From Blastocatellia bacterium (lineage in GTDB: Bacteria > Acidobacteriota > Blastocatellia > UBA7656 > JADIYM01): DNA of 64,000 nucleotides. The stretch spans positions 1 to 64,000 of the forward strand of contig JAJTWZ010000005.1 of the NCBI GenBank assembly GCA_021463145.1, given 5' to 3'. Positions 1 through 64,000 of this stretch are shown in pieces; positions within the stretch are counted from its first letter, which is position 1; every line of letters begins with the position of its first letter. Under the pieces are notes generated by a model. It was not told the origin of the DNA. It searched no databases and worked only from the letters and a program-made list of their open reading frames with translations. The position numbers and the translations under genes were made by a program.

Positions 1-152
1 GAGGCGCCCGGCACCCGATCACCGGCACGCCGCGCCGCCTCGCACGGCCGGCCCGCTCGCTGTCGCTCGCGGTACTGATCGCGGCGGCGTGCTCGTCCAA
101 CTCATCTGCATCGGGTGATGCGCGCGGGACAACGCCCGGATCGAGGGCGGGC
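1..152 (-). repeat. Dispersed intergenic repeat, family A, inverted copy
   Basis: The first ~150 bases match the reverse complement of about 13880-14035, and bases 1-75 also match the reverse complement of about 3408-3482. Shared landmarks are the GTGATCGGG-TCGGGCGC segment, the CACGGCCGGCCCGCTCGCTG segment and, further along, GGGACAACGCCCGGATCGAG. The copy contains the 17-nt mirror-symmetric motif CGCTCGCTGTCGCTCGC typical of the family. No coding potential is supported. It lies upstream of the GGDEF-EAL gene and is inverted relative to the copy downstream of that gene. Confidence 0.75.
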
Positions 153-374
153 CCTTCGAGAGTCGTCACGCGCCGGGCCGCCGTACCCCCGCGCTTCGCA
201 CGATATTGTCTGAGACATGTCGCTCGAATAGCTGTATCCTAACGGCGGAACAGATGCCGGCCGGTCGGCCGTGCCATTTCCCTCGAATCAATCGACAACG
301 CGCTTCGGATTGGCCCTCCGGTCGCCCTGACCTGCCGACGCGCAAGGGCCGTGCTGACCCGGCCGAGTTTTCCT

Positions 375-3347
375 ATGAAAGCACTTACGAAAGCCGATGT
401 CAGAAAGGGCAACAGCACCGCATCCGGCGAGCGGACATCTGCGCGGCTGTTCCGGGCGCTACTCGATCACGGCCGGGAGGCGGTACTCCTGCTCGAGCGC
501 GACGGCAAGGTCGTCTACGCCGGCTCGCCCTCCGAGCGCATCATCGGATACGACCTTCGGACCGCCGAGCGAATCGGTATTGCGGACTTGGCTCATCCCG
601 ACGAGGCCGACGCCCTCGTCCAGCAGGTGAACGCCCTGCTCGATTCGCCTAGTGCGTCGACTACGCTGCTGTTCAGGGCTCGCCATCGTGACGGTACCTA
701 CGTATGGGTAGAAGCCGCGGTCACGAACCTGCTCGACGACCCCGATGTCTCCGCCGTTGTCTGCACGTTCCGTGACGTCAACGAGGCCCGGTTGCAGGAG
801 GAGGAGCGACTTCGCATTCTCGATCAACTCGAGCGCGAGCGCGCTCGATTCGAGGCCGTGCTTCAGCAGATGCCGGCTGGCGTAGGCATTGCCGAGGCAC
901 CATCGGGGCGAATCGTCCTCGGCAGCAAGAAGCTGGAGCACATCTTCCGCTTTCCGACTCCCGAGCTCGATTCGGTGGAGTCGTATGCGCAGTACCAGGG
1001 GTTCCACCCCGACGGGTCGCCCTATCAGCCCGAGCATTGGCCAATCGCCCGTGCGCTGCAGACCGGCGAGGTCGTCACGAACGAAGAGATCGAAGTCGTC
1101 CGAGGCGACGGTACTCACGGTCGCGTTCGCATCAACGCGGCGCCGATCCGGGATGCTTCGGGGGAGATCGTGGCAAGTGTGGCGGTCATCGACGACGTAA
1201 CGGAGTATCGGCTCGCCGAGAGCGCTCTGAGAGTGAGTGAGAAGCGCTATCGCACGTTTCTGGCGCAGAGCTCCGAGGGCATATGGCGGCTGGAGCTTCG
1301 GGAGCCCGTTCCAACGTCGCTGCCGGTCGACGAGCAGATCGATCTGTTCTATCGCCACGGGGTAATGGCCGAATGCAATCTGGTAATGGCGCAGATGTAC
1401 GGTTACGAAGATCCGAGCGAAATGGCCGGCATCTTGCTTGGCGACATGCTCGACAGGAGCGCCGAATCGAACGTCGAGTACCTGCGCCGATTCGTGAGGT
1501 CGGGCTATCGGATGCTCGACGACGAATCCATCGAGCACGACCGGTTCGGCAGTCCGAAAATCTTCCTGAACAATTGTGTAGGAATCGTCGAGAACGGATG
1601 CATCGTCCAGGCGTGGGGCAGCCAGCGTGACATCACGGAACGCAAGCAGGCCGAGATGGCGCTACGCGTAAGCGAGGAGCGGTACGCGCTGGCGGCGCGC
1701 GGCGCGAACGACGGCCTCTGGGACTGGAACCTCGAAACGAACGAGGTGTACTACTCGCCTCGCTGGAAACAGATGATCGGTTACGGCGAAGTCGACCTGG
1801 CCAACACGCCGAACGAGTGGTTCGTGCGTGTCTTCGACGAAGATCGCGCAAAGCTCGACGAAGCGATAGCCAGGCATCTAGAGGACGGGTCGCCCCACTT
1901 CGAGTGCGAGTATCGCCTCAGGCATCAGGACGGCTCGGTGCGATGGATGCTGGCGCGCGGGCTTGCTGTGCGTGACGCGGGCGGCGTGGCGTACCGTATG
2001 GCGGGTTCGCAGACCGAGGTTACCGAACGCCGCCAGGCCGAAGCCATGCTCGTGCAGCGCGCCTACTACGATGCACTGACGCAGTTGCCAAATCGGGACC
2101 TCTTCCTCGAGCGCTTGTGGCGGGCCGTTGAGCGTGCCAAGCGGAAGCGCGACTACCGGTTTGCGATTCTTTTTCTGGACCTGGACCGTTTCAAGGTCAT
2201 CAATGACAGTCTGGGACATCAGGCTGGCGATCGCCTGATTGCCTCGATTGCGTCGCGGCTTCGAACGTGCGTGCGGGAGTCGGATACTCTGGCTCGACTT
2301 GGTGGCGACGAGTTCGGGTTGCTCATGGAGATCGAGGACGTATCGGACGCATTGAACGTCTCGGAGCGCCTGCACGACGTATTCCGGAAGCCATTCACGA
2401 TCGACGCGAGCGACGTATTCACTTCGGCCAGTATCGGAATCGCCGTGAACTCGGCGCACCACGAGACGCCCGATGCGCTGTTGAAGGAAGCCGACATTGC
2501 CATGTACCGCGCAAAGGCCGAGGGCAAGGCGGGGCACGTGCTGTACGACGCGACGCTCCACGATCACGTCACAAGGTTGTTGCGATACGAGACCGACCTA
2601 AGGCGTGCGATCGACCGGCACGAGTTTTTCGTCGAGTACCAGCCTATGGTCGAGCTCAGCACCGGCCGGGTGATCGGGTTCGAGGCATTGCTGCGGTGGC
2701 AGCATCCAACGCTTGGAGTGATCCAACCGAAGGACTTCATCCCGGTTGCCGAAGAGACGAACCTGATCTTTCCGATCGACCGCTGGGTGCTGAACGAGGC
2801 GTGCGAGCAACTCCGGAAGTGGAGGGCGATGTTCCGTCTGGATCCCAGGTTCGCGATGAGCGTGAATTTCTCGAGCAAGCAGTTTTCGCAGGGCGACCTT
2901 GTGGAGACGGTAGGGCAGATCCTCCACGACACGAAAGCCGACGGTGCGCAGCTGAAGCTCGAGATCACCGAGAACGTGCTGATGGAGGACGCGGGGTCGG
3001 CGGCGCGACTCCTGTCGCAATTGAAAGCGCTTGGAACGTCGATACTGATCGACGACTTCGGAACGGGGTATTCCTCGCTTGGCTACCTGCACCAGTTCCC
3101 GATCGATGCGTTGAAGATCGACAGGTCGTTCATCAGCCGGCTGGATGCGGGTGGCAAGGAGATCGAGATCGTCCGCGCGATCCTCGCTCTCGCCGACGGT
3201 CTGGAGATGGACGTCATTGCCGAAGGTATCGAGACGCTGGATCACGTCCGGGTGCTGCAGGGGCTTCGCTGCCGGTACGGGCAGGGGTACTACTACTCGC
3301 GTCCGGTGACACCGGCGGATGCGGAGTTACTGTTGCGATCGGACTAA
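375..3347 (+). CDS. Multi-PAS GGDEF-EAL cyclic-di-GMP turnover protein
   Basis: A protein of about 990 residues with an N-terminal series of PAS/PAC-type sensor segments (roughly residues 20-590), a GGDEF domain and a C-terminal EAL domain. The GGDEF motif is intact (LGGDEFG near residue 642), with an RESD inhibitory-site motif five residues before it. The EAL domain keeps EALLRW, the ENVLM glutamate, the DDFGTGYSSL loop, LKIDRSF and AEGIET, so both synthesis and hydrolysis of cyclic-di-GMP look possible. No transmembrane segment is obvious, so it is probably cytoplasmic, sensing through PAS domains. I chose the ATG at 375 over the in-frame GTG at 351; neither has a strong ribosome binding site. 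The gene stands alone and is flanked by inverted copies of repeat family A. Confidence 0.9.
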   Translation: MKALTKADVRKGNSTASGERTSARLFRALLDHGREAVLLLERDGKVVYAGSPSERIIGYDLRTAERIGIADLAHPDEADALVQQVNALLDSPSASTTLLFRARHRDGTYVWVEAAVTNLLDDPDVSAVVCTFRDVNEARLQEEERLRILDQLERERARFEAVLQQMPAGVGIAEAPSGRIVLGSKKLEHIFRFPTPELDSVESYAQYQGFHPDGSPYQPEHWPIARALQTGEVVTNEEIEVVRGDGTHGRVRINAAPIRDASGEIVASVAVIDDVTEYRLAESALRVSEKRYRTFLAQSSEGIWRLELREPVPTSLPVDEQIDLFYRHGVMAECNLVMAQMYGYEDPSEMAGILLGDMLDRSAESNVEYLRRFVRSGYRMLDDESIEHDRFGSPKIFLNNCVGIVENGCIVQAWGSQRDITERKQAEMALRVSEERYALAARGANDGLWDWNLETNEVYYSPRWKQMIGYGEVDLANTPNEWFVRVFDEDRAKLDEAIARHLEDGSPHFECEYRLRHQDGSVRWMLARGLAVRDAGGVAYRMAGSQTEVTERRQAEAMLVQRAYYDALTQLPNRDLFLERLWRAVERAKRKRDYRFAILFLDLDRFKVINDSLGHQAGDRLIASIASRLRTCVRESDTLARLGGDEFGLLMEIEDVSDALNVSERLHDVFRKPFTIDASDVFTSASIGIAVNSAHHETPDALLKEADIAMYRAKAEGKAGHVLYDATLHDHVTRLLRYETDLRRAIDRHEFFVEYQPMVELSTGRVIGFEALLRWQHPTLGVIQPKDFIPVAEETNLIFPIDRWVLNEACEQLRKWRAMFRLDPRFAMSVNFSSKQFSQGDLVETVGQILHDTKADGAQLKLEITENVLMEDAGSAARLLSQLKALGTSILIDDFGTGYSSLGYLHQFPIDALKIDRSFISRLDAGGKEIEIVRAILALADGLEMDVIAEGIETLDHVRVLQGLRCRYGQGYYYSRPVTPADAELLLRSD

Positions 3348-3399
3348 GTGTGCACGAGCCGGTACGAGTGCACGGTACGCTGGCGCCGTGCGGGCGGCG

Positions 3400-3655
3400 C
3401 CGCGATCGGTGCCGCGAGCGACAGCGAGCGGGGCGGCCGTGCGACGCGGCGCGACGTTCCGGTGATCGGGTGTCGGGCGCCTCGCCGGAGCTCCGTCGCT
3501 CGCCGTCGCTCTCGATGCTGATCCGTATCACGACAGGACGACCGGATCCGACCGTCGACCCGCTCGCTGCCGCTCGCGGTACTGATCCGGACGTGGCGAG
3601 TGGCGCTGATCCCACTGTGGCGCCGGGCACGGCTCTAAATGTGACGTGCGCCGCC
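3400..3655 (+). repeat. Dispersed intergenic repeat, family A
   Basis: Non-coding stretch after the GGDEF-EAL gene. It contains CCGCGAGCGACAGCGAGCGG, then a segment matching the inverted window start, then a tail (CCGCTCGCGGTACTGATCC, GGACGTGGC, GGCGCCGGGCACGGCT, GTGACGTGCGCCGCCCGC) that recurs almost identically at about 13775-13875. The match to 13950-14200 is collinear but diverged. The whole 3348-3748 gap is repeat-like; I see no gene in it. Confidence 0.8.
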
Positions 3656-3748
3656 CGCTCGGTACCACTCGAAGGCGCCTACTCCGCCTGTAACGGGAAC
3701 AGCTTCGCGCGGCATGACGTCTCCTCCGCGCGAACTGTCAGGACTTGC

Positions 3749-4429
3749 CTACCGCATCGGCGGCAGCGCCGCTCGATACTCTCGGCCCGTTCCCTTCAGC
3801 CACACGTAACCGTCCGCAATTTTCGCTGCCGAGACCCAACCCGAGACCATCAGTCCCGTGACAATCGCTCCAAGCCCGGCCAACGCTCCAATGGCGGCGA
3901 GGCCCAACGACTCGTTGCCGATCGACAAAACGACCGAGACGAGGCAGAGAGCTGTGAGCAGAGAGGCCGCGATCATACACGCCTGTCTCCGGGTCGCGTG
4001 CTTCTCGCACACGCCCAGTTCGAGGGTCGCGCGACTGGAGACTATCGCCGCAACTATGATGTAGACGAGAGCGCCGGCGAGAATCAGCAGATAGAGGAGC
4101 GGCGAATGCCAGGAGAACCTTCGCTTCAATCGACGCCCCCCCGCAGGCGCGTTGCACTTCACACAACGATCCGGCAACACTGCCATCTCGTGCACCACCA
4201 CCTGGTCGCCATCCGTCCACACGCCACTGGTCTGGCCATATTGCCCATAAGCGCCGTGCACCGCCGGTGCGCCATACACCGGTCTGGACGCGCCTCTCCA
4301 ATCGCCCACGGCATCTGCCGGCTGCCATGACTCCTGCGCATAACCTGAACCATCTGTCAGGGCGGCACCGCACCGGCGGCAGTGCGTAGAAGATGCGAAG
4401 TTCGTCAGTCCACACGAAGCACATCTCAC
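3749..4429 (-). CDS. Zinc-ribbon membrane protein, unknown function
   Basis: A protein of 226 residues. It starts with a CxxC-x(n)-CxxC zinc ribbon (CASCG and CRRCG), has a Gly/Tyr-rich linker and a second cysteine pair (CVKC), then hydrophobic segments including LLYLLILAGALVYIIVAAIV and a second hydrophobic stretch near residues 150-195. The GTG at 4429 is chosen because GGAGG lies nine bases upstream and the zinc ribbon begins directly after it; longer readings run through the upstream gene in another frame. It starts 13 bases after the Clp-like gene stop, so the two probably form one transcript. The family is not recognised; similar zinc-ribbon plus membrane proteins occur widely without known function. 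Confidence 0.75.
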   Translation of the reverse strand: MRCASCGLTNFASSTHCRRCGAALTDGSGYAQESWQPADAVGDWRGASRPVYGAPAVHGAYGQYGQTSGVWTDGDQVVVHEMAVLPDRCVKCNAPAGGRRLKRRFSWHSPLLYLLILAGALVYIIVAAIVSSRATLELGVCEKHATRRQACMIAASLLTALCLVSVVLSIGNESLGLAAIGALAGLGAIVTGLMVSGWVSAAKIADGYVWLKGTGREYRAALPPMR

Positions 4430-4442
4430 GCGAGTCGTCCTC

Positions 4443-5753
4443 CTACCTGGGGAGATTGGGAATATCGATTCTGACCCGTCCGTTATCGTCCAAGATGCGA
4501 GCTTCGTCCCCGGCGCGCAATTCACCCGCTTCGATCGCGTCACGCAAAGGCCTGACGACTGCATGCTCGAGGACTCGGCGCATTCTGCACGGCCCTTCTC
4601 CAGGCCGCACACCAATTTCGGCAAGCCCGTCGACCGCTCCCGGCTCGATTCGAACTTCGACCCCGTCGCGCAGGCGCGACTGCGCGGCAACATCCTCGAG
4701 CCAACGCGCCGCAATGTCGCGGATGTCCTCGACGGCAAGACGCTGAAACAGCACGATGCGGTCAAACGCCGCGACCAGTGCGTCACCGAGTTCCTCGGCC
4801 AGCTGCCTCCGGATATCCGCAGGCGACATCGATCCGGACGCGCAACCAGCTGTCGTGCCTACCAGAACAACTGCGTCCTCGAGCGATACCGCAGCCTTGA
4901 GGCCGCGACGAACGGCTCCTTCCTCCAGCATCGCCGCAAACGGCGCGCGTCGTTCGGGCTCGAGCGCTTCGAGCCCGTCGGCATAGACGACCGCCAAGGG
5001 CGTTGCCGCCACGGCCGCTGCAAGGTGGCCGGACCATTCCGGATCCTCCGGCCGTACGCGGATCAGCCGGCGCGGATCGCCGTGAACATATCCGGCAAGA
5101 GCGCGGGCAACTGAACTGCGGCCGACGTCGCCTGGCCCCACGAGAAGCAAAGCCGCCCTGGCACGCCGCTCGCGCCGCGATCCATCCAACGCCGGCGCAA
5201 CGATGCCCGCGACTGTGGCAACCGCGTGATCCTGGCCAACGACGCGATTCAGGAGCGCGCGTTCGAGCTCGGCAACGGATTCGCGCTTCGACCTGCGCGC
5301 CGGAGATCGGCGTGAGCCGGACGCCGATCGCCCCTGCTGCCATTCGGAACCGTGCGATATCGCCCGCGCGAGCGCCGCTGCTTCGATGCCATCGATCGAG
5401 AGCGCCTTGGCAACCCCCGTATCGACTGGATCGAGCAGAGCCAGTGCGATCCTGATTCCGGCAGACGCGGTCGAGTTCGCCTCGATGGATGCGAGCACGC
5501 GCTCGGTCCTCCGGGCTACCCGGAGGGGGCGCCCGGACGACGGTCGCACGGCCCGACGCGCGTAACCACGCAGATGGCGCCGCAAGCGCACCGGATCGTA
5601 GCCACACGCCAGAACCGCCTTGTCGACGGAGCCATCGCCAAGCCGCAGGACTCCGATCAGCAGGTGAAGCGGTTCGACGGCTTCGGAACCCGCGCTCTGC
5701 GCCTCCGCAATTGCGAGGTCGAGGGCGCGTCGGATTTCGTCGCTGTCGGGCAT
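4443..5753 (-). CDS. ClpA/B/C-like protein with degenerate ATPase motifs
   Basis: A protein of 436 residues with an N-terminal Clp repeat-like region (EPLHLLIGVL near residue 30 is the hallmark) followed by a single AAA-type module and a Clp C-terminal-like region with sensor-like arginines. The Walker A region reads GPGDVGRSS instead of GxxGxGKT, so the invariant lysine is an arginine, and the Walker B region reads LAVVYADGLEAL without the DE pair. It therefore looks like a pseudo-ATPase or adaptor derived from ClpC/ClpA rather than an active unfoldase. The ATG at 5753 is preferred (GAGG upstream); an upstream ATG at 5813 has no ribosome binding site. It is probably co-transcribed with the downstream zinc-ribbon membrane protein. 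Confidence 0.75.
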   Translation of the reverse strand: MPDSDEIRRALDLAIAEAQSAGSEAVEPLHLLIGVLRLGDGSVDKAVLACGYDPVRLRRHLRGYARRAVRPSSGRPLRVARRTERVLASIEANSTASAGIRIALALLDPVDTGVAKALSIDGIEAAALARAISHGSEWQQGRSASGSRRSPARRSKRESVAELERALLNRVVGQDHAVATVAGIVAPALDGSRRERRARAALLLVGPGDVGRSSVARALAGYVHGDPRRLIRVRPEDPEWSGHLAAAVAATPLAVVYADGLEALEPERRAPFAAMLEEGAVRRGLKAAVSLEDAVVLVGTTAGCASGSMSPADIRRQLAEELGDALVAAFDRIVLFQRLAVEDIRDIAARWLEDVAAQSRLRDGVEVRIEPGAVDGLAEIGVRPGEGPCRMRRVLEHAVVRPLRDAIEAGELRAGDEARILDDNGRVRIDIPNLPR

Positions 5754-5840
5754 CGGGGTGGCCTCGTGAGGCGCGGGGGGCGCTCCAGCGCGTAACGCGC
5801 GAATACGCCCCATCTGATTGTCTCGCCGGCGACGGCGAGG

Positions 5841-7133
<1,293 letters not shown>

Positions 7134-7177
7134 CGACAGCTCCTTTACCGGCTGTGGGGTCTTTTTGGGACTGGGAG

Positions 7178-7205
7178 CATATACCGTAGCCAGTCTGGCC
7201 GGCAA
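7178..7205 (-). promoter_or_regulatory. Candidate promoter of gltA
   Basis: On the minus strand TTGCCG and TATATG are separated by 16 bases, placing a start site about 40 bases upstream of the gltA start codon. The match to the sigma-70 consensus is moderate (4/6 in both boxes). Confidence 0.4.
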
Positions 7206-7267
7206 CGCATGCTCCGGAAGAGGCAATTCACCGCGAAATGGCACTTTGCGAGGCTGCCGGACCGCTA

Positions 7268-7273
7268 CATACT
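7268..7273 (+). promoter_or_regulatory. Possible -10 box for a leaderless DinB-like transcript
   Basis: CATACT lies seven bases before the GTG start at 7281 and no Shine-Dalgarno sequence is present. This fits a leaderless arrangement seen at several other genes in the window. The -35 region is not recognisable. Confidence 0.3.
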
Positions 7274-7280
7274 CCTGCGC

Positions 7281-7841
7281 GTGACGACCGTATCAAGCAC
7301 CCAGCTCGAGAAGTTCCTGTCAGATCTGGAAGACGTTTCGCGCCTTTTCGGCGAGCTCGTGTCGTCGATACCTGCCGATCGGGCGGTTTTGCGCCCGGAC
7401 GCGGCGTCCTGGTCCGTTGCCGACAACATCGCCCACCTGAGCCTGACGACCGAGGCATTCCTTCCGATACTCGAAGCCGCCGCGCTCGATGCGAAAGAGA
7501 AGGGGGTCACCGGTTTCGGGCCGTTCGGCATGGGAATCGTCTCTCGCGTGCTCCTCTGGCTCGTCGATCCGTGGACCGGCATCAGGACTAAAACGAAGCC
7601 GGCCTTCGAACCGGTCGAAACCGGATCGGCCGAGAACGAGATGCAGCGGTTCCTCGAGCTGCAGGCCCGGCTCGCGAAGACGATCGCGCTGTTCGACGGG
7701 CTCGCGATCGACAAACTGAAAGTGGTCTCTCCGTTCGCGTCGAGGGTCAAGTACACGGTCATCGGCGCGTTCGCGATCGTCTGCGCGCACCAGAGACGAC
7801 ACTTGCTGCAGGCGGAACGTGCGGCCGCGGCAATACGCTAG
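7281..7841 (+). CDS. DinB-like four-helix protein
   Basis: A protein of 186 residues resembling the DinB/YfiT-like superfamily. It has an N-terminal helix (LEKFLSDLEDVSRLFGELV), the typical DAASWSVADNIAHLSLTTEAF segment near residue 45 and a C-terminal HQRRHLLQAERA segment containing histidines positioned like the metal ligands of this fold. Family members are metal-dependent, often thiol-linked transferases or hydrolases, but the substrate cannot be told here. The GTG at 7281 is the best start by similarity; an in-frame ATG at 7209 overlaps the gltA promoter region. It is transcribed divergently from gltA. Confidence 0.7.
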   Translation: MTTVSSTQLEKFLSDLEDVSRLFGELVSSIPADRAVLRPDAASWSVADNIAHLSLTTEAFLPILEAAALDAKEKGVTGFGPFGMGIVSRVLLWLVDPWTGIRTKTKPAFEPVETGSAENEMQRFLELQARLAKTIALFDGLAIDKLKVVSPFASRVKYTVIGAFAIVCAHQRRHLLQAERAAAAIR

Positions 7842-7976
7842 ACGAGGCCGCAATGCACGACCGGAGCCTGGGGCGGCGTCGGCCGGGTGGATAAGTTGTG
7901 GACTTGACGTCAACCGGACCGTGACCCGGCCACTATCTTTGCCGGCTCTGACCGCGCGGCGTGACGGCCGCTCCCA

Positions 7977-9539
7977 CTACTTTCGTTGCACCGAATGGCG
8001 CATCCATTCGGAATCGTTGCGCTCCGGGTAGTCTTCGCGGAAATGACTGCCCCGGCTCTCGGTGCGTTCGAGCGCCGACCTCGCCACCAGCAGTCCGAGC
8101 GTCACGAAGTTCCACGATGTCGTATTCAGCGGTCGAGACGCGATCGCGCCAAGCTCTTCTATAGCCGAAGCCAGCCCGCCCGCCGTGCGCACAATGCCGA
8201 CGCGTTCCCACATGATCCGCCGCACTTCCGCGCGTACCTCCTGATCTATCCGCCAGTTCTGAGCCTCGCCGAAATCGCTGTCCGGCGGCTTCGCGTACTC
8301 GATCGACTCGGGCGCCTCTCGAGCCGCGGCTGCGCCCGCCCTGGCGCCGAAGACGAGCCCCTCGAGCAACGAGTTCGACGCGAGACGGTTCGCGCCGTGC
8401 ACGCCAGAACACGTGACCTCGCCGGCTGCGTAGAGCCCTGGCACCGTCGTGCGCCCTTCGGTGTCGGTCCTGACGCCGCCCATGCAGTAGTGCGCCGCAG
8501 GACTCACGGGAATCTGGTCACGTGTGATGTCGACGTTGTAGAGCAGGCACGTCGAGTGGATCCGCGGAAACCTCTCACGCACAAATGTCCGGTCGAGTGC
8601 GGTCATGTCGAGGTACACCCGATTTGCGCCGTTCCGGCGCATCTCGAAGAAGATCGAGCGGCTCACCACGTCCCGCGGCGCAAGCTCGGCGCTTGCGTGG
8701 TAACCGGGCATGAAACGCTCGCCCGCCTCGTTACGCAGAATGCCGCCTTCACCTCTGAGCGCCTCCGAGATCAGGAATCGAGGGGCGCCGGGCACGTTGA
8801 GCGCCGTCGGATGGAACTGCACGAACTCCATGTCGGCCATCGTGGCCCCGGCTCGATATGACATTGCCATTCCATCGCCGGTCGCGACGTCGGGATTGGT
8901 CGTGTGTTCGTAGAGCTGGCCGGCTCCGCCGGTGGCGAACACGATGGCACGGCCATAGATGGCCTTGATGCGCTGCGACTCCGGGTCGACATACGTGACG
9001 CCGACGGCCCTTCCGTCCTTGAGAATGAGCGACTGGGTGCACGCGTGAGTGAGATACTGGATCGACGGGAAGTTCTTCGACCAGGCGAGCAGCGCCCGGC
9101 CGATCTCGCGCCCCGTCGAGTCGCCGTGCGCGTGAAGTATCCGCCGCCTGGAGTGCGCGGCCTCCTGGGTAAAAGCGAGCAATCCCTCGTCGCGGTCGAA
9201 TTCGGCGCCGTGCTCGATGAGTTCGAGGATGTAGCGCGGCCCTTCCTCGACGAGCACCTTGACGGCGTCCCCGTCACAGAGACCGGCTCCGGCGTCGAGG
9301 GTGTCCTGGACGTGGAGCTCGATCCGGTCGTCGTCGTTGAGGACGACGGCGATGCCTCCCTGGGCGTACTGGGTGTTGGACTCGTCGATCTGGTCCTTCG
9401 TGAGCACTGTCACGCGGCCCTCGGGAGCAAGCGATATCGCGGATCGAAGTCCTGCAATGCCGCTGCCGACAACGATGAAGTCGGTGTGGGCGGGATCGGT
9501 CACCCGAGCCTGGTCAGTTCTGTCTGCACGGTCGGCCAT
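7977..9539 (-). CDS. nadB: L-aspartate oxidase
   Basis: A 520-residue FAD enzyme that oxidises L-aspartate to iminoaspartate, the first step of de novo NAD synthesis. Evidence is the N-terminal dinucleotide-binding motif VVGSGIAGLRSAI, NTQYAQGGIAVV, HAHGDSTGREI, the active-site segment ALRGEGGILRNEAG and SPAAHYCMGGVRTD, followed by the C-terminal helical domain. The ATG at 9539 gives the usual family length; the reading could be extended 37 residues upstream but without family support. It has no Shine-Dalgarno sequence; a TATACT box ends six bases before the ATG. nadA and nadC are not in the window. Confidence 0.95.
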   Translation of the reverse strand: MADRADRTDQARVTDPAHTDFIVVGSGIAGLRSAISLAPEGRVTVLTKDQIDESNTQYAQGGIAVVLNDDDRIELHVQDTLDAGAGLCDGDAVKVLVEEGPRYILELIEHGAEFDRDEGLLAFTQEAAHSRRRILHAHGDSTGREIGRALLAWSKNFPSIQYLTHACTQSLILKDGRAVGVTYVDPESQRIKAIYGRAIVFATGGAGQLYEHTTNPDVATGDGMAMSYRAGATMADMEFVQFHPTALNVPGAPRFLISEALRGEGGILRNEAGERFMPGYHASAELAPRDVVSRSIFFEMRRNGANRVYLDMTALDRTFVRERFPRIHSTCLLYNVDITRDQIPVSPAAHYCMGGVRTDTEGRTTVPGLYAAGEVTCSGVHGANRLASNSLLEGLVFGARAGAAAAREAPESIEYAKPPDSDFGEAQNWRIDQEVRAEVRRIMWERVGIVRTAGGLASAIEELGAIASRPLNTTSWNFVTLGLLVARSALERTESRGSHFREDYPERNDSEWMRHSVQRK

Positions 9540-9545
9540 TGCCGG

Positions 9546-9551
9546 AGTATA
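9546..9551 (-). promoter_or_regulatory. -10 box placing the nadB start site at its ATG
   Basis: TATACT on the minus strand is separated from the nadB ATG by six bases (CCGGCA), so transcription would start at or next to the A of the start codon. No ribosome binding site is visible. Confidence 0.45.
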
Positions 9552-9858
9552 CGGCTGTACGGCGTCCCGCGATGAATGCGTGCGGCGCGAGCCGGCACAC
9601 CGCGCGTCAATCGGTAGGAGTGGAGCACAGGACGGGGAGCCGGCTGGCACGCCGATGACGCCGCTGCTCTCTCACCCGCCGGCTGCGACGCCGGGAGACG
9701 ATCCGCGCCATGGTCACGCAGCGATGCCGGACGGCAGACCCGCGCGCAACATCAAGCCGGTACGCCGTCCGATGCCGCTACCCTGCCCGGGACCGGATCC
9801 TCCCCGTGCGGCAATGCGCACAGCTGCACACTGAAATTGGCGGCGCCACGAGCCTGGC
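9552..9858. other. Intergenic region, no gene seen
   Basis: About 310 bases between the end of the M61 peptidase gene and the nadB start. Open frames here are short, arginine/proline-rich and typical of GC-rich shadow frames. I see no RNA gene or repeat. Confidence 0.6.
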
Positions 9859-11739
9859 CTACCGGCCATTCAGCCACGCGCGCCTTCGTGCGTCCGCATC
9901 GGCCGTCGCATCGGCACGGCGCCGCAGCACGCATCGGACGGTGTACTGTGGCCCCGGGACCGTCAGGTTGACCAGCGCTCCGTCCCTGAGCACCCGGATC
10001 GAGACTGGCGACGACCGTCCCCGCCCGAACAGCTCGCGCACCGACTCAACCGTCGCGGCCGCATCGCCTATCCTGACGATCACATCGTCACGCCTCAGTC
10101 CGGCCGCCGCCGCGCTGCCGTCTTCCTCGATCGACCTCACCCTGAAGTGACCGTTCGATCCATCCAGCCGGATTCCCGCCTCGAACCCTTCGTACCGCCG
10201 CTGCAACTCGATCTCGATCCCGACCGCCGCAAACGCCGTTGCATAATCGAGCGGCTCCACACCCGAAACATACTTCTCGAACCACGGGCCGAAATCCGCC
10301 CCCGCCACCTCGTTGACTGCGGCGAGGAAATCGCCGCCCGTGTAGCCCTTTCCCTTGTAATAGTAGGTCGCGGCCGTCTCGCCAACGTAGAACCGCGACC
10401 ACATCAGCCTGAAGACGTCGTCGAGCGAACGGCTTCCCCCGGTCCGTCCGCGGATCTCGAGGTCGAGCAGCAGTCCGAGTATCGATCCCTTGTTGTAGTA
10501 GTCGAGCGCCATCCGGTTCGCGTTCGTCCGCTGCCGCGGATAAGTGCCGAAGTTGAGCCACGTATCGAAACTGGCCTGTTCCACGGACGTCTTCATGTGC
10601 GCCGGAGTGTTCTCGTATCTCGCAATTCCCTCAGCAATGGACTCGAAGAAGTCGTCGTCCGCCTCGACGCCCGCGCGCCGCAGAAAAAGATCGGCGTAGT
10701 AACTCGTGATTCCTTCAGCGATCCAGAGACTGGTCGTGTAGTTCTCTCGCGTGTAATCCCAGGGCCCAAGCTCGACCGGACGGATACGCTTCACGTTCCA
10801 GAGGTGAAAGAACTCGTGCGCCGTGACCCATAGCAGCCCCTCGTAGCCCTCCCCGGAGTCGAGGGGATGACCTCGGACAATGAGCGATGACGCCAGGTGC
10901 TCCATGCCGTCCGATCCGTCTTCGCCCGGCGAGAAATAGACGAAAAACGTGTAGCCGTCGAGATCCGGTGGCGGACCTAGTAATGCGTTCTCGGCCCGGA
11001 CGATGCTCTCGACATCGGCGACGTACCTGTCCGTCGAACTGGAGCGCGATCCGAACTGCTGCACGACAACGCGGTAGTCCACGCCGTCCACGTTGAAGGA
11101 ACGCGCTCGAAGGTTCGGAGCGGCCGCGGTAGGCGTGTCGATCAGCAGGTCGTAGTTCGCGAAGTCGAACGTGTGCTGGTCGCTCGACTTCGAGCGGGCG
11201 TTGAGCACTTTCCAGCCTTCGGGAGGCTCGATCGTCAGGCGAATCGGGTCCGGCTTGTGCCCAACGACCGACATATAGACGCTGGCGCCGTTCACGCACG
11301 CGTGGCGATCGTTCAACTGACTGAAGGTTCCGGACAGGTTGTTGGCGTAGACGCTGTATTTGAACACGACGTCGCCCGACGGCGATCCCTCGACCCTCCA
11401 AGTCTGTTTGTCAGTCTTCGTGACTCGGAGCGGCCGGCCCGCGCCATCGGCAGCGGCGACATCCTGCACGTTCCGCGCAAAGTCGTAGATGACGTAACGG
11501 CCTGGCGACCAGGCGGGCATCTGGAACTCGAGCGGCGCGGCGCCGAGTCCACGCGCGGTAATCGTGACGTGAAACAGGTGAGTGGAAGGCTCGGGCATCC
11601 TGAGCAAGTATCCGAGGGACGGGTCGCGGGCCAGCCTGCGGGCGGGTTCGACCGACTGGGCTACGGCTGAGCCCGAACCGGCGGGCGCGAGCACGAGGAG
11701 CGCAAGGATCAGGCAATTAGTGCGGACCACGCGGCGCAT
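9859..11739 (-). CDS. M61-family metallopeptidase with C-terminal PDZ domain
   Basis: A 626-residue secreted peptidase of the M61 (glycyl aminopeptidase) family. It has a signal peptide (LILALLVLAPAGSGSAVAQ), an N-terminal beta domain with PAWSPGRYVIYDF near residue 75, the zinc site HEFFHLWNVKRIRP near residue 306, then EGITSYYADL with the downstream glutamate, and a C-terminal PDZ-like region (FRVRSIEEDGSAAAAGLRRDD). It probably acts in the periplasm on peptides. No Shine-Dalgarno sequence is seen, but TAAACT ends six bases before the ATG. It is divergent from the DUF4139 gene. Confidence 0.92.
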   Translation of the reverse strand: MRRVVRTNCLILALLVLAPAGSGSAVAQSVEPARRLARDPSLGYLLRMPEPSTHLFHVTITARGLGAAPLEFQMPAWSPGRYVIYDFARNVQDVAAADGAGRPLRVTKTDKQTWRVEGSPSGDVVFKYSVYANNLSGTFSQLNDRHACVNGASVYMSVVGHKPDPIRLTIEPPEGWKVLNARSKSSDQHTFDFANYDLLIDTPTAAAPNLRARSFNVDGVDYRVVVQQFGSRSSSTDRYVADVESIVRAENALLGPPPDLDGYTFFVYFSPGEDGSDGMEHLASSLIVRGHPLDSGEGYEGLLWVTAHEFFHLWNVKRIRPVELGPWDYTRENYTTSLWIAEGITSYYADLFLRRAGVEADDDFFESIAEGIARYENTPAHMKTSVEQASFDTWLNFGTYPRQRTNANRMALDYYNKGSILGLLLDLEIRGRTGGSRSLDDVFRLMWSRFYVGETAATYYYKGKGYTGGDFLAAVNEVAGADFGPWFEKYVSGVEPLDYATAFAAVGIEIELQRRYEGFEAGIRLDGSNGHFRVRSIEEDGSAAAAGLRRDDVIVRIGDAAATVESVRELFGRGRSSPVSIRVLRDGALVNLTVPGPQYTVRCVLRRRADATADADARRRAWLNGR

Positions 11740-11745
11740 CGGTGC

Positions 11746-11751
11746 AGTTTA
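11746..11751 (-). promoter_or_regulatory. -10 box placing the M61 gene start site at its ATG
   Basis: TAAACT on the minus strand followed by six bases (GCACCG) and the ATG. There is no ribosome binding site between, consistent with a leaderless mRNA. Confidence 0.4.
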
Positions 11752-11883
11752 CTGCATTGGACACCCATGTTTCCGGTGAAGAACTCTGCAACTGGCGACG
11801 TCAAGTGTGGAATCCCGTGCGAGAATCGCGCATTCCCTGCGTTCGCTCATTCGAACCGGGGCGCAATCGACCCAGGAGGAACC

Positions 11884-13179
11884 ATGTCACGACGTCCCCT
11901 CATTGCCTTCGGGCTTTCGCTCTTTCTGTGTATTGCCGCCGCTTCTTCCACGCGCGCGGCCGCTGGCGACGATCTAGTGCACCTCACGGTGTACGACGCG
12001 GGAATCGCCGAATTTCTCGAAGTAAGAACCCTGGAGCTTCAGACCGGACTCAACACGATCGAGTGGCGCAGTCTGATGCCTAAAGCGCACCTTCGCACGC
12101 TTCGGGTGATGGCGGCCGACGCGGAAGTCGTGCGGCAGGACATCACCATGGATGGCGCAGAGGTGCGCGGTGAAAAGACCGCAGTCGTCCATCTGCAGAT
12201 AATGAACCGCGGAGCCGCCGGACCGCGAAAGGTGGTCGTCGACTACCTCGCGCCAAACGTCAGTTGGCAGAGCGACTGCGCTCTCGTACTCGACCCGGGA
12301 CCGAACGGAGCCCCCCCGGTTTCGGCGACGCTCGACATCTGGCTTTCGGTATTCAATTCGACGGGCCTCGACCTGCGAGCTGGATCGCTCGACCTGGTCG
12401 CTGGAGAGATCAATCTCGTGGATGGCGGCGGAGGCTTCGAATCACGCCGAGTCGCACAGTATCAGGTCAACGCGCAAAGCAACGCGTTCTACACGGGCGA
12501 CGACGAGGGCGAAGGCGACACTTCGACGACCGTGACCGGCCTTTCCGTATTCAATCGGCTTGCCCTCGGCAAGGGCATTGCGCTCAATGCCAACAACACC
12601 ATGAGCCGCTTCCCGCTCATGCAGCGAACGAAGATCGGCGTGGAGGAGCGCAAGGTATTCGAGAACGCATACAACGCCCAGACTTTCGGGCGGAACGGCT
12701 TTACGCTGCTGCCGCGCGGACTCGACGTTCGCCTCGTCTCGAAGAACACGACCGGGGTTCCCATTCCCGCCGGTGTCGTGACGGTCTATGCCAGGACTGG
12801 CGACCTGATGCAGATCGCCGGACAGGATCGGATCGGTCTGACCGCGGAACAGGCCGAGTTCACGGTCAGCCAGGGCCGGTCGGCCACCTTGTTCGGGTCG
12901 CGCCGGGTCGTCGAACGCAAGACGCTTGCCGACGAACTTTCGAGTGGTGGACGGCGTGAACGGCTCGTGACCAAGGTTGAGGTCGTACTGACGAACAGAG
13001 GAACACTTGAAGCCGATGCGTTCGTCAGAGAGGGAATCGAGCCATACGACGAAAACCGCTGGACGCTTCTCGCGCAGTCGCACGCGTCCGAAACGCTCGG
13101 CGCAAACACCATCCAGTTCAAGGTCAAGGTGCCCCCCGGGGGCAAGACGGTCGTCAGTTACACCGTAGAAACCAAGTAG
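11884..13179 (+). CDS. DUF4139-type secreted protein
   Basis: A 431-residue protein with a signal peptide (LIAFGLSLFLCIAAASSTRAAA). The N-terminal part (VYDAGIAEFLEVRTLELQTG) resembles the beta-rich start of DUF4139 proteins, and the segment VDYLAPNVSWQSDCALVLDP with the following LSVFNSTGLDLRAGSLDLVAG resembles the DUF4139 core. The ATG at 11884 has CAGGAGG at ideal spacing, so the longer upstream reading is rejected. The family is widespread, exported and of unknown function; mucoid-type and adhesion roles have been suggested for relatives but nothing here tests that. The next gene follows after 90 bases on the same strand. Confidence 0.8.
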   Translation: MSRRPLIAFGLSLFLCIAAASSTRAAAGDDLVHLTVYDAGIAEFLEVRTLELQTGLNTIEWRSLMPKAHLRTLRVMAADAEVVRQDITMDGAEVRGEKTAVVHLQIMNRGAAGPRKVVVDYLAPNVSWQSDCALVLDPGPNGAPPVSATLDIWLSVFNSTGLDLRAGSLDLVAGEINLVDGGGGFESRRVAQYQVNAQSNAFYTGDDEGEGDTSTTVTGLSVFNRLALGKGIALNANNTMSRFPLMQRTKIGVEERKVFENAYNAQTFGRNGFTLLPRGLDVRLVSKNTTGVPIPAGVVTVYARTGDLMQIAGQDRIGLTAEQAEFTVSQGRSATLFGSRRVVERKTLADELSSGGRRERLVTKVEVVLTNRGTLEADAFVREGIEPYDENRWTLLAQSHASETLGANTIQFKVKVPPGGKTVVSYTVETK

Positions 13180-13269
13180 TCGATTTGTCTGGCGCCTGAG
13201 CGCGATTCGGGAGAGACTGCGGCCTCCCCCGCCGCGCTTCGGCGCCACGTCGATTCTGGAGGTTGATGA

Positions 13270-13737
13270 ATGTTCGCCAATGTCCTGCGTCTGGTCGCAT
13301 TCCCACTCGTTCTGCTGCTCATCTGGACGATTGCCAGGTTCCTGCTCGGTGTTTCAGGCGTGCCCTATGCCCCACGCGGCAATGCGATGTTCTCGATTGC
13401 CTCGGTGGTCATTATTTCGGGCCTGTACTACGGGGCCCTCTCGAAGAAGATTGCCGGTCTTGGGTGGGGCGGAACGGCTCTGACCGGATACGTCATCGGG
13501 CTCGCCGCGCAGATCCTGGTCTTCACCGCTACCGTCTTGACGTACGCTTCCGGCAACGAAGGAACGTCCTATTTCACGCATTGGGACGCGCTCAACGTAA
13601 CGGAGGGAACGGTAATGCCGATGGCCGATGCTCTTAAATCCAGGGCATTTGGCCTTGCCATTGGCCCGATCTTTCCATTGCTGGCAGCTTTGATTGGAAG
13701 GCTTCTGTCGCCGCTGGTCCCTGCGCCGAAGGCATAG
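13270..13737 (+). CDS. Small integral membrane protein, unknown
   Basis: A 155-residue protein with about four hydrophobic segments: residues 5-27 (LVAFPLVLLLIWTIARFLLG), 38-58, 70-92 (LTGYVIGLAAQILVFTATVL) and 128-145. It starts at an ATG with GGAGG close upstream. No family is recognised. It follows the DUF4139 gene and could share its transcript, which would make it an inner-membrane partner of an exported protein; this is only positional inference. Confidence 0.7.
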   Translation: MFANVLRLVAFPLVLLLIWTIARFLLGVSGVPYAPRGNAMFSIASVVIISGLYYGALSKKIAGLGWGGTALTGYVIGLAAQILVFTATVLTYASGNEGTSYFTHWDALNVTEGTVMPMADALKSRAFGLAIGPIFPLLAALIGRLLSPLVPAPKA

Positions 13738-13754
13738 ACGGGTGTAAGCGCCAG

Positions 13755-13879
13755 TAGCGAAGGCGACCGCCCACCCGCTCGCCGTCGCTCGCGGTACTGA
13801 TCCGGACGTGGCAATTGGCACTGATCCCACCGTGGCGCCGGGCACGGCTCCAGTCGTGACGTGCGCCGCCCGCAGGGGC
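13755..13879 (+). repeat. Dispersed repeat family A, tail module
   Basis: Matches the distal part of the copy at 3400-3655: CCGTCGCTCGCGGTACTGATCC, GGACGTGGC, GCACTGATCCCACCGTGGCG, CCGGGCACGGCT and GTGACGTGCGCCGCCCGC recur with only a few changes. Non-coding; directly adjacent to the longer copy that follows. Confidence 0.8.
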
Positions 13880-14200
13880 CACGCTCGATCCGGGCGTTGT
13901 CCCGCACGCATCAGCCGATCCGCATGCGGTGGACGAGCGCGACGCCGCGATCACTACCGCGCGCGACGGCGGGCGGGCCGGCCGTGCGACGCGGCGCGAC
14001 GTGCCGGTGATCGGGAGTCGGGCGCATCGCCCGAGCCCCGCCACTCGCCGTCGCTCGCGATGCCGACCGACATTGTGCCGGGACGGCCCGATCCGACCGC
14101 CCACCCGCTCGCTGTCGCTCGCGGTAGTGCTTCGTATCGCGGCAGGACGAGCGGATCCGGCCGCCCACCCGCTCGCTATCGCTCGCGGTACTGATCCTTC
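13880..14200 (+). repeat. Dispersed repeat family A, long copy overlapping a gene end
   Basis: Its first part (13880-14035) is the inverted counterpart of 1-152; its later part matches 3420-3600. It contains two tandem versions of the segment ending CCCACCCGCTCGCTxTCGCTCGCGGTA, around 14098-14125 and 14164-14190. The last one overlaps the 3' end of the TPR gene on the minus strand and supplies its stop codon. Confidence 0.8.
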
Positions 14201-14826
14201 GATCCGATGTCGGCGAGTCCGCGGCGGGCGAGCGCATTCTGCGGGTCCAGAGCAAGCGCACGCTCGAATGCGGCCCGCGCCTTCTCGACGTCCGGCGGAG
14301 TCCGCATCGCCCAGGTCGAGCCAAGCGCCGCAAGAACGCCCGCGCTGTTCGGCGCAACTTCGAGCGAGCGCTCGTATGCGGAACGCGCCGCGTCGAGCCG
14401 CTTCGCGGAATTGGCTTCCGGCCCGTCGCCGAGTGCAATCGCGAAATTCGCGTCGCCGAGCCCGACCAGCGCTTCTGCGTTCCGGGGCTGGAGGGCCACC
14501 GCGCGTTCGTAGTACCGCACTGCATCGGCAGGCCGCTGCGAAATCCGCAACAGGGCCTCGCCCATCTTGAACTGCGACTCGAAGTCCCTGGGCCGCGCGT
14601 CGACCGCAGCCATGGCCCGGCGGAGATCCTCCTCGCTCAACTGCTCGGCCGCCCCTCCAGCGGGTGCCGACGGCGAAGTAGCCGGCGCGGACTCGGCCGG
14701 CGCTGCCGGCGCCTTCGGGCCCGGTGGCGGGGACGCTGAGTTTGCCACGCCAAATCCAATGGCGGCGCCGATGGCGAAACCGATGGAGATTCGAAGTAAC
14801 GCAGGTCCGTAAGAGCTGTCGGCCAT
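14176..14826 (-). CDS. Membrane-anchored TPR protein
   Basis: A 216-residue protein with an N-terminal hydrophobic segment (LLRISIGFAIGAAIGFGVA), a Pro/Ala-rich linker (residues 33-60) and three to four tetratricopeptide repeats, for example DAVRYYERAVALQPRNAEAL and KARAAFERALALDPQNALA. It is probably inner-membrane anchored with a periplasmic TPR domain that mediates protein contacts, reminiscent of CcmI/NrfG-like assembly factors. The last codons (SKDQYRER) and the stop come from repeat family A: in this copy the motif reads GATAGC where others read GACAGC, creating TAG. The original C-terminus may have been replaced. The start has only a weak GGAGA upstream. Confidence 0.8.
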   Translation of the reverse strand: MADSSYGPALLRISIGFAIGAAIGFGVANSASPPPGPKAPAAPAESAPATSPSAPAGGAAEQLSEEDLRRAMAAVDARPRDFESQFKMGEALLRISQRPADAVRYYERAVALQPRNAEALVGLGDANFAIALGDGPEANSAKRLDAARSAYERSLEVAPNSAGVLAALGSTWAMRTPPDVEKARAAFERALALDPQNALARRGLADIGSKDQYRER

Positions 14827-14882
14827 CGGTGGCGCGGTCTCCGGTGGGGGAATTCGATGGATTCGAGGGTCGTTGACGGGGA

Positions 14883-15303
14883 GCGGGTCTGTAAGCCGAA
14901 TTCTGTCTCCGCCCCGAAGAGCGGGCGACGGTCATTCATCTAGGCCGGGGATTGCTCCACCGGCTCGAGCGACCTACCCGGAGGTCGTGTCCTCGCCCCG
15001 AAGGGTCCGGCACTTGGACGGGCCGTCCTGTTGACGCCTCCCTATTTGGTCTTGCACCGCGAGGAGTTTACCTAGCCGCCGAGTGTCGCCACCGGCGCTG
15101 GTGGGCTCTTACCCCACCGTTTCACGCATCACCTGTTCCCTCTTTCGAGAGCCATCGGCTGCCCTGTTCTCTGTTGCACTTGTCGTCGGGTTGCCCCGCC
15201 TGGCCGTTAACCAGCCCGCTGCCCTTTGGTGTTCGGACTTTCCTCCCGCTTCCGGAGCCTTGGCCCCATCCGCCGGCGACCGTCCAACCCACTCCCTGTC
15301 AAC
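14883..15303 (-). ncRNA. rnpB: RNase P RNA (bacterial type A)
   Basis: Reading the minus strand, the conserved blocks appear in the right order: GGAGGAAAGTCCGAACACC near the 5' end, GGCAACCCGACG, GTGCAACAGAGA, GGTAAACTCC, GTGCAAGACCAAATAG, AGATGAATGAC and the 3' block ACAGAATTCGGCTTACAG. Length of about 420 nt fits a type A RNA, the catalytic subunit that matures tRNA 5' ends. Ends are estimated from the P1 pairing and the promoter. Open frames on either strand here are shadows of the RNA. Confidence 0.95.
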
Positions 15304-15309
15304 CGGACG

Positions 15310-15315
15310 ACTATA
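15310..15315 (-). promoter_or_regulatory. -10 box of rnpB
   Basis: TATAGT on the minus strand lies about seven bases upstream of the estimated 5' end of the RNase P RNA. The -35 region is weak. Confidence 0.55.
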
Positions 15316-15360
15316 GCAGAAGGGACGACCGATGCGCGCCAGAAGCCGCAGTAGCCGTGC

Positions 15361-15675
15361 CTATCCCGAAAAAACCTCGACGAACGTCTTCATCATGTAT
15401 GGATTGTTCGACTTGATCCTGCCGCTCAGGAAGTCTCCGACCCCAGGGTAGTGATGTCCGTTGTAGATCTTCAGGAACAACTCCTCGGACGTCTTCACGA
15501 AACAGTCGGCATCGTCGATCGTCTTCCCTCGCTCGACCGAACAGGATCCGGCATCGACGACGACGGTCCATTTGTGATCGTCGATCGAGAAGTAGAACGA
15601 GCGCTTCTCAGTGACGACGCCTGGCTTGAACGACGACTGGAGGTTCGTGAAGATCTCTTCGACTGAATCCGGCAT
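15361..15675 (-). CDS. SCP2 sterol-binding domain protein
   Basis: A 104-residue single-domain protein resembling the SCP2 sterol-transfer fold: MPDSVEEIFTNLQSSFKP at the start, a beta strand with FYFSIDDHKWTVVV, DDADCFVKTSEELFLKI and the C-terminal GDFLSGRIKSNN..MMKTFVEVF. Such proteins bind lipids or other hydrophobic molecules. The ATG at 15675 has GGAGG six bases upstream; the longer reading is not supported. It is transcribed divergently from the redox locus. Confidence 0.85.
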   Translation of the reverse strand: MPDSVEEIFTNLQSSFKPGVVTEKRSFYFSIDDHKWTVVVDAGSCSVERGKTIDDADCFVKTSEELFLKIYNGHHYPGVGDFLSGRIKSNNPYMMKTFVEVFSG

Positions 15676-15800
15676 GATCGGCCTCCGCGGTGTGGGGGAA
15701 GTGCTGCTGAACTGCCGAGCGTTTATAGCGCGCGAGTGGCAGGAGAACAAGCAGGCTCCCGGTTCGCGCAATCGGCCTTCCCTGCCCGTTTTCAGCTTGC

Positions 15801-15828
15801 TTGACTCCACGACGTGCGGTGCTATTCT
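15801..15828 (+). promoter_or_regulatory. Promoter of the multiheme cytochrome locus
   Basis: TTGACT and TATTCT with a 16-base spacer on the plus strand, about 135 bases upstream of the DUF336 gene. Both boxes match five of six consensus positions, one of the best promoter matches in the window. Confidence 0.6.
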
Positions 15829-15962
15829 AGGCGCCGGTTTCGTAACTGCCGTCGATCGACCGTATCCCCACGGCTCGCGGCAGCTTCTTCACGGTTCCAG
15901 TTCCGGGCCGCTCACCGCACGCTTCTTGATCGGGCCTGCCAGCCCGCTACAGTGAGGTCGCC

Positions 15963-17831
15963 ATGATTGTCAGACGTCCCCGTCTCCGCGCCGGCTCCGT
16001 GTCCGTACGAACAATGCTGGCTATCGGCGCTGCTTTTTCCATCTGCATCGGCCTGGTTCCGGCAATGGCGCAGAATGGAGGGGCGAAACCGGTCGCTCAC
16101 GACCGATCCGTGCGGATCATCCAGGGGCACCCGAAGGTCGTCAAGCTCAAGGGCAAGGCCTCGTCTGGCGGTCAGAAAGACATGACCTTCGAGGTCACCG
16201 TCTTTCCGCAGCACGGCACACTGACGGCGGTCGACAGCGACAGGGGCCGGGTCACCTACACTCCGGATGCGGATTTCAGCGGCGAGGACCGGTTCAGCTT
16301 TACGGTCAACGACGGCGTCGCGACCAGCGATCCGGGAGTCGTGATCCTCACCGTCTACAAGCGCGGCGAAGCGCCGACTGGCCCGATGCTTACGGCGGAC
16401 GAAGTCCGGACTATCGTGCAGAACGCGGCGATTCGCCTGGCCGACTCGAGCGCCGTCATCGCGATCGTCGATCGCGCGGGCCGGCCTCTGGCGGTATACA
16501 AACGGACCGGCGCCAACAAGAATGACGTCGAACGCGCGCTCGCGCTTGCCCGGACCGGCGGGTTCTTCAGCAACGACGCCGCGCCGCTCTCGTCGCGCAC
16601 CGTCCGTACGCTTGGCGGCGTCCACTTTCCCCCGGGGATCCGCGACACCGGACCGTCGGACCTTTACGGTATCGAACTCACAAACCGGGGCTGCGATTTC
16701 AACGTCACCTACAATCCTGGCAAGGAATACCCCGTCTACACGAATCTCGACGGCACGGGCCCGGGTCTCGGAATCGGCACCGGAAAGCCCGACTTCTTCG
16801 ACAACGAGGGAAGACTCGTGGATCCGGGTGGCTTCCCGATATACAAGAACGGCCGCGTTGCAGGCGGAATCGGCGTCACGGTGGCTCCTCCCGGCAATTT
16901 CGGAACGCAGGGCGTCAACCCGCAGGTGACCGCAGCGGAATTCGCATCGTTCCAGGCGTCGCTCTCGCTGGGCGGACCGCGACTGCCGCTTCCTCCCCCG
17001 GGGCGCGTAATACTTGGCGGCATCGAGTTACCGTTCTCTCCCTTCCTCGATGCATTCGAAAAGGGCGAGCAGATTCCCACGCCCGCCGGTGCCGGTGCCG
17101 GTTCGGGAACGTTCGATCCCAACCGTTTCGTTTTCGGCCCGGTCGCGGGAGGCTTCGCTGCCGACGGGTGGCTCGTCGGGCCGCTCTCGGGTTCACGCCT
17201 TTCGGCGCAGCAGGTCAACCAGATCGTGATGAACGCCTTCAACGAGGCAAAGCGGACGCGAGCGGCGATCCGGTTGCCGCTCGGGTCGCCTACGTCGATG
17301 GTCATTGCGGTCGGAGACCTTGACGGCACAATTCTCGGCGTGTTCCGGATGCAGGACTCGACGATCTTCTCGATCGACGTGGCGATTACCAAAGCCCGCA
17401 ACGTGGTCTGGTTCAGCACGGAAGGCTCGCGCGACCTTCCCGGCGTGCCCCACGGAACCGCGATCACGAACCTCACCCTCTACTACGCCGGACAGCCGTT
17501 CTTCCCGATCGGCATCAACAACAGCGATCCGGGGCCGTTCTACGATCTCTTCCTCCAGGACGCGGCAAATCCGTGCTCTCAGGGTAGCCAGCCGGCCAAT
17601 CCGAATCAGAGCGGCATCGTATGGTTCCCGGGCTCCGCGCCCCTTTACACCGGAGGTCAGATAGTCGGAGGACTGGGCGTGTCGGGCGACGGCGTGACGC
17701 AAGACGACGTCGTAACGTTCGCCGGCACGCAGGGCTACGAGGCACCGCCCGAAATAAGGGCCGACCAGGTGATCATCCGGGGCATCCGCCTTCCGTACCT
17801 CAAGTTCAATCGGAACCCGAACGTACCGTAG
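15963..17831 (+). CDS. Exported GlcG/HbpS-like (DUF336) double-domain protein
   Basis: A 622-residue exported protein with a signal peptide ending near AMAQ (residue ~37). Residues ~45-130 form an Ig/cadherin-like module (FPQHGTLTAVDSDRGRVTYTPDADFSGEDRFSFTVNDG). Two GlcG/HbpS-like modules follow, at about 140-320 (starting LTADEVRTIVQNAAIRLAD, with GGIGVTV) and 415-610 (starting LSAQQVNQIVMNAF, with GGLGVSGDGVTQDD). HbpS and GlcG relatives bind heme or small molecules; whether this one does is inference from the fold and from its position as first gene of a cytochrome cluster. GTGAGG precedes the ATG, and the next gene begins 12 bases after the stop. Confidence 0.8.
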   Translation: MIVRRPRLRAGSVSVRTMLAIGAAFSICIGLVPAMAQNGGAKPVAHDRSVRIIQGHPKVVKLKGKASSGGQKDMTFEVTVFPQHGTLTAVDSDRGRVTYTPDADFSGEDRFSFTVNDGVATSDPGVVILTVYKRGEAPTGPMLTADEVRTIVQNAAIRLADSSAVIAIVDRAGRPLAVYKRTGANKNDVERALALARTGGFFSNDAAPLSSRTVRTLGGVHFPPGIRDTGPSDLYGIELTNRGCDFNVTYNPGKEYPVYTNLDGTGPGLGIGTGKPDFFDNEGRLVDPGGFPIYKNGRVAGGIGVTVAPPGNFGTQGVNPQVTAAEFASFQASLSLGGPRLPLPPPGRVILGGIELPFSPFLDAFEKGEQIPTPAGAGAGSGTFDPNRFVFGPVAGGFAADGWLVGPLSGSRLSAQQVNQIVMNAFNEAKRTRAAIRLPLGSPTSMVIAVGDLDGTILGVFRMQDSTIFSIDVAITKARNVVWFSTEGSRDLPGVPHGTAITNLTLYYAGQPFFPIGINNSDPGPFYDLFLQDAANPCSQGSQPANPNQSGIVWFPGSAPLYTGGQIVGGLGVSGDGVTQDDVVTFAGTQGYEAPPEIRADQVIIRGIRLPYLKFNRNPNVP

Positions 17832-17843
17832 GACCGAACCCCC

Positions 17844-19250
17844 ATGCTGACCCGGCACTCAACAGTACTGTTCGTCACCGCCGTCCTTGCCGGTGGCGCC
17901 TTCACGCTCGCCCAGACGAAGGCGGGCGATCCTCCCGCGGCGAAGCCGGCCGCCGCCCCGCAGGCGAAGCCCGCTCCGAAGCCCATTCCGCCAAAACCGG
18001 GGGTGCCGAGCAAGGGCCCCGGCGTGCGATTCCTTCACGAACACCATTCCGGGCCGACGCCAGTGCCGCGCAAGAAGGGCGAGACTCGCGACCTGACTTG
18101 CGCCACCTGCCACGCTTCTTCCGTCGCGCAGCCCGACACGAACCGTTACCCCGGTCCGGACCTGGTCAAGTACCCCGAGGCGGCGAAGTTCGCCCTGGAC
18201 GGCGACAGGATCAACAAGCTCGGCTTCGCGAAATCGCATTCGGCGTGCATCGAGTGCCACACGGAAATCGCGCCGGGTTCGAACCGCATGTGCGGAATGT
18301 GCCATCAGTCTCTTCAGAAACTGCGCGTTTTCCCGAACCCTGACGTGGAGTTGTCTCAATTCGCCGACCGGTACTCGCACAAGGCACACAAGGACTACTT
18401 CGACGGCAATCCCGAGCCGTCGAAGGTCTCCGCCTCGCACCGGGTGACCGACACTTCCTTTTTCTCGATCGGCTACAGCATGCCTGCAGCGGTCGAGAAG
18501 GGGCTGCGCTGTTCGGAGTGCCACTTCATCGACACCAAGGGACAGAAGATGAAGCTGCCGCAGCACGACGGATGCTTCGTCTGCCACGCAAAGCCCAGGA
18601 TCGTTCCGGAGAAGTCCGATACCTTCTGGAACAAATGCACCGGCTGTCACGCGAACATGGAGGCAAACAAGCCGACTGTCGACGCGACGCTCAAGCCGCC
18701 AAAGGACGCCGACCACGCCATCGCGGCGCTTACGATGCCGTTGCGCTACGTCGTAACGCCGACAGGCGCTGCCAATCCGGCTTTCAGGCACACAACGCAC
18801 GGCACGATGACACCCGACACGGGCAAGAGCGCCGGCAAGGCGCTGGAGGGCAAGGCATCGTGTCTCTTCTGTCACACTTCGACGGAACGTGCTTCCAACC
18901 GGACCCAGATGAACGCGTTCGCGGTCCGAAAGACGGACCCGCAGCTGCAGCAACCTCCCGCGACGGCGTGCGTCTCGTGCCACGTCCACGCAAAGCAGAT
19001 GAAGCCGGCAGCACCGGGCAGGACAGCACAATGTCTCGCGTGCCACACCAGGGCCGACGCCGCGAAGCCCGTTCCGGCAAATCATCTGCTCGCCGAGGAA
19101 CCGAAGCCGGCCGCAAAGCCCGACGAGACGGCTGCGCCACCGAAACCTGCGGCTACCGGCGCGAAACCGGATGCGGCAAAGCCTGCCGAGAAGGAGCCGG
19201 CTCCACAACCAAAACCTCCAAACACGCGCGAAACGCACCTCGTGCCGTGA
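17844..19250 (+). CDS. Nine-heme periplasmic c-type cytochrome
   Basis: A 468-residue exported protein (signal MLTRHSTVLFVTAVLAGGAF) with nine CxxCH heme-attachment motifs between about residues 86 and 400: CATCH, CIECH, CGMCH, CSECH, CFVCH, CTGCH, CLFCH, CVSCH and CLACH. Additional histidines in HEHHSG, HKAH and HTTHG could be distal ligands. The C-terminal ~55 residues are Lys/Pro/Ala-rich and low-complexity, possibly a tether or cell-wall/peptidoglycan-interacting tail. It is presumably an electron-transfer protein in the periplasm. No catalytic family is recognised. It sits second in the operon, 12 bases after the DUF336 gene. Confidence 0.9.
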   Translation: MLTRHSTVLFVTAVLAGGAFTLAQTKAGDPPAAKPAAAPQAKPAPKPIPPKPGVPSKGPGVRFLHEHHSGPTPVPRKKGETRDLTCATCHASSVAQPDTNRYPGPDLVKYPEAAKFALDGDRINKLGFAKSHSACIECHTEIAPGSNRMCGMCHQSLQKLRVFPNPDVELSQFADRYSHKAHKDYFDGNPEPSKVSASHRVTDTSFFSIGYSMPAAVEKGLRCSECHFIDTKGQKMKLPQHDGCFVCHAKPRIVPEKSDTFWNKCTGCHANMEANKPTVDATLKPPKDADHAIAALTMPLRYVVTPTGAANPAFRHTTHGTMTPDTGKSAGKALEGKASCLFCHTSTERASNRTQMNAFAVRKTDPQLQQPPATACVSCHVHAKQMKPAAPGRTAQCLACHTRADAAKPVPANHLLAEEPKPAAKPDETAAPPKPAATGAKPDAAKPAEKEPAPQPKPPNTRETHLVP

Positions 19251-19287
19251 GACAGTTCGAATCCGCCGGCGCCCTGGAACTGAAACG

Positions 19288-20175
19288 ATGAGCCGAATGC
19301 CAAAATTCTTCGCCCTCGCGCTCCTGCTCGGATCGGCAGGATGGCTCGCCATCGCAACTCGAGCTCAGTCGGGGACTCAACCCGCGCCGGCCGGCACGGG
19401 CGGACGCGCGTGGGACTACAGCTCGTTCAAGCACGCGGATCACGATGCCGCGCTACTGTCTACCGGGCAAAAGGCTATCTCCTGCGACGTGTGCCACAAG
19501 CGCGAGCAGTCTGGCACACAGCTCTTCTATCCGGGTCACGATGCGTGTATCCAGTGTCACGTTCCTCAGTTCACGACGCCGTCGTTCCAGATCTGCGCGG
19601 TCTGCCACACCGACGTGGCGAAAGAAGGAAAGGCCCTGAAGCCGTTCCCGGCCGAGCGCAAGGATTACGGAGTGCGGTTCGATGGAGCGAAGGACAAGAG
19701 CCAGCACCAGGTACACATGGACGTGCCGATGCCGGACGGCTCGAAAGTGACTTGCGTCGTCTGCCACGAGAATCGAGGCGCGAACCAGGCGTTTCCGGCT
19801 CACGCCGAGTGCTACGTCTGCCACACTCCTGGGGCGAACTCCGCCGCTGCGACGCCCGAACTGTCGAACTGCGCGGTCTGCCATCCTGGCCCGGCCGAAC
19901 CGAACAGCGAGATGAAGCGGCTCATTGCAACGCGCCGTAACGACGCGTTGCCCTACCGCTTCCGGCACCTCGATCACACGCGGGCGCTTGGCAACTCGTG
20001 CGTGGAATGCCATCGCGTCACACAGGACATTCACGTGGTCTCGTCCGGAACGAAGGAACATCGAGCCCGGCCGGCATTCAACTGCTACGAATGCCATCGG
20101 GGCGGTGGGAGGTCGAAAATAACGGAAACCTCCTGCGGCGCCTGCCACGGCATCATGGTTTTCCCGCCACTGTAG
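19288..20175 (+). CDS. Nine-heme periplasmic c-type cytochrome
   Basis: A 295-residue exported protein (signal FFALALLLGSAGWLAIATRAQ) with nine CxxCH motifs from residue ~65 to ~287: CDVCH, CIQCH, CAVCH, CVVCH, CYVCH, CAVCH, CVECH, CYECH and CGACH. Spacing and added histidines (FKHADHDA, FRHLDHT) resemble the FxHxxH pattern of cytochrome c3/c7-type modules, where such histidines are distal heme ligands. The ATG at 19288 precedes the signal peptide; the longer reading crosses the previous gene's end. It is 37 bases after the other nine-heme gene and is probably co-transcribed. Confidence 0.9.
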   Translation: MSRMPKFFALALLLGSAGWLAIATRAQSGTQPAPAGTGGRAWDYSSFKHADHDAALLSTGQKAISCDVCHKREQSGTQLFYPGHDACIQCHVPQFTTPSFQICAVCHTDVAKEGKALKPFPAERKDYGVRFDGAKDKSQHQVHMDVPMPDGSKVTCVVCHENRGANQAFPAHAECYVCHTPGANSAAATPELSNCAVCHPGPAEPNSEMKRLIATRRNDALPYRFRHLDHTRALGNSCVECHRVTQDIHVVSSGTKEHRARPAFNCYECHRGGGRSKITETSCGACHGIMVFPPL

Positions 20176-20318
20176 GCCGCCGCACTGCGGCTGCGCCGGC
20201 GCAACGGTGGCGGCCTCCCGCTCGAGCGTGGCCGCCTCGAGTCGCTCGCTGACCCGTAGACGGCGCACTCACGAATGGCGTCCGAAGCAGGCACTCGCGA
20301 GACTGGATCGCTTGCAAG

Positions 20319-20348
20319 TTGACATTCTGGAATTTGCGCCTCTAGCAT
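20319..20348 (+). promoter_or_regulatory. Candidate internal promoter before the tetraheme cytochrome
   Basis: A perfect TTGACA and TAGCAT with an 18-base spacer. It predicts a start about 140 bases before the tetraheme gene. The 320-base gap 20176-20496 contains no gene; it begins with an imperfect GGCCGCC/GGCGGCC stem that may end the upstream transcript. Confidence 0.5.
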
Positions 20349-20496
20349 GACGGGCGGGTTGCTTCGGCGCCCTCCCGGTCCCGAAACACGAACAGCCGGA
20401 AGCCACGCGAGCGTTGCCGTTCGCGTCGGACGTCCGGAGGCGAGGCAGTCCACTCCTGCTTCGCACTCACAACAATCTCACCGGAGACCAGACTCG

Positions 20497-21024
20497 ATGA
20501 AATTCAAGGCCGCCTTCTGTGCTTGCACGCTCGTCCTATTAGCCGGGCTGTCCGTCCACTTCGCCATTTCGACATCGGCGTCGGCCCCCCTGCAGGCCAA
20601 GACCGACTACTCGAAGGGGTATCCGCCAAAGGCGCCAGGTGCCTCGCACCTGGATCTGCCCAACCCGATCCCACTCGGTGACCCGAAGACCAGCGATCAG
20701 TGGGGCCTTGACGACAAGTGGGGGATTTCGAACCTCACCCACCAGAACCATTCCGAGAAGCACAAAATTTCGTGCGCAACGTGCCACCATACTAACGGCA
20801 AGGAGAACGCCGCCCTCACCGAAGACGTCGAGCGCTGCGTCAACTGCCACAAGGCCGAAGGCGACGAAAAGAATCCGACCAATGCTGACGGTGAGGAACT
20901 GAACGTGAAGAACGCCTTCCACCTTGGCGTCGCGGGCTGCATCAACTGCCACGAAGCCGAGATGAAGAAGAATCCGAGTTCCACCGCCGTGACCTCCTGC
21001 GCCGGCTGTCATCAGTCGAAGTAA
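20497..21024 (+). CDS. Tetraheme cytochrome c3/c7-like protein
   Basis: A 175-residue exported protein (hydrophobic signal AAFCACTLVLLAGLSVHFAI) with four CxxCH motifs in the C-terminal half: CATCH, CVNCH, CINCH and CAGCH. The LTHQNHSEKHKISC segment supplies candidate distal histidines as in class III cytochromes c. Such small tetraheme proteins usually shuttle electrons in the periplasm between inner- and outer-membrane complexes. The ATG is at 20497, with GGAG upstream. It precedes the cytochrome maturation genes and is separated from them by a strong hairpin. Confidence 0.9.
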   Translation: MKFKAAFCACTLVLLAGLSVHFAISTSASAPLQAKTDYSKGYPPKAPGASHLDLPNPIPLGDPKTSDQWGLDDKWGISNLTHQNHSEKHKISCATCHHTNGKENAALTEDVERCVNCHKAEGDEKNPTNADGEELNVKNAFHLGVAGCINCHEAEMKKNPSSTAVTSCAGCHQSK

Positions 21025-21032
21025 CTCCGCTT

Positions 21033-21063
21033 CGGGAGCCGCGTTTCGCGGGCGCGGCTCCCG
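21033..21063 (+). terminator. Hairpin between tetraheme cytochrome and resB
   Basis: A perfect 11-bp stem (CGGGAGCCGCG pairing with CGCGGCTCCCG) with a 9-nt loop, starting eight bases after the tetraheme stop codon. No U-run follows, so it may attenuate or stabilise the mRNA 3' end rather than act as a classical terminator. Confidence 0.6.
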
Positions 21064-21100
21064 GCATTCCGGACTGGCGATCTGGTAGCATCAGGAACCT

Positions 21101-22666
21101 ATGACATCGTCCAGGAATCCGGAGTTCGACACCCAGACCGAGCCGCAGCCGAAAGCCGCCGCGGCGGGCAGGATCACGAGCGCGATAGATCGTTTTCTTC
21201 GCCTGCTCAGTTCCGTGCCCTTCGGTATTGCGCTGCTGATGTTGCTCATCCTCATGAGCATGACCGGCATGCTGATCCTGCAGACGAACGTCGACGGGTT
21301 CGCCGAATACTACGCGGCGCTCCCACCGTCGAAGCAGATCATGTACACCGATCCGATCGTCCGCATCCTGCAGAAATGGACGGGTGCGGATTTGCGCGGC
21401 GTCAACATCCTTTCACTCGTCGACATTTACCGATCGTGGGTTTTCCTCGGGCTCCTCGCGGTCCTCAGTCTCAACATCGTTCTCGCGTCGATCGATCACT
21501 TTCCGGGAGCGTGGCGTTACGTCCGCAGGAAGAAGCTCACGGCGACGAAGCAATACGCGAAGACGCGCGACTTCAATTCGATCATTGCCAGCGACGCCTC
21601 GGATGGCGAACCGCTGCAGATCGCGGCGGCGTGCCGCGCGAACGGACTCGAGCCCACGATCACCTACGAGCCGTCGAGAACTACCGTTTTCGCCGAGCGC
21701 AACGCCTGGAATCGTCTGGGCGCCTACTTCGTCCACGTCGGGTTGCTCGTGATCTTCCTGGCCGGCTTCGTTACCTCGAAATGGTCGCACAACGGCAGCA
21801 TTACTCTGCAGCCTGGCGGCGAAACGGCCACGATGCAGGGGATTTCACACGACCTCGACCAGGTAAAGGTCGATCAATTCGCATTGCCCTTTCTCGTCGA
21901 GTGCACGGACATTCAGCAGACGCTCATCCGTCCCGAGGGCGGACTCGAGAGCAACAACACGGTCGATTGGTTCACCCGCGTGCGCATCACCGACCGCGAG
22001 CTCGGTCAGGTGCTTGAAGGCGACGTTCACATGAACAGGCCGCTCGACTACCGCGGCTATCGATTCTTCCAGTCGAGCTATCAGCCGGTCTCGCGCGCAC
22101 GCAGCGTTACCCTCGACGTAACGACTTCCGGCGGCGCAACCGAGACCGTCAGTCTGATGCGGGGCGGTGTCGCGACGCTGGGCGACGGAACCAGGATCCG
22201 TTTCGCGGACTTTCTTGGCAATGCCCGCGGAGGGCCCGGCGCCGAGGATTACAACGACCCCGTCGCGAAGATTCAGGTACTGCCCGCCAACGCCGGCGAG
22301 AACGCCGTGCCAACGACTATCGAAGCGCGCCCGGCCGCAGCGACGGCAGGCGCGGCTACGGCGCCGGTACAAGCGGTGCTGACCGGGTTCGAGAAAGTTG
22401 GCGCGAGTCACACTCTGTCGGTTCAGTACGACCCGGGCGCCTGGATTTTCTACATCGGGTCGGTGCTGTTGATCGCCGCTCTTGCTTCGGTATTTTTTGC
22501 GTCGCATCAGCGCGTGTGGATTGTCATGGATCGCGATTCCGACGGCGAGAGGAAACTCTTCGTCGGCGGACACACGAATCGGAACCGTCCGGCTTTCGGC
22601 CGGCGTTTCGCGGAACTCGTTGCGGCGCTCGGGGGCCCGTCGACGGTTCGCGAGGAGAACTCATGA
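21101..22666 (+). CDS. resB: ResB-like System II cytochrome c maturation protein
   Basis: A 521-residue ResB/Ccs1 family membrane protein. It has transmembrane segments near residues 37-58 (GIALLMLLILMSMTGMLIL), 108-130, 208-225 (GAYFVHVGLLVIFLAGFV) and 448-468, with a large periplasmic domain between the last two. With CcsA it forms the System II complex that exports heme and attaches it to CxxCH apocytochromes. This fits the many cytochromes next to it. Its stop codon overlaps the ccsA start (ATGA), so the two are translationally coupled. The N-terminal ~30 residues are polar and cytoplasmic. Confidence 0.9.
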   Translation: MTSSRNPEFDTQTEPQPKAAAAGRITSAIDRFLRLLSSVPFGIALLMLLILMSMTGMLILQTNVDGFAEYYAALPPSKQIMYTDPIVRILQKWTGADLRGVNILSLVDIYRSWVFLGLLAVLSLNIVLASIDHFPGAWRYVRRKKLTATKQYAKTRDFNSIIASDASDGEPLQIAAACRANGLEPTITYEPSRTTVFAERNAWNRLGAYFVHVGLLVIFLAGFVTSKWSHNGSITLQPGGETATMQGISHDLDQVKVDQFALPFLVECTDIQQTLIRPEGGLESNNTVDWFTRVRITDRELGQVLEGDVHMNRPLDYRGYRFFQSSYQPVSRARSVTLDVTTSGGATETVSLMRGGVATLGDGTRIRFADFLGNARGGPGAEDYNDPVAKIQVLPANAGENAVPTTIEARPAAATAGAATAPVQAVLTGFEKVGASHTLSVQYDPGAWIFYIGSVLLIAALASVFFASHQRVWIVMDRDSDGERKLFVGGHTNRNRPAFGRRFAELVAALGGPSTVREENS

Positions 22667-24216
22667 GCACCATCAGTCCAGTCGACGCCAGGGCTTTCCA
22701 GAGCCGCAATCTCGGTCCGGCGTCGCGCCTCTTCGAATGGGCGCCAGTCGCCGTTCCGCTTCTCGCGGCTGTCGCCATAGTTTTTGCGCGAATCCAGTTG
22801 GGCGAGTCGAAGCACTTCACCTACGACGCCGCTCTGATCGTGCTTGCTCTGGTCTGTTATCTGTTCGCCGCGATCATCGGCCTGCTGGAGCTCTACGCCG
22901 ACCGGCAGATGCTCGGTCGGTGGGGCCTCTGGATGGCGGCGTCCGGCCTTGGTTTCAACGCAGCAGCGTGGGGAACGCGCTGGGTCGCCGCCGGAGACCG
23001 CGAAGGCTGGATTCGATGGGCGTTCCGTTACGTGCCTTTCGCCAATCTTTACGACCTGTCGATCGCCTTTGCATTGGGCGCGGCGCTTGCGACTGTCATC
23101 GTCTGCAGAAAGAAGGAAGCCCGGATGGTGATGGGCGTTTCGATGCTCATGTCGGCGCTCATCGTGCTGCTCGCGATTTTCCTCGGCCGCGAATTCATCG
23201 ACCTGCCGCCGGTGCTCGACAGTTACTGGCGTCCGATCCACGTCGGAATCGCTTCGATCAGCTACGGCGTGGTCCTGGTCTGCTTCAGCATCGCGACGCT
23301 ATACCTGATCAAGGACGGCTTCAAGATCGAGGTGATGGCCGTCTTCGTGGCGTTGCTCGGCGCCGGGATCTACGCGTTCATCAATCGCATGGACCTGCTC
23401 TTCAGCGGAAAGTATTCGATGAGCGTCATCATGACCGACGCCGTCAGCGGCCAGACTGCGCCGCTTCCGTTGCGGGCAACCATTCCTCTTGCGGGGCCGC
23501 TGATGATAGGAGCGCTGATCCTGCTGGTCGGGGCGCTTTTGATTCTGGTGCGCGACCTCTATGTCGAGACGAGCGCGAACCGGAAGAACGCCTTCGCCGT
23601 GCTCTGGGGCTCGTTCGCTCTGCAGGTAGCTTCGATCGGCGCGGTCCTGCTCCAGATGCGCGCGCTCAAAGGGAACGTGGCGCCTGCCATCGACGTGGCG
23701 TCGCAGATCTCGTACCCGAAAGTGGCCGAGTGGCTCGGAGGCGCTCCCGCGAGTAGAGCCACGGAGTTCCTGGCTGCAAACAATTCGAGCCTGAGCATCA
23801 CCACCAATTCGAACCCCGTCGAGCTCGGTGCGCTGTTCACGCTCGCGGCCCTCACCGGTCTCGTGCTCCTGTTCGGCTTCAGAACCGAGCGCGTCGTCGA
23901 GCGATTGCCCTCGCTCGACCGGCTCGACGACCTCATGTACAAGACTGGCGCGATCGCGTTCATCGGGCTCGCCATGCTGCTCATCACCGGCGCCGTCTGG
24001 GCAAACGAATCCTGGGGCCGCTATTGGGGATGGGATTCGAAGGAGACTGGCGCGCTCGTGGCGTGGCTTGCGTACGCGGGGTTCCTGCACACGCGGATCG
24101 CGCACGGCTGGACCGGCCGCCGCAGCGCCTATTTCGCGATCGTGGGCTTCCTGCTCGTGATCTTCACCTACCTCGGCGTCAGCTATCTGCTGCCGGGACT
24201 GCATTCCTACGCGTGA
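22663..24216 (+). CDS. ccsA: CcsA/ResC-like cytochrome c synthase subunit
   Basis: A 517-residue polytopic membrane protein of the CcmC/CcsA heme-handling family. Near the C-terminus it carries the tryptophan-rich WANESWGRYWGWDSKETGA motif (WWD-type heme-binding loop), with conserved histidines before and after it (HVGIASISYG, HTRIAHGW). The N-terminal half adds several extra membrane helices, so it is longer than many CcsA proteins. The ATG at 22663 overlaps the resB stop by four bases, and the longer in-frame reading upstream is inside resB and rejected. It works with ResB on heme delivery. Confidence 0.9.
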   Translation: MSTISPVDARAFQSRNLGPASRLFEWAPVAVPLLAAVAIVFARIQLGESKHFTYDAALIVLALVCYLFAAIIGLLELYADRQMLGRWGLWMAASGLGFNAAAWGTRWVAAGDREGWIRWAFRYVPFANLYDLSIAFALGAALATVIVCRKKEARMVMGVSMLMSALIVLLAIFLGREFIDLPPVLDSYWRPIHVGIASISYGVVLVCFSIATLYLIKDGFKIEVMAVFVALLGAGIYAFINRMDLLFSGKYSMSVIMTDAVSGQTAPLPLRATIPLAGPLMIGALILLVGALLILVRDLYVETSANRKNAFAVLWGSFALQVASIGAVLLQMRALKGNVAPAIDVASQISYPKVAEWLGGAPASRATEFLAANNSSLSITTNSNPVELGALFTLAALTGLVLLFGFRTERVVERLPSLDRLDDLMYKTGAIAFIGLAMLLITGAVWANESWGRYWGWDSKETGALVAWLAYAGFLHTRIAHGWTGRRSAYFAIVGFLLVIFTYLGVSYLLPGLHSYA

Positions 24217-24228
24217 GGCCGGCGATAG

Positions 24229-25035
24229 ATGAGTGACGAAAATGCGAGCCAGGTGACGCATCTCGAGAACGAACTGCTCAAGTCGCGACTCGAGGCGCAA
24301 AAGAAAGACAAACTCGTCCATCTGCTCATCGGACTCGTCGCGGGACTCGCCGTCGGGTTCTATGGGGCGAACTGGATGAATACGAGCACGGGCAACGCAG
24401 CACGAGCCGCGGGGTCCGCGGTGGCCACGGCCGCACCGGCTGACGAGAACCACGATGGCCACAATCATCCTCCCGGAGAACATCCGTCTGGCGACGGTGG
24501 AGCCGCGATGCCCGAGGTGCAGGCAAAGCTGAAGGCCGCGGAGGACGATCCATCGAATTTCGTCGCTCAGATGGACGCGGCGGCCATGTTTCACCGGATC
24601 AACAACAACGACAAGGCGATCTACTTCCTGAAACGGGCCTACGCTCTCCGTCCGGACGACTACGACGCATTGCTGATCCTTGCGAACAAGACGTTCGACG
24701 CGGGCAGGTATGCCGACGCAAAGCCGTTGTACGAAAAGGCCCTCGCGATGCGGCCCGACGTGGTGGACGTGCGGACGGACCTGGGCACGACGCTCTTCCA
24801 GCTGGGTGACCTGGACAAGGCGATCGGTATGTTCGAGGCATCGCTCAAGCAGGATCCGAAGCACGAGTACACGCTGCAGAACCTGGCGGTTGTCGCTATT
24901 CAGAAAGGCGATACTGCAAAGGCCGAGGACGCGCTGCTGCGACTGGCGGCGGTCAACGGCGGGAACCCGTCGCTCGGACCGCTCCGCAAGGACCTCGACA
25001 CGTTGAAGACGACGGGCAAAATCCCGACGCATTGA
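24229..25035 (+). CDS. Membrane-anchored TPR protein, possible cytochrome-assembly factor
   Basis: A 268-residue protein with an N-terminal coiled-coil-like polar segment, one transmembrane helix at about residues 28-46 (LLIGLVAGLAVGFYGANW), a His/Gly/Pro-rich linker (DENHDGHNHPPGEHPSGDGG, a possible metal-binding stretch) and three to four TPR repeats (for example YFLKRAYALRPDDYDALL, AKPLYEKALAMRPDVVDVR). TPR proteins such as CcmI and NrfG hold apocytochromes for heme attachment, and the position 12 bases after ccsA supports a similar role. It starts with GGCGATAG, a weak ribosome binding site, so it is likely translated as part of the operon. Confidence 0.85.
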   Translation: MSDENASQVTHLENELLKSRLEAQKKDKLVHLLIGLVAGLAVGFYGANWMNTSTGNAARAAGSAVATAAPADENHDGHNHPPGEHPSGDGGAAMPEVQAKLKAAEDDPSNFVAQMDAAAMFHRINNNDKAIYFLKRAYALRPDDYDALLILANKTFDAGRYADAKPLYEKALAMRPDVVDVRTDLGTTLFQLGDLDKAIGMFEASLKQDPKHEYTLQNLAVVAIQKGDTAKAEDALLRLAAVNGGNPSLGPLRKDLDTLKTTGKIPTH

Positions 25036-25060
25036 GGCAGAACGCGGCCGTTCCGCCACT

Positions 25061-25169
25061 GGCAGGCAGTCCCCGCCTTTAAACGGCCGATTCGCGGACC
25101 GCGTAGAGGTGGGGACCGCGCAGCGGTCGAGCCCGCGCAGCGGTCGAGCCCGCGCGGAGGCTGCCTGCC
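25061..25169. repeat. Structured intergenic repeat with REP-like core
   Basis: Outer inverted arms GGCAGGCAG (25061-25069) and CTGCCTGCC (25161-25169) enclose two tandem copies of the 17-mer CGCGCAGCGGTCGAGCC (25117-25133 and 25134-25150) and a partial third. The core ACCGCGCAGCGGTCG differs by one base from the REP-like palindrome at 32.5-33.4 kb. The rest of the gap 25036-25506 shows no gene. Confidence 0.6.
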
Positions 25170-25506
25170 TGGCGCTTCAACGCTGCGAGCTCGGGAGCAA
25201 CGAGTCGAGCCGGGATCGATAGCGACCGGGGTCGAATCCGATCCCGTCACGTTCCGCCGTGCCTGCTGCTCGGCCCGCAATGGCTTGTTCATCGAAGCGC
25301 GCCCCGATCCTGCGATGACGCGATCGGCGCCGTCCCACGCTCCGATCACTCCGCGTGCTGATTGCATTCACTCGATTGCCGTGATATCTCTCCTGCATCT
25401 CTCCAAGGCACTGACGAGCTGTTTTGCGTCGGGTCTCCCGGACAGGCTCCACATCATCCTCACTCGATCCTCCGCCATACCCACGACGCGGAAATCGGGA
25501 GGTTAC

Positions 25507-27981
25507 ATGCCCCAAGAACTTGAGCAACGGCGTGCCGTCCTCGAGGCGATTCAAAGTGTCGCCGCGATCAAGGACATCACGGCGCAGCACGATGGACACT
25601 TCGAGCACGAGATCGACCTCGAAGTCATCGTCTACGGGCGGAATTACAACGGCAAGAAAGTTGGTCCCTACGTCCGCCTGCTGGTCTACAGCGACGGCGA
25701 GGAAGTCATGCGCGAGGGCGAGTGGGGCGGCAACACCTTCTATGTCGTCGTCGAGGGCCAGGCCGACATCTTCGTCACCACCGAGGGACGCGAGACGCAC
25801 GTCGCACAGATCTCCGCCGGCGACATCCTCGGCGAGATGTCGATCCTTGCCGGCGTCCCCCGATCCGCTACCGTGCGCGCGCCCGCCGGCGGCACCGTCA
25901 AGATGCTCGAGGTGCAGCGGCCGGCGCTCCGGTTGCTGCGAAAGCTGCCGCACTTCGGCGAGGCCCTAGACCGGTCCTACCGGAATCACGGCCGCAGCCA
26001 GATCATCCAGGTACTAAACTCGGTCAGCCACCTCGCACCCGAGACCGTCAGGCAGATCGAAGCGATCTCGCAGTTTCGGGTCCTGGGCAAGGGTCACGTG
26101 CTCTTCCACCCGGGCGAACCGGTCAAACGCGTCTATGTAGTCAAGTCCGGCTGGCTGCGCCTCTCGCCTCAGCAGAAGACATCGATGCTCGTCGCGCCGT
26201 CTGGCGACGGGAAGATCTCCTGGGGCGACCGTCCGTCGTGGGATCTGCCGTCTCCCGACAGCTACTTCGGACCGTCGAACGCTTTCGGTCTGGATGGCGT
26301 CATGGCCGACTCTCAGTGGCAGCACACTGGGGTACTCCTTGGTCGAACCGAACTGCTTGAAGTTTCGATCGCCGAGTTGCGCAATCATCCCGAGCTCATC
26401 GAGATACTCGGCGGCTCGCTTCGATCCCTCAACATCAAGAGCGGCACCGTGAAGCAGGCGACCCCGGCGCCGATCGCCGCCTCTCAGCGTGAGCTAATCG
26501 CGACGGGCGTTATCGACGGCACGAACCTGCTGCTGATGGACATGGAGCTGTGCGTGCGTTGCGGCAACTGCTCACTGGCGTGCCAGCACCAGCACGGGAA
26601 CTCCCGGCTCATGAGGCGCGGCATCTCGATTACGCGGCCGAAACGCCTGACGAAGAACGCTCCAATCCAGTACCTGCTCAATCCGTCCGTCTGCATGCAC
26701 TGCAAGGATCCCGAATGCATGACGGGTTGTCCGACTGGCGCGATAAGCCGCTACACCGGCGGCTACGTGGACATCACCAAGGAGACCTGCATCGGGTGCG
26801 GAGACTGCGCGACGCAGTGCCCGTACGACGCCATCTCGCTCATTGCGCGGCGCGGGAAGCCGCCAGCTGCCACGTCGCTGATATCGGATTGGTTCAGCAT
26901 CGCGGCTCCCCCGGCCCCTCCGTCGGTCGAGGAAGTCGACGACCTCGTGGCGGTCAAGTGCAACCTCTGCTCCAACACGCCGCTCAATCCGAAGGGCGCT
27001 GCTACCCGAGCGTACAGCTGCGAAGAGAACTGCCCGACCGGCGCGCTGCTCCGCGTGGACCCGGCGGCTTACTTCTCCGAGATCGGGAACATCCAGGGCG
27101 TCGTCTTCCGCGACGAAACGCATATCGTTTCGAAACACACGTCGCACGTCGACCCGAAGAAGCGGATGCTTCACGGCCTTGGCGTGCTCTCGACGGCCGC
27201 TCTTGTCGCTCTCAGCCTCGCATCGCTGTGGCGGTTCGGACGCGACCTGCCGATCGTGGGTTCGTGGCTGAACTTCTATTGGGCGACGGGAATCGTCGGA
27301 CTCGTCGCAATAGCGGTCGTGATGCTCTACCCGGTGCGCCGGCAGATCTTCCGCAAGCGCGTCGTTCCGCTTCGGTACTGGATGCTGACGCACGCATATG
27401 CAGGCGTCATCGCCGGCGTCCTCCTGCTGATGCACGGAGGCACGCGTGGCGGCGGCGTGCTTACGACCACCCTCATGATCACGTTCGATCTCGTGATCCT
27501 GACGGGATTGTGGGGCATCGCTACCTATTACATCGCGCCCCGGATACTTACCCGGATCGAGGAACAGCCGCTTCTGATCGACGATCTGCAGCTCCGCCGC
27601 AGCGAGTTGATGAACGAGATAGCGGACACGATCGCGACGGCATCCGAGGCAACTCGCGCGGCCATCGAGAAGAAGGTACTGCCGCACATCCTTTCGTTCG
27701 AGTTTCTCGCCCGGCAGATTTTCCGTCGCGAGCATCTGCGCGATCTGATCGACTCGACGCGCCAGCACTACGCGGCTCTTGCGCAGACGTTGCCTGAAGA
27801 GGAGCGCACCCGCTTCCTGGATGACGTCGAGAAGGCCGCCATGATGCGACGAGTCGACGCGCTGATTTACCTCCATCGCGCCCTCAAGATGTGGCTGGCG
27901 CCGCACGTGCTGACCACTTCGTTGATGCTCGCGTTGATGATCGTCCACATCGTCCAGGTGATTTACTTTGCCGTGAGGTAA
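25507..27981 (+). CDS. Fusion: two cNMP-binding domains, polyferredoxin, membrane domain
   Basis: An 824-residue protein. Residues ~60-150 and ~195-310 are cyclic-nucleotide-binding (CRP-type) domains; the first has GGNTFYVVVEGQADIFV and GDILGEMSILAGVPRSATV, close to the phosphate-binding cassette. Residues ~348-525 carry four [4Fe-4S] cysteine groups like DmsB/HybA electron-transfer subunits: CVRCGNCSLAC, CMHCKDPECMTGCP, CIGCGDCATQCP and CNLC..CEENCP. Residues ~555-824 hold about five transmembrane helices with membrane histidines (LTHAYAG, LLLMHGG, LMIVHIVQV) that could ligate b-type heme. No DNA-binding domain follows the cNMP domains. It probably moves electrons between quinone or cytochromes and cytoplasmic carriers, with ligand control. 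The ATG at 25507 has GGGAGG upstream. Confidence 0.85.
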   Translation: MPQELEQRRAVLEAIQSVAAIKDITAQHDGHFEHEIDLEVIVYGRNYNGKKVGPYVRLLVYSDGEEVMREGEWGGNTFYVVVEGQADIFVTTEGRETHVAQISAGDILGEMSILAGVPRSATVRAPAGGTVKMLEVQRPALRLLRKLPHFGEALDRSYRNHGRSQIIQVLNSVSHLAPETVRQIEAISQFRVLGKGHVLFHPGEPVKRVYVVKSGWLRLSPQQKTSMLVAPSGDGKISWGDRPSWDLPSPDSYFGPSNAFGLDGVMADSQWQHTGVLLGRTELLEVSIAELRNHPELIEILGGSLRSLNIKSGTVKQATPAPIAASQRELIATGVIDGTNLLLMDMELCVRCGNCSLACQHQHGNSRLMRRGISITRPKRLTKNAPIQYLLNPSVCMHCKDPECMTGCPTGAISRYTGGYVDITKETCIGCGDCATQCPYDAISLIARRGKPPAATSLISDWFSIAAPPAPPSVEEVDDLVAVKCNLCSNTPLNPKGAATRAYSCEENCPTGALLRVDPAAYFSEIGNIQGVVFRDETHIVSKHTSHVDPKKRMLHGLGVLSTAALVALSLASLWRFGRDLPIVGSWLNFYWATGIVGLVAIAVVMLYPVRRQIFRKRVVPLRYWMLTHAYAGVIAGVLLLMHGGTRGGGVLTTTLMITFDLVILTGLWGIATYYIAPRILTRIEEQPLLIDDLQLRRSELMNEIADTIATASEATRAAIEKKVLPHILSFEFLARQIFRREHLRDLIDSTRQHYAALAQTLPEEERTRFLDDVEKAAMMRRVDALIYLHRALKMWLAPHVLTTSLMLALMIVHIVQVIYFAVR

Positions 27982-27990
27982 CCCCGCGCA

Positions 27991-29481
27991 ATGGCGACGT
28001 CCAAGTTCATCATCATTCGGCGCGACCTGGAGGTCGATCCTACCGCGGTCGAGGGCGATGGCCTTTCGATCGGGCGCCTGCTCGCCAACGACGTGACGCT
28101 CAATCACCCGTCGGTGTCGCGCACGCACCTGGGTATCAGGCAGATCTCCGGCGACTTCTGGGTCACGAATCTTTCGCAAGGCAACGGTACGATCCTCAAC
28201 GGCGCTATCGTCGAGAGCGCGCCGCTTGCGGCCGGCGACATCCTTCAGGTTGGGCCGTTCTACGTCCACGTTGCCTTTCCTGGCGATGTGCTCGAGTTGA
28301 CGATTGACTTGAGCATGAATCCGATGGCGGCCGAAGGAGGCGGGACCGGCCTGCTCCCATCGGCCGACGCCTCATCGCCTGGAGCGGCGGCGGCCGCGCC
28401 GGCAGATCCGGCGCACTCGGCGCAGGCCGCCAGGCCGTCGCAGGGCGGCACCCGCCGGCTCACCAACAAGACCGGAATGCTCACCGGCATGCTCGCTGCG
28501 CCCGAGGAATTCGCGCTGAAGGTCTTCTGGGACAAGCGCAAGCGGGACGCCGGCAAGGTGGCCGAGCGCACGCCACTCAAACCGAACCTCATGAAGGGCC
28601 GCCTCGGAAAGGCCAGATTCAACTGGCGGTCGACGTCGGACCTTCGCAGGCCGTGGGCAACTAGTCTGTTCGTCTGGGGCGCGATCCTGGTGACGGCCGC
28701 ATCCGTCGTGTCTGCGTTCGCGTTCACGGACTTCTACGCGCCGGGCCCCCTCGCGACCGCTCACGTGCGCGATTCGCTCGCACACCCGGACGCCTTAGTG
28801 GCCGTAGCGGTGCAACCCAACGCAAACTCCTGCACCACTTGTCACAGCCTGACGCAGTCGATGGACTCTCGCTGCTCGCAGTGCCACACGACCACCGCCT
28901 TCACTTCCATATCGTCGGAAGAGCATATGAATGCTGGCGTCACGTGCGGCGATTGCCACGGCAAGGAGCACCGCGGCGATGTCTTCGCGAAGATCGGCGC
29001 CGCCGACTCGTGCGTTGCCTGCCACCGCGAAGGCTACGCCTACTGGAGCCCGACCCTGAAGAAGTCAATCGCTCTCGCGGTTCCGCACGGAGGCTCGTCG
29101 CTCGGGTATCCCGTTGCGGACGGAAAGTGGACCTGGCCCGGTTGGTCCGAAGAGCGCTGGTCGTCGCGTTCGTTGCCGAAGAAGGCGGCCGATTACGACA
29201 TCAAGGGGCAGTTCCACATCATTCACGTGGCGAACGGCGGACCCAGCCAGCGAGTCGCCTGCTCGGATTGTCATACGAAGGGCTTCGACACGGCTTCGAT
29301 ACTGGCCGGTGTCCGCGAGTCCTGCTCGGCGTGTCACGCCCAGAGTTTCGGCGGCAAGTCAGACGCGCAACAGGCTGCGGTCAAGGTTCAATGCATGTCC
29401 TGCCACGGTCAGCACGGGGGCGAGAAGGCGTCGCTTGCGGTGCGCCAGTCGCAGCGCATTCACGCCGAAAAGGCGAAGTAG
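27991..29481 (+). CDS. Fusion: FHA domain, transmembrane helix, seven-heme cytochrome
   Basis: A 496-residue protein. Residues ~25-90 form an FHA phosphopeptide-binding domain with the classical signature SIGR, SRTHLG and NGTILNG. A low-complexity Ala/Pro/Ser linker and basic segment follow, then one transmembrane helix near residues 224-246 (LFVWGAILVTAASVVSAFAF). The C-terminal part (residues ~275-475) has seven CxxCH motifs: CTTCH, CSQCH, CGDCH, CVACH, CSDCH, CSACH and CMSCH. The expected topology is FHA in the cytoplasm and hemes in the periplasm, joining phosphothreonine recognition to electron transfer. It follows the polyferredoxin fusion by nine bases, so they are surely one operon. 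No kinase gene is in the window. Confidence 0.88.
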   Translation: MATSKFIIIRRDLEVDPTAVEGDGLSIGRLLANDVTLNHPSVSRTHLGIRQISGDFWVTNLSQGNGTILNGAIVESAPLAAGDILQVGPFYVHVAFPGDVLELTIDLSMNPMAAEGGGTGLLPSADASSPGAAAAAPADPAHSAQAARPSQGGTRRLTNKTGMLTGMLAAPEEFALKVFWDKRKRDAGKVAERTPLKPNLMKGRLGKARFNWRSTSDLRRPWATSLFVWGAILVTAASVVSAFAFTDFYAPGPLATAHVRDSLAHPDALVAVAVQPNANSCTTCHSLTQSMDSRCSQCHTTTAFTSISSEEHMNAGVTCGDCHGKEHRGDVFAKIGAADSCVACHREGYAYWSPTLKKSIALAVPHGGSSLGYPVADGKWTWPGWSEERWSSRSLPKKAADYDIKGQFHIIHVANGGPSQRVACSDCHTKGFDTASILAGVRESCSACHAQSFGGKSDAQQAAVKVQCMSCHGQHGGEKASLAVRQSQRIHAEKAK

Positions 29482-29545
29482 CCGGCACGACGCGATCAGG
29501 GGGCTTCCACGCGCGTCATTAAGTGAGCGGAATCCAACAAGGCAT

Positions 29546-31225
29546 ATGAGAAAGTCGCAACTCCTCGTCACGCTCCTGATGCTCGTCGTGCTTGCGATGG
29601 CGGGTATCGCGTCGCGTCTCGCCGTAAGCTCATTGGGCGCAGTGCCCTGGTTTGGATGGATAGGCCTCGTCACAATGATGGTGGCAATGGGGTTTGCGTT
29701 CATTATTTTCGACGAGTACCGCGAGCGTGGCCGCGTCACGCACATTATCCGCGAGGCCGAACTTGCCGCCGCCGAACGGGCGCGCGCCGCCGCCGAAGCC
29801 GGTCATTCGGCGGATACGATCTCGTCGCTTCACAGCGACGGTCCGTCTTATCCGCATCCCGTGATCAACACCGCGACGTGCATCGGGTGCCACGCTTGCG
29901 TCGATGCCTGCCCTCATGACGTTCTGGCGATCGTCAACGGTGTCTCTACGCCCATCGCGCTCGACCAATGCATGGAGGACACGAGTTGCCAGGTCGAGTG
30001 CCCCACGAGCCCGAAGTCCTGCATCGTCGTGAACACGACCAAGAAGATCCCCGAGCGCAAGGTGCCGAAGCGCGACAACCGGTTCATGACGAACGTTCCG
30101 GGGATCTACCTGATCGGTGACGTCTCGGGCGTTCCGCTCATCAAGAACGCCATCAACGAGGGCGGCTCGGTGGTCGACTTCATCGCCGAGGAGTTGAAGG
30201 CGAAGCCTCCCTCGGGTGCTGCGGAGTACGACACCGTCATCGTCGGCGCCGGGCCCGGCGGACTCTCGGCAACTGCGATGGCCAGGCAGCGGGGACTTCG
30301 TTACCTCACGATCGAGCAGGACAAGGTCGTCGCGACGATCCAGGCCTATCCGGCTGGAAAGTACGTGTTCTTCAAGCCCGACACGGTCGAGACGAAAGGT
30401 GGCATCGAGTTGCCGGGTATCGGAAACTCGAAGGAAGCGATGATCGGTTCGTGGCTCGACACGATGAAGCAGCTCGACCTCAAGATCAACGAATACGAGA
30501 CGGTGAAGAGCGTGAAGACCGACGGCGACGTTTTCGTGGTCCGAAGCGACTCGGACAGGACGAAGCAGAGCGCCGAGTACAGAACCCGGACGGTTGTCAT
30601 CGCCGTAGGAGGACGCGGCACGCCAATGCGCCTGCGCGTCGAGGGAGAGGATCTGAAACTCACGGTAACGCCAAGCGCCCCGGTCATGGCTCCGTTCTGC
30701 GTAAAATGCGGCCTGCCCCGAACGACGGAGGATCCAGCCTGCGCCTCGTGCGGGAGTGCGTATCCGACGACGGTTCCGCCCCCGTTCGAAGACGAGAAGG
30801 TCAAGTACCGGCTGAGCGATCCGAACCTCTTCAAGGGCAAGCATTGCATCGTCGTAGGCGCCGGCAACTCGTCGATCGAGGCGGCGGTGGATCTGGCGGC
30901 CTACCGCTCGGAGGACGGCACTCAGATCGTCGGCTGGCGGGACAACATCGTAACGCTCGTCATCCGCAGCGACTTCAAGGGCGATCTGAAACTTGGCAAC
31001 AAGATGCTCTGTTACGAGTGCATCGACGAAGGCAGGATTCGGGTGCACTTCAGGAAGACGATCAAGGAGATCCGCCCTGACGAGGTCATGTTGATGAACG
31101 CGCGCGAACGCGACGCGTCGAAGGCCAAGGCGACCGATACCATCCAGAACGATTACGTCTTCGCCCTGATCGGGGGCGACAAGCCGACGAAGTTCCTCGA
31201 GAGCATGGGAATCCAGATCGGCTAG
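29546..31225 (+). CDS. Membrane ferredoxin-flavoprotein oxidoreductase (YpdA/TrxB-like)
   Basis: A 559-residue protein. Two N-terminal transmembrane helices (residues ~6-28 and ~35-57) are followed by a ferredoxin domain with CIGCHACVDACP and CMEDTSCQVECP (residues ~112-155). A Rossmann FAD/NAD domain starts at VIVGAGPGGLSATAMA (~231) and a second dinucleotide motif lies at VVGAGNSSIEAAVDLAA (~433). Between them is a rubredoxin/zinc-ribbon-like insertion, CVKCG..CASCG (~388-405). The AYPAGKYVFFKPDT stretch resembles YpdA-type reductases; no TrxB-style CxxC redox pair is seen. It may pass electrons between NAD(P)H and the polyferredoxin fusion. ATG at 29546 has AAGG upstream. It is the last gene of the locus. 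Confidence 0.82.
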   Translation: MRKSQLLVTLLMLVVLAMAGIASRLAVSSLGAVPWFGWIGLVTMMVAMGFAFIIFDEYRERGRVTHIIREAELAAAERARAAAEAGHSADTISSLHSDGPSYPHPVINTATCIGCHACVDACPHDVLAIVNGVSTPIALDQCMEDTSCQVECPTSPKSCIVVNTTKKIPERKVPKRDNRFMTNVPGIYLIGDVSGVPLIKNAINEGGSVVDFIAEELKAKPPSGAAEYDTVIVGAGPGGLSATAMARQRGLRYLTIEQDKVVATIQAYPAGKYVFFKPDTVETKGGIELPGIGNSKEAMIGSWLDTMKQLDLKINEYETVKSVKTDGDVFVVRSDSDRTKQSAEYRTRTVVIAVGGRGTPMRLRVEGEDLKLTVTPSAPVMAPFCVKCGLPRTTEDPACASCGSAYPTTVPPPFEDEKVKYRLSDPNLFKGKHCIVVGAGNSSIEAAVDLAAYRSEDGTQIVGWRDNIVTLVIRSDFKGDLKLGNKMLCYECIDEGRIRVHFRKTIKEIRPDEVMLMNARERDASKAKATDTIQNDYVFALIGGDKPTKFLESMGIQIG

Positions 31226-31306
31226 ATCGTGTTGCGTGTTTCGAGCTTCGTCTGCTTCCGCTTCACGATCGGATAGACGGGTGGATTGGGCTGCGCGGCT
31301 TCGGTT

Positions 31307-31347
31307 CGAAAGCGCCGGAACGCAGGCCGAGGGTTCCGGCGCTTTCG
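31307..31347. terminator. Perfect long hairpin at the end of the redox locus
   Basis: A 15-bp perfect stem (CGAAAGCGCCGGAAC with GTTCCGGCGCTTTCG) and an 11-nt loop, 82 bases after the flavoprotein stop. It lies between convergent genes and could serve both strands. There is no clear U-run. The rest of 31226-31533 shows no gene. Confidence 0.6.
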
Positions 31348-31533
31348 CGCCCCGGCACTCATAGGAAGGAGACGCAGGTCCCCCGGCGCTTCGAGCACGC
31401 CGCACCTGCCCATGGCAGACAGGCCGCGACTACTCCCAACTTCGGCGCGCCCTGTCAGGGCAGGTTCGGACTCATGTGTCGAGTTCCCCGGTAGAACGGG
31501 TTTCCTTCGGCGCTCTTGGAGCCTCGACTCCAA

Positions 31534-32448
31534 TCAGGCGAAGGGCGGCGCCAGGCCGCCGGTGGAGAAAGTCATCGCAAGCAATGCCTGGACGAGAATC
31601 GCGCCGTCCATGAGCAACGAGTAGTAGTAGTCGTGCCGGGCTTCAGAGAGTGCGGCCAGCAGGAGCGCGACATAGCCTGCTGAAACGGCGGCCGGGATCA
31701 GCGCGTGCGGCGAACCCACCCCGTAGTGGACGACTTTGACTGCCAGATACAGGGCCATGGCAGCGGCTGCCATGGCCTTGGTCGTTCGGGTCCCGACGTG
31801 AACGGGAATCGTCCGGATGTCGGAGGCCTGGTCGATCTCTCGGTCGCGGACGTCGAACGGGAGAGTGATAGCAAAGACGAAAACGAACCGCTCGGCGAAT
31901 AGCAGTGCGAGGTCTCTCGTGAAAATCGGGTCGCCAGCGTCGAGTGGCGGCAGGACTGTGGTCACGACAGCCCAGACCCCGGCGATGAGAAAGATCTTCA
32001 GAAGGCCGATCTCTTTCAGGCCGACGGTGAATCCCTTGCGAACCGGAAGGGAGTAAGCGAGGGCGACGATACCCGCGGCCGCGGAGAGGACGATCACGCG
32101 ACGATCCAGGAACGGGAGCGCCAAAAGCGTGACCCCCGTCGCGCAGCCGAGCAGCCACAGGAGCGAGGTGCGGTGACTGGCGATCCAGAGGTGGCGCACC
32201 GATGCCGCTTCGGGGTCGGGGTGCTCGAACGAAAATACCCGGTCGACAGTGTAGACGATCAGAACGCCGCCAGCGACGAATGCAAGCAGCCACGGATTGG
32301 CCGGGTGCGCGGAAACGGCGAGCACTCGATACGTGCTGTATGTCCACAGGACCGCGCACAGCGCAAGGAAGAGATTCCCGAACAGGAAGAAGCGAAAAAC
32401 TCCGCCGGTCACGCCGGCGAGCCAACTTCTCGAGCGACCGAGGTCCAT
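31534..32448 (-). CDS. UbiA-like prenyltransferase-family membrane protein
   Basis: A 304-residue polytopic membrane protein related to the UbiA superfamily. The second Asp-rich motif is present (LPFDVRDREIDQASDIRTIP near residue 190), while the first is degenerate (YTVDRVFSFE instead of NDxxDxxxD). Eight to nine hydrophobic helices are visible, e.g. FLFGNLFLALCAVLWTYSTY. UbiA enzymes transfer prenyl chains to aromatic acceptors; the altered first motif leaves activity uncertain. The ATG at 32448 is preceded by TATAGT seven bases upstream without a ribosome binding site, suggesting a leaderless mRNA. An in-frame reading runs ~110 codons further upstream, but only through the REP-like repeats. 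Confidence 0.78.
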   Translation of the reverse strand: MDLGRSRSWLAGVTGGVFRFFLFGNLFLALCAVLWTYSTYRVLAVSAHPANPWLLAFVAGGVLIVYTVDRVFSFEHPDPEAASVRHLWIASHRTSLLWLLGCATGVTLLALPFLDRRVIVLSAAAGIVALAYSLPVRKGFTVGLKEIGLLKIFLIAGVWAVVTTVLPPLDAGDPIFTRDLALLFAERFVFVFAITLPFDVRDREIDQASDIRTIPVHVGTRTTKAMAAAAMALYLAVKVVHYGVGSPHALIPAAVSAGYVALLLAALSEARHDYYYSLLMDGAILVQALLAMTFSTGGLAPPFA

Positions 32449-32455
32449 ATCGAGG

Positions 32456-32461
32456 ACTATA
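32456..32461 (-). promoter_or_regulatory. -10 box placing the UbiA-like start site at its ATG
   Basis: TATAGT on the minus strand (within TATATAGT) is followed by seven bases and the ATG. This supports a leaderless transcript and the chosen start. Confidence 0.45.
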
Positions 32462-32521
32462 TAGTTCCCCACGCCCGTGCGGCGCACCCCGTCGGACGAA
32501 ACGGGCAGCGTTTCGGATCCG

Positions 32522-32775
32522 CGACCGCGGAGCGGTCGATAAAATAGCCGTGGGTCGCGCGCGGGCGAGTGCAACGAGCCTACGCGCGCGACCCGCGGAA
32601 ACCCCGCCCTATCGCGCCGACCGCGGAGCGGTCGAATCCGCGACCGCGGAGCGGTCGGATCCGCGACCGCGGAGCGGTCGATGAAATAGCCGTGGGTCGC
32701 GCGCGGGCGAGCGCAGCGAGCAAGCGCGCGACCCGCGGAACCGCCCGCCGCGTAGTACCGACCGCGGAGCGGTCG
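32522..32775 (+). repeat. REP-like palindrome cluster, left side
   Basis: Five copies of CGACCGCGGAGCGGTCG (7-bp arms, 3-nt centre) at 32522-32538, 32618-32634, 32641-32657, 32664-32680 and 32759-32775. Copies one and four are each followed by ATAAAATAGCC or ATGAAATAGCC and a larger hairpin with 12-bp arms (GGGTCGCGCGCG / CGCGCGCGACCC). Confidence 0.9.
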
Positions 32776-32842
32776 CATTGCTCCCAGCTAAGACGCAACT
32801 TCTTCCGCGCTCAACTCGATAATGGGCCGGAGGGAGCAAGAC

Positions 32843-33295
32843 ATGGCACGAACACTCATCGAAATCTACACGCACATCGTCTTTTCGACGAAGGGGCGGG
32901 CAAACACTATTCACCTGGAGATCGAAGCTGAATTGCACCGCATTATTGCGGGTATCATCGCGAATCTCAATTCTCGGTGCCTCACCGTCAACGGCACCGA
33001 GAACCACGTTCACACACTCGTGTCGCTTGGAAAGACGACGGCCTTGAGCAACCTGGTTCGCGAGGTGAAAAAGGGATCGACAATCTGGCTCAAGCGCCAG
33101 GGTGCGGTCTCAAGGGCCTTCAACTGGCAGGATGGATACGGGGGGTTCTCTGTCGGGAAATCGGATCTGCTGGCTGTCAAAAAGTACATCGCTGACCAGA
33201 AGCAGCACCACCAGCGCATTTCCTACGAGGAGGAGTTCATTTCACTGCTCGAGGACAACGGCGTCGCCTACGACGCTCGATACCTTTGGGACTGA
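32843..33295 (+). CDS. tnpA: IS200/IS605-type Y1 (HUH) transposase
   Basis: A 150-residue single-domain Y1 transposase that cuts and joins single-stranded DNA at hairpins. The start is typical (IEIYTHIVFSTKGR), the HUH pair is in ENHVHTLVSL (residue ~61), and the catalytic tyrosine lies in the helix KKYIADQKQHHQR near residue 115. The family C-terminus (YDARYLWD) is intact, so the gene looks full length. The ATG at 32843 has GGAGGG upstream. No TnpB accessory gene accompanies it. The flanking REP-like palindromes are its probable substrates. Confidence 0.93.
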   Translation: MARTLIEIYTHIVFSTKGRANTIHLEIEAELHRIIAGIIANLNSRCLTVNGTENHVHTLVSLGKTTALSNLVREVKKGSTIWLKRQGAVSRAFNWQDGYGGFSVGKSDLLAVKKYIADQKQHHQRISYEEEFISLLEDNGVAYDARYLWD

Positions 33296-33300
33296 AGGTT

Positions 33301-33411
33301 CGACCGCTCCGCGGTCGGATCGATGTGGATGTGGGTTCCGCGGGTCGCGCCGTGGCTCGTTGCACTCGCCACGCGCGACCCACGGCTATTTCATCGACCG
33401 CTCCGCGGTCG
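33301..33411 (-). repeat. REP-like palindromes, right side, inverted
   Basis: Two copies of CGACCGCTCCGCGGTCG (33301-33317 and 33395-33411), the reverse complement of the left-side core, plus one composite unit with a hairpin (GGGTCGCGC / GCGCGACCC) and the GGCTATTTCAT link. The first copy begins six bases after the transposase stop codon. Confidence 0.9.
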
Positions 33412-33416
33412 CGGAT

Positions 33417-33660
33417 GCAGCATCGCCAGCCGCCTGCAGCATCGCCAGTCGCCTGCAACATCGCCAACCGTCGTCCGCAACATCGCCAGTGGCCTGCATC
33501 ATCGCCAACCGCCTGCCGCATCGCCAGCCGCCTGCAACATCACAAGCCGTCTGCAACATCGCCGGCCGTCGTCCGCCGTACCGCCGGCCGTCGTCCGCAG
33601 TACCGCCAACCGTCGTCCGCAATACCGCCAGCCAGCCGTCCGCAAAACCGCCAGCCGTCC
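33417..33660 (+). repeat. Tandem array of 12 units of 19/22 bp
   Basis: Twelve head-to-tail degenerate units, consensus GCAACATCGCCAGCCGCCT (19 bp), with a 22-bp variant ending GTCGTCC (units 3, 8, 9, 10) and one 23-bp unit (11). Units start at 33417, 33436, 33455, 33477, 33496, 33515, 33534, 33553, 33575, 33597, 33619 and 33642. There are no unique spacers, so it is not CRISPR. It directly follows the transposase-associated repeats. Confidence 0.9.
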
Positions 33661-33694
33661 GAGGCCAACCCATCCCCGGCCGGGATATCGAAAG

Positions 33695-33729
33695 CGAAGA
33701 GCAACGCGAAGGCTCCGCGTTGCTCTTCG
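33695..33729 (-). terminator. Terminator-like hairpin of the tricorn gene
   Basis: A perfect 14-bp stem (CGAAGAGCAACGCG with CGCGTTGCTCTTCG) and a 7-nt loop, beginning four bases after the stop codon of the tricorn-like gene on the minus strand, followed by a short CTTTCG. Confidence 0.65.
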
Positions 33730-33733
33730 AGTC

Positions 33734-36700
33734 CTACCTCCCGCTCGGCACCGGCGGCACCTTCGGACGCTTCGGCGAGCCCTTCTTCAGCTGATCGAGC
33801 AGCACCTGCACGGCCCGCTCGAGTGTGGGATCCTGCCCCTTCGCCACGAGATCGGGACGATCGACCACCTCGATGTCAGGCGCAACGCCCTCGCCCTCCA
33901 CCGCCCACTTCCCGTCCGTGTCCAGGAACCGGAACCGCGGCGCCGTGATGTTGCCGCCATCCACCATCGCCGGATTCCCGGAAATCCCGATGAGCCCGCC
34001 CCACGTCGTAGTGCCGATGAGCGGCCCGAGCCCGAGCTTCCGGAAGTAGTATGGAAACGCATCGCCACCCGAGCTCGAATAGCCGTTGATGAGCACGGCC
34101 TTCGGCCCGTTGTGCGCAAAACCCGGGACCTGGCGCGGCTCCTGCCCGCGTTCGACCCAGTAGTTCAGGATTGGCCTGGCGACGAGCTCGATCATCCGGT
34201 CGGGAATGAACCCTCCACCGTTGTAACGATCGTCGAAGATGAGCGCATCCTTTCGAATCTGTGGGAAGAAATTCTTGAATAGTTCGCGGTTGCCCTCCAC
34301 CGCCGTGTTCGGCAGATGGACGTAGCCGATACGGCCCCCCGAGAGACGGGAAACCAGGGCGCGGCGCTCCTGCACCCAGTCGATGTACCGCAGATTAGTT
34401 TCCTTGCGAATCGGTCTGATGCGTTCGTCGCGCGCTCCGGCCAGGTCCGGCTTGCTGTTTACGGTCAGCGTGACGACGCGATTCGCCTTCCCTTCCATCA
34501 ACTCGTAGAAGTTCCGCACTTCGCGCGTCGGCCTGCCGTCCACCGCGAGGATGTAATCTCCCGTCGCGACCTTCACTCCGGGTTCCGTGAACGGCGATCG
34601 CGAGTCCTCCTGCCAGTTCTCGCCCGGATAGATCTTTGCGATCTTGAAGTACCCTGACGGGTCCGCGACGATGTCGGCTCCGAGCAGTCCGGTCTCGACG
34701 CGCTCCGGCGCCACGCTGTCTCCACCCTGAACATACGCGTGTCCGGCATTGATCTCGCCAGCTAACTGCCCGAGCACGGCATTCAGATCGTCACGCGTCT
34801 GGACGTGCGGAATCAGAACCTCGTACTTCGCCCTGATTCCCTTCCAGTCGAGACCGTGCACGCCCGGGTCGTAGATCCAGTCTCGGGTGATCCTCCAGAC
34901 GTCGACGTACATTTGCTGCCACTCCACGCGCGGATCGATCCGCATCGCGAGCCTGTCTACGCCGATGGCGCCGTCATTAGCCTTGCCGCCTGGACGCAGT
35001 GGCAGAATTCCAAAGCCTCCGTTGCGGGCGAACAGCACGCTCTTCCCGTCCCCCGAGATGGCAAAGCCTCCGATGCCCTCGAGGATGACCTGCTTGTCTT
35101 TCGCCTCCAGGTTGTAGAACTCGAGTCGCGGCGGCCCGCCGCCGAAGGCGAGATACGCTATGCCGTCGCCGGTAGCTGCGAGCCCGCCATAATTGCCGGA
35201 CGGTCCGGGGATTGCGCGAACGCGGTTCTCGAAGCCATCGGCGTCGATCTTCACGTCCAGCTTCGCCTCCGCAGGCTTGGCTCCAGAATCGGCCGGCTTG
35301 ACCGCGGCGTCCGCGGGCTTCGCTGACGCATCGGCAGGCGGGGCCGGTGTTGCCGCGGCCGGTGGAGTCGCGACCGGAGTTCCGTTCGGCCTGTCGGACG
35401 GCTTAGGCTCCTTTGGCTTCTCCTCGTCGCTTTGCGGAAGGAAGAGGGCGGGGCCGTCCTTTGCGAGCACCGCAACGTAGACGCGAGTCGGGTTCGTGTA
35501 AACGTAGTTGAACTCCGTGCCGCTGAACGTCAGGTTGAAGTCGCGGTCCGACGTGAAATACAGGTACCGGCCCTTGGGATCGAACACCGGATTGTCGTCA
35601 TTCGTCATTCCGCTCGTGAGTTGCGTCCGCTTGCCGTCGGCGAGCGAGTAAACCCAGATCCCGGAATAATTGGACTCGAAGGCCTTCGAATAGGCGATCC
35701 ACTTGCTGTCCGGCGACCACGAGTACGTGTTGAGGTCGTTCTCGTTGCTCGTGTCGACTTCGGTCACCTTGCCGGTTTCGACGTCGACGTAACGCAGGCG
35801 CTGGCTCTTGTCGCCGAAGAGCAGTTTCTTGCCGTCGGGACTCCAGATGCCGTTGAACATCCAGACGTTCATTCCCGTCGTTACGCGCCGTTCCGTTCCG
35901 GAGCCGTCCTGCGCGCGGACGTACCATTCGTATTCGCCCGTGCGATCGCTCTGGTAGGCGATCCACTTTCCGTCGGGCGACCACGTAACCGAGTGCTCGC
36001 GCACTCCCGGAGAGTTCGTGATGTTGCGTGGCTCGCCTTCCTTCGCCGGCACCGTGAAGACGTCTCCGCGCGCACCGAACACGGCCCGGACACCGCTCGG
36101 CGAAATGTCGTATGACTCGATGTTGTCCTTCACGTTGACGACGTGGGGAAGCGCCTGCGGAAAATCGCCCGCGACCCGGATCGGCACGCGCACCGACTTG
36201 CCGGTCGCCGTGTCGAACCGGTAGACGTAGCCACCGCATTCGTAGACCACGGCGCCGGGACCCGCGCTTGCCCATAGCACGTCGTAGTCCGTATGGTTCG
36301 TGACCTTCTTCGGCTGCTTCGTGGCCAGGTCGACCGCGTAAAGGTTGTGGATCTTGTCCGCATCGCGATCGGACGTCACGTAGACCTTGTCTCCAATCCA
36401 GCACGGATTCATGTCCTGGGCCGGCCCTTCCACGAGGGGCTCGGCCGTGATTTTCGCGAGGTCGAATATCCAGATGTCCTGATTGCGCCCACCGCGGTAA
36501 CGCTTCCACGTGCGGAACTCGCGACCGATCGGCGCATAGACGAATTTCGAGCCGTCGGGCGAGAACATTCCGTTCCCACCCTCGGGAACGACGAGCGGCG
36601 TTTCCATCCCACCGTCGACCGGTACCACGTAAGGGCGCGTCATCCTGTCGGACCACGGAAGCCGGTGCGCGTTGAAGAGAATGTTCTTTCCGTCGGGCGA

Positions 36701-37099
36701 CCAGTCCAGCACCTGGTTGTCGACACCGCCGCGCGGCGGCATAGCGCCGACGTCGTTATAGAAGGTGAGCTGACGCGGCGTGCCGCCCTCCACTCCCACG
36801 ACGTACACCTGCGCGTTTCCGGAGTACTGTCCCGTGAAGGCGATCCAGCGGCCGTCGGGCGAGAACTTCGGGAACAGCTCTTCACCGATTCCAGTCGTGA
36901 GCCGCCGCGCGAGTCCCCCTGCCATTTCGACGACCCATATGTCGCCGCCATAGACGAACGTTATATGGGTCGCGCTGACGTCGGGATACCGCAGAAGCCG
37001 CGCTAGGCCGGCGTCGGACTGGACGGGTTCGGCGCTGACTGGGGCGCCAACTGGCGAAAGTAGCGTCAGCGCCGCGAGGCAGATCGCGAGGTATCGCAT
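33734..37099 (-). CDS. Tricorn-type S41 protease with beta-propeller
   Basis: A 1121-residue secreted tricorn-protease homologue. It has a signal peptide (LAICLAALTLLSPVGAPVSA), then seven or more PD40/WD40-like propeller repeats (SPDGRWIAFTG, SPDGKWIAYQSDR, SPDSKWIAYSKA) to about residue 560, an Ala/Pro/Lys-rich insert (~565-615), a second smaller propeller region, a PDZ domain (~residues 780-860) and a C-terminal S41 catalytic domain with the nucleophile in GYSSSGGDAFPYYF (~1005). It probably degrades peptides in the periplasm. The Pro/Ala insert is unusual but seen in environmental homologues. AGGAGAAC precedes the ATG. Confidence 0.95.
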   Translation of the reverse strand: MRYLAICLAALTLLSPVGAPVSAEPVQSDAGLARLLRYPDVSATHITFVYGGDIWVVEMAGGLARRLTTGIGEELFPKFSPDGRWIAFTGQYSGNAQVYVVGVEGGTPRQLTFYNDVGAMPPRGGVDNQVLDWSPDGKNILFNAHRLPWSDRMTRPYVVPVDGGMETPLVVPEGGNGMFSPDGSKFVYAPIGREFRTWKRYRGGRNQDIWIFDLAKITAEPLVEGPAQDMNPCWIGDKVYVTSDRDADKIHNLYAVDLATKQPKKVTNHTDYDVLWASAGPGAVVYECGGYVYRFDTATGKSVRVPIRVAGDFPQALPHVVNVKDNIESYDISPSGVRAVFGARGDVFTVPAKEGEPRNITNSPGVREHSVTWSPDGKWIAYQSDRTGEYEWYVRAQDGSGTERRVTTGMNVWMFNGIWSPDGKKLLFGDKSQRLRYVDVETGKVTEVDTSNENDLNTYSWSPDSKWIAYSKAFESNYSGIWVYSLADGKRTQLTSGMTNDDNPVFDPKGRYLYFTSDRDFNLTFSGTEFNYVYTNPTRVYVAVLAKDGPALFLPQSDEEKPKEPKPSDRPNGTPVATPPAAATPAPPADASAKPADAAVKPADSGAKPAEAKLDVKIDADGFENRVRAIPGPSGNYGGLAATGDGIAYLAFGGGPPRLEFYNLEAKDKQVILEGIGGFAISGDGKSVLFARNGGFGILPLRPGGKANDGAIGVDRLAMRIDPRVEWQQMYVDVWRITRDWIYDPGVHGLDWKGIRAKYEVLIPHVQTRDDLNAVLGQLAGEINAGHAYVQGGDSVAPERVETGLLGADIVADPSGYFKIAKIYPGENWQEDSRSPFTEPGVKVATGDYILAVDGRPTREVRNFYELMEGKANRVVTLTVNSKPDLAGARDERIRPIRKETNLRYIDWVQERRALVSRLSGGRIGYVHLPNTAVEGNRELFKNFFPQIRKDALIFDDRYNGGGFIPDRMIELVARPILNYWVERGQEPRQVPGFAHNGPKAVLINGYSSSGGDAFPYYFRKLGLGPLIGTTTWGGLIGISGNPAMVDGGNITAPRFRFLDTDGKWAVEGEGVAPDIEVVDRPDLVAKGQDPTLERAVQVLLDQLKKGSPKRPKVPPVPSGR

Positions 37100-37346
37100 T
37101 CGGGAAAGTTCTCCTGATGTCGAGGTGAATACGCCGGAAGGCGCACTGGAGAGTTACGGGGCGTGATGGAAAAAGTTCCGGGCGTGAGGCCTGAACCGGA
37201 TGCCTCCGATTGATGTGGGATCTGACGAGACCAACGATCCGGGCAGGCCTGCGCCCCGGGGCCTTCTCCGCGTCAGACGATCCGTCCGTCCGATTCAGCA
37301 ATCCTCACGCTTCTGCGATCCTCTTACCGCTGCCCTCCCCGGTTCA

Positions 37347-38309
37347 TCACGGCTTGCGCTTCTTGCGGGCCTTTTCGATCTCCTTCTGGATGATCGCCGC
37401 TTTCGAATCGGCTAGCCTCACGAGCATTCCCGGTTCGAGCAGGCCGGTGACCACGAATACATCCATCGTCTCACCAGCCACCTGAACGTCGGCCGCCGGC
37501 GAGTAGGTCGCGACGATCGTCGTCCACGCGAGCTTGGGCTCGACTGCGGTCACCACGAGCCGCGCGACTTTGGTCGTCTGGACAGAGAGCGTCTCGCCCG
37601 ACACCGGATCCTTGATCGCTTTCCCTTCGGTGAGTACCAGGTACTCCTGACCGACCTTCGCGCCGGCCGCTTCGCCTACGTTGATGGCGACCCGATTGCC
37701 GTCGATCGTCGCCACGAATCCTTCTATCGGGCTCAACTGGTTAACACGGTCGACGAAGGCCTGCGAGATCACAGCGAGGTTCTTCTCGAAGCACTTGATG
37801 CCCTCGGCAAGCGTGATGTTGGTGGTACCGAACTCCCTCGGCATTCCCACGCGCGACTCGGTGCCGGTAAAGGTCTCGGAGATTTTGATGCTTCCGGTCT
37901 CGGTGTCTACCAGCTGGATCTGCACCTTGGTCTCGTATACGTCCTTCGTGAAAAAACCTGGCGCCCATCGGATCGAGATAAGCGACCCGGCCACCACGTA
38001 CCTGGCTCCGAGGAGGCGCCCCACGTTCTGAGCCGACTTCGGATCGACGAGATCCGAGTTGTTCAGCCTCTGCTCGGCCAGCACCTTGTCCAGGTTCGCC
38101 CGGGCCACGACGTTGAACTTTCCAGCCCGAACGAGCGCATCCGTCACGGCGCTCGTCATCGTCGGACTGGTGTATTCGGGCGCATACGTCGAACTGAACG
38201 GCGCGACCGCGATGCTCGTCTTTGGTGCGGCGCCGGCCTGCGCGTGGACTGGGATGGCTGCAGCACCCACGGCGGCAACGACTGCGAGAATCAGCTCCAG
38301 TGTTCTCAC
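37347..38309 (-). CDS. CsgG-like exported protein
   Basis: A 320-residue exported protein similar to the CsgG/HfaB family. Evidence is the signal peptide (ELILAVVAAVGAAAIPVHAQ), IAVAPFSSTYAPEY, the VTDALVRAGKFNVVARANLDKVLAEQ segment and GRLLGARYVVAGSLI, typical of the CsgG fold. There is no lipobox cysteine, unlike E. coli CsgG, so it is not obviously a lipoprotein. A C-terminal region (residues ~190-310) looks like a small beta domain. The GTG start at 38309 has GGAGG five bases upstream. No curli subunit genes are nearby, so a curli role cannot be inferred. Confidence 0.8.
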   Translation of the reverse strand: MRTLELILAVVAAVGAAAIPVHAQAGAAPKTSIAVAPFSSTYAPEYTSPTMTSAVTDALVRAGKFNVVARANLDKVLAEQRLNNSDLVDPKSAQNVGRLLGARYVVAGSLISIRWAPGFFTKDVYETKVQIQLVDTETGSIKISETFTGTESRVGMPREFGTTNITLAEGIKCFEKNLAVISQAFVDRVNQLSPIEGFVATIDGNRVAINVGEAAGAKVGQEYLVLTEGKAIKDPVSGETLSVQTTKVARLVVTAVEPKLAWTTIVATYSPAADVQVAGETMDVFVVTGLLEPGMLVRLADSKAAIIQKEIEKARKKRKP

Positions 38310-38417
38310 GAAGACCTCCGAATTCGAGTGGATTCGGCCATTCTAGCCGCTCGAACGGCTTCCAGGAACGTTGTTGCCAGGCCGCGGAACGTCGAACCCG
38401 CGCTCGACGTGTCCGCG

Positions 38418-39050
38418 CTACCGGTCCATGTCATATGCCTTCTGCAGCCACGACTTCACTTCATCGTCGATGTCGCCCGGAGTCGCGATCGCGAACCTAT
38501 GCGTGATCCGGTCCTTTTTCGCCATCCCACCCGTATCGATGAGCCTCCCCACGGCTGGCGTGTCCCTGAGTGCAAGTCCGAAGTCGATCCTGGTGTTGGT
38601 CGCCGGCTTGATCTGTGCGAATACGTGTTTGCGGTAAAGCGGGACGATCGTCTTGCAGGGACATGCCTTCACGTCCTTCCCCATCGACAGGCCGAGCTCG
38701 AGAAGCCGGTCGTAGAGCGGCCGCAGCCCGGCCTTCTTCCCGGCAAACATCTCGTCGACGTAGACGAGCGCGGAGGCAAGGTACTTTTCGGGGCTGTCGT
38801 CCTCGCCGCGGCCGTCGGCGCGCTCAGCCAGCCACCAGGCAGACATCGTGCCGAGGCCGTGCTCCTTCTTCAGCCAGTCGCGACGCGCGATCTCGGTTGC
38901 CGGCCCTTGACGCCGGATCAGTTCGAGCCACTGATCGAGCGAACGGCCAGTCTTCACGGGCAGCTCCGCAACCCACTTCTGGACCATCGAGACGCTCGGA
39001 TGCACGCCATATGGATTGGACTTCGAGCCGGACTTCGCGGACCTGGCCAT
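38418..39050 (-). CDS. DUF4287-containing protein
   Basis: A 210-residue cytosolic protein. The N-terminal part has WVAELPVKTGRSLDQWLELI and GPATEIARRDWLKKEHGLG, the hallmark of DUF4287; the C-terminal part (RKHVFAQIKPATNTRIDFGLAL) resembles the DUF5655-like domain often found with it. Function is unknown. The ATG has AGGAGAAG upstream. It begins 15 bases after the mgtE stop codon, so it is probably the second gene of that transcript. Confidence 0.8.
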   Translation of the reverse strand: MARSAKSGSKSNPYGVHPSVSMVQKWVAELPVKTGRSLDQWLELIRRQGPATEIARRDWLKKEHGLGTMSAWWLAERADGRGEDDSPEKYLASALVYVDEMFAGKKAGLRPLYDRLLELGLSMGKDVKACPCKTIVPLYRKHVFAQIKPATNTRIDFGLALRDTPAVGRLIDTGGMAKKDRITHRFAIATPGDIDDEVKSWLQKAYDMDR

Positions 39051-39065
39051 ATCAACTTCTCCTGT

Positions 39066-40493
39066 TCATCGAAGTTGGCTGAGAAGCGCGTGGGCGATGA
39101 GAAGATAGATCGCCAGCCCCGTCGCATCGACGAGAGTCGTGATCAGCGGCGCCGAAACGAGGGCCGGGTCGATCTTGAAGCGGTGCGCGAGCAGTGGAAT
39201 CAGCGATCCGATCGTGTTCGCCCACGTGACGACTGCCACCAGTGTCAGTGCGACGACCAGCGAGAGCTCGAATCCACTGCCCCACAAAAGCGCACGAATG
39301 AAACCCACGGCGGCCAGTAACGAACCGAGCAGCATTCCGCTGAACAACTCGCGGCTCACCACCCTCAGCGTGTCGCGAACGCGGATCTCCTTGAGCGCAA
39401 TCCCCCGGATGATCGTCGAAACGGTTTGCGCGCCCGTGTTTCCTCCCGTTCCGACGAGCAAAGGAATGAAGAACGAGAGTGCGACGACGCTCGCAAGTTC
39501 GTTCTCGAAGTATCGGAGCACCGAGCCGGTTGACGTTTCGGCCACGAACAGCAGCAGCAGCCAGCTCAGACGGCTTCTCACCACGCGCCAGATGGGCGTC
39601 GTGAAGTAGGGCTGGGCAAGCACGCCGGGCTCGACGCCACCGAACTTCAGCTGATCCTCCGTGCCCTCCTCGATCAGGACGTCGATGACGTCGTCGACGG
39701 TGACGACTCCGAGCATCTTCCCCCCCGACACGACCGGCAGCGACGTAAGGTCGTAGTGCGCCACCAACCGCGCAACGACTTCCTGGTCTTCTTCCGGCTT
39801 GACCGAGACGACCTTGTTCGTCATCAGGACACCGATCGCTTCGGATGGCTCGGCGCAGATGACCTGCCGCAGCGAGACGACTCCGATCACGAAATCGTCG
39901 CTGTCGAAGACGTACAGATCCGAGATCGTTTCGACGTCCCTGCCTACATTGCGCAGATGCTCGAGCGCCTGGCCCGCGGTCATCGTGACCTGCAGCCGGA
40001 CGAACCCGTCCGACATCAGTCGGCCGGCGCTGTGCTCGGGGAACTGCAGCAGGGTGCGGACCTCGTGGGCGGCGTCGGGCTCCATCCGGTCCAGCAACTC
40101 CGCGGTCTGCCGTGGCGCGTTATCGGTAATGATGGCGGCAGCGTCGTTGGGGGGAAGGAACTCGAGCAGGTCAGCGGCCTGGTCGGGTGTAAGTTCGTCG
40201 AGCACCCGATTCGCCGCCTCGATACCCAGTTCCGTGAGCACGACGGCGGCGGCGGCTGGCGTCAGTAGATTGAAGACCGCCGTGGCGCTCGCGTCCGGAA
40301 GACGATCGACTACGTCGGCCAGGTCGGGAGCTTCGTGGGTAGCCAGGAAGTCACGCAAACCGCTCGAGTCGTTTCGATCGAGAAATGCTGCTATTGCCCT
40401 CTCGAGCGGGAGCGACGAGATGACCGTTGGGACCAGAGGAGGGCTGCCCGCCGCCAGTGTCGTTTCCAGGTCGCTGCTACGGTTCTTCGCCAT
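39066..40493 (-). CDS. mgtE: MgtE-type magnesium transporter
   Basis: A 475-residue MgtE Mg2+ channel. The N-terminal superhelical domain (VDRLPDASATAVFNLL, LPPNDAAAII) is followed by two CBS domains (~residues 150-275, ending GKMLGVVTVDDVIDVLIEE) and five transmembrane helices with the pore signature SFFIPLLVGTGGNTGAQT. Cytoplasmic Mg2+ binding to the N and CBS domains gates the channel in characterised homologues. A TAGATA box seven bases before the ATG might indicate leaderless expression. There is no recognised metal riboswitch in the upstream 40494-40852 gap. Confidence 0.95.
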   Translation of the reverse strand: MAKNRSSDLETTLAAGSPPLVPTVISSLPLERAIAAFLDRNDSSGLRDFLATHEAPDLADVVDRLPDASATAVFNLLTPAAAAVVLTELGIEAANRVLDELTPDQAADLLEFLPPNDAAAIITDNAPRQTAELLDRMEPDAAHEVRTLLQFPEHSAGRLMSDGFVRLQVTMTAGQALEHLRNVGRDVETISDLYVFDSDDFVIGVVSLRQVICAEPSEAIGVLMTNKVVSVKPEEDQEVVARLVAHYDLTSLPVVSGGKMLGVVTVDDVIDVLIEEGTEDQLKFGGVEPGVLAQPYFTTPIWRVVRSRLSWLLLLFVAETSTGSVLRYFENELASVVALSFFIPLLVGTGGNTGAQTVSTIIRGIALKEIRVRDTLRVVSRELFSGMLLGSLLAAVGFIRALLWGSGFELSLVVALTLVAVVTWANTIGSLIPLLAHRFKIDPALVSAPLITTLVDATGLAIYLLIAHALLSQLR

Positions 40494-40852
40494 GGCACTC
40501 TATCTACCCGCCGCGCGCACGGATGCCAAGCTCGCCTGGGCATCGGTCGATCATTCGGCCGCAATTTCCAGAGCCACGCGAGGCGCCGTGAAGTGAAGCG
40601 CCGAAAGAAGAGTGCCACCTGACCGTGTGAGTGGATTGGTCTGGAACGACAATCGGCGGCCACGCCAGCCGGCGCCATCGGGGTCACGGACGGCGCGCCT
40701 GAGTCGCACTCCTGGCGCCAAACACGGCCCGGCCGTGAAGTCCACGTCGCGTGCGATGGACGGCCGGTCCGTCGCTGGCGCTCCGGGTACGCCCCAGGCG
40801 CGCGGACCGTGACACCGCGCGGCAAGATAGTCTCGGCCGTTCGGACCCGGCG
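40494..40852. other. Intergenic region, no gene seen
   Basis: About 360 bases between the response regulator stop and mgtE. It has short inverted motifs such as GGACGGCCGGTCCGTC and a segment whose translation resembles low-complexity repeat-derived peptides (PERQRRTGRPS), a pattern common to interspersed repeats. No second copy is seen in this window. No gene or RNA recognised. Confidence 0.5.
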
Positions 40853-41488
40853 TCACTCTCCTCCCTGAAGATCCCTGATGTGGAGGGCGAGCTCGACGCG
40901 ATTGCTCAGGTGCTTCTTGTCGAGAATTCGGCTGATGTGCCCTTCCACCGTGCGAAGGCTCAGCCCGAGCTCGCCAGCAATCTCCTTGTTCGCAAGCCCA
41001 CGAGCAACAGCTTCGGCGACCCGCCATTCGGCGTCGGTCAGCCCCTGGTCCCGAACGAATTCCGTGGCCTCCGCGCCACGCTCGCCGAACATTCGGGCAA
41101 GGTCCGCGTGCGTCCGGCGCACGCGTTCGAGGATGCTTCGGACGACCGCAACCAGTTCCTCGGGCTCGAACGGCTTCGTCAGATACGCATCCACCCCGGT
41201 CTGGAACCCCGCAATCCTGTCCGCCGTCTCGTCCTTCGCCGTCAGAAAAACGATCGGCAGCAACCTCGTGCGCGGCGCCGCGCGCAGGTTTCGCACGAGT
41301 GCATAGCCATCCATCGCCGGCATCCGAATGTCGCTGATCACGAGGTCCGGCAGCGACTCCGCAATCCTCGTCAGGGCCTCGGCGCCACGTCTCGCCGTCT
41401 CTACCTGATAGCCCTCGTCCCGCAACGTCTCGGAGACCGCCAACAACAGTCCCGGGTCGTCGTCGACCACCAGCAGCCGTTCATTCAT
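40853..41488 (-). CDS. LuxR-type response regulator
   Basis: A 211-residue NarL/FixJ-type regulator. The receiver domain (residues 1-120) has the acidic pocket DDD, the phospho-acceptor Asp53 in SDIRMPAMDG, the threonine in FLTAKD and lysine in YLTKPFEP. A LuxR-type helix-turn-helix follows (~residues 145-205: LTDAEWRVAEAVARGLANKEIA and LSLRTVEGHISRIL). It overlaps the kinase gene's end by eight bases, has GGGAGGGG upstream of its ATG, and is probably phosphorylated by that kinase. Targets are unknown. Confidence 0.95.
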   Translation of the reverse strand: MNERLLVVDDDPGLLLAVSETLRDEGYQVETARRGAEALTRIAESLPDLVISDIRMPAMDGYALVRNLRAAPRTRLLPIVFLTAKDETADRIAGFQTGVDAYLTKPFEPEELVAVVRSILERVRRTHADLARMFGERGAEATEFVRDQGLTDAEWRVAEAVARGLANKEIAGELGLSLRTVEGHISRILDKKHLSNRVELALHIRDLQGGE

Positions 41489-43289
41489 CGCGCCCCTCCC
41501 CTATTCCATCCTCACACCGCCCCGCGGTCCACACGGGCACGTATAGCGTGAAGGTGCTCCCGCGTCCGAGCTCGGTTTCCACGCCGATTCGTCCTCCCAT
41601 CTGCTCCATTACATTCCGGGCCAGGTAGAGTCCGAGCCCGACTCCCGACACGTCAATCTCGTCGGGATTGCCAGACTGCGGCGCCACGGCGGCAAACGCC
41701 CGCCCGCGGTGGAACTTGTCGAACAAACGGGGTACGTCCTCAGGCGGAACGCCCCGGCCGTTGTCCGTAACTGCAATCGTCACCCAACGGGCGTCGGCTC
41801 GCGCCGCAATCTCGATGCGTCCGCCATCGGGTGTGTACTTGATCGCATTCTCGACGACATTCCCGAGCACACGGCCCAGTGCCTTCGCATCGGCACACCC
41901 GGGCGGAATGTCATCATCGAGCGTCACGACGAGTTCGTGCCCGCGCATCTCGACGCCCCGGCCGGCGGCCTTCGCCGCACCGGCGACGATCTCGGTAACG
42001 TCGACGCGACCGAGAAGGGTCCGGAAGACACCACCCTCGATTCGCGAAAGATCGAGCAGGTTGAGCACGAGGTCGATCTGCCGATCGCATTCGGCCGCGA
42101 TCGTGCCGAGATATTCGCGGCGCTTCTCAACGGGAATTCCTTCGCGCCCGAGCAATCGGGTCAGCGCTTTTATGGTGGTCAGCGGAGTGCGCAACTCGTG
42201 CGAGACGCTGCTGACGAAGTCAGACTTTATGCGGTCGATTTCGGCAAGTCGCGCCTGACGCGCTTCGAGGCTCACGGCCATCTCGTTGAATGTCTCGGCC
42301 AGTGCCGCGATCGCCCGCATCCTCGTGACCGGGGCGCGCGCCGAGAAATCACCCTCGCCGAATCGCGCGGCGATCGCGTCCAGAGTCGCCAGCGGTTCGA
42401 CGATGCTCCTGGCAACCATAGCCGCCGCGCCAAACGTCGCCAGCAGCACGGAAAGTCCCACGACTGCATACCAGGCAAGCTGGTGACGCGCCGACGCATA
42501 GAGCACTTCGTCAGGCAGGCCAACCGTGACGAACAAGCCGCTTGCCCCGGCCTTCGCTACCCCGGAAACGCGCTCGTCGCCGTCGGCCGCGCTGCGGACG
42601 ACGGCAGGAGAGGCGCCGCCGTCGAGGGACGCGCGCACCGCATCGTCAACGAAGCCGATACCGGGGCTCGCCGTCGCACCCCCGCTCTGGAACACGATGC
42701 GGCCACCCGATTCGACGAGTGTGACAGTTGCGCCATCTGCCACCGAAATACCCTTGAACGCATCGTCCAGCGCCCTGCCATCCACGCGTGAGACGACCGC
42801 GCCGTCGCCAGCCGGGACAGCCATTACCATAAGCAAGCGGCCGTGGGCGCCATTCCAGTCGGTTTCGGCCGTAAAGCCTTGTCTGGCTGCCGCCGCGACG
42901 AGCCGCTCGCCCACGGCGCGTGCAATCCGCGGATCCGTGTCCGGCCGGTGCTCGGCGACAGCCGCGCCAGTTCGGTCGAGAACGCTCACGTCGGCGGAGT
43001 GCGGACGCGGCGCGGACGCGATCGTCAGGGCTTCCTCGAGCGCCGCCCGATCGCCCGGGCGATCCCGCAGATGTCCGGCCGCTGTAAGAAGCGGCTGCCT
43101 CTCCGCGGCGAGCCACCGGTCGAACGCAGCCGCGGCAAGCATTGCCCGCTGGGCAAGTACCGCGTCGGCACTTTCGTGCTTCGCCTGCCATAGGCTCCAT
43201 ATCGCAACGGCGCCAACTGATGCGATCGGCAATACAGCGCCGATCAGCAGCGTGACCAGCCGTACTCGAATGCTCGTTCCTCGTCGCAT
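41481..43289 (-). CDS. Sensor histidine kinase with extracytoplasmic sensor
   Basis: A 602-residue kinase. A transmembrane helix (~residues 8-32, VTLLIGAVLPIASVGAVAIW), an extracytoplasmic Cache-like sensor region (~35-270), a second helix (~275-297), HAMP (~298-350), HisKA with the phospho-acceptor His in SVSHELRTPL (~362) and a HATPase domain (NAIKYTPDGG, DNGRGVPPEDVPRLFDKF, GVGLGLYLAR). I start it at the ATG 43289, because the ~112 extra upstream codons are antisense to the 43412 gene and lack family likeness. It is translationally coupled to the response regulator. Confidence 0.92.
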   Translation of the reverse strand: MRRGTSIRVRLVTLLIGAVLPIASVGAVAIWSLWQAKHESADAVLAQRAMLAAAAFDRWLAAERQPLLTAAGHLRDRPGDRAALEEALTIASAPRPHSADVSVLDRTGAAVAEHRPDTDPRIARAVGERLVAAAARQGFTAETDWNGAHGRLLMVMAVPAGDGAVVSRVDGRALDDAFKGISVADGATVTLVESGGRIVFQSGGATASPGIGFVDDAVRASLDGGASPAVVRSAADGDERVSGVAKAGASGLFVTVGLPDEVLYASARHQLAWYAVVGLSVLLATFGAAAMVARSIVEPLATLDAIAARFGEGDFSARAPVTRMRAIAALAETFNEMAVSLEARQARLAEIDRIKSDFVSSVSHELRTPLTTIKALTRLLGREGIPVEKRREYLGTIAAECDRQIDLVLNLLDLSRIEGGVFRTLLGRVDVTEIVAGAAKAAGRGVEMRGHELVVTLDDDIPPGCADAKALGRVLGNVVENAIKYTPDGGRIEIAARADARWVTIAVTDNGRGVPPEDVPRLFDKFHRGRAFAAVAPQSGNPDEIDVSGVGLGLYLARNVMEQMGGRIGVETELGRGSTFTLYVPVWTAGRCEDGIGEGRDE

Positions 43290-43411
43290 GTGGCGCCCGT
43301 GCAAAAGAGCATACCTCCTCGCAAGGAACCGGCGAATGCGAGGGAACACCCTCTCCTTGCGCGTGTTCCCACTCTCGCCAGCGGCCTCGTGGGCCGATAG
43401 GCTGAGAGCCG

Positions 43412-43756
43412 ATGAAGGACCAGCACACGATGACCGGACGAAACACCCGATCGGCGGCAATCTCGGAGGTGCGTGACGTGGAGTTTCGCGTGCGGAAGAG
43501 TGTCTACCGGGGATCCTCGGCGGTTGCGGTCGTTCGAGCGATAGAGCGCGATGCCGTTTCGTACCCGGATCGCGGCGGCGCAATTCGCAAGTTTCTGTGC
43601 TGGTCGCTCGATTCGCTCGGTGCAACCGTGCCGCAGCGCGACCTTGACCTGAGCGCCTCCCTCGAAGACGAAGATCTGGCGCTCAGCTACCTCTTCCTCC
43701 TCGACGAGTACGGCGCCGGCGAAGTGCTGGCGCCACGGCTCGAGTCGCGAAGTTGA
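43412..43756 (+). CDS. Hypothetical protein, unrecognised
   Basis: A 114-residue soluble protein, divergent from the histidine kinase. It has a mixed alpha/beta composition with VEFRVRKSVYRGSSAVAVVRAIERDA in the middle and an acidic, leucine-rich C-terminal half (LSASLEDEDLALSYLFLLDEYG). No family is recognised. Start choice is open: the ATG at 43412 has a TAGGCT box eight bases upstream and no ribosome binding site, and an ATG at 43430 is also possible. Coding status is supported by codon pattern and composition only. Confidence 0.5.
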   Translation: MKDQHTMTGRNTRSAAISEVRDVEFRVRKSVYRGSSAVAVVRAIERDAVSYPDRGGAIRKFLCWSLDSLGATVPQRDLDLSASLEDEDLALSYLFLLDEYGAGEVLAPRLESRS

Positions 43757-43859
43757 CTGCGGAAATCACGCTCCCGACACACGTGTTTCCACTCTACCGG
43801 CGCTCGAAATCTCCGGGTAGTCTCGCACTCGTCGACCTTACTTTTACCGAGAGCAGATC

Positions 43860-44360
43860 GTGGAGAACCTCGAAACCGAGACGACGTCGATGACGTCCAC
43901 AGCTTACGTGCCGGCGGCAGAGAACCCCGGCGCGGAACTGTGCGATTTCACCGACGGTGGCGAGCAGTACGTCCGACTGCTCGCCGAGTTCGACAACTAT
44001 CGCCGCCGTTCGCGGCGAGAAGCCGCCAGTGCTCGCGACGCCGGGCGGCAGGATGTACTCCTGGCGCTCCTCGACGTCGTGGACGACTTCGACCGCGCCC
44101 TCTCCCACCTCGACGGCGCGGAGGGCGCCGTCGCCGATGGATTCCGGCTTACGCACCGGCGAATCGAGGAACTGCTCCGGTCATTCGACGTGAGTCCACT
44201 TGCTAGCGAAGGGGAAGCGTTCGACCCGGACTTTCACGAGGCCGTCGGCCTGGTCGAGGGCGACACGAAATCTCCGGGCAGTGTGCACACCGAAGTCCGG
44301 CGAGGCTACCTTTGGAAAGGCAAACTGCTTCGCCCGGCCCGTGTCGTCGTTGCCAGGTGA
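43860..44360 (+). CDS. grpE: GrpE-like nucleotide-exchange factor
   Basis: A 166-residue GrpE-family protein, the DnaK nucleotide-exchange factor. It has the long N-terminal helix (LLAEFDNYRRRSRREAASA) and the beta-domain signature (FDPDFHEAVGLVEGD, GSVHTEVRRGYLWKGKLLRPARVVV). The start codon is a GTG at 43860 with GAGAG upstream. The protein is short and the N-terminal coiled coil reduced. No dnaK or dnaJ is adjacent, so this may be a second, stand-alone GrpE beside the universal stress proteins. Confidence 0.85.
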   Translation: MENLETETTSMTSTAYVPAAENPGAELCDFTDGGEQYVRLLAEFDNYRRRSRREAASARDAGRQDVLLALLDVVDDFDRALSHLDGAEGAVADGFRLTHRRIEELLRSFDVSPLASEGEAFDPDFHEAVGLVEGDTKSPGSVHTEVRRGYLWKGKLLRPARVVVAR

Positions 44361-44512
44361 CTCGTCGAAGCACCTCCCCACTTCGCCGCTTCGAGCCATC
44401 CGAAGCAGAGCAGACGGGCCTCGACGCCGCTCGGCAGTCCGTCATTGCGCAGGTCGCCGAACACGCAGCCGGCCTCGGCCGGCCCGCTGTATCCGATCGT
44501 TACTCTCGTCAC
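44361..44512 (-). pseudogene. Truncated universal stress protein remnant
   Basis: A GTG at 44512 with GGGA upstream opens a reading whose first ~40 residues (VTIGYSGPAEAGCVFGDL, GLPSGVEARLLCFG) align with the start of the first USP domain in the intact gene at 44581-45435 (YSGLEGARAVAGEL, GLPAHAEVLFAVPG). Similarity stops soon after, where the frame runs into the end of grpE on the other strand. Most likely a tandem USP copy that lost its 3' part. Confidence 0.6.
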
Positions 44513-44535
44513 GATTGTCGTTTCCCTTGATCAGG

Positions 44536-44558
44536 AGGCGCCGATCGATTCGGCGCCT
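44536..44558 (-). terminator. Hairpin after the universal stress protein gene
   Basis: A 9-bp perfect stem (AGGCGCCGA / TCGGCGCCT) with a 5-nt loop, 22 bases beyond the stop codon of the USP gene on the minus strand. No U-run. It also lies just upstream of the broken USP copy. Confidence 0.5.
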
Positions 44559-44580
44559 CGCCTTCAATGTGACGACTCTG

Positions 44581-45435
44581 TCAACTCCTGACGACTTCGA
44601 TCGAGATCGGGGCGCGCCGCGCAAGCCAATCGCAAACGCTCCCCAGACCAGATCCCTGTCCGCCTTCATACGCGGTGCTTCCGAGGCCGCGAGCGCCGAC
44701 GACGAGACAGCTGGCGTTCCAGCCCTCGGCTGCGGCAACGAGTTCGCCGGCCGGCGCGCCGTATCGTGTCTCGGTCGAGACCTCCAGTCCGGCGAAGCCA
44801 AGCGTATCGGCTGCACGAGACATCGCCTGGAGTGCGCGCGCACTATCGCCTACATCGCCGAGGCGCTCGCGGACGCTGACGATCCGCACCGCGGTGCCGA
44901 TGGGCCACTTCCGCCCGGCAAGTTCCCGAACGGCTTCGTCGGCGTCCGCCGATCCGTCCACTCCAACCAGCAGGCGAGGAGCCGCCCCGGGAGCGGACGC
45001 CCGCGGCCTCGCGATCCGCACCGGGCATCGCGCGTTTGCAGCCACGTTCGCCGAAATGCACGCGAAATAAGGCGGTTCCACGTTCGAACTGCCCTGCGAA
45101 CCGACAATCAGCAAGTCCGCACCCCACTCGGTGGCCTTTGCGATCGCTTCGTCGCCGACCAGACCGATGCCCGGCAATGCCTCCGACCTCATGTACCAGG
45201 ACACCGGAAACGCACCTCGCAGCCGCAAGGCCGCCGGTAACGGGATCATGTTGCCGGGCACCGCAAACAACACCTCGGCGTGCGCGGGCAGTCCTGCAAA
45301 GTGCAACTCGCCAGCAACCGCCCGCGCGCCTTCCAGTCCGGAATAGGTGACCAGGACCCTTGCCCGCCGCTCGGCTGGGACCGTCCTCAGGGCATCGACT
45401 CGTACGGCTAAATCGTTGTTTACCGCGACGGACAT
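44581..45435 (-). CDS. Tandem-domain universal stress protein
   Basis: A 284-residue UspA-superfamily protein with two domains. The first (~residues 20-135) begins RVLVTYSGLEGA and includes IAKATEWGADLLIVGSQGSS; the second (~150-284) has LLVGVDGSADADEAVREL and the ATP-binding-type GARGLGSTAYEGGQGSGLGSV. The first domain's GxxG-type loop is incomplete, so ATP binding is more likely in the second. USPs accumulate in stress and often sense ATP. AAGGAGAGAAG precedes the ATG. It neighbours grpE and a broken USP copy. Confidence 0.9.
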   Translation of the reverse strand: MSVAVNNDLAVRVDALRTVPAERRARVLVTYSGLEGARAVAGELHFAGLPAHAEVLFAVPGNMIPLPAALRLRGAFPVSWYMRSEALPGIGLVGDEAIAKATEWGADLLIVGSQGSSNVEPPYFACISANVAANARCPVRIARPRASAPGAAPRLLVGVDGSADADEAVRELAGRKWPIGTAVRIVSVRERLGDVGDSARALQAMSRAADTLGFAGLEVSTETRYGAPAGELVAAAEGWNASCLVVGARGLGSTAYEGGQGSGLGSVCDWLARRAPISIEVVRS

Positions 45436-46033
45436 GATCTTCTCTCCTTCGGTGTTCTTTTACTTCTGAGCGCTACAGAGTCTCGCTGCAGCTGGCCTGC
45501 AAGGACCGTCCACCGCGTGGCGACGAGTCCCGTCCGATTTTCGAGGCGCGAGTGGCGGAACTCCTTGGCGTCCGCCACTCACGGCCGTGCCTCCAGATAC
45601 CCGGCGGTTCCAGCGAATGGGCGTGGTCCGGACAGCGTCCACACCCCCCCACATTTGTTCGCGGATCGTCGCTACGGGCGACGTTGGGCACGACTCGATA
45701 CTACGGATTGGCGCCAGGGCCGAGAAGCGAGGAAACACCCGAGATCGACGGGTGTTTCCTGTGCCTGGCTCCTTCCGGCGGCCTCTCCCGGCCGTGATGG
45801 GCGATCCACGGCCTCGACGGGTGAAAACTCCCGAACACCTAGGGTAATCCCACGCTTGTTGGCCTGCCTCGCTCCCTCTAACCTGAATTCCAGCGGTTCG
45901 CGTTGGCAGCGTGAACGGGGCTATGGCCCATTGGTCACGAGAAAGCGCAACCGAATGCCGCGCGACTGGGCCCGGGTGGCCCCGCGCAGGCTCGAGTGGA
46001 GATGCGGCGCGGCTTCGCAATCGAGGAGGACTT
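45436..46033. other. Intergenic region with two strong hairpins
   Basis: About 600 bases without a convincing gene. Two structures stand out: a 10-bp perfect stem GAGTGGCGGA/TCCGCCACTC (45550-45580) and a two-part hairpin 45713-45769 with an outer GCCAGG/CCTGGC and an inner perfect 10-bp GGAAACACCC/GGGTGTTTCC. They might be terminators or part of a small RNA or long leader. Open frames here are on both strands and lack family likeness. Confidence 0.5.
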
Positions 46034-46285
46034 ATGAATCCGATGTATCTAGCGGTCATGTCACGCGTCATCGCCAACCGGGCCAGTCGATGCCCCATCT
46101 GCGACAGCCGGATCCAGACGGTCTCGAGCGGGAAACACCACCGGCGTAAATGCGTCACGTGCGAAACGGACGTGGCGGCGCGCGCTGCGGCAGTTCCGCC
46201 GGCAACTCGCCGCACGGACGCGTCAACTGGCGCAGACCGGGTGTTCCGGCTCCCTTCGAGACGGCGGCAAAGCACTCGTTCGTAA
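46034..46285 (+). CDS. Small zinc-ribbon protein
   Basis: An 83-residue basic protein with a compact zinc-ribbon: CPIC and, 19 residues later, CVTC, in the context RASRCPICDSRIQTVSSG. The remainder is Arg/Ala/Thr-rich. The ATG has CGAGGAGG directly upstream at good spacing, which is the best evidence for translation. Function is unknown. The gene leads a short run of small plus-strand genes (Rnk-like factor, second zinc ribbon). Confidence 0.55.
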   Translation: MNPMYLAVMSRVIANRASRCPICDSRIQTVSSGKHHRRKCVTCETDVAARAAAVPPATRRTDASTGADRVFRLPSRRRQSTRS

Positions 46286-46363
46286 GCCCGAATCCAGGAC
46301 ACGGAGCCAATGCCGATGAAATCGGCTCCCATTTCAAAGCAATCCAATGGCAGAGGTAAGACC

Positions 46364-46735
46364 ATGCACGAGACACCGATCTATTTCAGCGAACGTGACT
46401 ATGCGCGCCTGAGCGCGCTTGCCGAGGGCAGCTCGCACCGTCCATCCAACCGAACCCTGGCCGCCGAGTTGGAGCGTGCCGAGGTCGTGCCGGAAGATTC
46501 GCTGCCGGCCGGCGTCATCGGCATGCACTCGACGGTCCGGGTCGTCGACCTGGACACGGGCGGCGAGCACGTCTACACGGTCGTCTACCCGCACGAGGCC
46601 GACGTCGATCGCGGCTGGATCTCGGTACTGGCTCCGGTCGGAACGGCAGTGCTCGGCTATCGGCCGGGAGACGTCGTCGAGTGGGAGGTTCCCGGCGGCC
46701 GAAGACGGCTGCGCATCGACGGGGTTGCAGTTTGA
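46364..46735 (+). CDS. Rnk/GreA-GreB C-terminal domain protein
   Basis: A 123-residue protein with an N-terminal helical Rnk-like stretch (YFSERDYARLSALAEGS) and the GreA/GreB FKBP-like C-terminal domain (VRVVDLDTGGEHVYTVVYPHEAD, ISVLAPVGTAVLGYRPGDVVEW). Rnk proteins bind RNA polymerase's secondary channel and modulate nucleoside diphosphate kinase and transcription. The acidic tip residues of the Gre coiled coil are absent, so transcript cleavage is unlikely. GAGG lies seven bases before the ATG. The next gene overlaps its stop codon. Confidence 0.88.
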   Translation: MHETPIYFSERDYARLSALAEGSSHRPSNRTLAAELERAEVVPEDSLPAGVIGMHSTVRVVDLDTGGEHVYTVVYPHEADVDRGWISVLAPVGTAVLGYRPGDVVEWEVPGGRRRLRIDGVAV

Positions 46736-47004
46736 CCGCGCGCGCCGATTCCGTGGATTCGAACGAACGAACGAACGGGAAGCACGGTTCGCTGACTCCG
46801 AGCGTCCCGCACGGCGCAGCGGTGATCGCGTGCGATGCGTGCGGCCTGCGATGGCTCGTACCGGGAGTCGTCCCGGGCGAGCCGTACGCATGCAAATCGT
46901 GCGGTCACACCTTCGCTGCTCCTCCGGCTTCGGCTCCACGCAGGTCTCAACGGACCTTGTCGATGAACGCGGGCGGCCGCAAGACCACAGACGAACGCCG
47001 GTGA
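46732..47004 (+). CDS. Small zinc-ribbon protein coupled to the Rnk-like gene
   Basis: A 90-residue protein with a zinc ribbon CDACG..CKSCG (IACDACGLRWLVPG, YACKSCGHTF), similar to the short ribbons of MJ0042-type proteins. The proposed TTG start at 46732 overlaps the TGA stop of the Rnk-like gene (TTGA), implying translational coupling; a GTG at 46753 is an alternative. The flanks are polar and low complexity. Function is unknown; nucleic-acid or protein binding is likely from the ribbon alone. Confidence 0.55.
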   Translation: MTARADSVDSNERTNGKHGSLTPSVPHGAAVIACDACGLRWLVPGVVPGEPYACKSCGHTFAAPPASAPRRSQRTLSMNAGGRKTTDERR

Positions 47005-47082
47005 GCACGGATTCGGAGAGAAATCTCCGTGTTCATCGGCGTCCATACGTATCCATCCGCCACCCCCCGTGTCCAGCAGGAC

Positions 47083-49779
47083 CTAGTCCCTCCACTCGTC
47101 GATCAGCGATGCCACGACGCCCGTCCAGCCCGTCTGGTGGGACGCGCCGATTCCCGCTCCCGTGTCACCGTGGAAATACTCGTAGAAGAGCACGAGGTCG
47201 CTCCAGTGCTCGTCGGTCTGGAACTTCATGCTGTGCCCGTGCGACGCGCGACGGCCGTACTCGTCCTTCGTGAAGATGCGTATCAGTCGGTTGGCAAATC
47301 CTCTCGCCATCTCGGCGAGCGTAACGGGATTCTCGCCCTCCGTGAGACTGTCGATCTGGAAGTCCTCGCCGTAAGCTTTTCCCAGCTTCCGCAGCGACTC
47401 GATCATCATGAAGCTCGTCGGCATCCAGACAGGCCCCCTCCAGTTGGAGTTACCACCCTTCAGCTTCGAGACCGATTCGGCCGGATCGTACGAAACCACG
47501 CTTTCGCCGAAGACGAACGGGTTCGCCTCGTGGAACTTCGACAGACTGCGCAGTCCGTAGTCTGACCGGAACTCGAGCGGATCCCATACCCGCTCCAGAA
47601 TCCTCCTCAACTGCTCCTCGTCGACGATCGTGAGGATGTGTACCTTGGACCCGTGCCGCTCGATCGTAGTCACGCAACGATCCGTGAGCTCGCTCCGGTT
47701 CTTGAGGAACCAATCCAGGTTCGCCCGGAATTCGTGGAACGGCTCGAGCCAGTCCACCTCCAGACGTTCGACGGCGAACAATGGAATCAGACCCACGAGC
47801 GATCGAACGCGGAACTTGTGGAAGCTTCCGTCCTCGTATCGCAGCACGTCGTAGAAGAACCCGTCGCGTTCGTCGAAGAGCTGGTACTCGCGGCCGCCCA
47901 TGTTCTTCATCGCTCCGCCGATGTAGACGTAGTGCTGGAAGAACTTTGTCGCTAGACCCTCGTAAACGCGGTTCTCGTGCGCAAGCTCGAGCGCAATGCG
48001 CATGAGGTTCAGGCAGAACATCCCCATCCATCCCGTCGCGTCCGACTGTTCGAGGCGAGCCCCGTTCGGCATCTTCTCGCTGCGGTCGATGACGGTGATG
48101 TTGTCCAGCCCCAGGAATCCGCCCTCGAACACGTTGTTGCCTTCGCTGTCGACCTTGTTCACCCACCATGCGAAGTTGATCAGCAGCTTGTGGAAGCAAC
48201 GCTCGAGGAAAACGCGGTCGCCCTTGCCCGACCGGATGCGGTCCATGTTGTAAACCCGCCATACGGCCCAGGCGTGGACCGGCGGATTCATGTCGGAGAA
48301 CTCCCATTCGTAGGCCGGGATTTGGCCGTTCGGGTGCTGGAACTGCTCGAAGAGCATCAAATAGAGCTGTTCCTTGGCGAACTCGGCATCCACGAGCGCG
48401 AGCGGCACGCAGTGGAAGGCCAGGTCCCACGCAGCGAACCACGGATACTCCCACTTGTCGGGCATAGACAGCACGCGCATCGAGTTCAGGTGTTGCCAGT
48501 GCACGTTTCGCCCGCGATTGCGCGCGTCGGGCGGCGGCCAGTCGGGGTTGTCGCCCTGCAGCCAGAGGTTCACGTCGTAGAGATATATCTGCTTGCTCCA
48601 CAGCATTCCGGCAATCGCCTGACGCTGGACGAGCCTCTCTTCGGCGGTCGCCGTTTCGGGATGGATCGTGTCGAAGAAGCGGTCCGCCTCCTCGAGCCGG
48701 AGCGTGATGACGGCATCGACGTCCGAAATCGGATCCGGCTGTTCGGTGTCCGTCAGCCGAAGCCTCACGACCACGGATCCGCCGGCCGGAACGTTCAGCG
48801 ACTCGTAGTGGAAACACGCCTTGGTGCCGCGCTGTTCCCAGTTGACGCTGTTCTCGCCATCGACGACGTAGCGATGGAAAGCGTCCTTGGTGAACGCACT
48901 GCGACTTCGAGCATCGCCGCCCCACACGCGAGCGGCGTTCGTCTCGTTGTTAGTGAACAGCGGATTGCCGCCAACGTCGGCGTACAGGTAACGCTTCCCG
49001 AGCGAGTACTCGTACGGAAGCGTGCGCAGCTGTCTGGCGTTCGTGTCGTCTGCGACGATGCTCACGTAGCCGTCGCCGTGCGCGCCGATCGAGATGGTCG
49101 GCTCGGGCAGAACGTCCTTACTCCACGCCCACGTGTTGCGGAACCAGAGGTGCGGCAGGATGTGGATCGGCGCATCCTCGGGCCCCCGGTTGAAGACCTC
49201 GATCCGGATGCAGCAGTCCTCGGCCGTGGCCTTCGCATACTCGACGACGACGTCGAAATACCTGTCTTCGTCGAAGATCCCCGTGTCGAGCAACTCGTAC
49301 TCTTCGAACGGCGAGCCCGCCTGCCGGCGTCGATTTTCCGCGATCAGTTCGCCGTACGGGAATGCCCGCTGGGGGTACTTGTACAGGAACTTCATGTAGG
49401 AATGCGTCGGCGTAGAATCGACGTAGAAGTAATACTCCTTCACGTCCTCGCCGTGATTGGCTTCGCTTGGCACGAGCCCGAACAGGCGTTCCTTCAGGAT
49501 CGGGTCGTGGCCGTTCCAAAGCGCGAGCGAAAAACAGAGGAGCTGATATCTGTCGCAGATCGCGCCAAGACCGTCTTCGCCCCACCGGTAAGCCTTCGAG
49601 CGCGCCAGGTCGTGCGGGAAGTAGTCCCACGCATTTCCGTCGGCGCTGTAATCCTCCCGGACAGTGCCCCAGGAGCGGTCGCTTACGTAGGGGCCCCACC
49701 GCCGCCAGGGCGCCACGTGGGCGGTGAAAGGTTCGTAGAGGCGCTGGTATTCTCGCGTATCGGAGGTCTGTGTTTTCAT
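47083..49779 (-). CDS. GH63/MGH1-like glucosidase
   Basis: An 898-residue enzyme similar to the mannosylglycerate-hydrolase-like (MGH1) glycosidases of the GH63 clan. There is an N-terminal beta-sandwich (~residues 1-350, with [10 protein letters not shown]) and an (alpha/alpha)6 barrel (~380-880). The barrel has [14 protein letters not shown] near residue 450, [16 protein letters not shown], and the C-terminal [11 protein letters not shown] and [24 protein letters not shown]. It has no signal peptide, so it is probably cytosolic and acts on trehalose-like, glycosylglycerate or other small glucosides. It follows opcA after 113 bases, suggesting a link to the glucose-6-phosphate pathway. Confidence 0.9.
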
Positions 49780-49892
49780 AGACTGATGAAGCCCGGATGC
49801 CGAAAATCGCGCGGAGGGTGTTTCGATAACACGCCGCCGCGCGACTGTTCGGAGGAGGACGTGTGCACTCGGGCCCGCCCGGCCGGACCCAC

Positions 49893-51020
49893 TTACTTCA
49901 TGTCAATCTCGCCCATCGCGCCCGCAACGGCAAGGGCTGCCTCGTAAAGCACGTCACGACGGTTGAATCCGAGCTCGGTCGACAGCAACTCGCCGGCAGT
50001 CCTCGACCGGTAGGACAGTAACCGGTTCGCGTGATGCCCGCCATCGATCACTATCGACGACGACAGGCGGCTCCTGGCCTCGCGCCTCACCGAAAACGCG
50101 GCGGTGGGAGCCGTGCCTGCTCCGAGCGTAATGGACGAAAGCAGGCCGTCCATTCCCTCGCGCAGGACCGGAACGAATCGCACGGTCACCGGCCCGTTGC
50201 CCGAAGCGAAGGCGAACACCTCGGCGTCGCCGTCCCTCCGCGATGCGGAGGCGTCCAGCGTCCAGCCGAGTTGGGCGGCAAGCCAGGCGACGAGCAGGAG
50301 CGACCTGGGCGTAATGCCGGCTGCACCTGCGTGCGGTGTGAACTCGACCGTCACCGTGTCTATGCGATCGAGGAAGGACCGGTGTTCGGCCACGTCATAG
50401 AAATTCGCGAGCATTTCACGCCAGGGAGTCAGCCGCTGCCAGGTGAAATCTGTCAGCGAGGTCCAGTTGGGATGCTCTCGGAACGTCCTCGCGAGCCTTA
50501 CGAGGCCGCGGCCGGGATCGGACGATGCGGACGAATCGAGTATCACGCGATCCGCCATTGGCAGGATGTGATTGAAGACGTAGTCACCCGGTTCAGGCGC
50601 GCCGAGAACCCAGACGAAAACGGGAGTATCCGGAGCCAGCAACTGCGCAACACCGCTAGGCAGGTCGTTGATCGCATCGCCTTCCGCCGCAAACGTCACC
50701 TGCTCGCACGTCACCTGTTTCGAACGCGGCCCCTGCACGCGGCAGACGGCCGATACGTGCACAGTCGCCGAGTTGCCGGCTCCGGCGCGATTCGCCTTCA
50801 GCACGAGTGCCCGCGCCGGATGCAAGTTAGACACCTCGGCAACGATCTCGTCGAAGTCCGGCGGAAAGTCGCGCGAGTCGCCGTAAGCTACGAGCGTCAG
50901 CACACGAGCGCGAGTGACGGCACGCTCCTCGTGCGAATCGTCACCCGCCGCTTCGTCACGCCAGATGGCGGCGAGCTCGCGCTCGACCGCCCCGATGTTG
51001 ATTCCGTCAATGGTGCTCAC
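49893..51020 (-). CDS. opcA: Glucose-6-phosphate dehydrogenase assembly protein OpcA
   Basis: A 375-residue protein with OpcA-family features: [28 protein letters not shown], a central region with [20 protein letters not shown] and [18 protein letters not shown] near residue 200, as in cyanobacterial and actinobacterial OpcA. OpcA activates or assembles glucose-6-phosphate dehydrogenase. The gene begins 13 bases after the zwf stop, as expected for its partner. The GTG at 51020 has GGAGG upstream. Confidence 0.9.
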
Positions 51021-51033
51021 GCGGCCTCCTTCT

Positions 51034-52575
51034 CTAGAGCCGCCGCCAGGCGCGGCCCTCGCGGGCGAGCATGTCGTCGGACGCCTTCGGCCCCCACGAG
51101 CCCGCTTCGTAGTTCGGGAACATGTCACCCGGCAACTCCGCGGCCCAGCGATCGAGGATGGGAGTGACGATCTCCCAGCCGCGCTCGGTCATGTCGCGGC
51201 GCGCGTAAAGCGTCGAGTCCCCGAGGATACAATCGAGAAGCAACCGTTCGTACGCCTCCGCAAGCCTGGCGCCGAAAGAAGCGCCGTAGCGGAAGTCCAT
51301 GTTCACACCGCGGATGTTCGTCACCTGCCCGGGCACCTTCGCGTTGAACCGAAGCGTGATGCCTTCGTTCGGCTGAACCCGGACGATTAGCACGTTCGGT
51401 TCGACCATGGATCCGCCCGTTTCGCCGAAAAGTTTCTGGGGCACGTCCTTGAACGTGATGGCGATTTCGGTCACCCGGCGCGCGGCACGCTTCGACGACC
51501 TGATGTAGAACGGCACGCCGCCCCAGCGCCAGTTGTCGAACGTGAGCTTGAGCGCAGCGAAGGTCTCGGTCGCCGAGTCGGCCGCCACGCCCTCTTCCTG
51601 ACGGTAACCGGGCACGGCCTTGCCGCCCACGTGTCCAGGTCCGTACTGACCGCGGACGGCCACGTTCGGCACCATTTCGGCGGTGATCGGCGTGACGGCT
51701 TCCATCACCTTGATCTTCTCGTCGCGGACGGCATCCGGGCTCAGGTTTATCGGCGGCTCCATCGCCACGATCGAAAGCACCTGGAATACATGGTTCTGAA
51801 TCATGTCTCGAACGACGCCCGTACCTTCGTAATAGGAGCCGCGACCTTCGACGCCGACCGCCTCGGCGTTAGTGATCTGCACGTTGTCGACGTAGTTTCG
51901 GTTCCAGAGCGGTTCGAAGATGCCATTGGCGAACCGGAAAGCCAGCAGATTCTGGACCGTTTCCTTTCCGAGGTAATGATCTATCCGGTAGATCTGCTTC
52001 TCGGCGAGCACTTCGCTGACGGACGTGTTCAGCTCGATCGCGCCCTCGAGGCTGTTGCCGATCGGCTTCTCGATGATCACGCGGCGCCATCGGCCGCCCG
52101 ATTCGTCGACGAGTCCAGCCTTGCCGAGTTCGTGAACGATCTGCGCGAAAGCACTCGGCGCCGTCGACAGGTAGAACACCCGGTTGCCGAGAGTCCCGCG
52201 CTCCTTCTCGACCTCGTCGAGCTTTGCTGCGAGCTTTCGGTACGTCTCGGGATCGCCGAACTCGCCAGAGACGTAGTAGAGCCCCTTCTCGTAGCTCTCC
52301 CAGACATCCTCTTCGACCTTTCCATCGCCGCCGAACTCGGCAACCGATTTTTTCATCGAGGAACGGAAGTCGTCGTCGCTCGTCTCGCGCCGCGCGACAC
52401 CCACGACCGCAAACTCCGCCGGTAGCAGCCGGTCCTGGGTCAGGTGGTACAGGGCGGGGACGAGCTTTCGCTTCGTCAGATCGCCTGAGGCGCCGAAAAT
52501 GATGACGGTACACGGCTCGGCGGATCGCTCGAGGCGCATGCCTTCTCGCAGGGGATTGTCGCTCGTTGCTGCCAC
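51034..52575 (-). CDS. zwf: Glucose-6-phosphate dehydrogenase
   Basis: A 513-residue enzyme that oxidises glucose-6-phosphate to 6-phosphogluconolactone with NADP+ in the oxidative pentose phosphate pathway. It shows the dinucleotide motif [14 protein letters not shown] near the start, [11 protein letters not shown], the substrate site [16 protein letters not shown] and the downstream [19 protein letters not shown]. The GTG at 52575 (GGAGCGACCC upstream) gives the normal N-terminus. The operon order gnd-zwf-opcA implies joint expression. Confidence 0.97.
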
Positions 52576-52660
52576 GGGTCGCTCCTTGTTCTCCGGGACG
52601 AGCGTGAAGGGCCCGGTCCAGCGACGCCTGGCCGCCGCCGAGCCCCGCACGCCCCCCTTC

Positions 52661-54103
52661 TCAGTGTCCGCCGGCTTTTGCCTGCCAGTTAGTGTGCACC
52701 GCGGGGGCGCCCGGCTTGTCCACCCTTTCGTAGGTATGCGCGCCGAAGAAGTCGCGCTGCGCCTGCGTCAGGTTCGCCGGAAGGTTCGCCGCACGGTAGC
52801 TGTCGAAGTAGGCGAGGCTCGCCGACATCGCAAGCGTCGGAACACCAAGCGACTGCGCAGTCGTCACGGCAGTTCGCCATTTCGCCTGCGACGCGCTGAC
52901 CCACGACTTGAATTCCGGATCCACGAGCAGATTGGGAAGGTCCGGCCGCGCGACGTAGGCCTGCTTGATCTTGTCGAGGAACTGGGCACGAATGATGCAG
53001 CCGCCCTTCCAGATGCGCGAAAGTTCGCCCAGGTCGATGCCCCAGTTGTTGACGTTCGATCCCTCGCGGATGAGGTTCATTCCCTGCGCGTAGGACGTGA
53101 TTTTCGAAGCGTACAGCGCGGCTCGAACGGCCTCGATAAGCTCCTTCTTGTCTCCGCCGTACGTCGCCTTCGGGCCTTCGATCTCCTTGCTCGCCGCCAC
53201 GCGCTCGTCCTTGAGCCGCGAGATGAAGCGGGCTTCGATGGCGGAATTCATCGTGGGGATCGGCACCCCGAGGTCGAGGCCGACCTGCGACGTCCACCGG
53301 CCCGTGCCCTTCTGACCGGCCGTGTCGAGAATCATGTCGACGAGCGGCTCGTCAGTCTCGTCGTCCTTCACGGCGAGCACCTTTGCGGTGACCTCGATGA
53401 GGAACGAATTCAACTCACCCTGATTCCATTCGTTGAAGATGTCCGCCATCTCCTGCGCGCCTAGCCCGAGGCCGCTGCGCATGATGTCGTACGCCTCGGC
53501 GATGAGTTGCATATCGCCATATTCGATGCCGTTGTGGATCATCTTCACGAAATGGCCGGCGCCATCGGGACCACAGTGAGTCACGCACGCGCCGTCCTCG
53601 GTCTTCGCCGCGACCGCTTCGAAGATCTCGCGGACGATTTCGTAGGCTTCCTTCTTGCCGCCCGGCATCAGGCTGGGGCCCCACAGCGCGCCTTCTTCGC
53701 CACCCGACACGCCCGACCCGACGAAGTGCAGTCCTTCCTCGGTCAGAGCTGCGTCGCGCCGCTTCGTGTCCTCGTACCAAGAGTTGCCTCCGTCGATGAG
53801 AACGTCACCCTTGTCGAGATGCGGCTTCATCTGGTCGATCGTCCAATCGACCGCTTCGCCCGCTTTCACGAGCATCATGATGCGCCTCGGGCGCTCCATT
53901 GCGGCCGCAAGCTCGGCCGGAGAGTGAGCGCCGACCACGTTCTTGCCCGCGCCCCGTCCGTTGACGAATGCGTCGACCGCATCGGACCGGCGATTCCAGA
54001 CGGCGATCGGGAACCCGTTTCGCTCCACGTTGAGCGCCAGGTTCTCTCCCATGACGCCGAGTCCAATCATCGCGAACTTCGCTTTACCTTCAGACATTGT
54101 CAT
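52661..54103 (-). CDS. gnd: 6-phosphogluconate dehydrogenase (decarboxylating)
   Basis: A 480-residue full-length enzyme converting 6-phosphogluconate to ribulose-5-phosphate with NADP+ reduction. Signatures: [16 protein letters not shown] (NADP-binding), [41 protein letters not shown] with the catalytic lysine, and the C-terminal [18 protein letters not shown] precedes the ATG; an ATG two codons downstream is equally possible. The gene is the first of the gnd-zwf-opcA group. Confidence 0.97.
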
Positions 54104-54177
54104 TTCCTCATTGACGGCGAAGACACGAACGACACGGGACGAAGGGGGCTCGATACCCGTGCCGTTCGGTCAGTCGA

Positions 54178-57100
54178 TCACGCTGCGCGACGATCAACGC
54201 CCTGCCGGCGGCGCCGGCGAAGGAGAAGCCCCATTGGCAGCAGAAGCGGGAGAAAATCGTATGCGGTGCCGAAAGGCTTCGAAGCCCGAACCGGACCGCT
54301 CCCGGCCGGGACCGAAGCCTGCTCTTCGGGATCGTCCAGCGTCTGGCCGGCGGCTTGCGCCGGTCCCGGCGGAGTGTCGCTGACGGTGTAGGGCTTTCCG
54401 GTCACCGAACTGATGTACAGCCGGCGCATCTCGGCCAGGTTGAACGGACGGGCGCCCCGGCGTCCGAATACCGCGAGCTGGTTGCCGCTCTCGTCGACCG
54501 CCCGATCCCGGTCGAGTCCTTCGGAGACCTGGACCGCAGGGCCGCGAGTCTTCTTCGTCGCGATGAGCCGCGGCGTAAGCGGGGGTGCGTAACCGTAGAT
54601 GCCTGGCGTGTCTTCGCTCGACGTGAGCTGAACGACTCGCAGGCCGTTCTTTCCGTCGGCCACGTAGGCGAACATGCTGTTGTTCGTCATGCCGATCTTC
54701 ACGTCTCGCGTGTCGTTCATTTCGCCTTCGGCGTTGAAGAAGAGCCCGGGCATCCACGAAGGAGCCGATGGTCTGGTCGGCGATTCGATGTCGACTATTG
54801 CCATTCCCTGAGCGCCCGACGCGACGAACGCATAGGTACGCGAGATGTAGACGTTCCTCGCGTCGGCGATCTTCACGACGGCGTCGTCGAGCAGTTGCGG
54901 GTCGGTCATATCGGTCAGGTCCACGACCCGCAGGCCGTCGGCGCAAGCGACGAAGGCGTAGCGGAACTGGATCGCGACCGATCGCGGCTCGCGAATCGGC
55001 AGCACCTTGATCACCTTCGGATCGGGACGCAGTTGTGCGTCGTAGCGGGCGATGTCGAGGATCACGAGTCCCTTGTCGGTGCACATGTAAGCGTACTGCC
55101 CCGCCAGGATGATGTTCGACGCCCCATCAAGCACGCCGTCGGGATTGAAATGATCCTTCCCGTCCGCGAATTCCTGCCGATGAAGGAAATTGTTCTCGGG
55201 ATCGCCGTCCAGCAGTGTGGCCGCCACGGTCATCACGAGGCCTTCCTTCTTGTCCGAGATATAAAGGAACGCGTAGAGAGGATGGATCGGTTGCGGGTCA
55301 TATCCAACCGCGGGCAATGGCTCTCCAGCCATGCGCGCAAGCCGCATCTTGATGGCATCCGCCGCGTTCACCCGATAGACGGCTTCGCCGTTCTCGGGCA
55401 GGTGGCGGCGGTAGTGATGGCTGAGCGGCGTCTTCGTGATCTCGAGAAGGCTCGCCGTCGGGTCCACACCGAGGGTCGTGGGCGATGCCACCGCCGTCGC
55501 GTACTCGGTGTCGACGTAGAGCCGTTGACCGATCGGAGAAACGATCGACGAGGAGATGCGCTGGGCGAACAGTTTGTCGTCGACGCGCGAGATATCGTAG
55601 ACGCGCATGCCTCCCTTGCCGTTCGCGACGTAGACGTACTCTCCGCGCACCTGCAGGCCCAGCGATTCGTTGCCGATGCCAGGACGGTGCGAGTACGACT
55701 CGCCGAGCTTGCGGCCGCCGTCCACGAAGTCGTCGTACTCCTCGGGGAACGCCTGCTTGTGCAGCGAACTGCCGAAGACCGCTTGCGGTTCGGAGCGCTC
55801 CGTGACCGCGATAGCCTCGAAGCCACCGCCCTCCTCCGCCACGTAGGCGAGACGGCCGACGAAATTCGCAGCATTGGCTCCCTGCAGCGTCAACTGAGCA
55901 AGCACCGCGTTGTTGTCGTTCTCCTTCGAGACGTGGCAATCGCTGCAGAGCTTCGTCTCGCCCTTTCCTCGAACCGTATGCGGTACGTAAGAGCTGAAAG
56001 CCTGCCCTGAATACCCCTCGGCCGAGATCGTCTGCTGCTGGGAGTAGAACCACTCGCGGTTGATGGTCTGGGAACTGACGAGGATTGCGCACGACGAACG
56101 GATCGGTCCGACCCGGTTGCCAGAGACGACGCCGTCACGTCCGAGCATGTAGACGTCGTCGCGCAGCGTCTGGAAGTTGTAGTTCGTCCAGTTACGGCTG
56201 TCGGTGCCCTCGTTGTGGAGCATCGGCTCGCGCTTGTTGGCGCGCATCGGGAGGTGACAGCCGAAGCACGCGGTCGTCCACGACGTGTGGCACGCAAAGC
56301 AGGTCATCTCGCTGTCGGGATGCGCAACCTTGTCGTCGCTCGCAGTCGGGTCGCCCCACGTCTGGTTGTCGATCTGAACCGTCTTCGCGTACGAGGAAAG
56401 TTCGTTGTAGTCGTCCGGCCGCTTCTCGTTCTTCACGACCGTGTCACGCGTCTGTTTGACTCGCCACCACTTGGCCGGATCCGTGTAGGAAGCCTGGATG
56501 ATTTCGCCCTTGTAGAGCTGGACGTTCGTCGTGTTGCCGTTCCGCGGAATCTTCTCGCCCGGCTTCACGTCCTTGGCGAGCCGTTGGAAGATCGGAACCT
56601 CGCGATCCTTCCCGTCGACCTTGAACTTCGTCTTCATGCGGGTCAGGTCGCGGCCTCGCTTGCCGGCCTTGTCGGTCTCTGCCGCCGGGCCCGAAGTCCG
56701 GAGCGTCGCAACCTTGTCCATCGTCCCGTGGCAGTCGATGCAATCGATCTCGATCGCCGCGCGCACTTCGGAATGCAGATTGCCCGTGCCGTGGCCATCG
56801 CCCGAGAAGTGACAGTCCACGCACTGCATTCCCATCTCGAGATGGATGTCCTGCATGTGCACCGGGACTCCGTCCTTGAGCATCGGCAGCCCCGTAGCCG
56901 GGTCCGCTTCGGGATACATGGCCGCCGCGAGGGACTCGCCGTCCACCTTGGGCACGATCTTGCCACTGTGGTCGAGGTAGTTGCCGTGCCGGTCAACCTT
57001 GAAGACCGCCCGATAGACCCAGCCGTGACCGTGGAAGTCGCCGAACTGCGTCTTGGTCAGGTTCTTGTTGATCTCGCCACCCGGCTTGCCGACGTCCGCG

Positions 57101-58503
57101 AGGAAATCGACATCCCCCCATTTGCCGCGCTGGGCAGACTCTTCAGGGTTACGCCGGTTGATCGCCTGTCGCGCCTCCTCGGAGAGCTTCTTGACCTTGT
57201 CGGGGTACATCTGCTTGCCGTCGGTTTCGTTGTCCCACCAGGTCATTCCGTAGTAGGTCGCAACCATGTTCGTGCCGGGGTGGATGTGGCAGACCATGCA
57301 CGAACTCGACGGTATGTTGTTGGTGAGGATGTGCCGGATCGGATGGCCCGGTTCGTTGGCGGTTTCGGGGCGGCCGATCATCGGGTCGGTCGTCCGCGTC
57401 GTGCCGCGGTTGTCGCCGTCCGTCCTGAAATTGCTCAGCGGCACGACCGCGCTGTGCGACGTCTGCCGGTCGTTGAAGTACGTCACGTGGCACGCCGTGC
57501 AGCCGCTCGAGCGGAAGTCGCCTGGCTGGTCGTTCGTTCCGAGGAAGTTGAGCGTCGGATCGAGCAGTCTGGTCTTCTGCAGTCCCAGGAAGACGGGATC
57601 CGTGCGGTTCGCGGTGCCAAGTCCTCGCAGGCTCTGGCGATCCTCGCCGTGTTCGAACACTCGAAGGATGTTGCCCGGTTGCGTGATTTCCCAACGCGGA
57701 AGCGGATCGAGATACGGCACGATTCCACGAAGCATTAGGCTCATCCAGGCGGAGTCTTCGGTCACCCGGTTCTCCTCGGTCGGATAGAGCCGCTCGGGCT
57801 GTCCTTCTGCCGTGTAGCTTTCGCCGAACCGTGCGTTCTTCAGGTGGAAGCCGCCGTTGTTGTAGAGGGCGGCCTCCCACAGGAGGGCCCCGTGCTTCAT
57901 CATGCTCGTGTCGACCAGGCCGACTTCCTTTTCGTGGCAACCGGCGGTTCCGCACGTCCGGCCGGCGACTCGCAGGTCGCCCGGGTTGACGAACTGTATG
58001 AACTCGACACTCTCGCGGTTCGTCCCGGCGGTCATGCGGATCGGATTTGCCGATCCGTTCGCATCTTCGTTGCCGTACCAGGCTTCGGGATCCTTCGGCT
58101 GGACGTGCGCCTTTCGCTTCGCCTCTTCGAACGCCTTGTCGCCGATCTTCGAGCCCTCGGGCTTCATCACCTCGAACCCGCCGCCGTGGCAGTCCGCGCA
58201 GCCGATGTTGTCGGGCCCGAACGGGTGCATCGAGTACGGCTCGCTCTCCTTGTCGAAGCCGTGGCAACTGACGCATCCGGCGCTCTTGCGGTCGGCTTCC
58301 GTCTGCTTCTGCCCGGAGTCGAAGGATCCCTTTGGAATCACTTTCTGGGGAGGCTTGGCCGGCTCGGCCTGCTTCGCCGCGGCCGGCGCCGCCGCCGGTT
58401 CCTGTGGCGCCGCAACGGACGAGCCGCTTCCTGAAGCAATTGCAACGAGCGCGAAGGCCACGAACGACCCTGCTACGACGATACGCTTCGTTTCGGTGAT
58501 CAT
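54178..58503 (-). CDS. Decaheme cytochrome with LVIVD beta-propeller and C-terminal anchor
   Basis: A 1441-residue exported protein with a signal peptide (VVAGSFVAFALVAIASGSGS) and a Pro/Ala/Lys linker. Residues ~76-855 carry nine CxxCH motifs (CVSCH, CADCH, CTACH, CMVCH, CVDCH, CIDCH, CFACH, CFGCH, CSDCH) and one CGTAGCH, a CX4CH-type site near residue 182. Residues ~870-1290 are propeller-like LVIVD repeats (YVYVANGKGGMRVYDIS, YAFVACADGLRVVDLTD, YAFVASGAQGMAIVDIE). The end is a hydrophobic stretch (FLPLLLPMGLL) plus five arginines, like a C-terminal sorting or anchor tail. It lies 42 bases after the beta-barrel gene, likely one operon, and may form an outer-membrane electron conduit with it. 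Confidence 0.9.
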   Translation of the reverse strand: MITETKRIVVAGSFVAFALVAIASGSGSSVAAPQEPAAAPAAAKQAEPAKPPQKVIPKGSFDSGQKQTEADRKSAGCVSCHGFDKESEPYSMHPFGPDNIGCADCHGGGFEVMKPEGSKIGDKAFEEAKRKAHVQPKDPEAWYGNEDANGSANPIRMTAGTNRESVEFIQFVNPGDLRVAGRTCGTAGCHEKEVGLVDTSMMKHGALLWEAALYNNGGFHLKNARFGESYTAEGQPERLYPTEENRVTEDSAWMSLMLRGIVPYLDPLPRWEITQPGNILRVFEHGEDRQSLRGLGTANRTDPVFLGLQKTRLLDPTLNFLGTNDQPGDFRSSGCTACHVTYFNDRQTSHSAVVPLSNFRTDGDNRGTTRTTDPMIGRPETANEPGHPIRHILTNNIPSSSCMVCHIHPGTNMVATYYGMTWWDNETDGKQMYPDKVKKLSEEARQAINRRNPEESAQRGKWGDVDFLADVGKPGGEINKNLTKTQFGDFHGHGWVYRAVFKVDRHGNYLDHSGKIVPKVDGESLAAAMYPEADPATGLPMLKDGVPVHMQDIHLEMGMQCVDCHFSGDGHGTGNLHSEVRAAIEIDCIDCHGTMDKVATLRTSGPAAETDKAGKRGRDLTRMKTKFKVDGKDREVPIFQRLAKDVKPGEKIPRNGNTTNVQLYKGEIIQASYTDPAKWWRVKQTRDTVVKNEKRPDDYNELSSYAKTVQIDNQTWGDPTASDDKVAHPDSEMTCFACHTSWTTACFGCHLPMRANKREPMLHNEGTDSRNWTNYNFQTLRDDVYMLGRDGVVSGNRVGPIRSSCAILVSSQTINREWFYSQQQTISAEGYSGQAFSSYVPHTVRGKGETKLCSDCHVSKENDNNAVLAQLTLQGANAANFVGRLAYVAEEGGGFEAIAVTERSEPQAVFGSSLHKQAFPEEYDDFVDGGRKLGESYSHRPGIGNESLGLQVRGEYVYVANGKGGMRVYDISRVDDKLFAQRISSSIVSPIGQRLYVDTEYATAVASPTTLGVDPTASLLEITKTPLSHHYRRHLPENGEAVYRVNAADAIKMRLARMAGEPLPAVGYDPQPIHPLYAFLYISDKKEGLVMTVAATLLDGDPENNFLHRQEFADGKDHFNPDGVLDGASNIILAGQYAYMCTDKGLVILDIARYDAQLRPDPKVIKVLPIREPRSVAIQFRYAFVACADGLRVVDLTDMTDPQLLDDAVVKIADARNVYISRTYAFVASGAQGMAIVDIESPTRPSAPSWMPGLFFNAEGEMNDTRDVKIGMTNNSMFAYVADGKNGLRVVQLTSSEDTPGIYGYAPPLTPRLIATKKTRGPAVQVSEGLDRDRAVDESGNQLAVFGRRGARPFNLAEMRRLYISSVTGKPYTVSDTPPGPAQAAGQTLDDPEEQASVPAGSGPVRASKPFGTAYDFLPLLLPMGLLLRRRRRQGVDRRAA

Positions 58504-58545
58504 AGTTCCTCGGTCACTGCTGGAAGGGAACCCTGTCGGGATCGA

Positions 58546-60642
58546 TCAGTACGCGAACTTCACGGCGAGGAAGCCCGAATAGATCGTTGGCGACGTATAA
58601 ATGTCCTTGAGGCCCTGGCCCGGCACGAGGACCGAAAGGCCGCCGAGAATGATGAACTGCTCGTTCAGATACGGCCGGTACTGGAAGCCGGCGCTGTAAT
58701 CCCAGCCAATCTCCTTGCGGATCGTCTGCTGGAAGAGCGTCTGCTGGATCGACTCGGGCCTGTGGAACCTCAGGTAGTTCACGTTGAAGGTCGTCAGCAG
58801 CTTCGGCGTGAGCTTCGCGTCGGCTCCGGCGGACGCGATGTAGATACCCGGATTGACGTAGTTCGCCTGCCCCTGCTCCTTGCTGCTGCGCAGGCTGGGG
58901 ATGAGGCTCGCCGGATTCATCAAGGCGACGTTCGAGCCAGTCAACCGAATGGATTCGCGATTCCAGAAGCTCACGCCGATCGGAATCGGCGGATTGATGA
59001 GCACGCGGTCCTGATTCGTGTTCGACGGATTCACGACGAACCCCGCACCGCCGCCGGCAAAGTTCACGTTGTCGAAGATCGAGTCGAAGCCGCGGGCGAC
59101 CGAGTCGCGCGGGTTCGCATCGCCCGAGGACCAGAAAAAGGACGCCTTCGGCCTGAGCCAGTCGCGATCCATCGAGATCTCGAGCGCGGCCATCTGCGCG
59201 TTGACGTGGACCGGACGGCCGGCGATCGGGTTGTGGCTGTCGTTTCCAAGCGCCCAATAGAATGCGTGACTGACGCCGAACCGGCCGATATGTCCATCGC
59301 TCGACGTGCCAAGGTAGGCCACGTTCAGATTGTGCGGCGTGAAATCGCCGATGGCCGCCGGGCGGACGAGGAAGCCGTTGTCGTCGAACTTGAAATTGCC
59401 GCCGCCTTCGTTGTCGTTCTTGCCGGCGCGGTCGTGGTTGTAATGGAGACTGACGCCGGCGTTCCAACCGTGGAAGAGGAAGTCCTGCCGGTACAGGTTC
59501 GCGATGTAGACGCTCTGGTTGCGCCAGTGGAACGTGTTGAGTCCCGAATTCGTGTCCTTCTCGAGCATCTCGAAGTACGCGAGGTTGTACTGGATCCTGT
59601 TGCTGTCGAGAGTTCCGAACAGCCGCACGCCCGGTTCCTCGTCCGAAAAGATGAACCCGCGGAAATCGCTGGTGAACCTCTGGATGCCTACGCGAACCGA
59701 ATTGAAGTCGTAGTTCGGGCTCTTGCCGCCTTCGCCGTCCTTGCGAGGCAGGAACGGAAGCAAACGCGGGTTGTCGGCCAGCTTCATTTCGAAGTAGGCC
59801 TCCTGCAGCGAGACGTGGCCGTCGCCTCGTGTCTTCCCCCGGCGGATGTCGACGTTGAGCAGACCGACTTCCTCGGTGTGAACGTAGTTGTAGTTGAAAC
59901 CCGCCGTGACCTTGATCTCCCACTGGACCGGAGCGAACGTCGTGTCGCCCTTGAAGAGGCTGATGCCGGCGCGCCAGTTGTGGGCCATTGCGAACTGTTC
60001 GCCGCGGCCGAAGAACTCGCGGCTGCCAGGCCGCGCGGAGCTCACGCTGCTGGGGCTCGGCACGCGCTTTCCGAAGAAGGCGCTCGTCGAGTCGAGCGTG
60101 AGGTTCATGAAGATGTCGTTGCCCTTTATCGGGTAATCGCCCTTCAGTTGATTCTGATGGTAGGGGTCGCGCAGGCGGCCGTGCTCGTGGCGAGTGTCCT
60201 CGGGAAATCCGAAGCGCCAGCGATCCGGCCGGGGTATTCCGCGTCCGTCCTCGTCGGGATCGTCGGCCTCGACCGTGGAAGGGCCGGTGTGGCCAGGCGG
60301 GTGACCCTCGGAACCGGGACCGGTCGCGCGCTTCGCCGGGTCGTAGTGACCCTCGCCGGCGTGTCCGCCCTCGGTGCCGTGACCGGCCTTCTGATCCGCG
60401 CCGTGCTCTTTCTGACCGCCATCGGCCGCTTCAGAGTGCTTCGCGTCCTCTGACTGTTTCGCGTCAGCGGCGGGCTTTTGCGCGCCCTTCTCCTGCTTCG
60501 ACGCTGCCGCGTCGTGACCTTCCCTTGCCGCAGGTGCGGCAGTTCCGTCCTGCGCAGACGCAAGAACGTTACGAGACGTAGCGGGAAGGACAAGGAGAAT
60601 GGTCGCCGAAAGCAGGAGCGTTCGTGTACGCGTCCAACACAT
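58546..60642 (-). CDS. Outer-membrane beta-barrel protein, partner of the decaheme cytochrome
   Basis: A 698-residue exported protein with a signal peptide (LLLSATILLVLPATSRNVLA), a long His/Glu/Gly/Lys-rich periplasmic segment (~residues 30-150, e.g. GHGTEGGHAGEGHYDPAKRA) and a C-terminal part rich in alternating aromatic beta strands ending in FLAVKFAY, the terminal aromatic residue typical of outer-membrane porins. No known porin family is assigned. The His-rich segment could bind metal or heme. Gene order with the decaheme gene directly behind resembles porin-cytochrome conduits, although the sequence relation is unproven. The ATG at 60642 has GAGG upstream. Confidence 0.82.
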   Translation of the reverse strand: MCWTRTRTLLLSATILLVLPATSRNVLASAQDGTAAPAAREGHDAAASKQEKGAQKPAADAKQSEDAKHSEAADGGQKEHGADQKAGHGTEGGHAGEGHYDPAKRATGPGSEGHPPGHTGPSTVEADDPDEDGRGIPRPDRWRFGFPEDTRHEHGRLRDPYHQNQLKGDYPIKGNDIFMNLTLDSTSAFFGKRVPSPSSVSSARPGSREFFGRGEQFAMAHNWRAGISLFKGDTTFAPVQWEIKVTAGFNYNYVHTEEVGLLNVDIRRGKTRGDGHVSLQEAYFEMKLADNPRLLPFLPRKDGEGGKSPNYDFNSVRVGIQRFTSDFRGFIFSDEEPGVRLFGTLDSNRIQYNLAYFEMLEKDTNSGLNTFHWRNQSVYIANLYRQDFLFHGWNAGVSLHYNHDRAGKNDNEGGGNFKFDDNGFLVRPAAIGDFTPHNLNVAYLGTSSDGHIGRFGVSHAFYWALGNDSHNPIAGRPVHVNAQMAALEISMDRDWLRPKASFFWSSGDANPRDSVARGFDSIFDNVNFAGGGAGFVVNPSNTNQDRVLINPPIPIGVSFWNRESIRLTGSNVALMNPASLIPSLRSSKEQGQANYVNPGIYIASAGADAKLTPKLLTTFNVNYLRFHRPESIQQTLFQQTIRKEIGWDYSAGFQYRPYLNEQFIILGGLSVLVPGQGLKDIYTSPTIYSGFLAVKFAY

Positions 60643-60874
60643 CGTCGTGATCCTCGGGTTCGCGAGAGTCAGTCGTCTGGAATGCACCGGTCCGTGGCGA
60701 GTGCCAGGTGGCTCGACAAAATGTGAATGCGTCCGAAGAGATTGCCTCCGCGGTGCGCGTTCCGATCTGGGGTGACGAAAACACGAGGCCTGGCTTCGGT
60801 GGGTACGAAGCGGGGCGACGTTGAATGCAGCTTAAAAAGCGCCGAAGTAACCGTATTGGTTAGAACGTGGGATG

Positions 60875-60903
60875 GAAATAGCACAGCGACCGGAGAGAGT
60901 CAA
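60875..60903 (-). promoter_or_regulatory. Candidate promoter of the porin-cytochrome operon
   Basis: On the minus strand TTGACT and TATTTC are separated by 17 bases, predicting a start about 225 bases before the beta-barrel gene. The surrounding 60643-61017 is more AT-rich than its neighbours and holds no gene, so the leader is long. Confidence 0.5.
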
Positions 60904-61004
60904 CGAGCGCGGACTGCAGTTTCGCCTGATGGACACAAATCCGATGCAAGGTCCTCCCGGCGATTCGCCCGCGATCGTCAATGGACGGCTTGTGGACTGT
61001 GCGC

Positions 61005-61010
61005 TAACTT
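61005..61010 (+). promoter_or_regulatory. Possible -10 box placing the HDAC-family start site at its ATG
   Basis: TAACTT followed by seven bases and the ATG, with no Shine-Dalgarno sequence. The -35 region is weak. Confidence 0.35.
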
Positions 61011-61017
61011 GTCGCTC

Positions 61018-61980
61018 ATGAAGGTTTCATTCGTCTCGAGCCCCGACTTCCGCCGCCACCAGAACGGATCGTACGAAAGCGGGCTCTACCATCCGGAAAT
61101 TCCGGACCGGCTCGACGCCATCGAGAACAGATTGCATCGCCTCGGTCTTTGGGACGAACTGGAGATCGTCGAGCCGATGCCTGCCACTGCCGGGCAGCTC
61201 GGCAGCGTCCACGACCTCGACTATGTGACGTACGTCGAACGGGCGTGCGAGGAAGGGCCGCTGTCGCTCGACTACGACACCGGCGTGGTCAGGGAGAGCT
61301 TCCTCGCGGCAACCCTTGCCGCAGGTGGCGCCTGCCAGGCAGTCGATCTCGTCATGAGCGATGCGGCGGACGCGGTCTTCTGCGCGGTGCGCCCGCCGGG
61401 CCATCACGCGGAGCGAGACGCTGCGATGGGCTTCTGCCTCTTCAACAACGTCGCGGTTGCCGCGGAACACGCGAGACGAGCGCACGGCCTGGAGCGCGTC
61501 GCGATACTCGACTGGGACGTTCATCACGGCAACGGCACTCAGCACACTTTCGAGCACGACCCCGGGGTCTTCTATCTGTCGATCCACCAGTTTCCGCATT
61601 ACCCGGGAACCGGCGATGCGACGGAACGCGGACTTGGCGCCGGAGAGGGTGCGACTCTGAATGTGCCGATGGGCGCCGGCACCGGAGACAGCGAGTGGAT
61701 CGCGGCGCTCGAAGGACCGATGACGCGGGCGATCGACGAGTTCAAGCCCGAGATCGTATTGCTGTCGGCCGGCTTCGACGCGCACGCCGAGGATCCGCTC
61801 TCGTCGACACTCGTGTCCGAGGCCGGCTACAGGACGATGACCGAGATCGTCGTCGACTGGGCGGCGCGCCATTCGAATTGCCGCCTCGTCAGCATGCTCG
61901 AAGGCGGATACAACCTGAACGCTCTTGCGCGCTCAGTCGAAACGCACGTGTCGACACTGAGGCGGGCGAGCGGACGGTAG
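61018..61980 (+). CDS. Histone deacetylase-family (AcuC/acetylpolyamine-type) amidohydrolase
   Basis: A 320-residue zinc amidohydrolase of the HDAC superfamily. The active-site signatures are complete: RPPGHHAERDAAMGFC (His pair), ILDWDVHHGNGTQ and AGFDAHAEDPL with the zinc-binding Asp/His residues, and LEGGYN near the C-terminus. Bacterial members deacetylate acetyl-CoA synthetase (AcuC) or acetylpolyamines; the substrate cannot be told from sequence. The start at 61018 gives the family N-terminus (VSFVSSPDFRRH). It is divergent from the porin-cytochrome operon. Confidence 0.93.
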   Translation: MKVSFVSSPDFRRHQNGSYESGLYHPEIPDRLDAIENRLHRLGLWDELEIVEPMPATAGQLGSVHDLDYVTYVERACEEGPLSLDYDTGVVRESFLAATLAAGGACQAVDLVMSDAADAVFCAVRPPGHHAERDAAMGFCLFNNVAVAAEHARRAHGLERVAILDWDVHHGNGTQHTFEHDPGVFYLSIHQFPHYPGTGDATERGLGAGEGATLNVPMGAGTGDSEWIAALEGPMTRAIDEFKPEIVLLSAGFDAHAEDPLSSTLVSEAGYRTMTEIVVDWAARHSNCRLVSMLEGGYNLNALARSVETHVSTLRRASGR

Positions 61981-62169
61981 GCAGGCGGATCTCGTCCTGG
62001 ATTGCCCTGTACTCGAGAACCGGCGCTCCGGCGGACTGCGGATCGGCCCGGGTTGGATGGCGTCGCCGAGGCCTGGACACCGTCGACTAACGCCTGACAG
62101 CCCTGCTGTGGCAGAATCCCGAAGATTCCTTTCTACATTGCAAGCCGCGCCTCGTGAGGTCTGTTCGTA

Positions 62170-62568
62170 ATGATTCCCGCACCCGTCGATGCCGGAGCAG
62201 AAGAAGTCGTAGTCAATGCGGTCCTCTGGCTCAAGCTGGGGGTCGAAGCGCTCGGCGCCCTGGTCATCGGCCTCGGTCTGGTCGCGGCCGTTGTCACGTT
62301 CGCACGGGCGTACACATCGCCCGTCATCCACGACTTCGATCAGGTTCGGCTGACACTCGCTAGATACCTGGCGCTCGGACTCGAATTCCAGCTTGGCGCC
62401 GACATCCTCTCCACTGCGGTGGCGCCAAGCTGGGACATGATCGGCAAGCTCGGAGCGATCGCCGTGCTGCGGACGGCACTCAACTACTTCCTCAGAAGCG
62501 AGATGGAACACGCCGGCAACCACGCCGCGGCCACACCCTCCGGGGATGGAGGTGAGGCCAGCGAGTGA
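62170..62568 (+). CDS. DUF1622 membrane protein
   Basis: A 132-residue membrane protein matching DUF1622. Helices lie at ~residues 14-45 (LWLKLGVEALGALVIGLGLV), 62-85 and 90-110, with the conserved RLTLARYLALGLEFQLGADI and LRTALNYFL. The C-terminal tail is short and polar. Function is unknown. GAGG lies upstream of the ATG. The neighbours are an HDAC-family protein and ilvD, which faces it convergently. Confidence 0.88.
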   Translation: MIPAPVDAGAEEVVVNAVLWLKLGVEALGALVIGLGLVAAVVTFARAYTSPVIHDFDQVRLTLARYLALGLEFQLGADILSTAVAPSWDMIGKLGAIAVLRTALNYFLRSEMEHAGNHAAATPSGDGGEASE

Positions 62569-62664
62569 GCGCCGGCGCGGTGGCTCGGGGATTCGCATGC
62601 GACCGCGCCCGTTCGGATTGCCGCCATCGGCGCGACGGCCGGGACGATCGCCCTCGTGGGTTCC

Positions 62665-64000
62665 TCACGGATTTCCGTCAGTCACCGCCCCCGTGTCGCT
62701 TCCCGAGACCGTGCGCGCGTACTTTCCGAGCACGCCCCGGACCGGCGTCACTGGCGGAACCCACTCGCCGCGCCTGCGCGCGAGCTCGCCTTCGTCCACC
62801 CCGAGCTCGAGGCGATTTTCCCCGAGATCGATCGTGATTCGGTCTCCGTCTCGCACTAGTGCAATCGGCCCCCCCGCCGCGGCCTCGGGCGCAACGTGGC
62901 CGACGACGAGACCGTGCGTCCCTCCCGAGAACCTTCCGTCGGTCACGAGGCCGACCGAAGAGCCGAGTCCCGCGCCGACCAGCGCCGACGTGACGGCGAG
63001 CATCTCTCGCATGCCCGGTCCGCCCCTTGGTCCCTCGTAGCGGATCACGAGCACGGACCCTGACTCGACCGTTCCGTCGAGCACCGCGCGAAGGCACGCC
63101 TCTTCACTGTCGAACACGCGGGCAGGCCCGGCGATCGACGAGCGCTCGACCCCGCTCGTCTTCGCCAGGGCACCCGCTGGCGCCAGACTGCCCCGCAGCA
63201 CGGCCAGGTGACCGGCGGGCGAGATCGGGCGATCCCACGGGCGGATCACCTCCTGATCCGCGGACGGCGTCTCCGGGACGTGAGCGAGCACCTCTTCAAG
63301 AGTCTCGCCGGTGACAGTCATTGCGGATCCGTCGATGGCGCCGTTGGAGAGGAGGATCTTCATCACCTGCGGCACGCCTCCCGCGCGGTGAAGGTCGACG
63401 GTGACGAACCGGCCCGACGGCTTGAGGTCGCACAGCACGGGAACCCGGCGCCGGACACGCTCGATGTCGTCGAGCACGAGGTCGACGCCTGCCGCGTGCG
63501 CGACCGCCAGCAGATGCAGCACCGCATTTGTCGAGCCTCCCAGCGCCATCACAACGGCGATCGCGTTCTCGAAGGCCGCGCGCGTGAAAAGCCGGCTCGG
63601 GAGGACGTTCCTTTCGATCGCAACGGCCAGCGCTTCGGCCGACCGCGCCGCGCTCTCGAGTTTCTCGTCGTCCTCGGCAGCCATGGTCGACGAGTAGGGC
63701 AGGCTCAGGCCCATAGCCTCGCACACGGCGGACATCGTGTTCGCCGTGAACATCCCGCCGCAGGCGCCGAAGCCAGGACACGCGTGGCGCTCCACTTCCT
63801 CGACCTCGCACTGTCCGATTTTTCCGGCCGAGTGGGCGCCAACGGCCTCGAACGCACTCACGACTGTCAGTTCGCAGCCGTCGAGCCGGCCTGGCTTGAT
63901 CGTCCCTCCATAGACGAACACGGACGGCACGTCGAGCCGGGCGATCGCGATCATCGCACCCGGCATGTTCTTGTCGCATCCGCCGATTGCCAGCAGCCCG
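62665..64000 (-). CDS. ilvD: Dihydroxy-acid dehydratase, partial
   Basis: C-terminal ~445 residues of an IlvD/Edd-family Fe-S dehydratase, which makes 2-keto acids in branched-chain amino acid synthesis. Seen: [10 protein letters not shown] near the truncated edge, [18 protein letters not shown] (Fe-S cysteines), [14 protein letters not shown] and the C-terminal segment [14 protein letters not shown]. The 5' part lies beyond the window end. It converges on the DUF1622 gene. IlvD is more likely than Edd on these motifs, but the two share them. Confidence 0.9.

Follow-up and report, generated by a model that had tools for sequence, protein, structure and literature searches.

The window (the whole 64,000-nucleotide stretch of a Blastocatellia genome analyzed here) contains a three-gene module that, judging from sequence comparisons, is very likely an electron conduit. 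It consists of a core subunit with two cyclic-nucleotide-binding (CNB) domains, followed by an FHA-transmembrane-heptahaem cytochrome c and then a flavoprotein with two transmembrane helices and a ferredoxin domain. Our preferred reading, held with modest confidence, is that the module forms a ligand-gated transmembrane conduit between NAD(P)H or ferredoxin and multihaem cytochromes, with cNMP and phosphothreonine sensor domains built into it. The domain and cofactor-ligand anatomy, its invariance, the gene order, the gene fusions, and the retention of the CNB1 pocket are supported by the alignments; from these we infer complex formation, the direction of electron flow, the identity of the ligand, and gating.

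The core gene occupies positions 25507 to 27981 on the forward strand, exactly the open reading frame singled out by the initial annotation, and encodes an 824-residue protein with the order CNB1, CNB2, four predicted [4Fe-4S] clusters, and five transmembrane helices with a bis-haem b motif. A good ribosome-binding site, GGGAGGTTAC, lies just ahead of its ATG, and the start methionine is the same as in homologues, of which 53 are full length, ruling out a chance open reading frame or a frameshift artefact. A Pfam scan of the protein returned cNMP_binding (E = 1.4e-24, in two stretches) and Fer4 families (E-values down to 7e-11) and no HTH or other DNA-binding domain. This bears out the earlier description of two CRP-type sensors lacking a DNA-binding domain, which prove to be two tandem CNB folds, and the absence of any HTH family rules out a CRP/FNR-type transcription factor. 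Sites found in a promoter and terminator scan were no more numerous than in shuffled sequences. The module extends beyond the single gene initially annotated, running on through the next two genes to position 31225; these partners, encoding the FHA-cytochrome and the flavoprotein, did not appear in that annotation.

CNB1 (25522-25992, forward strand; residues 6-162) has a canonical cyclic-nucleotide pocket. It scores 86.3 bits against PF00027 (gathering score 27.5), and its modelled structure matches the cGMP-bound CNB domain of MlotiK1 (Z = 15.4). The phosphate-binding cassette, LGEMSILAGVPRSAT at 25828-25872 (forward strand; residues 108-122), is complete (LGEMSILAGVPRSATV), with G109 present in 53/53 homologues and E110 and R119 in 52/53 each; in one remote group, Gln replaces the CNB1 Arg. 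CNB2 (25993-26454, forward strand; residues 163-316), the second PF00027 stretch, has the CNB fold, with structural matches to the CNB domains of HCN2 and KCNH2, and neither the cassette Glu nor the Arg is present in the alignment. It has its own invariant residues among the homologues (G261, R280, and E282). Together, CNB1 and CNB2 match the regulatory subunits of PKA and PKG (Bcy1, Z = 14.1 over 243 residues). The initial annotation had proposed checking for the arginine-glutamate pair of the cassette and took the loss of all ligand-binding residues across homologues to indicate a purely structural role. The pair is lost from CNB2 and kept in CNB1, and because CNB1 retains both residues, this comparison does not refute the sensor reading. 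The sequence comparisons thus lean somewhat toward control of the conduit by a ligand acting through CNB1. We dropped an attempt to call the ligand as cAMP or cGMP from the residue after the cassette Arg, since N, S, T, and A all occur there in the homologue alignment. A potential source of cyclic nucleotides is encoded in the window's own genome, in the form of two class-III nucleotidyl cyclases. A multi-PAS GGDEF-EAL protein at 351-3347 (forward strand) indicates that this organism has cyclic-di-GMP signalling as well.

The polyferredoxin (26518-27066, forward strand; residues 338-520) matches Fer4 families. The core protein has exactly 16 cysteines, all within residues 349-509 and invariant in 53/53 homologues; they fall into four groups, as the initial annotation had counted. 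Its comparison with DmsB/HybA-type polyferredoxins fared less well, as this part of the core scores far below the curated NCBIfam cutoffs for DsrO (65.9 vs. 200), DmsB (63.5 vs. 214.1), and HybA (47.6 vs. 263). The Fe-S region was modelled by AlphaFold at low confidence, so the model gives no readable geometry between the clusters and the CNB domains.

The membrane cytochrome b domain (27148-27978, forward strand; residues 548-824; pLDDT 85) has five long helices in the AlphaFold model (residues 550-577, 590-606, 620-644, 651-684, and 797-823), the last of them preceded by a long helical insertion, in agreement with the earlier estimate of about five transmembrane helices with histidines. Two predicted haem b ligand pairs of the form H-x13-H lie on the third and fifth helices: H629/H643 (27391-27435, forward strand) and H800/H814 (27904-27948, forward strand), each invariant in 53/53 homologues. 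Among remote profile matches, the double H-x13-H is kept in 20/21, the exception being a match split over the end of an open reading frame. We take this spacing on two helices to be the classical one for two stacked b haems, and by its predicted ligands the membrane domain has the bis-haem b signature of two helices each with H-x13-H. Its commonest Pfam match, PF01292, is weak (19/53 members, best E 4.5e-5), and the Sphingobium homologue scores 22.1 bits against a cutoff of 30.1. A PDB sequence search with the membrane-domain profile gave chance matches only. In PDB fold searches, the results for the whole core model were filled by CNB matches, while the membrane domain folded alone returned only unrelated helical bundles, which proves nothing about novelty. 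With a weak PF01292 match and no convincing PDB match, the NarI-type membrane subunit of the initial annotation is not supported, and the domain is not recognisably NarI.

Partner 1 (27991-29481, forward strand), which starts nine bases past the core stop codon, encodes a 496-residue protein with an FHA domain, a transmembrane helix, and a cytochrome c part with seven CxxCH haem motifs. The FHA domain scores 49.8 bits against PF00498 (gathering score 20.7); residues G28, S43, R44, N70, and G71 are conserved at 90% or more, and R29 and H46 of the classical phosphothreonine site at less than 90%. The window's own genome has 73 matches to Ser/Thr-kinase domains, a potential source of phosphothreonine for this domain. 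Partner 2 (29546-31225, forward strand) combines two transmembrane helices, a ferredoxin domain with eight conserved cysteines, and a YpdA/TrxR-like FAD/NAD(P) oxidoreductase, which scores 132.6 bits against TIGR04018 (YpdA bacillithiol disulfide reductase; cutoff 339.9). We weighed a zinc-ribbon-like pair of CxxC motifs in the flavoprotein as a possible additional carrier and dropped the idea, as most relatives lack it.

Upstream of the core, on the same strand, lie genes for two nine-haem cytochromes c and a four-haem c3-type cytochrome (20497-21024). The first nine-haem cytochrome (17844-19250; nine CxxCH motifs, Pfam MtrC-like/C7) has a signal-peptide-like N terminus and is likely a periplasmic partner; the second (19288-20175) is of the c7/c3 type, with relatives near the module in many loci. 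These are followed by three accessory genes, also on the forward strand: ResB of the system II cytochrome c maturation pathway (21101-22666; PF05140, 9.9e-58), a CcsB/CcsA-type cytochrome c maturation protein (22663-24216; TIGR03144 above cutoff), and a membrane-anchored TPR protein (24229-25035) with relatives near the module in several loci. A 622-residue Big_9/Cadherin-HbpS-like protein is encoded at 15963-17831, and its relatives also occur near conduit genes in many loci. We found no outer-membrane MtrB/PioB porin in the genome and thus do not claim extracellular electron transfer.

The window has further features outside this region. An IS200/IS605-type transposase gene (32822-33295, within 32513-33400) is flanked by copies of the palindrome-like CGACCGCGGAGCGGTCG, five direct (32522-32779) and one inverted (33301). 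This element has 306 exact copies genome-wide vs. none of a reversed control, and together the two resemble a family of REP elements and the transposase that belongs to it. A class A RNase P RNA lies at 14876-15295 on the reverse strand, and no tRNA genes were found within the window.

Conservation was counted over the 53 full-length homologues, which are 42-57% identical to the core. Named relatives are nearly all from Acidobacteriota assemblies, many of them labelled Blastocatellia, Pyrinomonadaceae, or Chloracidobacterium. Blastocatellia, a class of the Acidobacteriota, includes the phototroph Chloracidobacterium; the core protein was found in 69 of 147 sampled genomes of this class and is encoded by a single-copy gene in the window's own genome. 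Loci for gene-neighbour analysis were picked on the core gene only, so the counts are not biased towards the partners. Directly after the core gene comes that of the FHA-cytochrome, in 58/58 loci that have room for it. The flavoprotein lies within 4 kb of the core in 37/46 loci and is not nearby in the other nine, suggesting that the electron donor may vary.

Gene fusions tie the same parts together in different ways. A single protein of roughly 1,050-1,180 residues combines the FHA-cytochrome with the flavoprotein in 12 loci, Chloracidobacterium among them, and Pfam identified FHA, haem c, ferredoxin, and Pyr_redox domains in all three of these fusions that were scanned. Hydrophobic stretches lie between the FHA domain and the haems and between the haems and the ferredoxin, which places the haems outside the cytoplasm and the FHA and flavoprotein domains within it. 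A different fusion, of the flavoprotein to CNB-CNB-polyferredoxin, occurs in other Acidobacteriota and on megaplasmids of Sphingobium (NZ_CP020539 and 11 more records). Both CNB domains are canonical in this form, which is followed by a cytochrome b on a protein of its own and by a multihaem cytochrome, with an FHA-like domain in most cases. The Sphingobium copy is annotated only as "cyclic nucleotide-binding domain-containing protein." Another Acidobacteriota genome has a HoxU/NuoG-like [2Fe-2S]/4Fe-4S domain ahead of CNB-CNB-polyferredoxin (L153:8149-10401), so that an input module of the hydrogenase or NADH type is attached to this sensor core. At a further locus (L160:13019-16559), a double-FHA protein and a Pyr_redox-FHA-[2Fe-2S] protein lie beside this core, and FHA domains thus recur at different places in the module. 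Constant across the arrangements are the CNB tandem, the four clusters, the bis-haem b, and the multihaem cytochrome. In the forms with a fused input domain, that domain is separated from the polyferredoxin by the CNB tandem. Overall, the canonical Glu-Arg pair is present in both CNB domains of 13 remote relatives whose genes are built differently: five with another arrangement and eight with the flavoprotein domain fused in front, in which the tandem appears to occupy the place expected for a gate.

Based on this anatomy, the cytoplasmic YpdA-like flavoprotein with its ferredoxin domain would exchange electrons with NAD(P)H and pass them through its Fe-S clusters to the four clusters of the core, and from there across the inner membrane via the two stacked b haems. 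The b haems would deliver them to the seven-haem periplasmic cytochrome of partner 1, which in turn may hand them to the upstream nine-, nine-, and four-haem cytochromes (17844-21024). Electrons might also flow the opposite way, and the quinone pool could connect to the chain at the b haems. One sensor input would be a cyclic nucleotide bound in CNB1, with CNB2 acting as a ligand-free structural arm in Blastocatellia, and the other a phosphothreonine-bearing partner bound to the FHA domain. Ligand binding could shift the flavoprotein relative to the polyferredoxin and thereby open or close electron flow. We put forward, tentatively and as a possibility that we do not hold to be the probable one, that a second messenger (through CNB) and protein phosphorylation (through FHA) directly gate electron flow between cytoplasm and periplasm, with the CNB tandem as a movable hinge between the input module and the polyferredoxin.

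The same conduit could also use its CNB and FHA domains for docking or assembly, either tethering the flavoprotein to the polyferredoxin or recruiting proteins, with no role as ligand gates. CNB2 fits such a role well: across Blastocatellia it lacks the ligand residues, yet it is always kept, with its invariant Gly, Arg, and Glu, and the loss of the CNB1 Arg in one remote group points the same way. A purely structural domain, however, would not need a Glu-Arg pair, and the CNB1 Glu and Arg are each retained in 52/53 homologues against a mean column identity of 54% across the core alignment, while the 13 relatives with other architectures have the pair in both domains. This disfavours docking, which we consider unlikely, though deserving of serious weight.

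Two other explanations assign the redox chain a different role. The core might be a quinol oxidase or quinone reductase similar to CbcL or MtoC, in which electrons pass between menaquinone and the b haems, with the Fe-S part as a side branch. The combination of bis-haem b and multihaem cytochrome c is indeed the CbcL layout (PMC6295460), and the nine loci without a flavoprotein nearby are consistent with it. Against this, the four clusters are invariant and fused input modules, either the flavoprotein or the HoxU/NuoG-like domain, recur, making the cytoplasmic Fe-S route the constant feature; we judge a quinone-centred enzyme improbable. Still further from our preferred reading, and very improbable, is a redox sensor that reports cluster or haem occupancy to partners via the CNB and FHA domains rather than conducting electrons. 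Both are signalling domains and the genome is rich in kinase-domain matches, but a sensor would not need a full chain linking NAD(P)/FAD with seven c haems, together with maturation genes and the cytochromes encoded upstream, and no output enzyme is fused to the complex.

The regulation of respiratory chains is mostly thought to act on the supply of substrate or the expression of genes. If, as the gated conduit would have it, redox proteins are direct targets of cAMP-type messengers and Ser/Thr kinases, electron flow could be switched at signalling speed, as in ion channels. Since the module is common in Blastocatellia and also occurs on proteobacterial megaplasmids, several organisms are open to tests of the idea by binding and electron-transfer assays.

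Parts of the module resemble several known systems. The tandem CNB fold with a canonical cassette in CNB1 is like that of PKA/PKG regulatory subunits; unlike these, the core CNB domains are fused to a polyferredoxin and a membrane cytochrome, CNB2 has no pocket, and we know of no kinase partner. CNB domains in non-transcriptional effectors also occur in SthK/MlotiK channels, mycobacterial Pat acetyltransferase, and family 2B encapsulins, all of which were search matches; to our knowledge, none of these carries electrons across a membrane. The four-cluster ferredoxin arrangement is like that of DsrMKJOP (DsrO), DmsB, HybA, and HydN, but the module has no catalytic Mo or hydrogenase subunit. Partner 2 belongs to the FAD/NAD(P) two-domain fold family of YpdA and thioredoxin reductase, from which it differs in carrying membrane helices and a ferredoxin domain.

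In function, the closest known analogue is the CbcL/MtrH/MtoC group of quinol oxidases of Geobacter and iron bacteria. There, as predicted for the present module, a bis-haem b domain of the inner membrane, HydC/FdnI-like in that group, works with a multihaem cytochrome c; by the features compared here it is a different family. In CbcL/MtrH/MtoC, a single chain has haem c motifs in its N-terminal half and a transmembrane cytochrome b in its C-terminal half, and the CbcL paper mentions neither a ferredoxin nor a cyclic-nucleotide domain (PMC6295460). In the present module, the haem c part resides on a protein of its own, the one with the FHA domain, and the core has two CNB domains and four predicted clusters, with no CxxCH motif in the core protein and all of its cysteines in the four Fe-S groups. 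The open-access literature, the only literature covered, yielded no account of an electron-transfer complex of this sort with an integral CNB or FHA domain, and such an absence is weak evidence. A transmembrane conduit of cytochrome b and multihaem cytochrome is already known, and the integral signalling domains would be the new variation.

Follow-up and report, generated by a model that had tools for sequence, protein, structure and literature searches.

The window analyzed here, a 64,000-nt stretch of contig JAJTWZ010000005.1 from a Blastocatellia bacterium (a soil member of the Acidobacteriota), encodes a protein in which an FHA domain, a linker, a single transmembrane (TM) helix and a heptahaem cytochrome c follow one another. 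We propose that an electron-transfer complex of the inner membrane includes this protein, probably as its heptahaem subunit, which is held by a single helix with its haems in the periplasm and whose FHA domain acts as a docking or regulatory module. The adjacent redox genes are assigned to the same complex, a connection overlooked in an earlier note on this DNA, as was the fusion of one of them to the FHA-heptahaem protein in many relatives. At the sequence level, the proposal is carried by cofactor ligand sites, a one-sided topology, gene linkage and gene fusions. The genes concerned are listed in Table 1.

Table 1. Genes of the window assigned to or discussed together with the FHA-heptahaem protein.
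Feature	Coordinates	Strand	Size and basis
Exported protein with Ig-like and two HbpS-like (haem-binding type) domains	15963..17831	+	PF03928 7.7e-18
Nonahaem cytochrome 1	17844..19250	+	9 CxxCH; PF22113 3.6e-11
Nonahaem cytochrome 2	19288..20175	+	9 CxxCH; PF14522 2.3e-11; also in relatives
Tetrahaem cytochrome c3-like protein	20497..21024	+	175 aa; PF02085 1.4e-10
ResB, cytochrome c biogenesis system II	21101..22666	+	PF05140 9.9e-58
CcsB/CcsA cytochrome c synthase subunit	22663..24216	+	TIGR03144 3e-57, above cut-off; start inferred from ResB overlap
Membrane-anchored TPR protein	24229..25035	+	PF14559; close to ResB/CcsB in relatives too
cNMP-binding x2 - four [4Fe-4S] - five-TM b-dihaem domain (predicted)	25507..27981	+	824 aa; Pfam, homologues
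FHA - linker - TM - heptahaem cytochrome c	27991..29481	+	496 aa; Pfam, homologue alignment
TM2 - two [4Fe-4S] - FAD/NAD(P) pyridine-nucleotide oxidoreductase (OXR)	29546..31225	+	559 aa; Pfam
LVIVD-repeat multihaem cytochrome	54178..58503	-	9 CxxCH; PF08309 7.8e-23
Exported protein, putative outer-membrane beta-barrel	58546..60687	-	713 aa; neighbourhood in relatives; C-terminal aromatic residue

The FHA-heptahaem reading frame runs without interruption from an ATG start. Its N-terminal part matches PF00498 (FHA; residues 26-88, E = 4.9e-13; score 49.8 bits, curated cut-off 20.7) and contains the pocket motifs SIGR, SRTHLG and NGTILNG, with R29, S43, R44, H46, N65, T67 and N70 all intact. The TM helix (approximately residues 226-244) separates this domain from the haem part, where the seven CxxCH motifs (residues 281, 295, 319, 341, 424, 445, and 468) take up 14 of the 14 cysteines of the protein, and where PF14537 and PF14522 (cytochrome c3/c7 type) score above cut-off in the C-terminal half. 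The combination of an FHA signature, one TM helix and seven CxxCH in one frame, as described in the earlier note, is thus confirmed by Pfam, motif and reading-frame checks. Structure prediction, which the note had suggested for the FHA binding loop, models the FHA domain with high confidence (AlphaFold, pLDDT about 89-96), but the haem part, modelled mostly at pLDDT 40-85 and with no haems, is too weak for haem placement. Behind the FHA domain, a juxtamembrane cytoplasmic block with the pattern FWDKRKREAGK..PLxP...GKAQFNWxPTxDL (28510-28656, residues ~174-222) is strongly conserved and has no Pfam match; it is possibly a contact site for the FeS partner described below.

Homologues were searched for in 98 relative genomes and in a named scan of GTDB genomes. 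The full-length ones belong to Acidobacteriota, and to the class Blastocatellia wherever the record names a class; in an even sample of the phylum, the gene is present in 20 of 396 genomes, all 20 of them in the window's own class. In this search for proteins combining FHA with multihaem parts, which the earlier note had recommended, we found 58 distinct homologues with FHA domain and haems in the same frame and the same order, the number of independent ones being lower than 58 since the sequences are akin to one another. The seven CxxCH and seven further His (residues 258, 312, 327, 366, 409, 412, and 475 in window numbering) are kept in 58/58, and by ligand counting, we infer that these seven proximal and seven distal His would meet the need of seven bis-His haems. 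The two findings that the note had named as fatal to its idea, a frameshift joining two genes and homologues in which the two parts are always separate, are both at odds with these one-frame homologues. The sole split case (locus L061) is a single frameshift within the linker in one metagenome-assembled genome, and was ruled out as a genuine pair of separate FHA and haem genes.

Wherever the contig allows, the gene directly upstream encodes a protein that combines a pair of cNMP-binding domains with four [4Fe-4S] sites and a C-terminal membrane domain, and this gene is present in 46 of the 49 relative genomes having either gene. A start at 25285 (898-aa ORF) was rejected as a start artefact, the conserved Met being that at 25507. 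The cNMP-binding family PF00027 matches with E = 1.9e-24, and Fer4 families match as well. In the first cNMP site, the phosphate-binding cassette is retained (GEM..LAG.PR.AT, with E, R and T invariant), which makes ligand binding likely. The four FeS sites comprise 16 invariant Cys and resemble those of ArrB/PsrB/DmsB-type subunits; the AlphaFold model of this part is too weak for cluster placement. Hydropathy places five TM helices at residues 554-572, 583-601, 624-642, 650-668, and 805-823. Two WX3HX13H motifs, at 625 and 796, occur in 32/32 homologues and in both outgroups, and are predicted to hold two b haems, while helix 4 carries a [ST]GxxG motif (TGLWG in the window, SGVFG and SGVVG in Sphingobium and Emticicia). 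A PDB search with the membrane domain returned chance matches only.

Downstream, the flavoprotein OXR matches PF13738 (4e-31), PF07992 (1.4e-23) and Fer4; its NAD(P) site is suggested by family resemblance. It is fused to the FHA-heptahaem protein in 18 homologues (FHA-TM-7 haems-TM-FeS-FAD), which form a single clade in the tree (support 96/86), so that one fusion or one fission accounts for them. An apparent eighth CxxCH in these fused proteins was rejected as a haem site; it is the CIGCH of a [4Fe-4S] site. Split OXR has two TM helices and fused OXR exactly one; since haem attachment to c-type cytochromes takes place outside, this places both FHA and FAD in the cytoplasm and the haems in the periplasm. 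OXR is absent from the genomes, where tested, of a Pyrinomonadaceae-type clade of 10 homologues, and the search of six of these genomes gave only generic thioredoxin-reductase-like matches. (Clade names of this kind, such as Chloracidobacteriaceae-type, are taken from named loci of the same groups.) Like YpdA and the thioredoxin reductases, OXR has FAD and NAD(P)-type dinucleotide folds; unlike them, it has extra TM helices, two [4Fe-4S] sites and, across its homologues, no redox CxxC that is conserved apart from those in the FeS sites. A role as thioredoxin/bacillithiol-disulfide reductase was rejected, the YpdA score being 133 bits against a cut-off of 339.9. The protein also looks circularly permuted, in that the C-terminal FAD-contact segment of thioredoxin reductase (TNVPGIYLIGDVSG...) precedes the first FAD-binding fold, an order that is seen in the Emticicia relative as well. 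A CxxCG...CxxCG insertion resembling a zinc ribbon or rubredoxin (about 30695-30770, residues ~385-405) varies among homologues and is missing in Emticicia.

In the path that we envisage, the FAD of OXR would be reduced in the cytoplasm, with NAD(P)H as the most likely donor; from the FAD, electrons would pass via its two [4Fe-4S] clusters to the four of the cNMP-binding protein, then to the two b haems in the membrane domain of the latter, and finally to the seven c haems. From these, soluble tetra- and nonahaem cytochromes would take them onward, probably to the LVIVD multihaem cytochrome and its putative beta-barrel partner at the outer membrane. The FHA domain lies on the cytoplasmic face, next to the conserved cNMP site. 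The occupancy of the cofactor sites, the order of the path and its direction are those that we infer.

The gene neighbourhood fits such a conduit in several respects. The system II genes for haem attachment share the gene run upstream on the same strand. Homologues of the tetrahaem protein adjoin the system in five loci (L033, L059, L044, L047, and L061), and those of the HbpS-like protein occur at the same locus in Pyrinomonadaceae and on a Sphingobium plasmid. Homologues of the LVIVD cytochrome adjoin the system in L033, L059, L041, L061, L102, and Sphingobium, and this cytochrome is the probable outer part of the same conduit; in the window, however, it and the putative barrel lie 23 kb off on the opposite strand, which speaks against the assignment. 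In L033, a single run on the + strand consists of the end of the barrel gene, LVIVD 9-haem, 4-haem, 8-haem, and 9-haem cytochromes, cNMP-FeS-b, and FHA-heptahaem-OXR. In five Pyrinomonadaceae-type loci and in Sphingobium, the LVIVD cytochrome has a homologue of the 713-aa protein beside it; for this protein we propose an outer-membrane barrel, given a C-terminal Y/F in 7/7 (the window protein and six homologues), an aromatic ending typical of such barrels, together with a weak amphipathicity signal.

Beyond Acidobacteriota, the search covered plasmids. The window FHA-haem protein as a tblastn query against them gave nothing useful; the partner proteins as queries led to twelve Sphingobium plasmids, and likewise to Emticicia. 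On plasmid pMSHV of S. herbicidovorans (cluster around 806-817 kb), which provides a cultured host with a plasmid-borne copy, OXR-cNMP-cNMP-FeS form one protein, followed by a separate 296-aa b-type membrane protein and an FHA-TM-decahaem protein. Profile comparison (hhalign) of the Sphingobium and Acidobacteriota families supports homology for every piece, with probabilities of 98.9% for the FHA-haem proteins (E 1.2e-17), 98.3% for the membrane domain and 99.95% for cNMP-FeS. Emticicia plasmid pEMTOL02 encodes the membrane protein (97.8%), OXR (30% identity) and multihaem proteins of very large size; cNMP and FHA modules are both absent from the system there. From this comparison, the core is OXR, the b dihaem and a multihaem cytochrome, to which cNMP and FHA are add-on modules; that different lineages have different fusions is good evidence that the parts work together. 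Beside the Emticicia membrane protein and OXR, a repeat cytochrome with 40 CxxCH (L104, 8062-11067) recalls the multihaem wires of PCC3. In another family of the class (genome G026, L102, 6157-10460), an LVIVD cytochrome is accompanied by a cNMP-FeS protein and by a TM-decahaem in which no FHA is recognisable, possibly an FHA-less form of the system. A Cupriavidus match (L105) was set aside as a FeS/cytochrome b neighbourhood with no multihaem genes.

There are several readings of how the FHA domain acts. One of them falls just short of being probable in our view: the only job of the FHA fold is to tether the heptahaem subunit, independently of phosphorylation, to its cytoplasmic partners, the cNMP-FeS or OXR parts. 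It draws on the uneven fate of the phosphopeptide pocket (R29, S43, R44, N65, T67, and N70), which is complete in 7/7 of the window clade and in 8/9 of one fused clade (f2), yet in only 7/21 of the Pyrinomonadaceae-type loci with OXR, in 0/9 of the Chloracidobacteriaceae-type fusions, where R29 is replaced in 9/9, and in 0/10 of the clade without OXR, where T67 (the Thr of NGT) is lost in 10/10. In Sphingobium, the domain still has the FHA fold but has lost the Ser/Arg/Asn set, and PF16697 (the YscD cytoplasmic model; 3.6e-6) is a better match than the FHA model; a dock of this kind would resemble YscD-type secretion proteins, whose cytoplasmic part has a non-canonical FHA fold. The FHA-TM-haem architecture thus stays where the pocket decays, and the conserved juxtamembrane block behind the domain also suits a dock. 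What a pure dock leaves aside is the retention of every pocket residue in the window clade and in f2, which argues for selection on phosphopeptide binding there.

Docking of this kind is the main rival of a phospho-gated switch, in which a Ser/Thr kinase would phosphorylate either a partner protein or some tail of the complex, and binding of the phosphothreonine by FHA would toggle electron export in the manner of GarA and OdhI. Among solved FHA domains, those of these two phospho-switch regulators come closest in both sequence profile and fold; they are, however, soluble and have no haem or membrane part, and no N-terminal phospho-switch tail was seen in the window protein. The search for Ser/Thr kinases, another follow-up proposed in the earlier note, yielded about 70 kinase-domain matches in the genome (G000, 5.3 Mb), which means that the host has phosphothreonine signalling at its disposal; none of the genes seen in the operon encodes a kinase. 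The genome also has 31 FHA and two class III cyclase matches. With the cNMP sensor in the same complex and the intact window pocket on one side, and the loss of pocket residues in several lineages on the other, we regard the switch as possible but distinctly less than probable. Of the note's suggestion that a phosphorylation signal could control or position a redox protein across the membrane, what holds is a single spanning protein with FHA inside and haems outside, according to the fused and split homologues; control by phosphorylation is a viable hypothesis for this protein. Across the family, the first role of FHA is probably assembly or docking, and in the window lineage the domain may in addition bind a phosphothreonine on a partner, as its pocket sequence would allow. 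In this reading, a docking module has retained phosphothreonine binding in certain lineages only, that of the window included.

The control of multihaem electron-export systems is generally attributed to gene expression and redox potential. With a cNMP sensor and an FHA domain within the electron path, second-messenger or kinase signalling would be linked directly to membrane electron flow, and cell signalling may thus touch electron export directly. In its fullest form, this would be a trans-envelope conduit gated post-translationally both by cNMP, at the FeS/b-haem subunit, and by phosphothreonine, at the FHA domain, so that electron export could be switched on and off with no change in gene expression; we consider such dual gating somewhat unlikely.

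The membrane domain resembles the inner-membrane proteins of the PCC3 and PCC4 clusters, which are themselves predictions in He et al. (2017; PMC5566968) and are compared here by motif pattern. Shared features are the five TM helices, of which helices 3 and 5 each carry a WX3HX13H motif, and the multihaem neighbours, the four His having been read in that work as ligands of two b haems; on helix 4, the SGXXG of the PCC3/PCC4 type has as its counterpart in the window a small-GxxG with Thr in first place (TGLWG); PCC4 subgroup II likewise has a pfam13247 FeS gene by its inner-membrane protein (PMC5566968). In contrast to the PCC3/PCC4 proteins as presented there, our system has its membrane domain in one protein with two cNMP domains and four FeS sites, the tethered multihaem protein carries FHA, and the unit includes a pyridine-nucleotide flavoprotein; the main text of PMC5566968 makes no mention of FHA or cyclic nucleotides. 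The comparison offers these inner-membrane proteins of unassigned function a candidate cytoplasmic partner, a FeS/FAD pyridine-nucleotide oxidoreductase.

It also bears on the direction of flow, as the PCC3/PCC4 inner-membrane proteins with the same motifs are proposed to be quinone-active in the electron-uptake direction (PMC5566968). By analogy, the b dihaem might exchange electrons with quinone, or periplasmic donors might reduce NAD(P)+ through the complex. As the clade of 10 homologues lacks OXR, the electron source is not fixed; quinol is a possible one. In most lineages, however, the heptahaem subunit has the FAD/NAD(P) module either fused to it or next to it, and four additional [4Fe-4S] clusters would link the cytoplasm to the b domain. 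A quinol-linked or inward-running complex is therefore unlikely in our estimate, and outward flow from the cytoplasm is preferred. As for an artefact, i.e., a frameshift, misassembly or chance CxxCH linking an FHA gene to a cytochrome gene, we found no support for one (L061 illustrates what a single frameshift looks like), and its probability is close to nil given 58 one-frame homologues with invariant haem ligands, at most one CxxCH per shuffled protein (mean 0.013, 5000 shuffles), and the FHA-TM-decahaem proteins encoded on complete Sphingobium plasmids too.

The Hmc, Tmc, Qrc and Dsr complexes of sulfate reducers combine a periplasmic multihaem c, a membrane subunit and cytoplasmic FeS proteins. 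Our system shares this working principle, and differs from them in its cNMP, FHA and NAD(P)-type flavoprotein parts; no NrfD-like subunit was seen among the neighbour genes. The nonahaem cytochromes match HmcA weakly, missing the equivalog cut-off (49.1 vs. 400 bits); all matches of this kind lie under the curated thresholds.

The earlier note was not aware of a described mechanism for this architecture; the architecture itself has been described in part. Our literature search, which covered freely readable main texts, found no description of it together with its partners. However, a "Forkhead-associated protein" with 10 CXXCH is listed under "Other" as Gallionellaceae cluster 403, present in 27 of 87 genomes (PMC10734462, Table 1). 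It likewise joins an FHA annotation and many CXXCH in one protein, and the listing comes without partner genes, topology or mechanism. Going by this description, cluster 403 is likely homologous to the FHA-decahaem protein of Sphingobium.

Two further features of the window are recorded here. The LVIVD cytochrome weakly resembles ExtM/ExtN of selenite/tellurite reduction operons. The region 32200-33900 is repetitive (PLRGRGS/RSAVAD-type translations) around a small transposase-like ORF (32822-33295), similar to REP/RAYT arrays.

Follow-up and report, generated by a model that had tools for sequence, protein, structure and literature searches.

The window, by which we mean the whole 64,000-nt stretch of DNA analyzed here, is contig 119 of a soil-type bacterium of the Acidobacteriota whose 5.28-Mb genome is distributed over 173 contigs. 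Between positions 32522 and 33411, it carries two left modules with an extra palindrome between them, a transposase gene, and one inverted right module. The exact 17-mer CGACCGCGGAGCGGTCG, a perfect 7-bp stem (CGACCGC and GCGGTCG) with a 3-nt loop (GGA), is found seven times in this segment, starting at 32522, 32618, 32641, 32664, and 32759 on the plus strand and at 33301 and 33395 on the minus strand, exactly where a first-pass annotation of the sequence had placed five left and two reversed right copies. That annotation also delimited composite units of about 77 nt as inverted copies of each other. Their relationship was confirmed, with 92% identity between the left units over 76 nt and a right unit that is their inverse (48-nt arms, 96 to 98% identity), but the better unit is a module of 111 to 113 nt in which two terminal 17-mers enclose a longer hairpin. 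Each end module consists of a first palindrome (P1), a spacer of about 9 to 10 nt that terminates in ATAG, a long hairpin (CCGTGGGTCGCGC...GCGCGACCCGCGG), approximately 20 variable nt, and a second palindrome (P2).

Left module 1 (32522 to 32634, plus strand) comprises P1 at 32522 to 32538, the ATAG foot at 32544 to 32547, the long hairpin at 32548 to 32598, and P2 at 32618 to 32634. It is followed by the extra single 17-nt palindrome (32641 to 32657, plus strand) and by left module 2 (32664 to 32775, plus strand), with P1 at 32664 to 32680, ATAG at 32686 to 32689, the long hairpin at 32690 to 32738, and P2 at 32759 to 32775. The right module (33301 to 33411, minus strand) is arranged in reverse, with P2′ at 33301 to 33317, the long hairpin at 33338 to 33385, CTAT (corresponding to ATAG) at 33386 to 33389, and P1′ at 33395 to 33411. 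When folded as single-stranded DNA, the three modules (z of -4.3, -3.6, and -5.0, respectively) and one from the locus of the paralogous transposase all formed the three hairpins, with z values from -3.6 to -6.7. Judged by their loop, which is GGA in both, P1 and P2 of one module are direct repeats, and inversion occurs between modules; a REPIN, in contrast, is a unit of two inverted REPs. The module, with its third, longer hairpin between two direct palindromes, is therefore not a REPIN as first annotated. A degenerate 19-nt tandem array (TGCAGCATCGCCAGCCGCC) lies immediately to the right of the element, at 33416 to 33660.

The gene between the modules (32843 to 33295, plus strand) encodes an IS200-like Y1 transposase of 150 amino acids, or 157 if the alternative ATG at 32822 is used. 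The protein matched Pfam PF01797 (E value of 9e-24) and NCBIfam NF033573 (IS200/IS605; 62 bits, cutoff 55), as the first-pass annotation had proposed for the gene lying between the inverted composite palindromes. A profile built from its relatives matched the ISDra2 and IS608 TnpA structures (about 1e-12 to 8e-12), structure entry 2xm3 being that of ISDra2. The protein contains the motifs NHVH, WQ (WQDGY), and YIADQKQHH (Y---Q--HH) and a conserved C-terminal tail ending in RYLWD. Y---Q--HH is common to nearly all relatives, and the Y---NP motif of true RAYTs (class 2) is absent from the window protein. According to its motif, length, and C-terminal tail, the enzyme matches TnpA-Y1 subclass 1.2, defined by Y---Q--HH, WQ, a length of about 148 to 150 amino acids, and a conserved C-terminal tail (Quentin et al. 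2018; PMC6006769); the subclass has DH[IV]H where the window protein has NHVH.

A conserved end module at related loci

Related transposase genes were present in 73 of 98 genomes of the class and, phylum-wide, in 66 of 297 genomes at E values up to 1e-20. A scan of genome contigs found only two relatives. The match positions in the genome of L043, an Acidobacteria gp4 MAG, coincide with those in G064, which belongs to the window's class, and this places the window in the Acidobacteriota, probably in the Blastocatellia. The two flanks of one locus gave a median inverted-repeat match score of 71, compared to a mean of 25.7 for flanks taken from different loci. We then used a structural detector (P1, TAG, hairpin, and P2 with loose spacing) that was designed after the first 33 loci had been seen. 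Inward-facing modules were detected at 48 of the 72 related loci, some of which are duplicates or near-duplicates (L114 is the same as L040, and L108/L109 and L110/L112 are homologous), and on both sides at 30; among the loci added after the design of the detector, 25 of about 40 had a module. Modules pointed inward on 78 flanks and outward on 11, and the rate in dinucleotide shuffles was 0.31% per flank. The detector background was 3 of 952 windows of the own genome, and eight IS200-like controls from outside the group yielded a module on 1 of 16 flanks.

While module sequence varies among loci, spacing and the NTAG foot are constant. Over all 78 modules, the foot is ATAG in 45, GTAG in 17, and TTAG in 16, the distance between P1 and the hairpin is mostly 10 to 12 nt (peak at 11 nt), and that between the hairpin and P2 is mostly 19 to 24 nt (peak at 20 to 23 nt). 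Conservation ends at the outer edge of P1, with no conserved sequence or target motif beyond it at the related loci, and the median element length from P1 to P1 is 660 bp. The module also surrounds one Verrucomicrobiota gene (L044) and one Bacteroidota gene (L106); at another Bacteroidota gene (L105), none was detected. One third of the related loci had no detectable module and may carry degenerate stems or another variant. L031 and L034 have subclass-1.2-like genes of another sequence type, with palindromes in a different layout (GGCTCCGTTAGGAGCC, then TGTCTGTAG) that the detector missed.

The ends vary together with the enzyme. In a Mantel test of protein distance against end distance at 46 loci, which leaves the shared ancestry of gene and ends in the correlation, r was 0.39 for the hairpin, 0.47 for the foot plus hairpin, 0.32 for P1, and 0.43 for P2, and none of 2,000 permutations reached the observed r for any end part. 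Enzymes that each recognize their own ends would produce such covariation of hairpin and protein, to which common descent of the whole element contributes as well.

Dispersed copies and possible mobility

The 17-mer occurs in 306 exact copies genome-wide (162 on the plus strand and 144 on the minus strand), against 0 for a reversed-pattern control, and in 97 related genomes only 2 copies were found, both in one genome; chance can thus be excluded. This count bears out the dispersal proposed by the first-pass annotation; had the palindromes occurred nowhere else, the segment would have been only a single insertion sequence with hairpin ends. The annotation had relied on a variant at 25.1 kb, a candidate that we rejected: the degenerate intergenic tandem there (GACCGCGCAGCGGTCGAGCCCGCGC; GACCGCGCAGCGGTCGAGCCCGC at 25113 to 25160) resembles the palindrome but has no module, and so the support for dispersal comes from the genome-wide count. 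The foot and hairpin start, ATAGCCG[GT]GGGTC, had 163 exact occurrences (control, 0). Exact searches with the end sequences of two relatives gave few copies per genome; given these few palindromes in relatives tested with single exact patterns, the large expansion may be special to the window genome. The genome encodes only two intact transposases, which are 51% identical to each other, along with one C-terminal remnant.

The structure of the copies was examined in approximately 0.8 Mb of own-genome DNA, picked mostly for REP matches and short contigs. Two subfamilies were distinguished, G (palindrome CGACCGCGGAGCGGTCG, hairpin CCGTGGGTC) and A (palindrome TGACCGCGAAGCGGTCA, hairpin CCGGGGGTC). 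The outer ends of the window transposase are of the G type, the transposase on contig 128 has outer palindromes and hairpins of the A type with inner palindromes of the G type, and hybrid elements with one G and one A end are also present. In this sampled DNA, short cargos lie between inverted palindromes at inner distances of 71 (8 cases), 90/91 (11 cases), and 133/134 nt (7 cases), and solo modules and tandem arrays are found as well. At an inner distance of 122 nt, one element encloses 97 nt that match the transposase gene at its 3′ end (score of 122, compared to 26.9 ± 3.9 for shuffles), which clearly points to an internal-deletion derivative of a transposase-carrying element. The idea that short cargos are generally transposase remnants was discarded, as only the 122-nt one was clearly significant against shuffles; one copy of the 133/134-nt cargo reached 1 of 200 shuffles when compared with the transposase. 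Like MITEs, the nonautonomous copies (the 71-, 90/91-, and 134-nt cargo families and the 122-nt remnant) share the ends of the autonomous element, and the nonautonomous elements foreseen by the annotation are thus represented by cargo families and a transposase remnant between the same ends. Many own-genome contigs, e.g., L054 and L063, terminate within modules or palindromes. The assembly therefore appears to be broken by repeats, which may explain where the breaks fall, and the true copy number is probably higher.

Other repeats accompany the modules. An 80-nt repeat (TTCCCCACACGCCTGCGG...TTTCATAGCAG; also TTCCCCAC...TTTCATAGCAG) directly follows ATAG in several modules, and modules with and without it otherwise match, forming filled and unfilled pairs with a spacing of 175 versus 95 nt. 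Its sites include L054 at 13534, L064 at 5860, others, and the window itself, where ATAG and a copy of this second short repeat (TTCCCCAC..GCGGCGCACCCC..GAAACGGGCAGCG; 32461 to 32516, plus strand), present in many copies in own-genome contigs, abut the left side of the element. Since its left neighbor is usually ATAG or (A/C)AG, the 80-nt repeat seems to have inserted on the 3′ side of a short motif ending in AG. The genome also contains a second family of modules, recognizable by hairpin TAGCCCACGGCGCAAGCCGTGGG, with 57 copies at 2 or fewer mismatches (e.g., L066 203 to 225 and L207 1518 to 1540), often as inverted pairs about 136 nt apart. In another genus, an identical hairpin accompanies the transposase (L036), and no transposase matching this family was seen in the window genome.

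Presence or absence of related elements was compared between congeners of another genus (g11). Genome G036 has an element at C5:51090 that G043 lacks at the orthologous intergenic site, where the flanks are 90 to 92% identical, and in 13 other congeners the two flanks are contiguous, with no 634-nt insert between them. The G043 spacer also carries other intergenic changes, so that neither a base-exact junction nor a target duplication could be read from this site. A second trial with G036 elements found only a G032 site without the element, at 74 to 81% identity. In two other species (G349 and G314, loci L138 and L141), the same element with the same left flank is present in opposite orientations, and the right flanks match over about 17 to 19 nt before diverging, a pattern that could have arisen by recombination between the inverted ends. 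The description of the system as active or recently active is therefore plausible from its near-identical copies and from the presence and absence of a related element between congeners of another genus, but it is unproven in the window genome itself, for which the set of genomes contains no close relative.

Relation to known systems and a proposed reading

The preferred reading is that the window holds one gene-carrying copy of a family of mobile elements that end in tripartite palindromic modules and are predicted to be mobilized by a subclass-1.2 Y1 (HuH) transposase; we consider this account as a whole, with movement and cleavage deduced by analogy, to be probable. A classical RAYT/REPIN system, in which a domesticated single-copy TnpA-REP spreads pairs of REPs that are inverted and have GTAG as their foot, resembles it in the tetranucleotide directly 5′ of a hairpin, the hundreds of dispersed copies, and the inversion around the gene (PMC2817692, PMC3116915, PMC8266576), as well as in its few transposase copies. 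Among 15 aligned relatives, moreover, five matched NCBIfam REP_Tyr_transpos (best E value of 4e-7) and all 15 matched IS200. However, the window protein itself matched the IS200 family only and has the IS200-like Y---Q--HH in place of Y---NP, its foot is ATAG rather than the GT[AG]G of RAYT REPs (across the loci, 17 of the 78 modules have GTAG and others TTAG), and in each unit a third hairpin lies between the extra palindromes P1 and P2, which are 17-mers in direct orientation. The strict REP-associated tyrosine transposase of the first-pass annotation was thus abandoned, and such a system is unlikely here.

A conventional IS200/IS605 element that has hairpin ends and is copied as a unit would account for the curated family match, the closest solved structures (ISDra2 and IS608 TnpA), the Y1 HuH family with its catalytic motif, the hairpins near the ends, and the compact length of about 660 bp. 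Here, in contrast, the ends are symmetric, inverted, and 111 to 113 nt long, no tnpB was seen beside the window transposase gene, and instead of the multiple near-identical transposase copies of subclass 1.1, two divergent intact genes coexist with a large nonautonomous population of hundreds of ends without a transposase. This makes a plain insertion sequence quite improbable. Elements of subclass 1.1 also have strand-specific asymmetric ends and a TTAC-like target; the ends here are symmetric in sequence and no target motif lies outside P1, but they may still be cleaved in a strand-specific manner. The least probable of the alternatives, in our estimation, is that host palindromes (terminators or nucleoid or repair sites) were amplified by recombination or slippage and that the transposase merely inserted among them. 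The many solo modules and tandem arrays would suit such an origin, and the predicted stems could equally form in RNA, but dozens of genomes have modules of other sequences that likewise face the gene, and the ends covary in sequence with the enzyme.

In TIRtrons, known from Acidobacteria (K. versatilis), a Y1 gene is likewise framed by long terminal inverted repeats, which are partly self-complementary and belong to dispersed families whose members occur as dimers and in clusters (Di Nocera et al. 2013; PMC3733652). In the window element, too, long terminal inverted repeats flank a Y1 gene and are dispersed as a family. The 26 described TIRYTs belong to subclasses 2.1, 2.2, and 2.5 (class 2, Y---NP; PMC6006769), whereas the window enzyme lacks the class 2 NP motif, and a P1-NTAG-hairpin-P2 module of fixed spacing was not found in the text of PMC3733652. 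Subclass 1.2, on the other hand, was described as having low-copy, divergent genes without REPs, mostly in Cyanobacteria and Bacteroidetes (PMC6006769). The two divergent intact copies observed here conform to it, while the host is an acidobacterium and the gene is flanked by conserved palindromic modules dispersed in the genome; modules at 48 of 72 loci and 306 palindromes therefore contradict the absence of REPs, which is a descriptive and not a sequence-defining feature of the subclass. The automatic REP search of Quentin et al. was run on TnpA-REP-encoding genomes and required a GTAG or GTGG foot (PMC6006769), so ATAG and TTAG feet fall outside it. In the open-licence literature, nothing on these palindromes or on REPs in Acidobacteria was found beyond PMC3733652 and PMC6006769. 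In the strict sense, the system is thus neither a RAYT nor a REPIN; in its workings it resembles a REPtron or TIRtron accompanied by a MITE population, and it is best read as a REPtron/TIRtron-like family of a transposase subclass not previously linked to such repeats.

In the mechanism that we propose for this family, modeled on TnpA-REP and IS608 (PMC8266576), the transposase would bind the NTAG-hairpin on single-stranded DNA, probably of the lagging strand, the NTAG tetranucleotide 5′ of the hairpin would guide the choice of the cleavage site, and the catalytic tyrosine (Y115) would cleave and rejoin one single strand. P1 and P2 may be accessory or end-defining structures, and their fixed distance suggests that they contribute structurally to the complex. 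Acting in trans, the transposases could also mobilize solo modules and short-cargo elements as MITE-like passengers, so that only two transposase genes would serve about 300 palindromes. How both inverted ends are processed on one strand is left unexplained by this account, a problem shared with REPtrons.

On balance, we also favor, with less assurance, a broader view in which the P1-NTAG-hairpin-P2 module is a distinct kind of transposon end of subclass-1.2 enzymes throughout the Acidobacteriota (and at one Verrucomicrobiota and one Bacteroidota locus), enzyme and end coevolve, and the expansion into hundreds of passive copies in the window genome is the largest seen here. If true, REP-like mobile palindromes would extend to IS200-like enzymes outside the classical RAYTs, and a subclass listed without REPs would gain a conserved end structure. 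The dozens of natural enzyme-end pairs are a ready data set on hairpin recognition by Y1 transposases.
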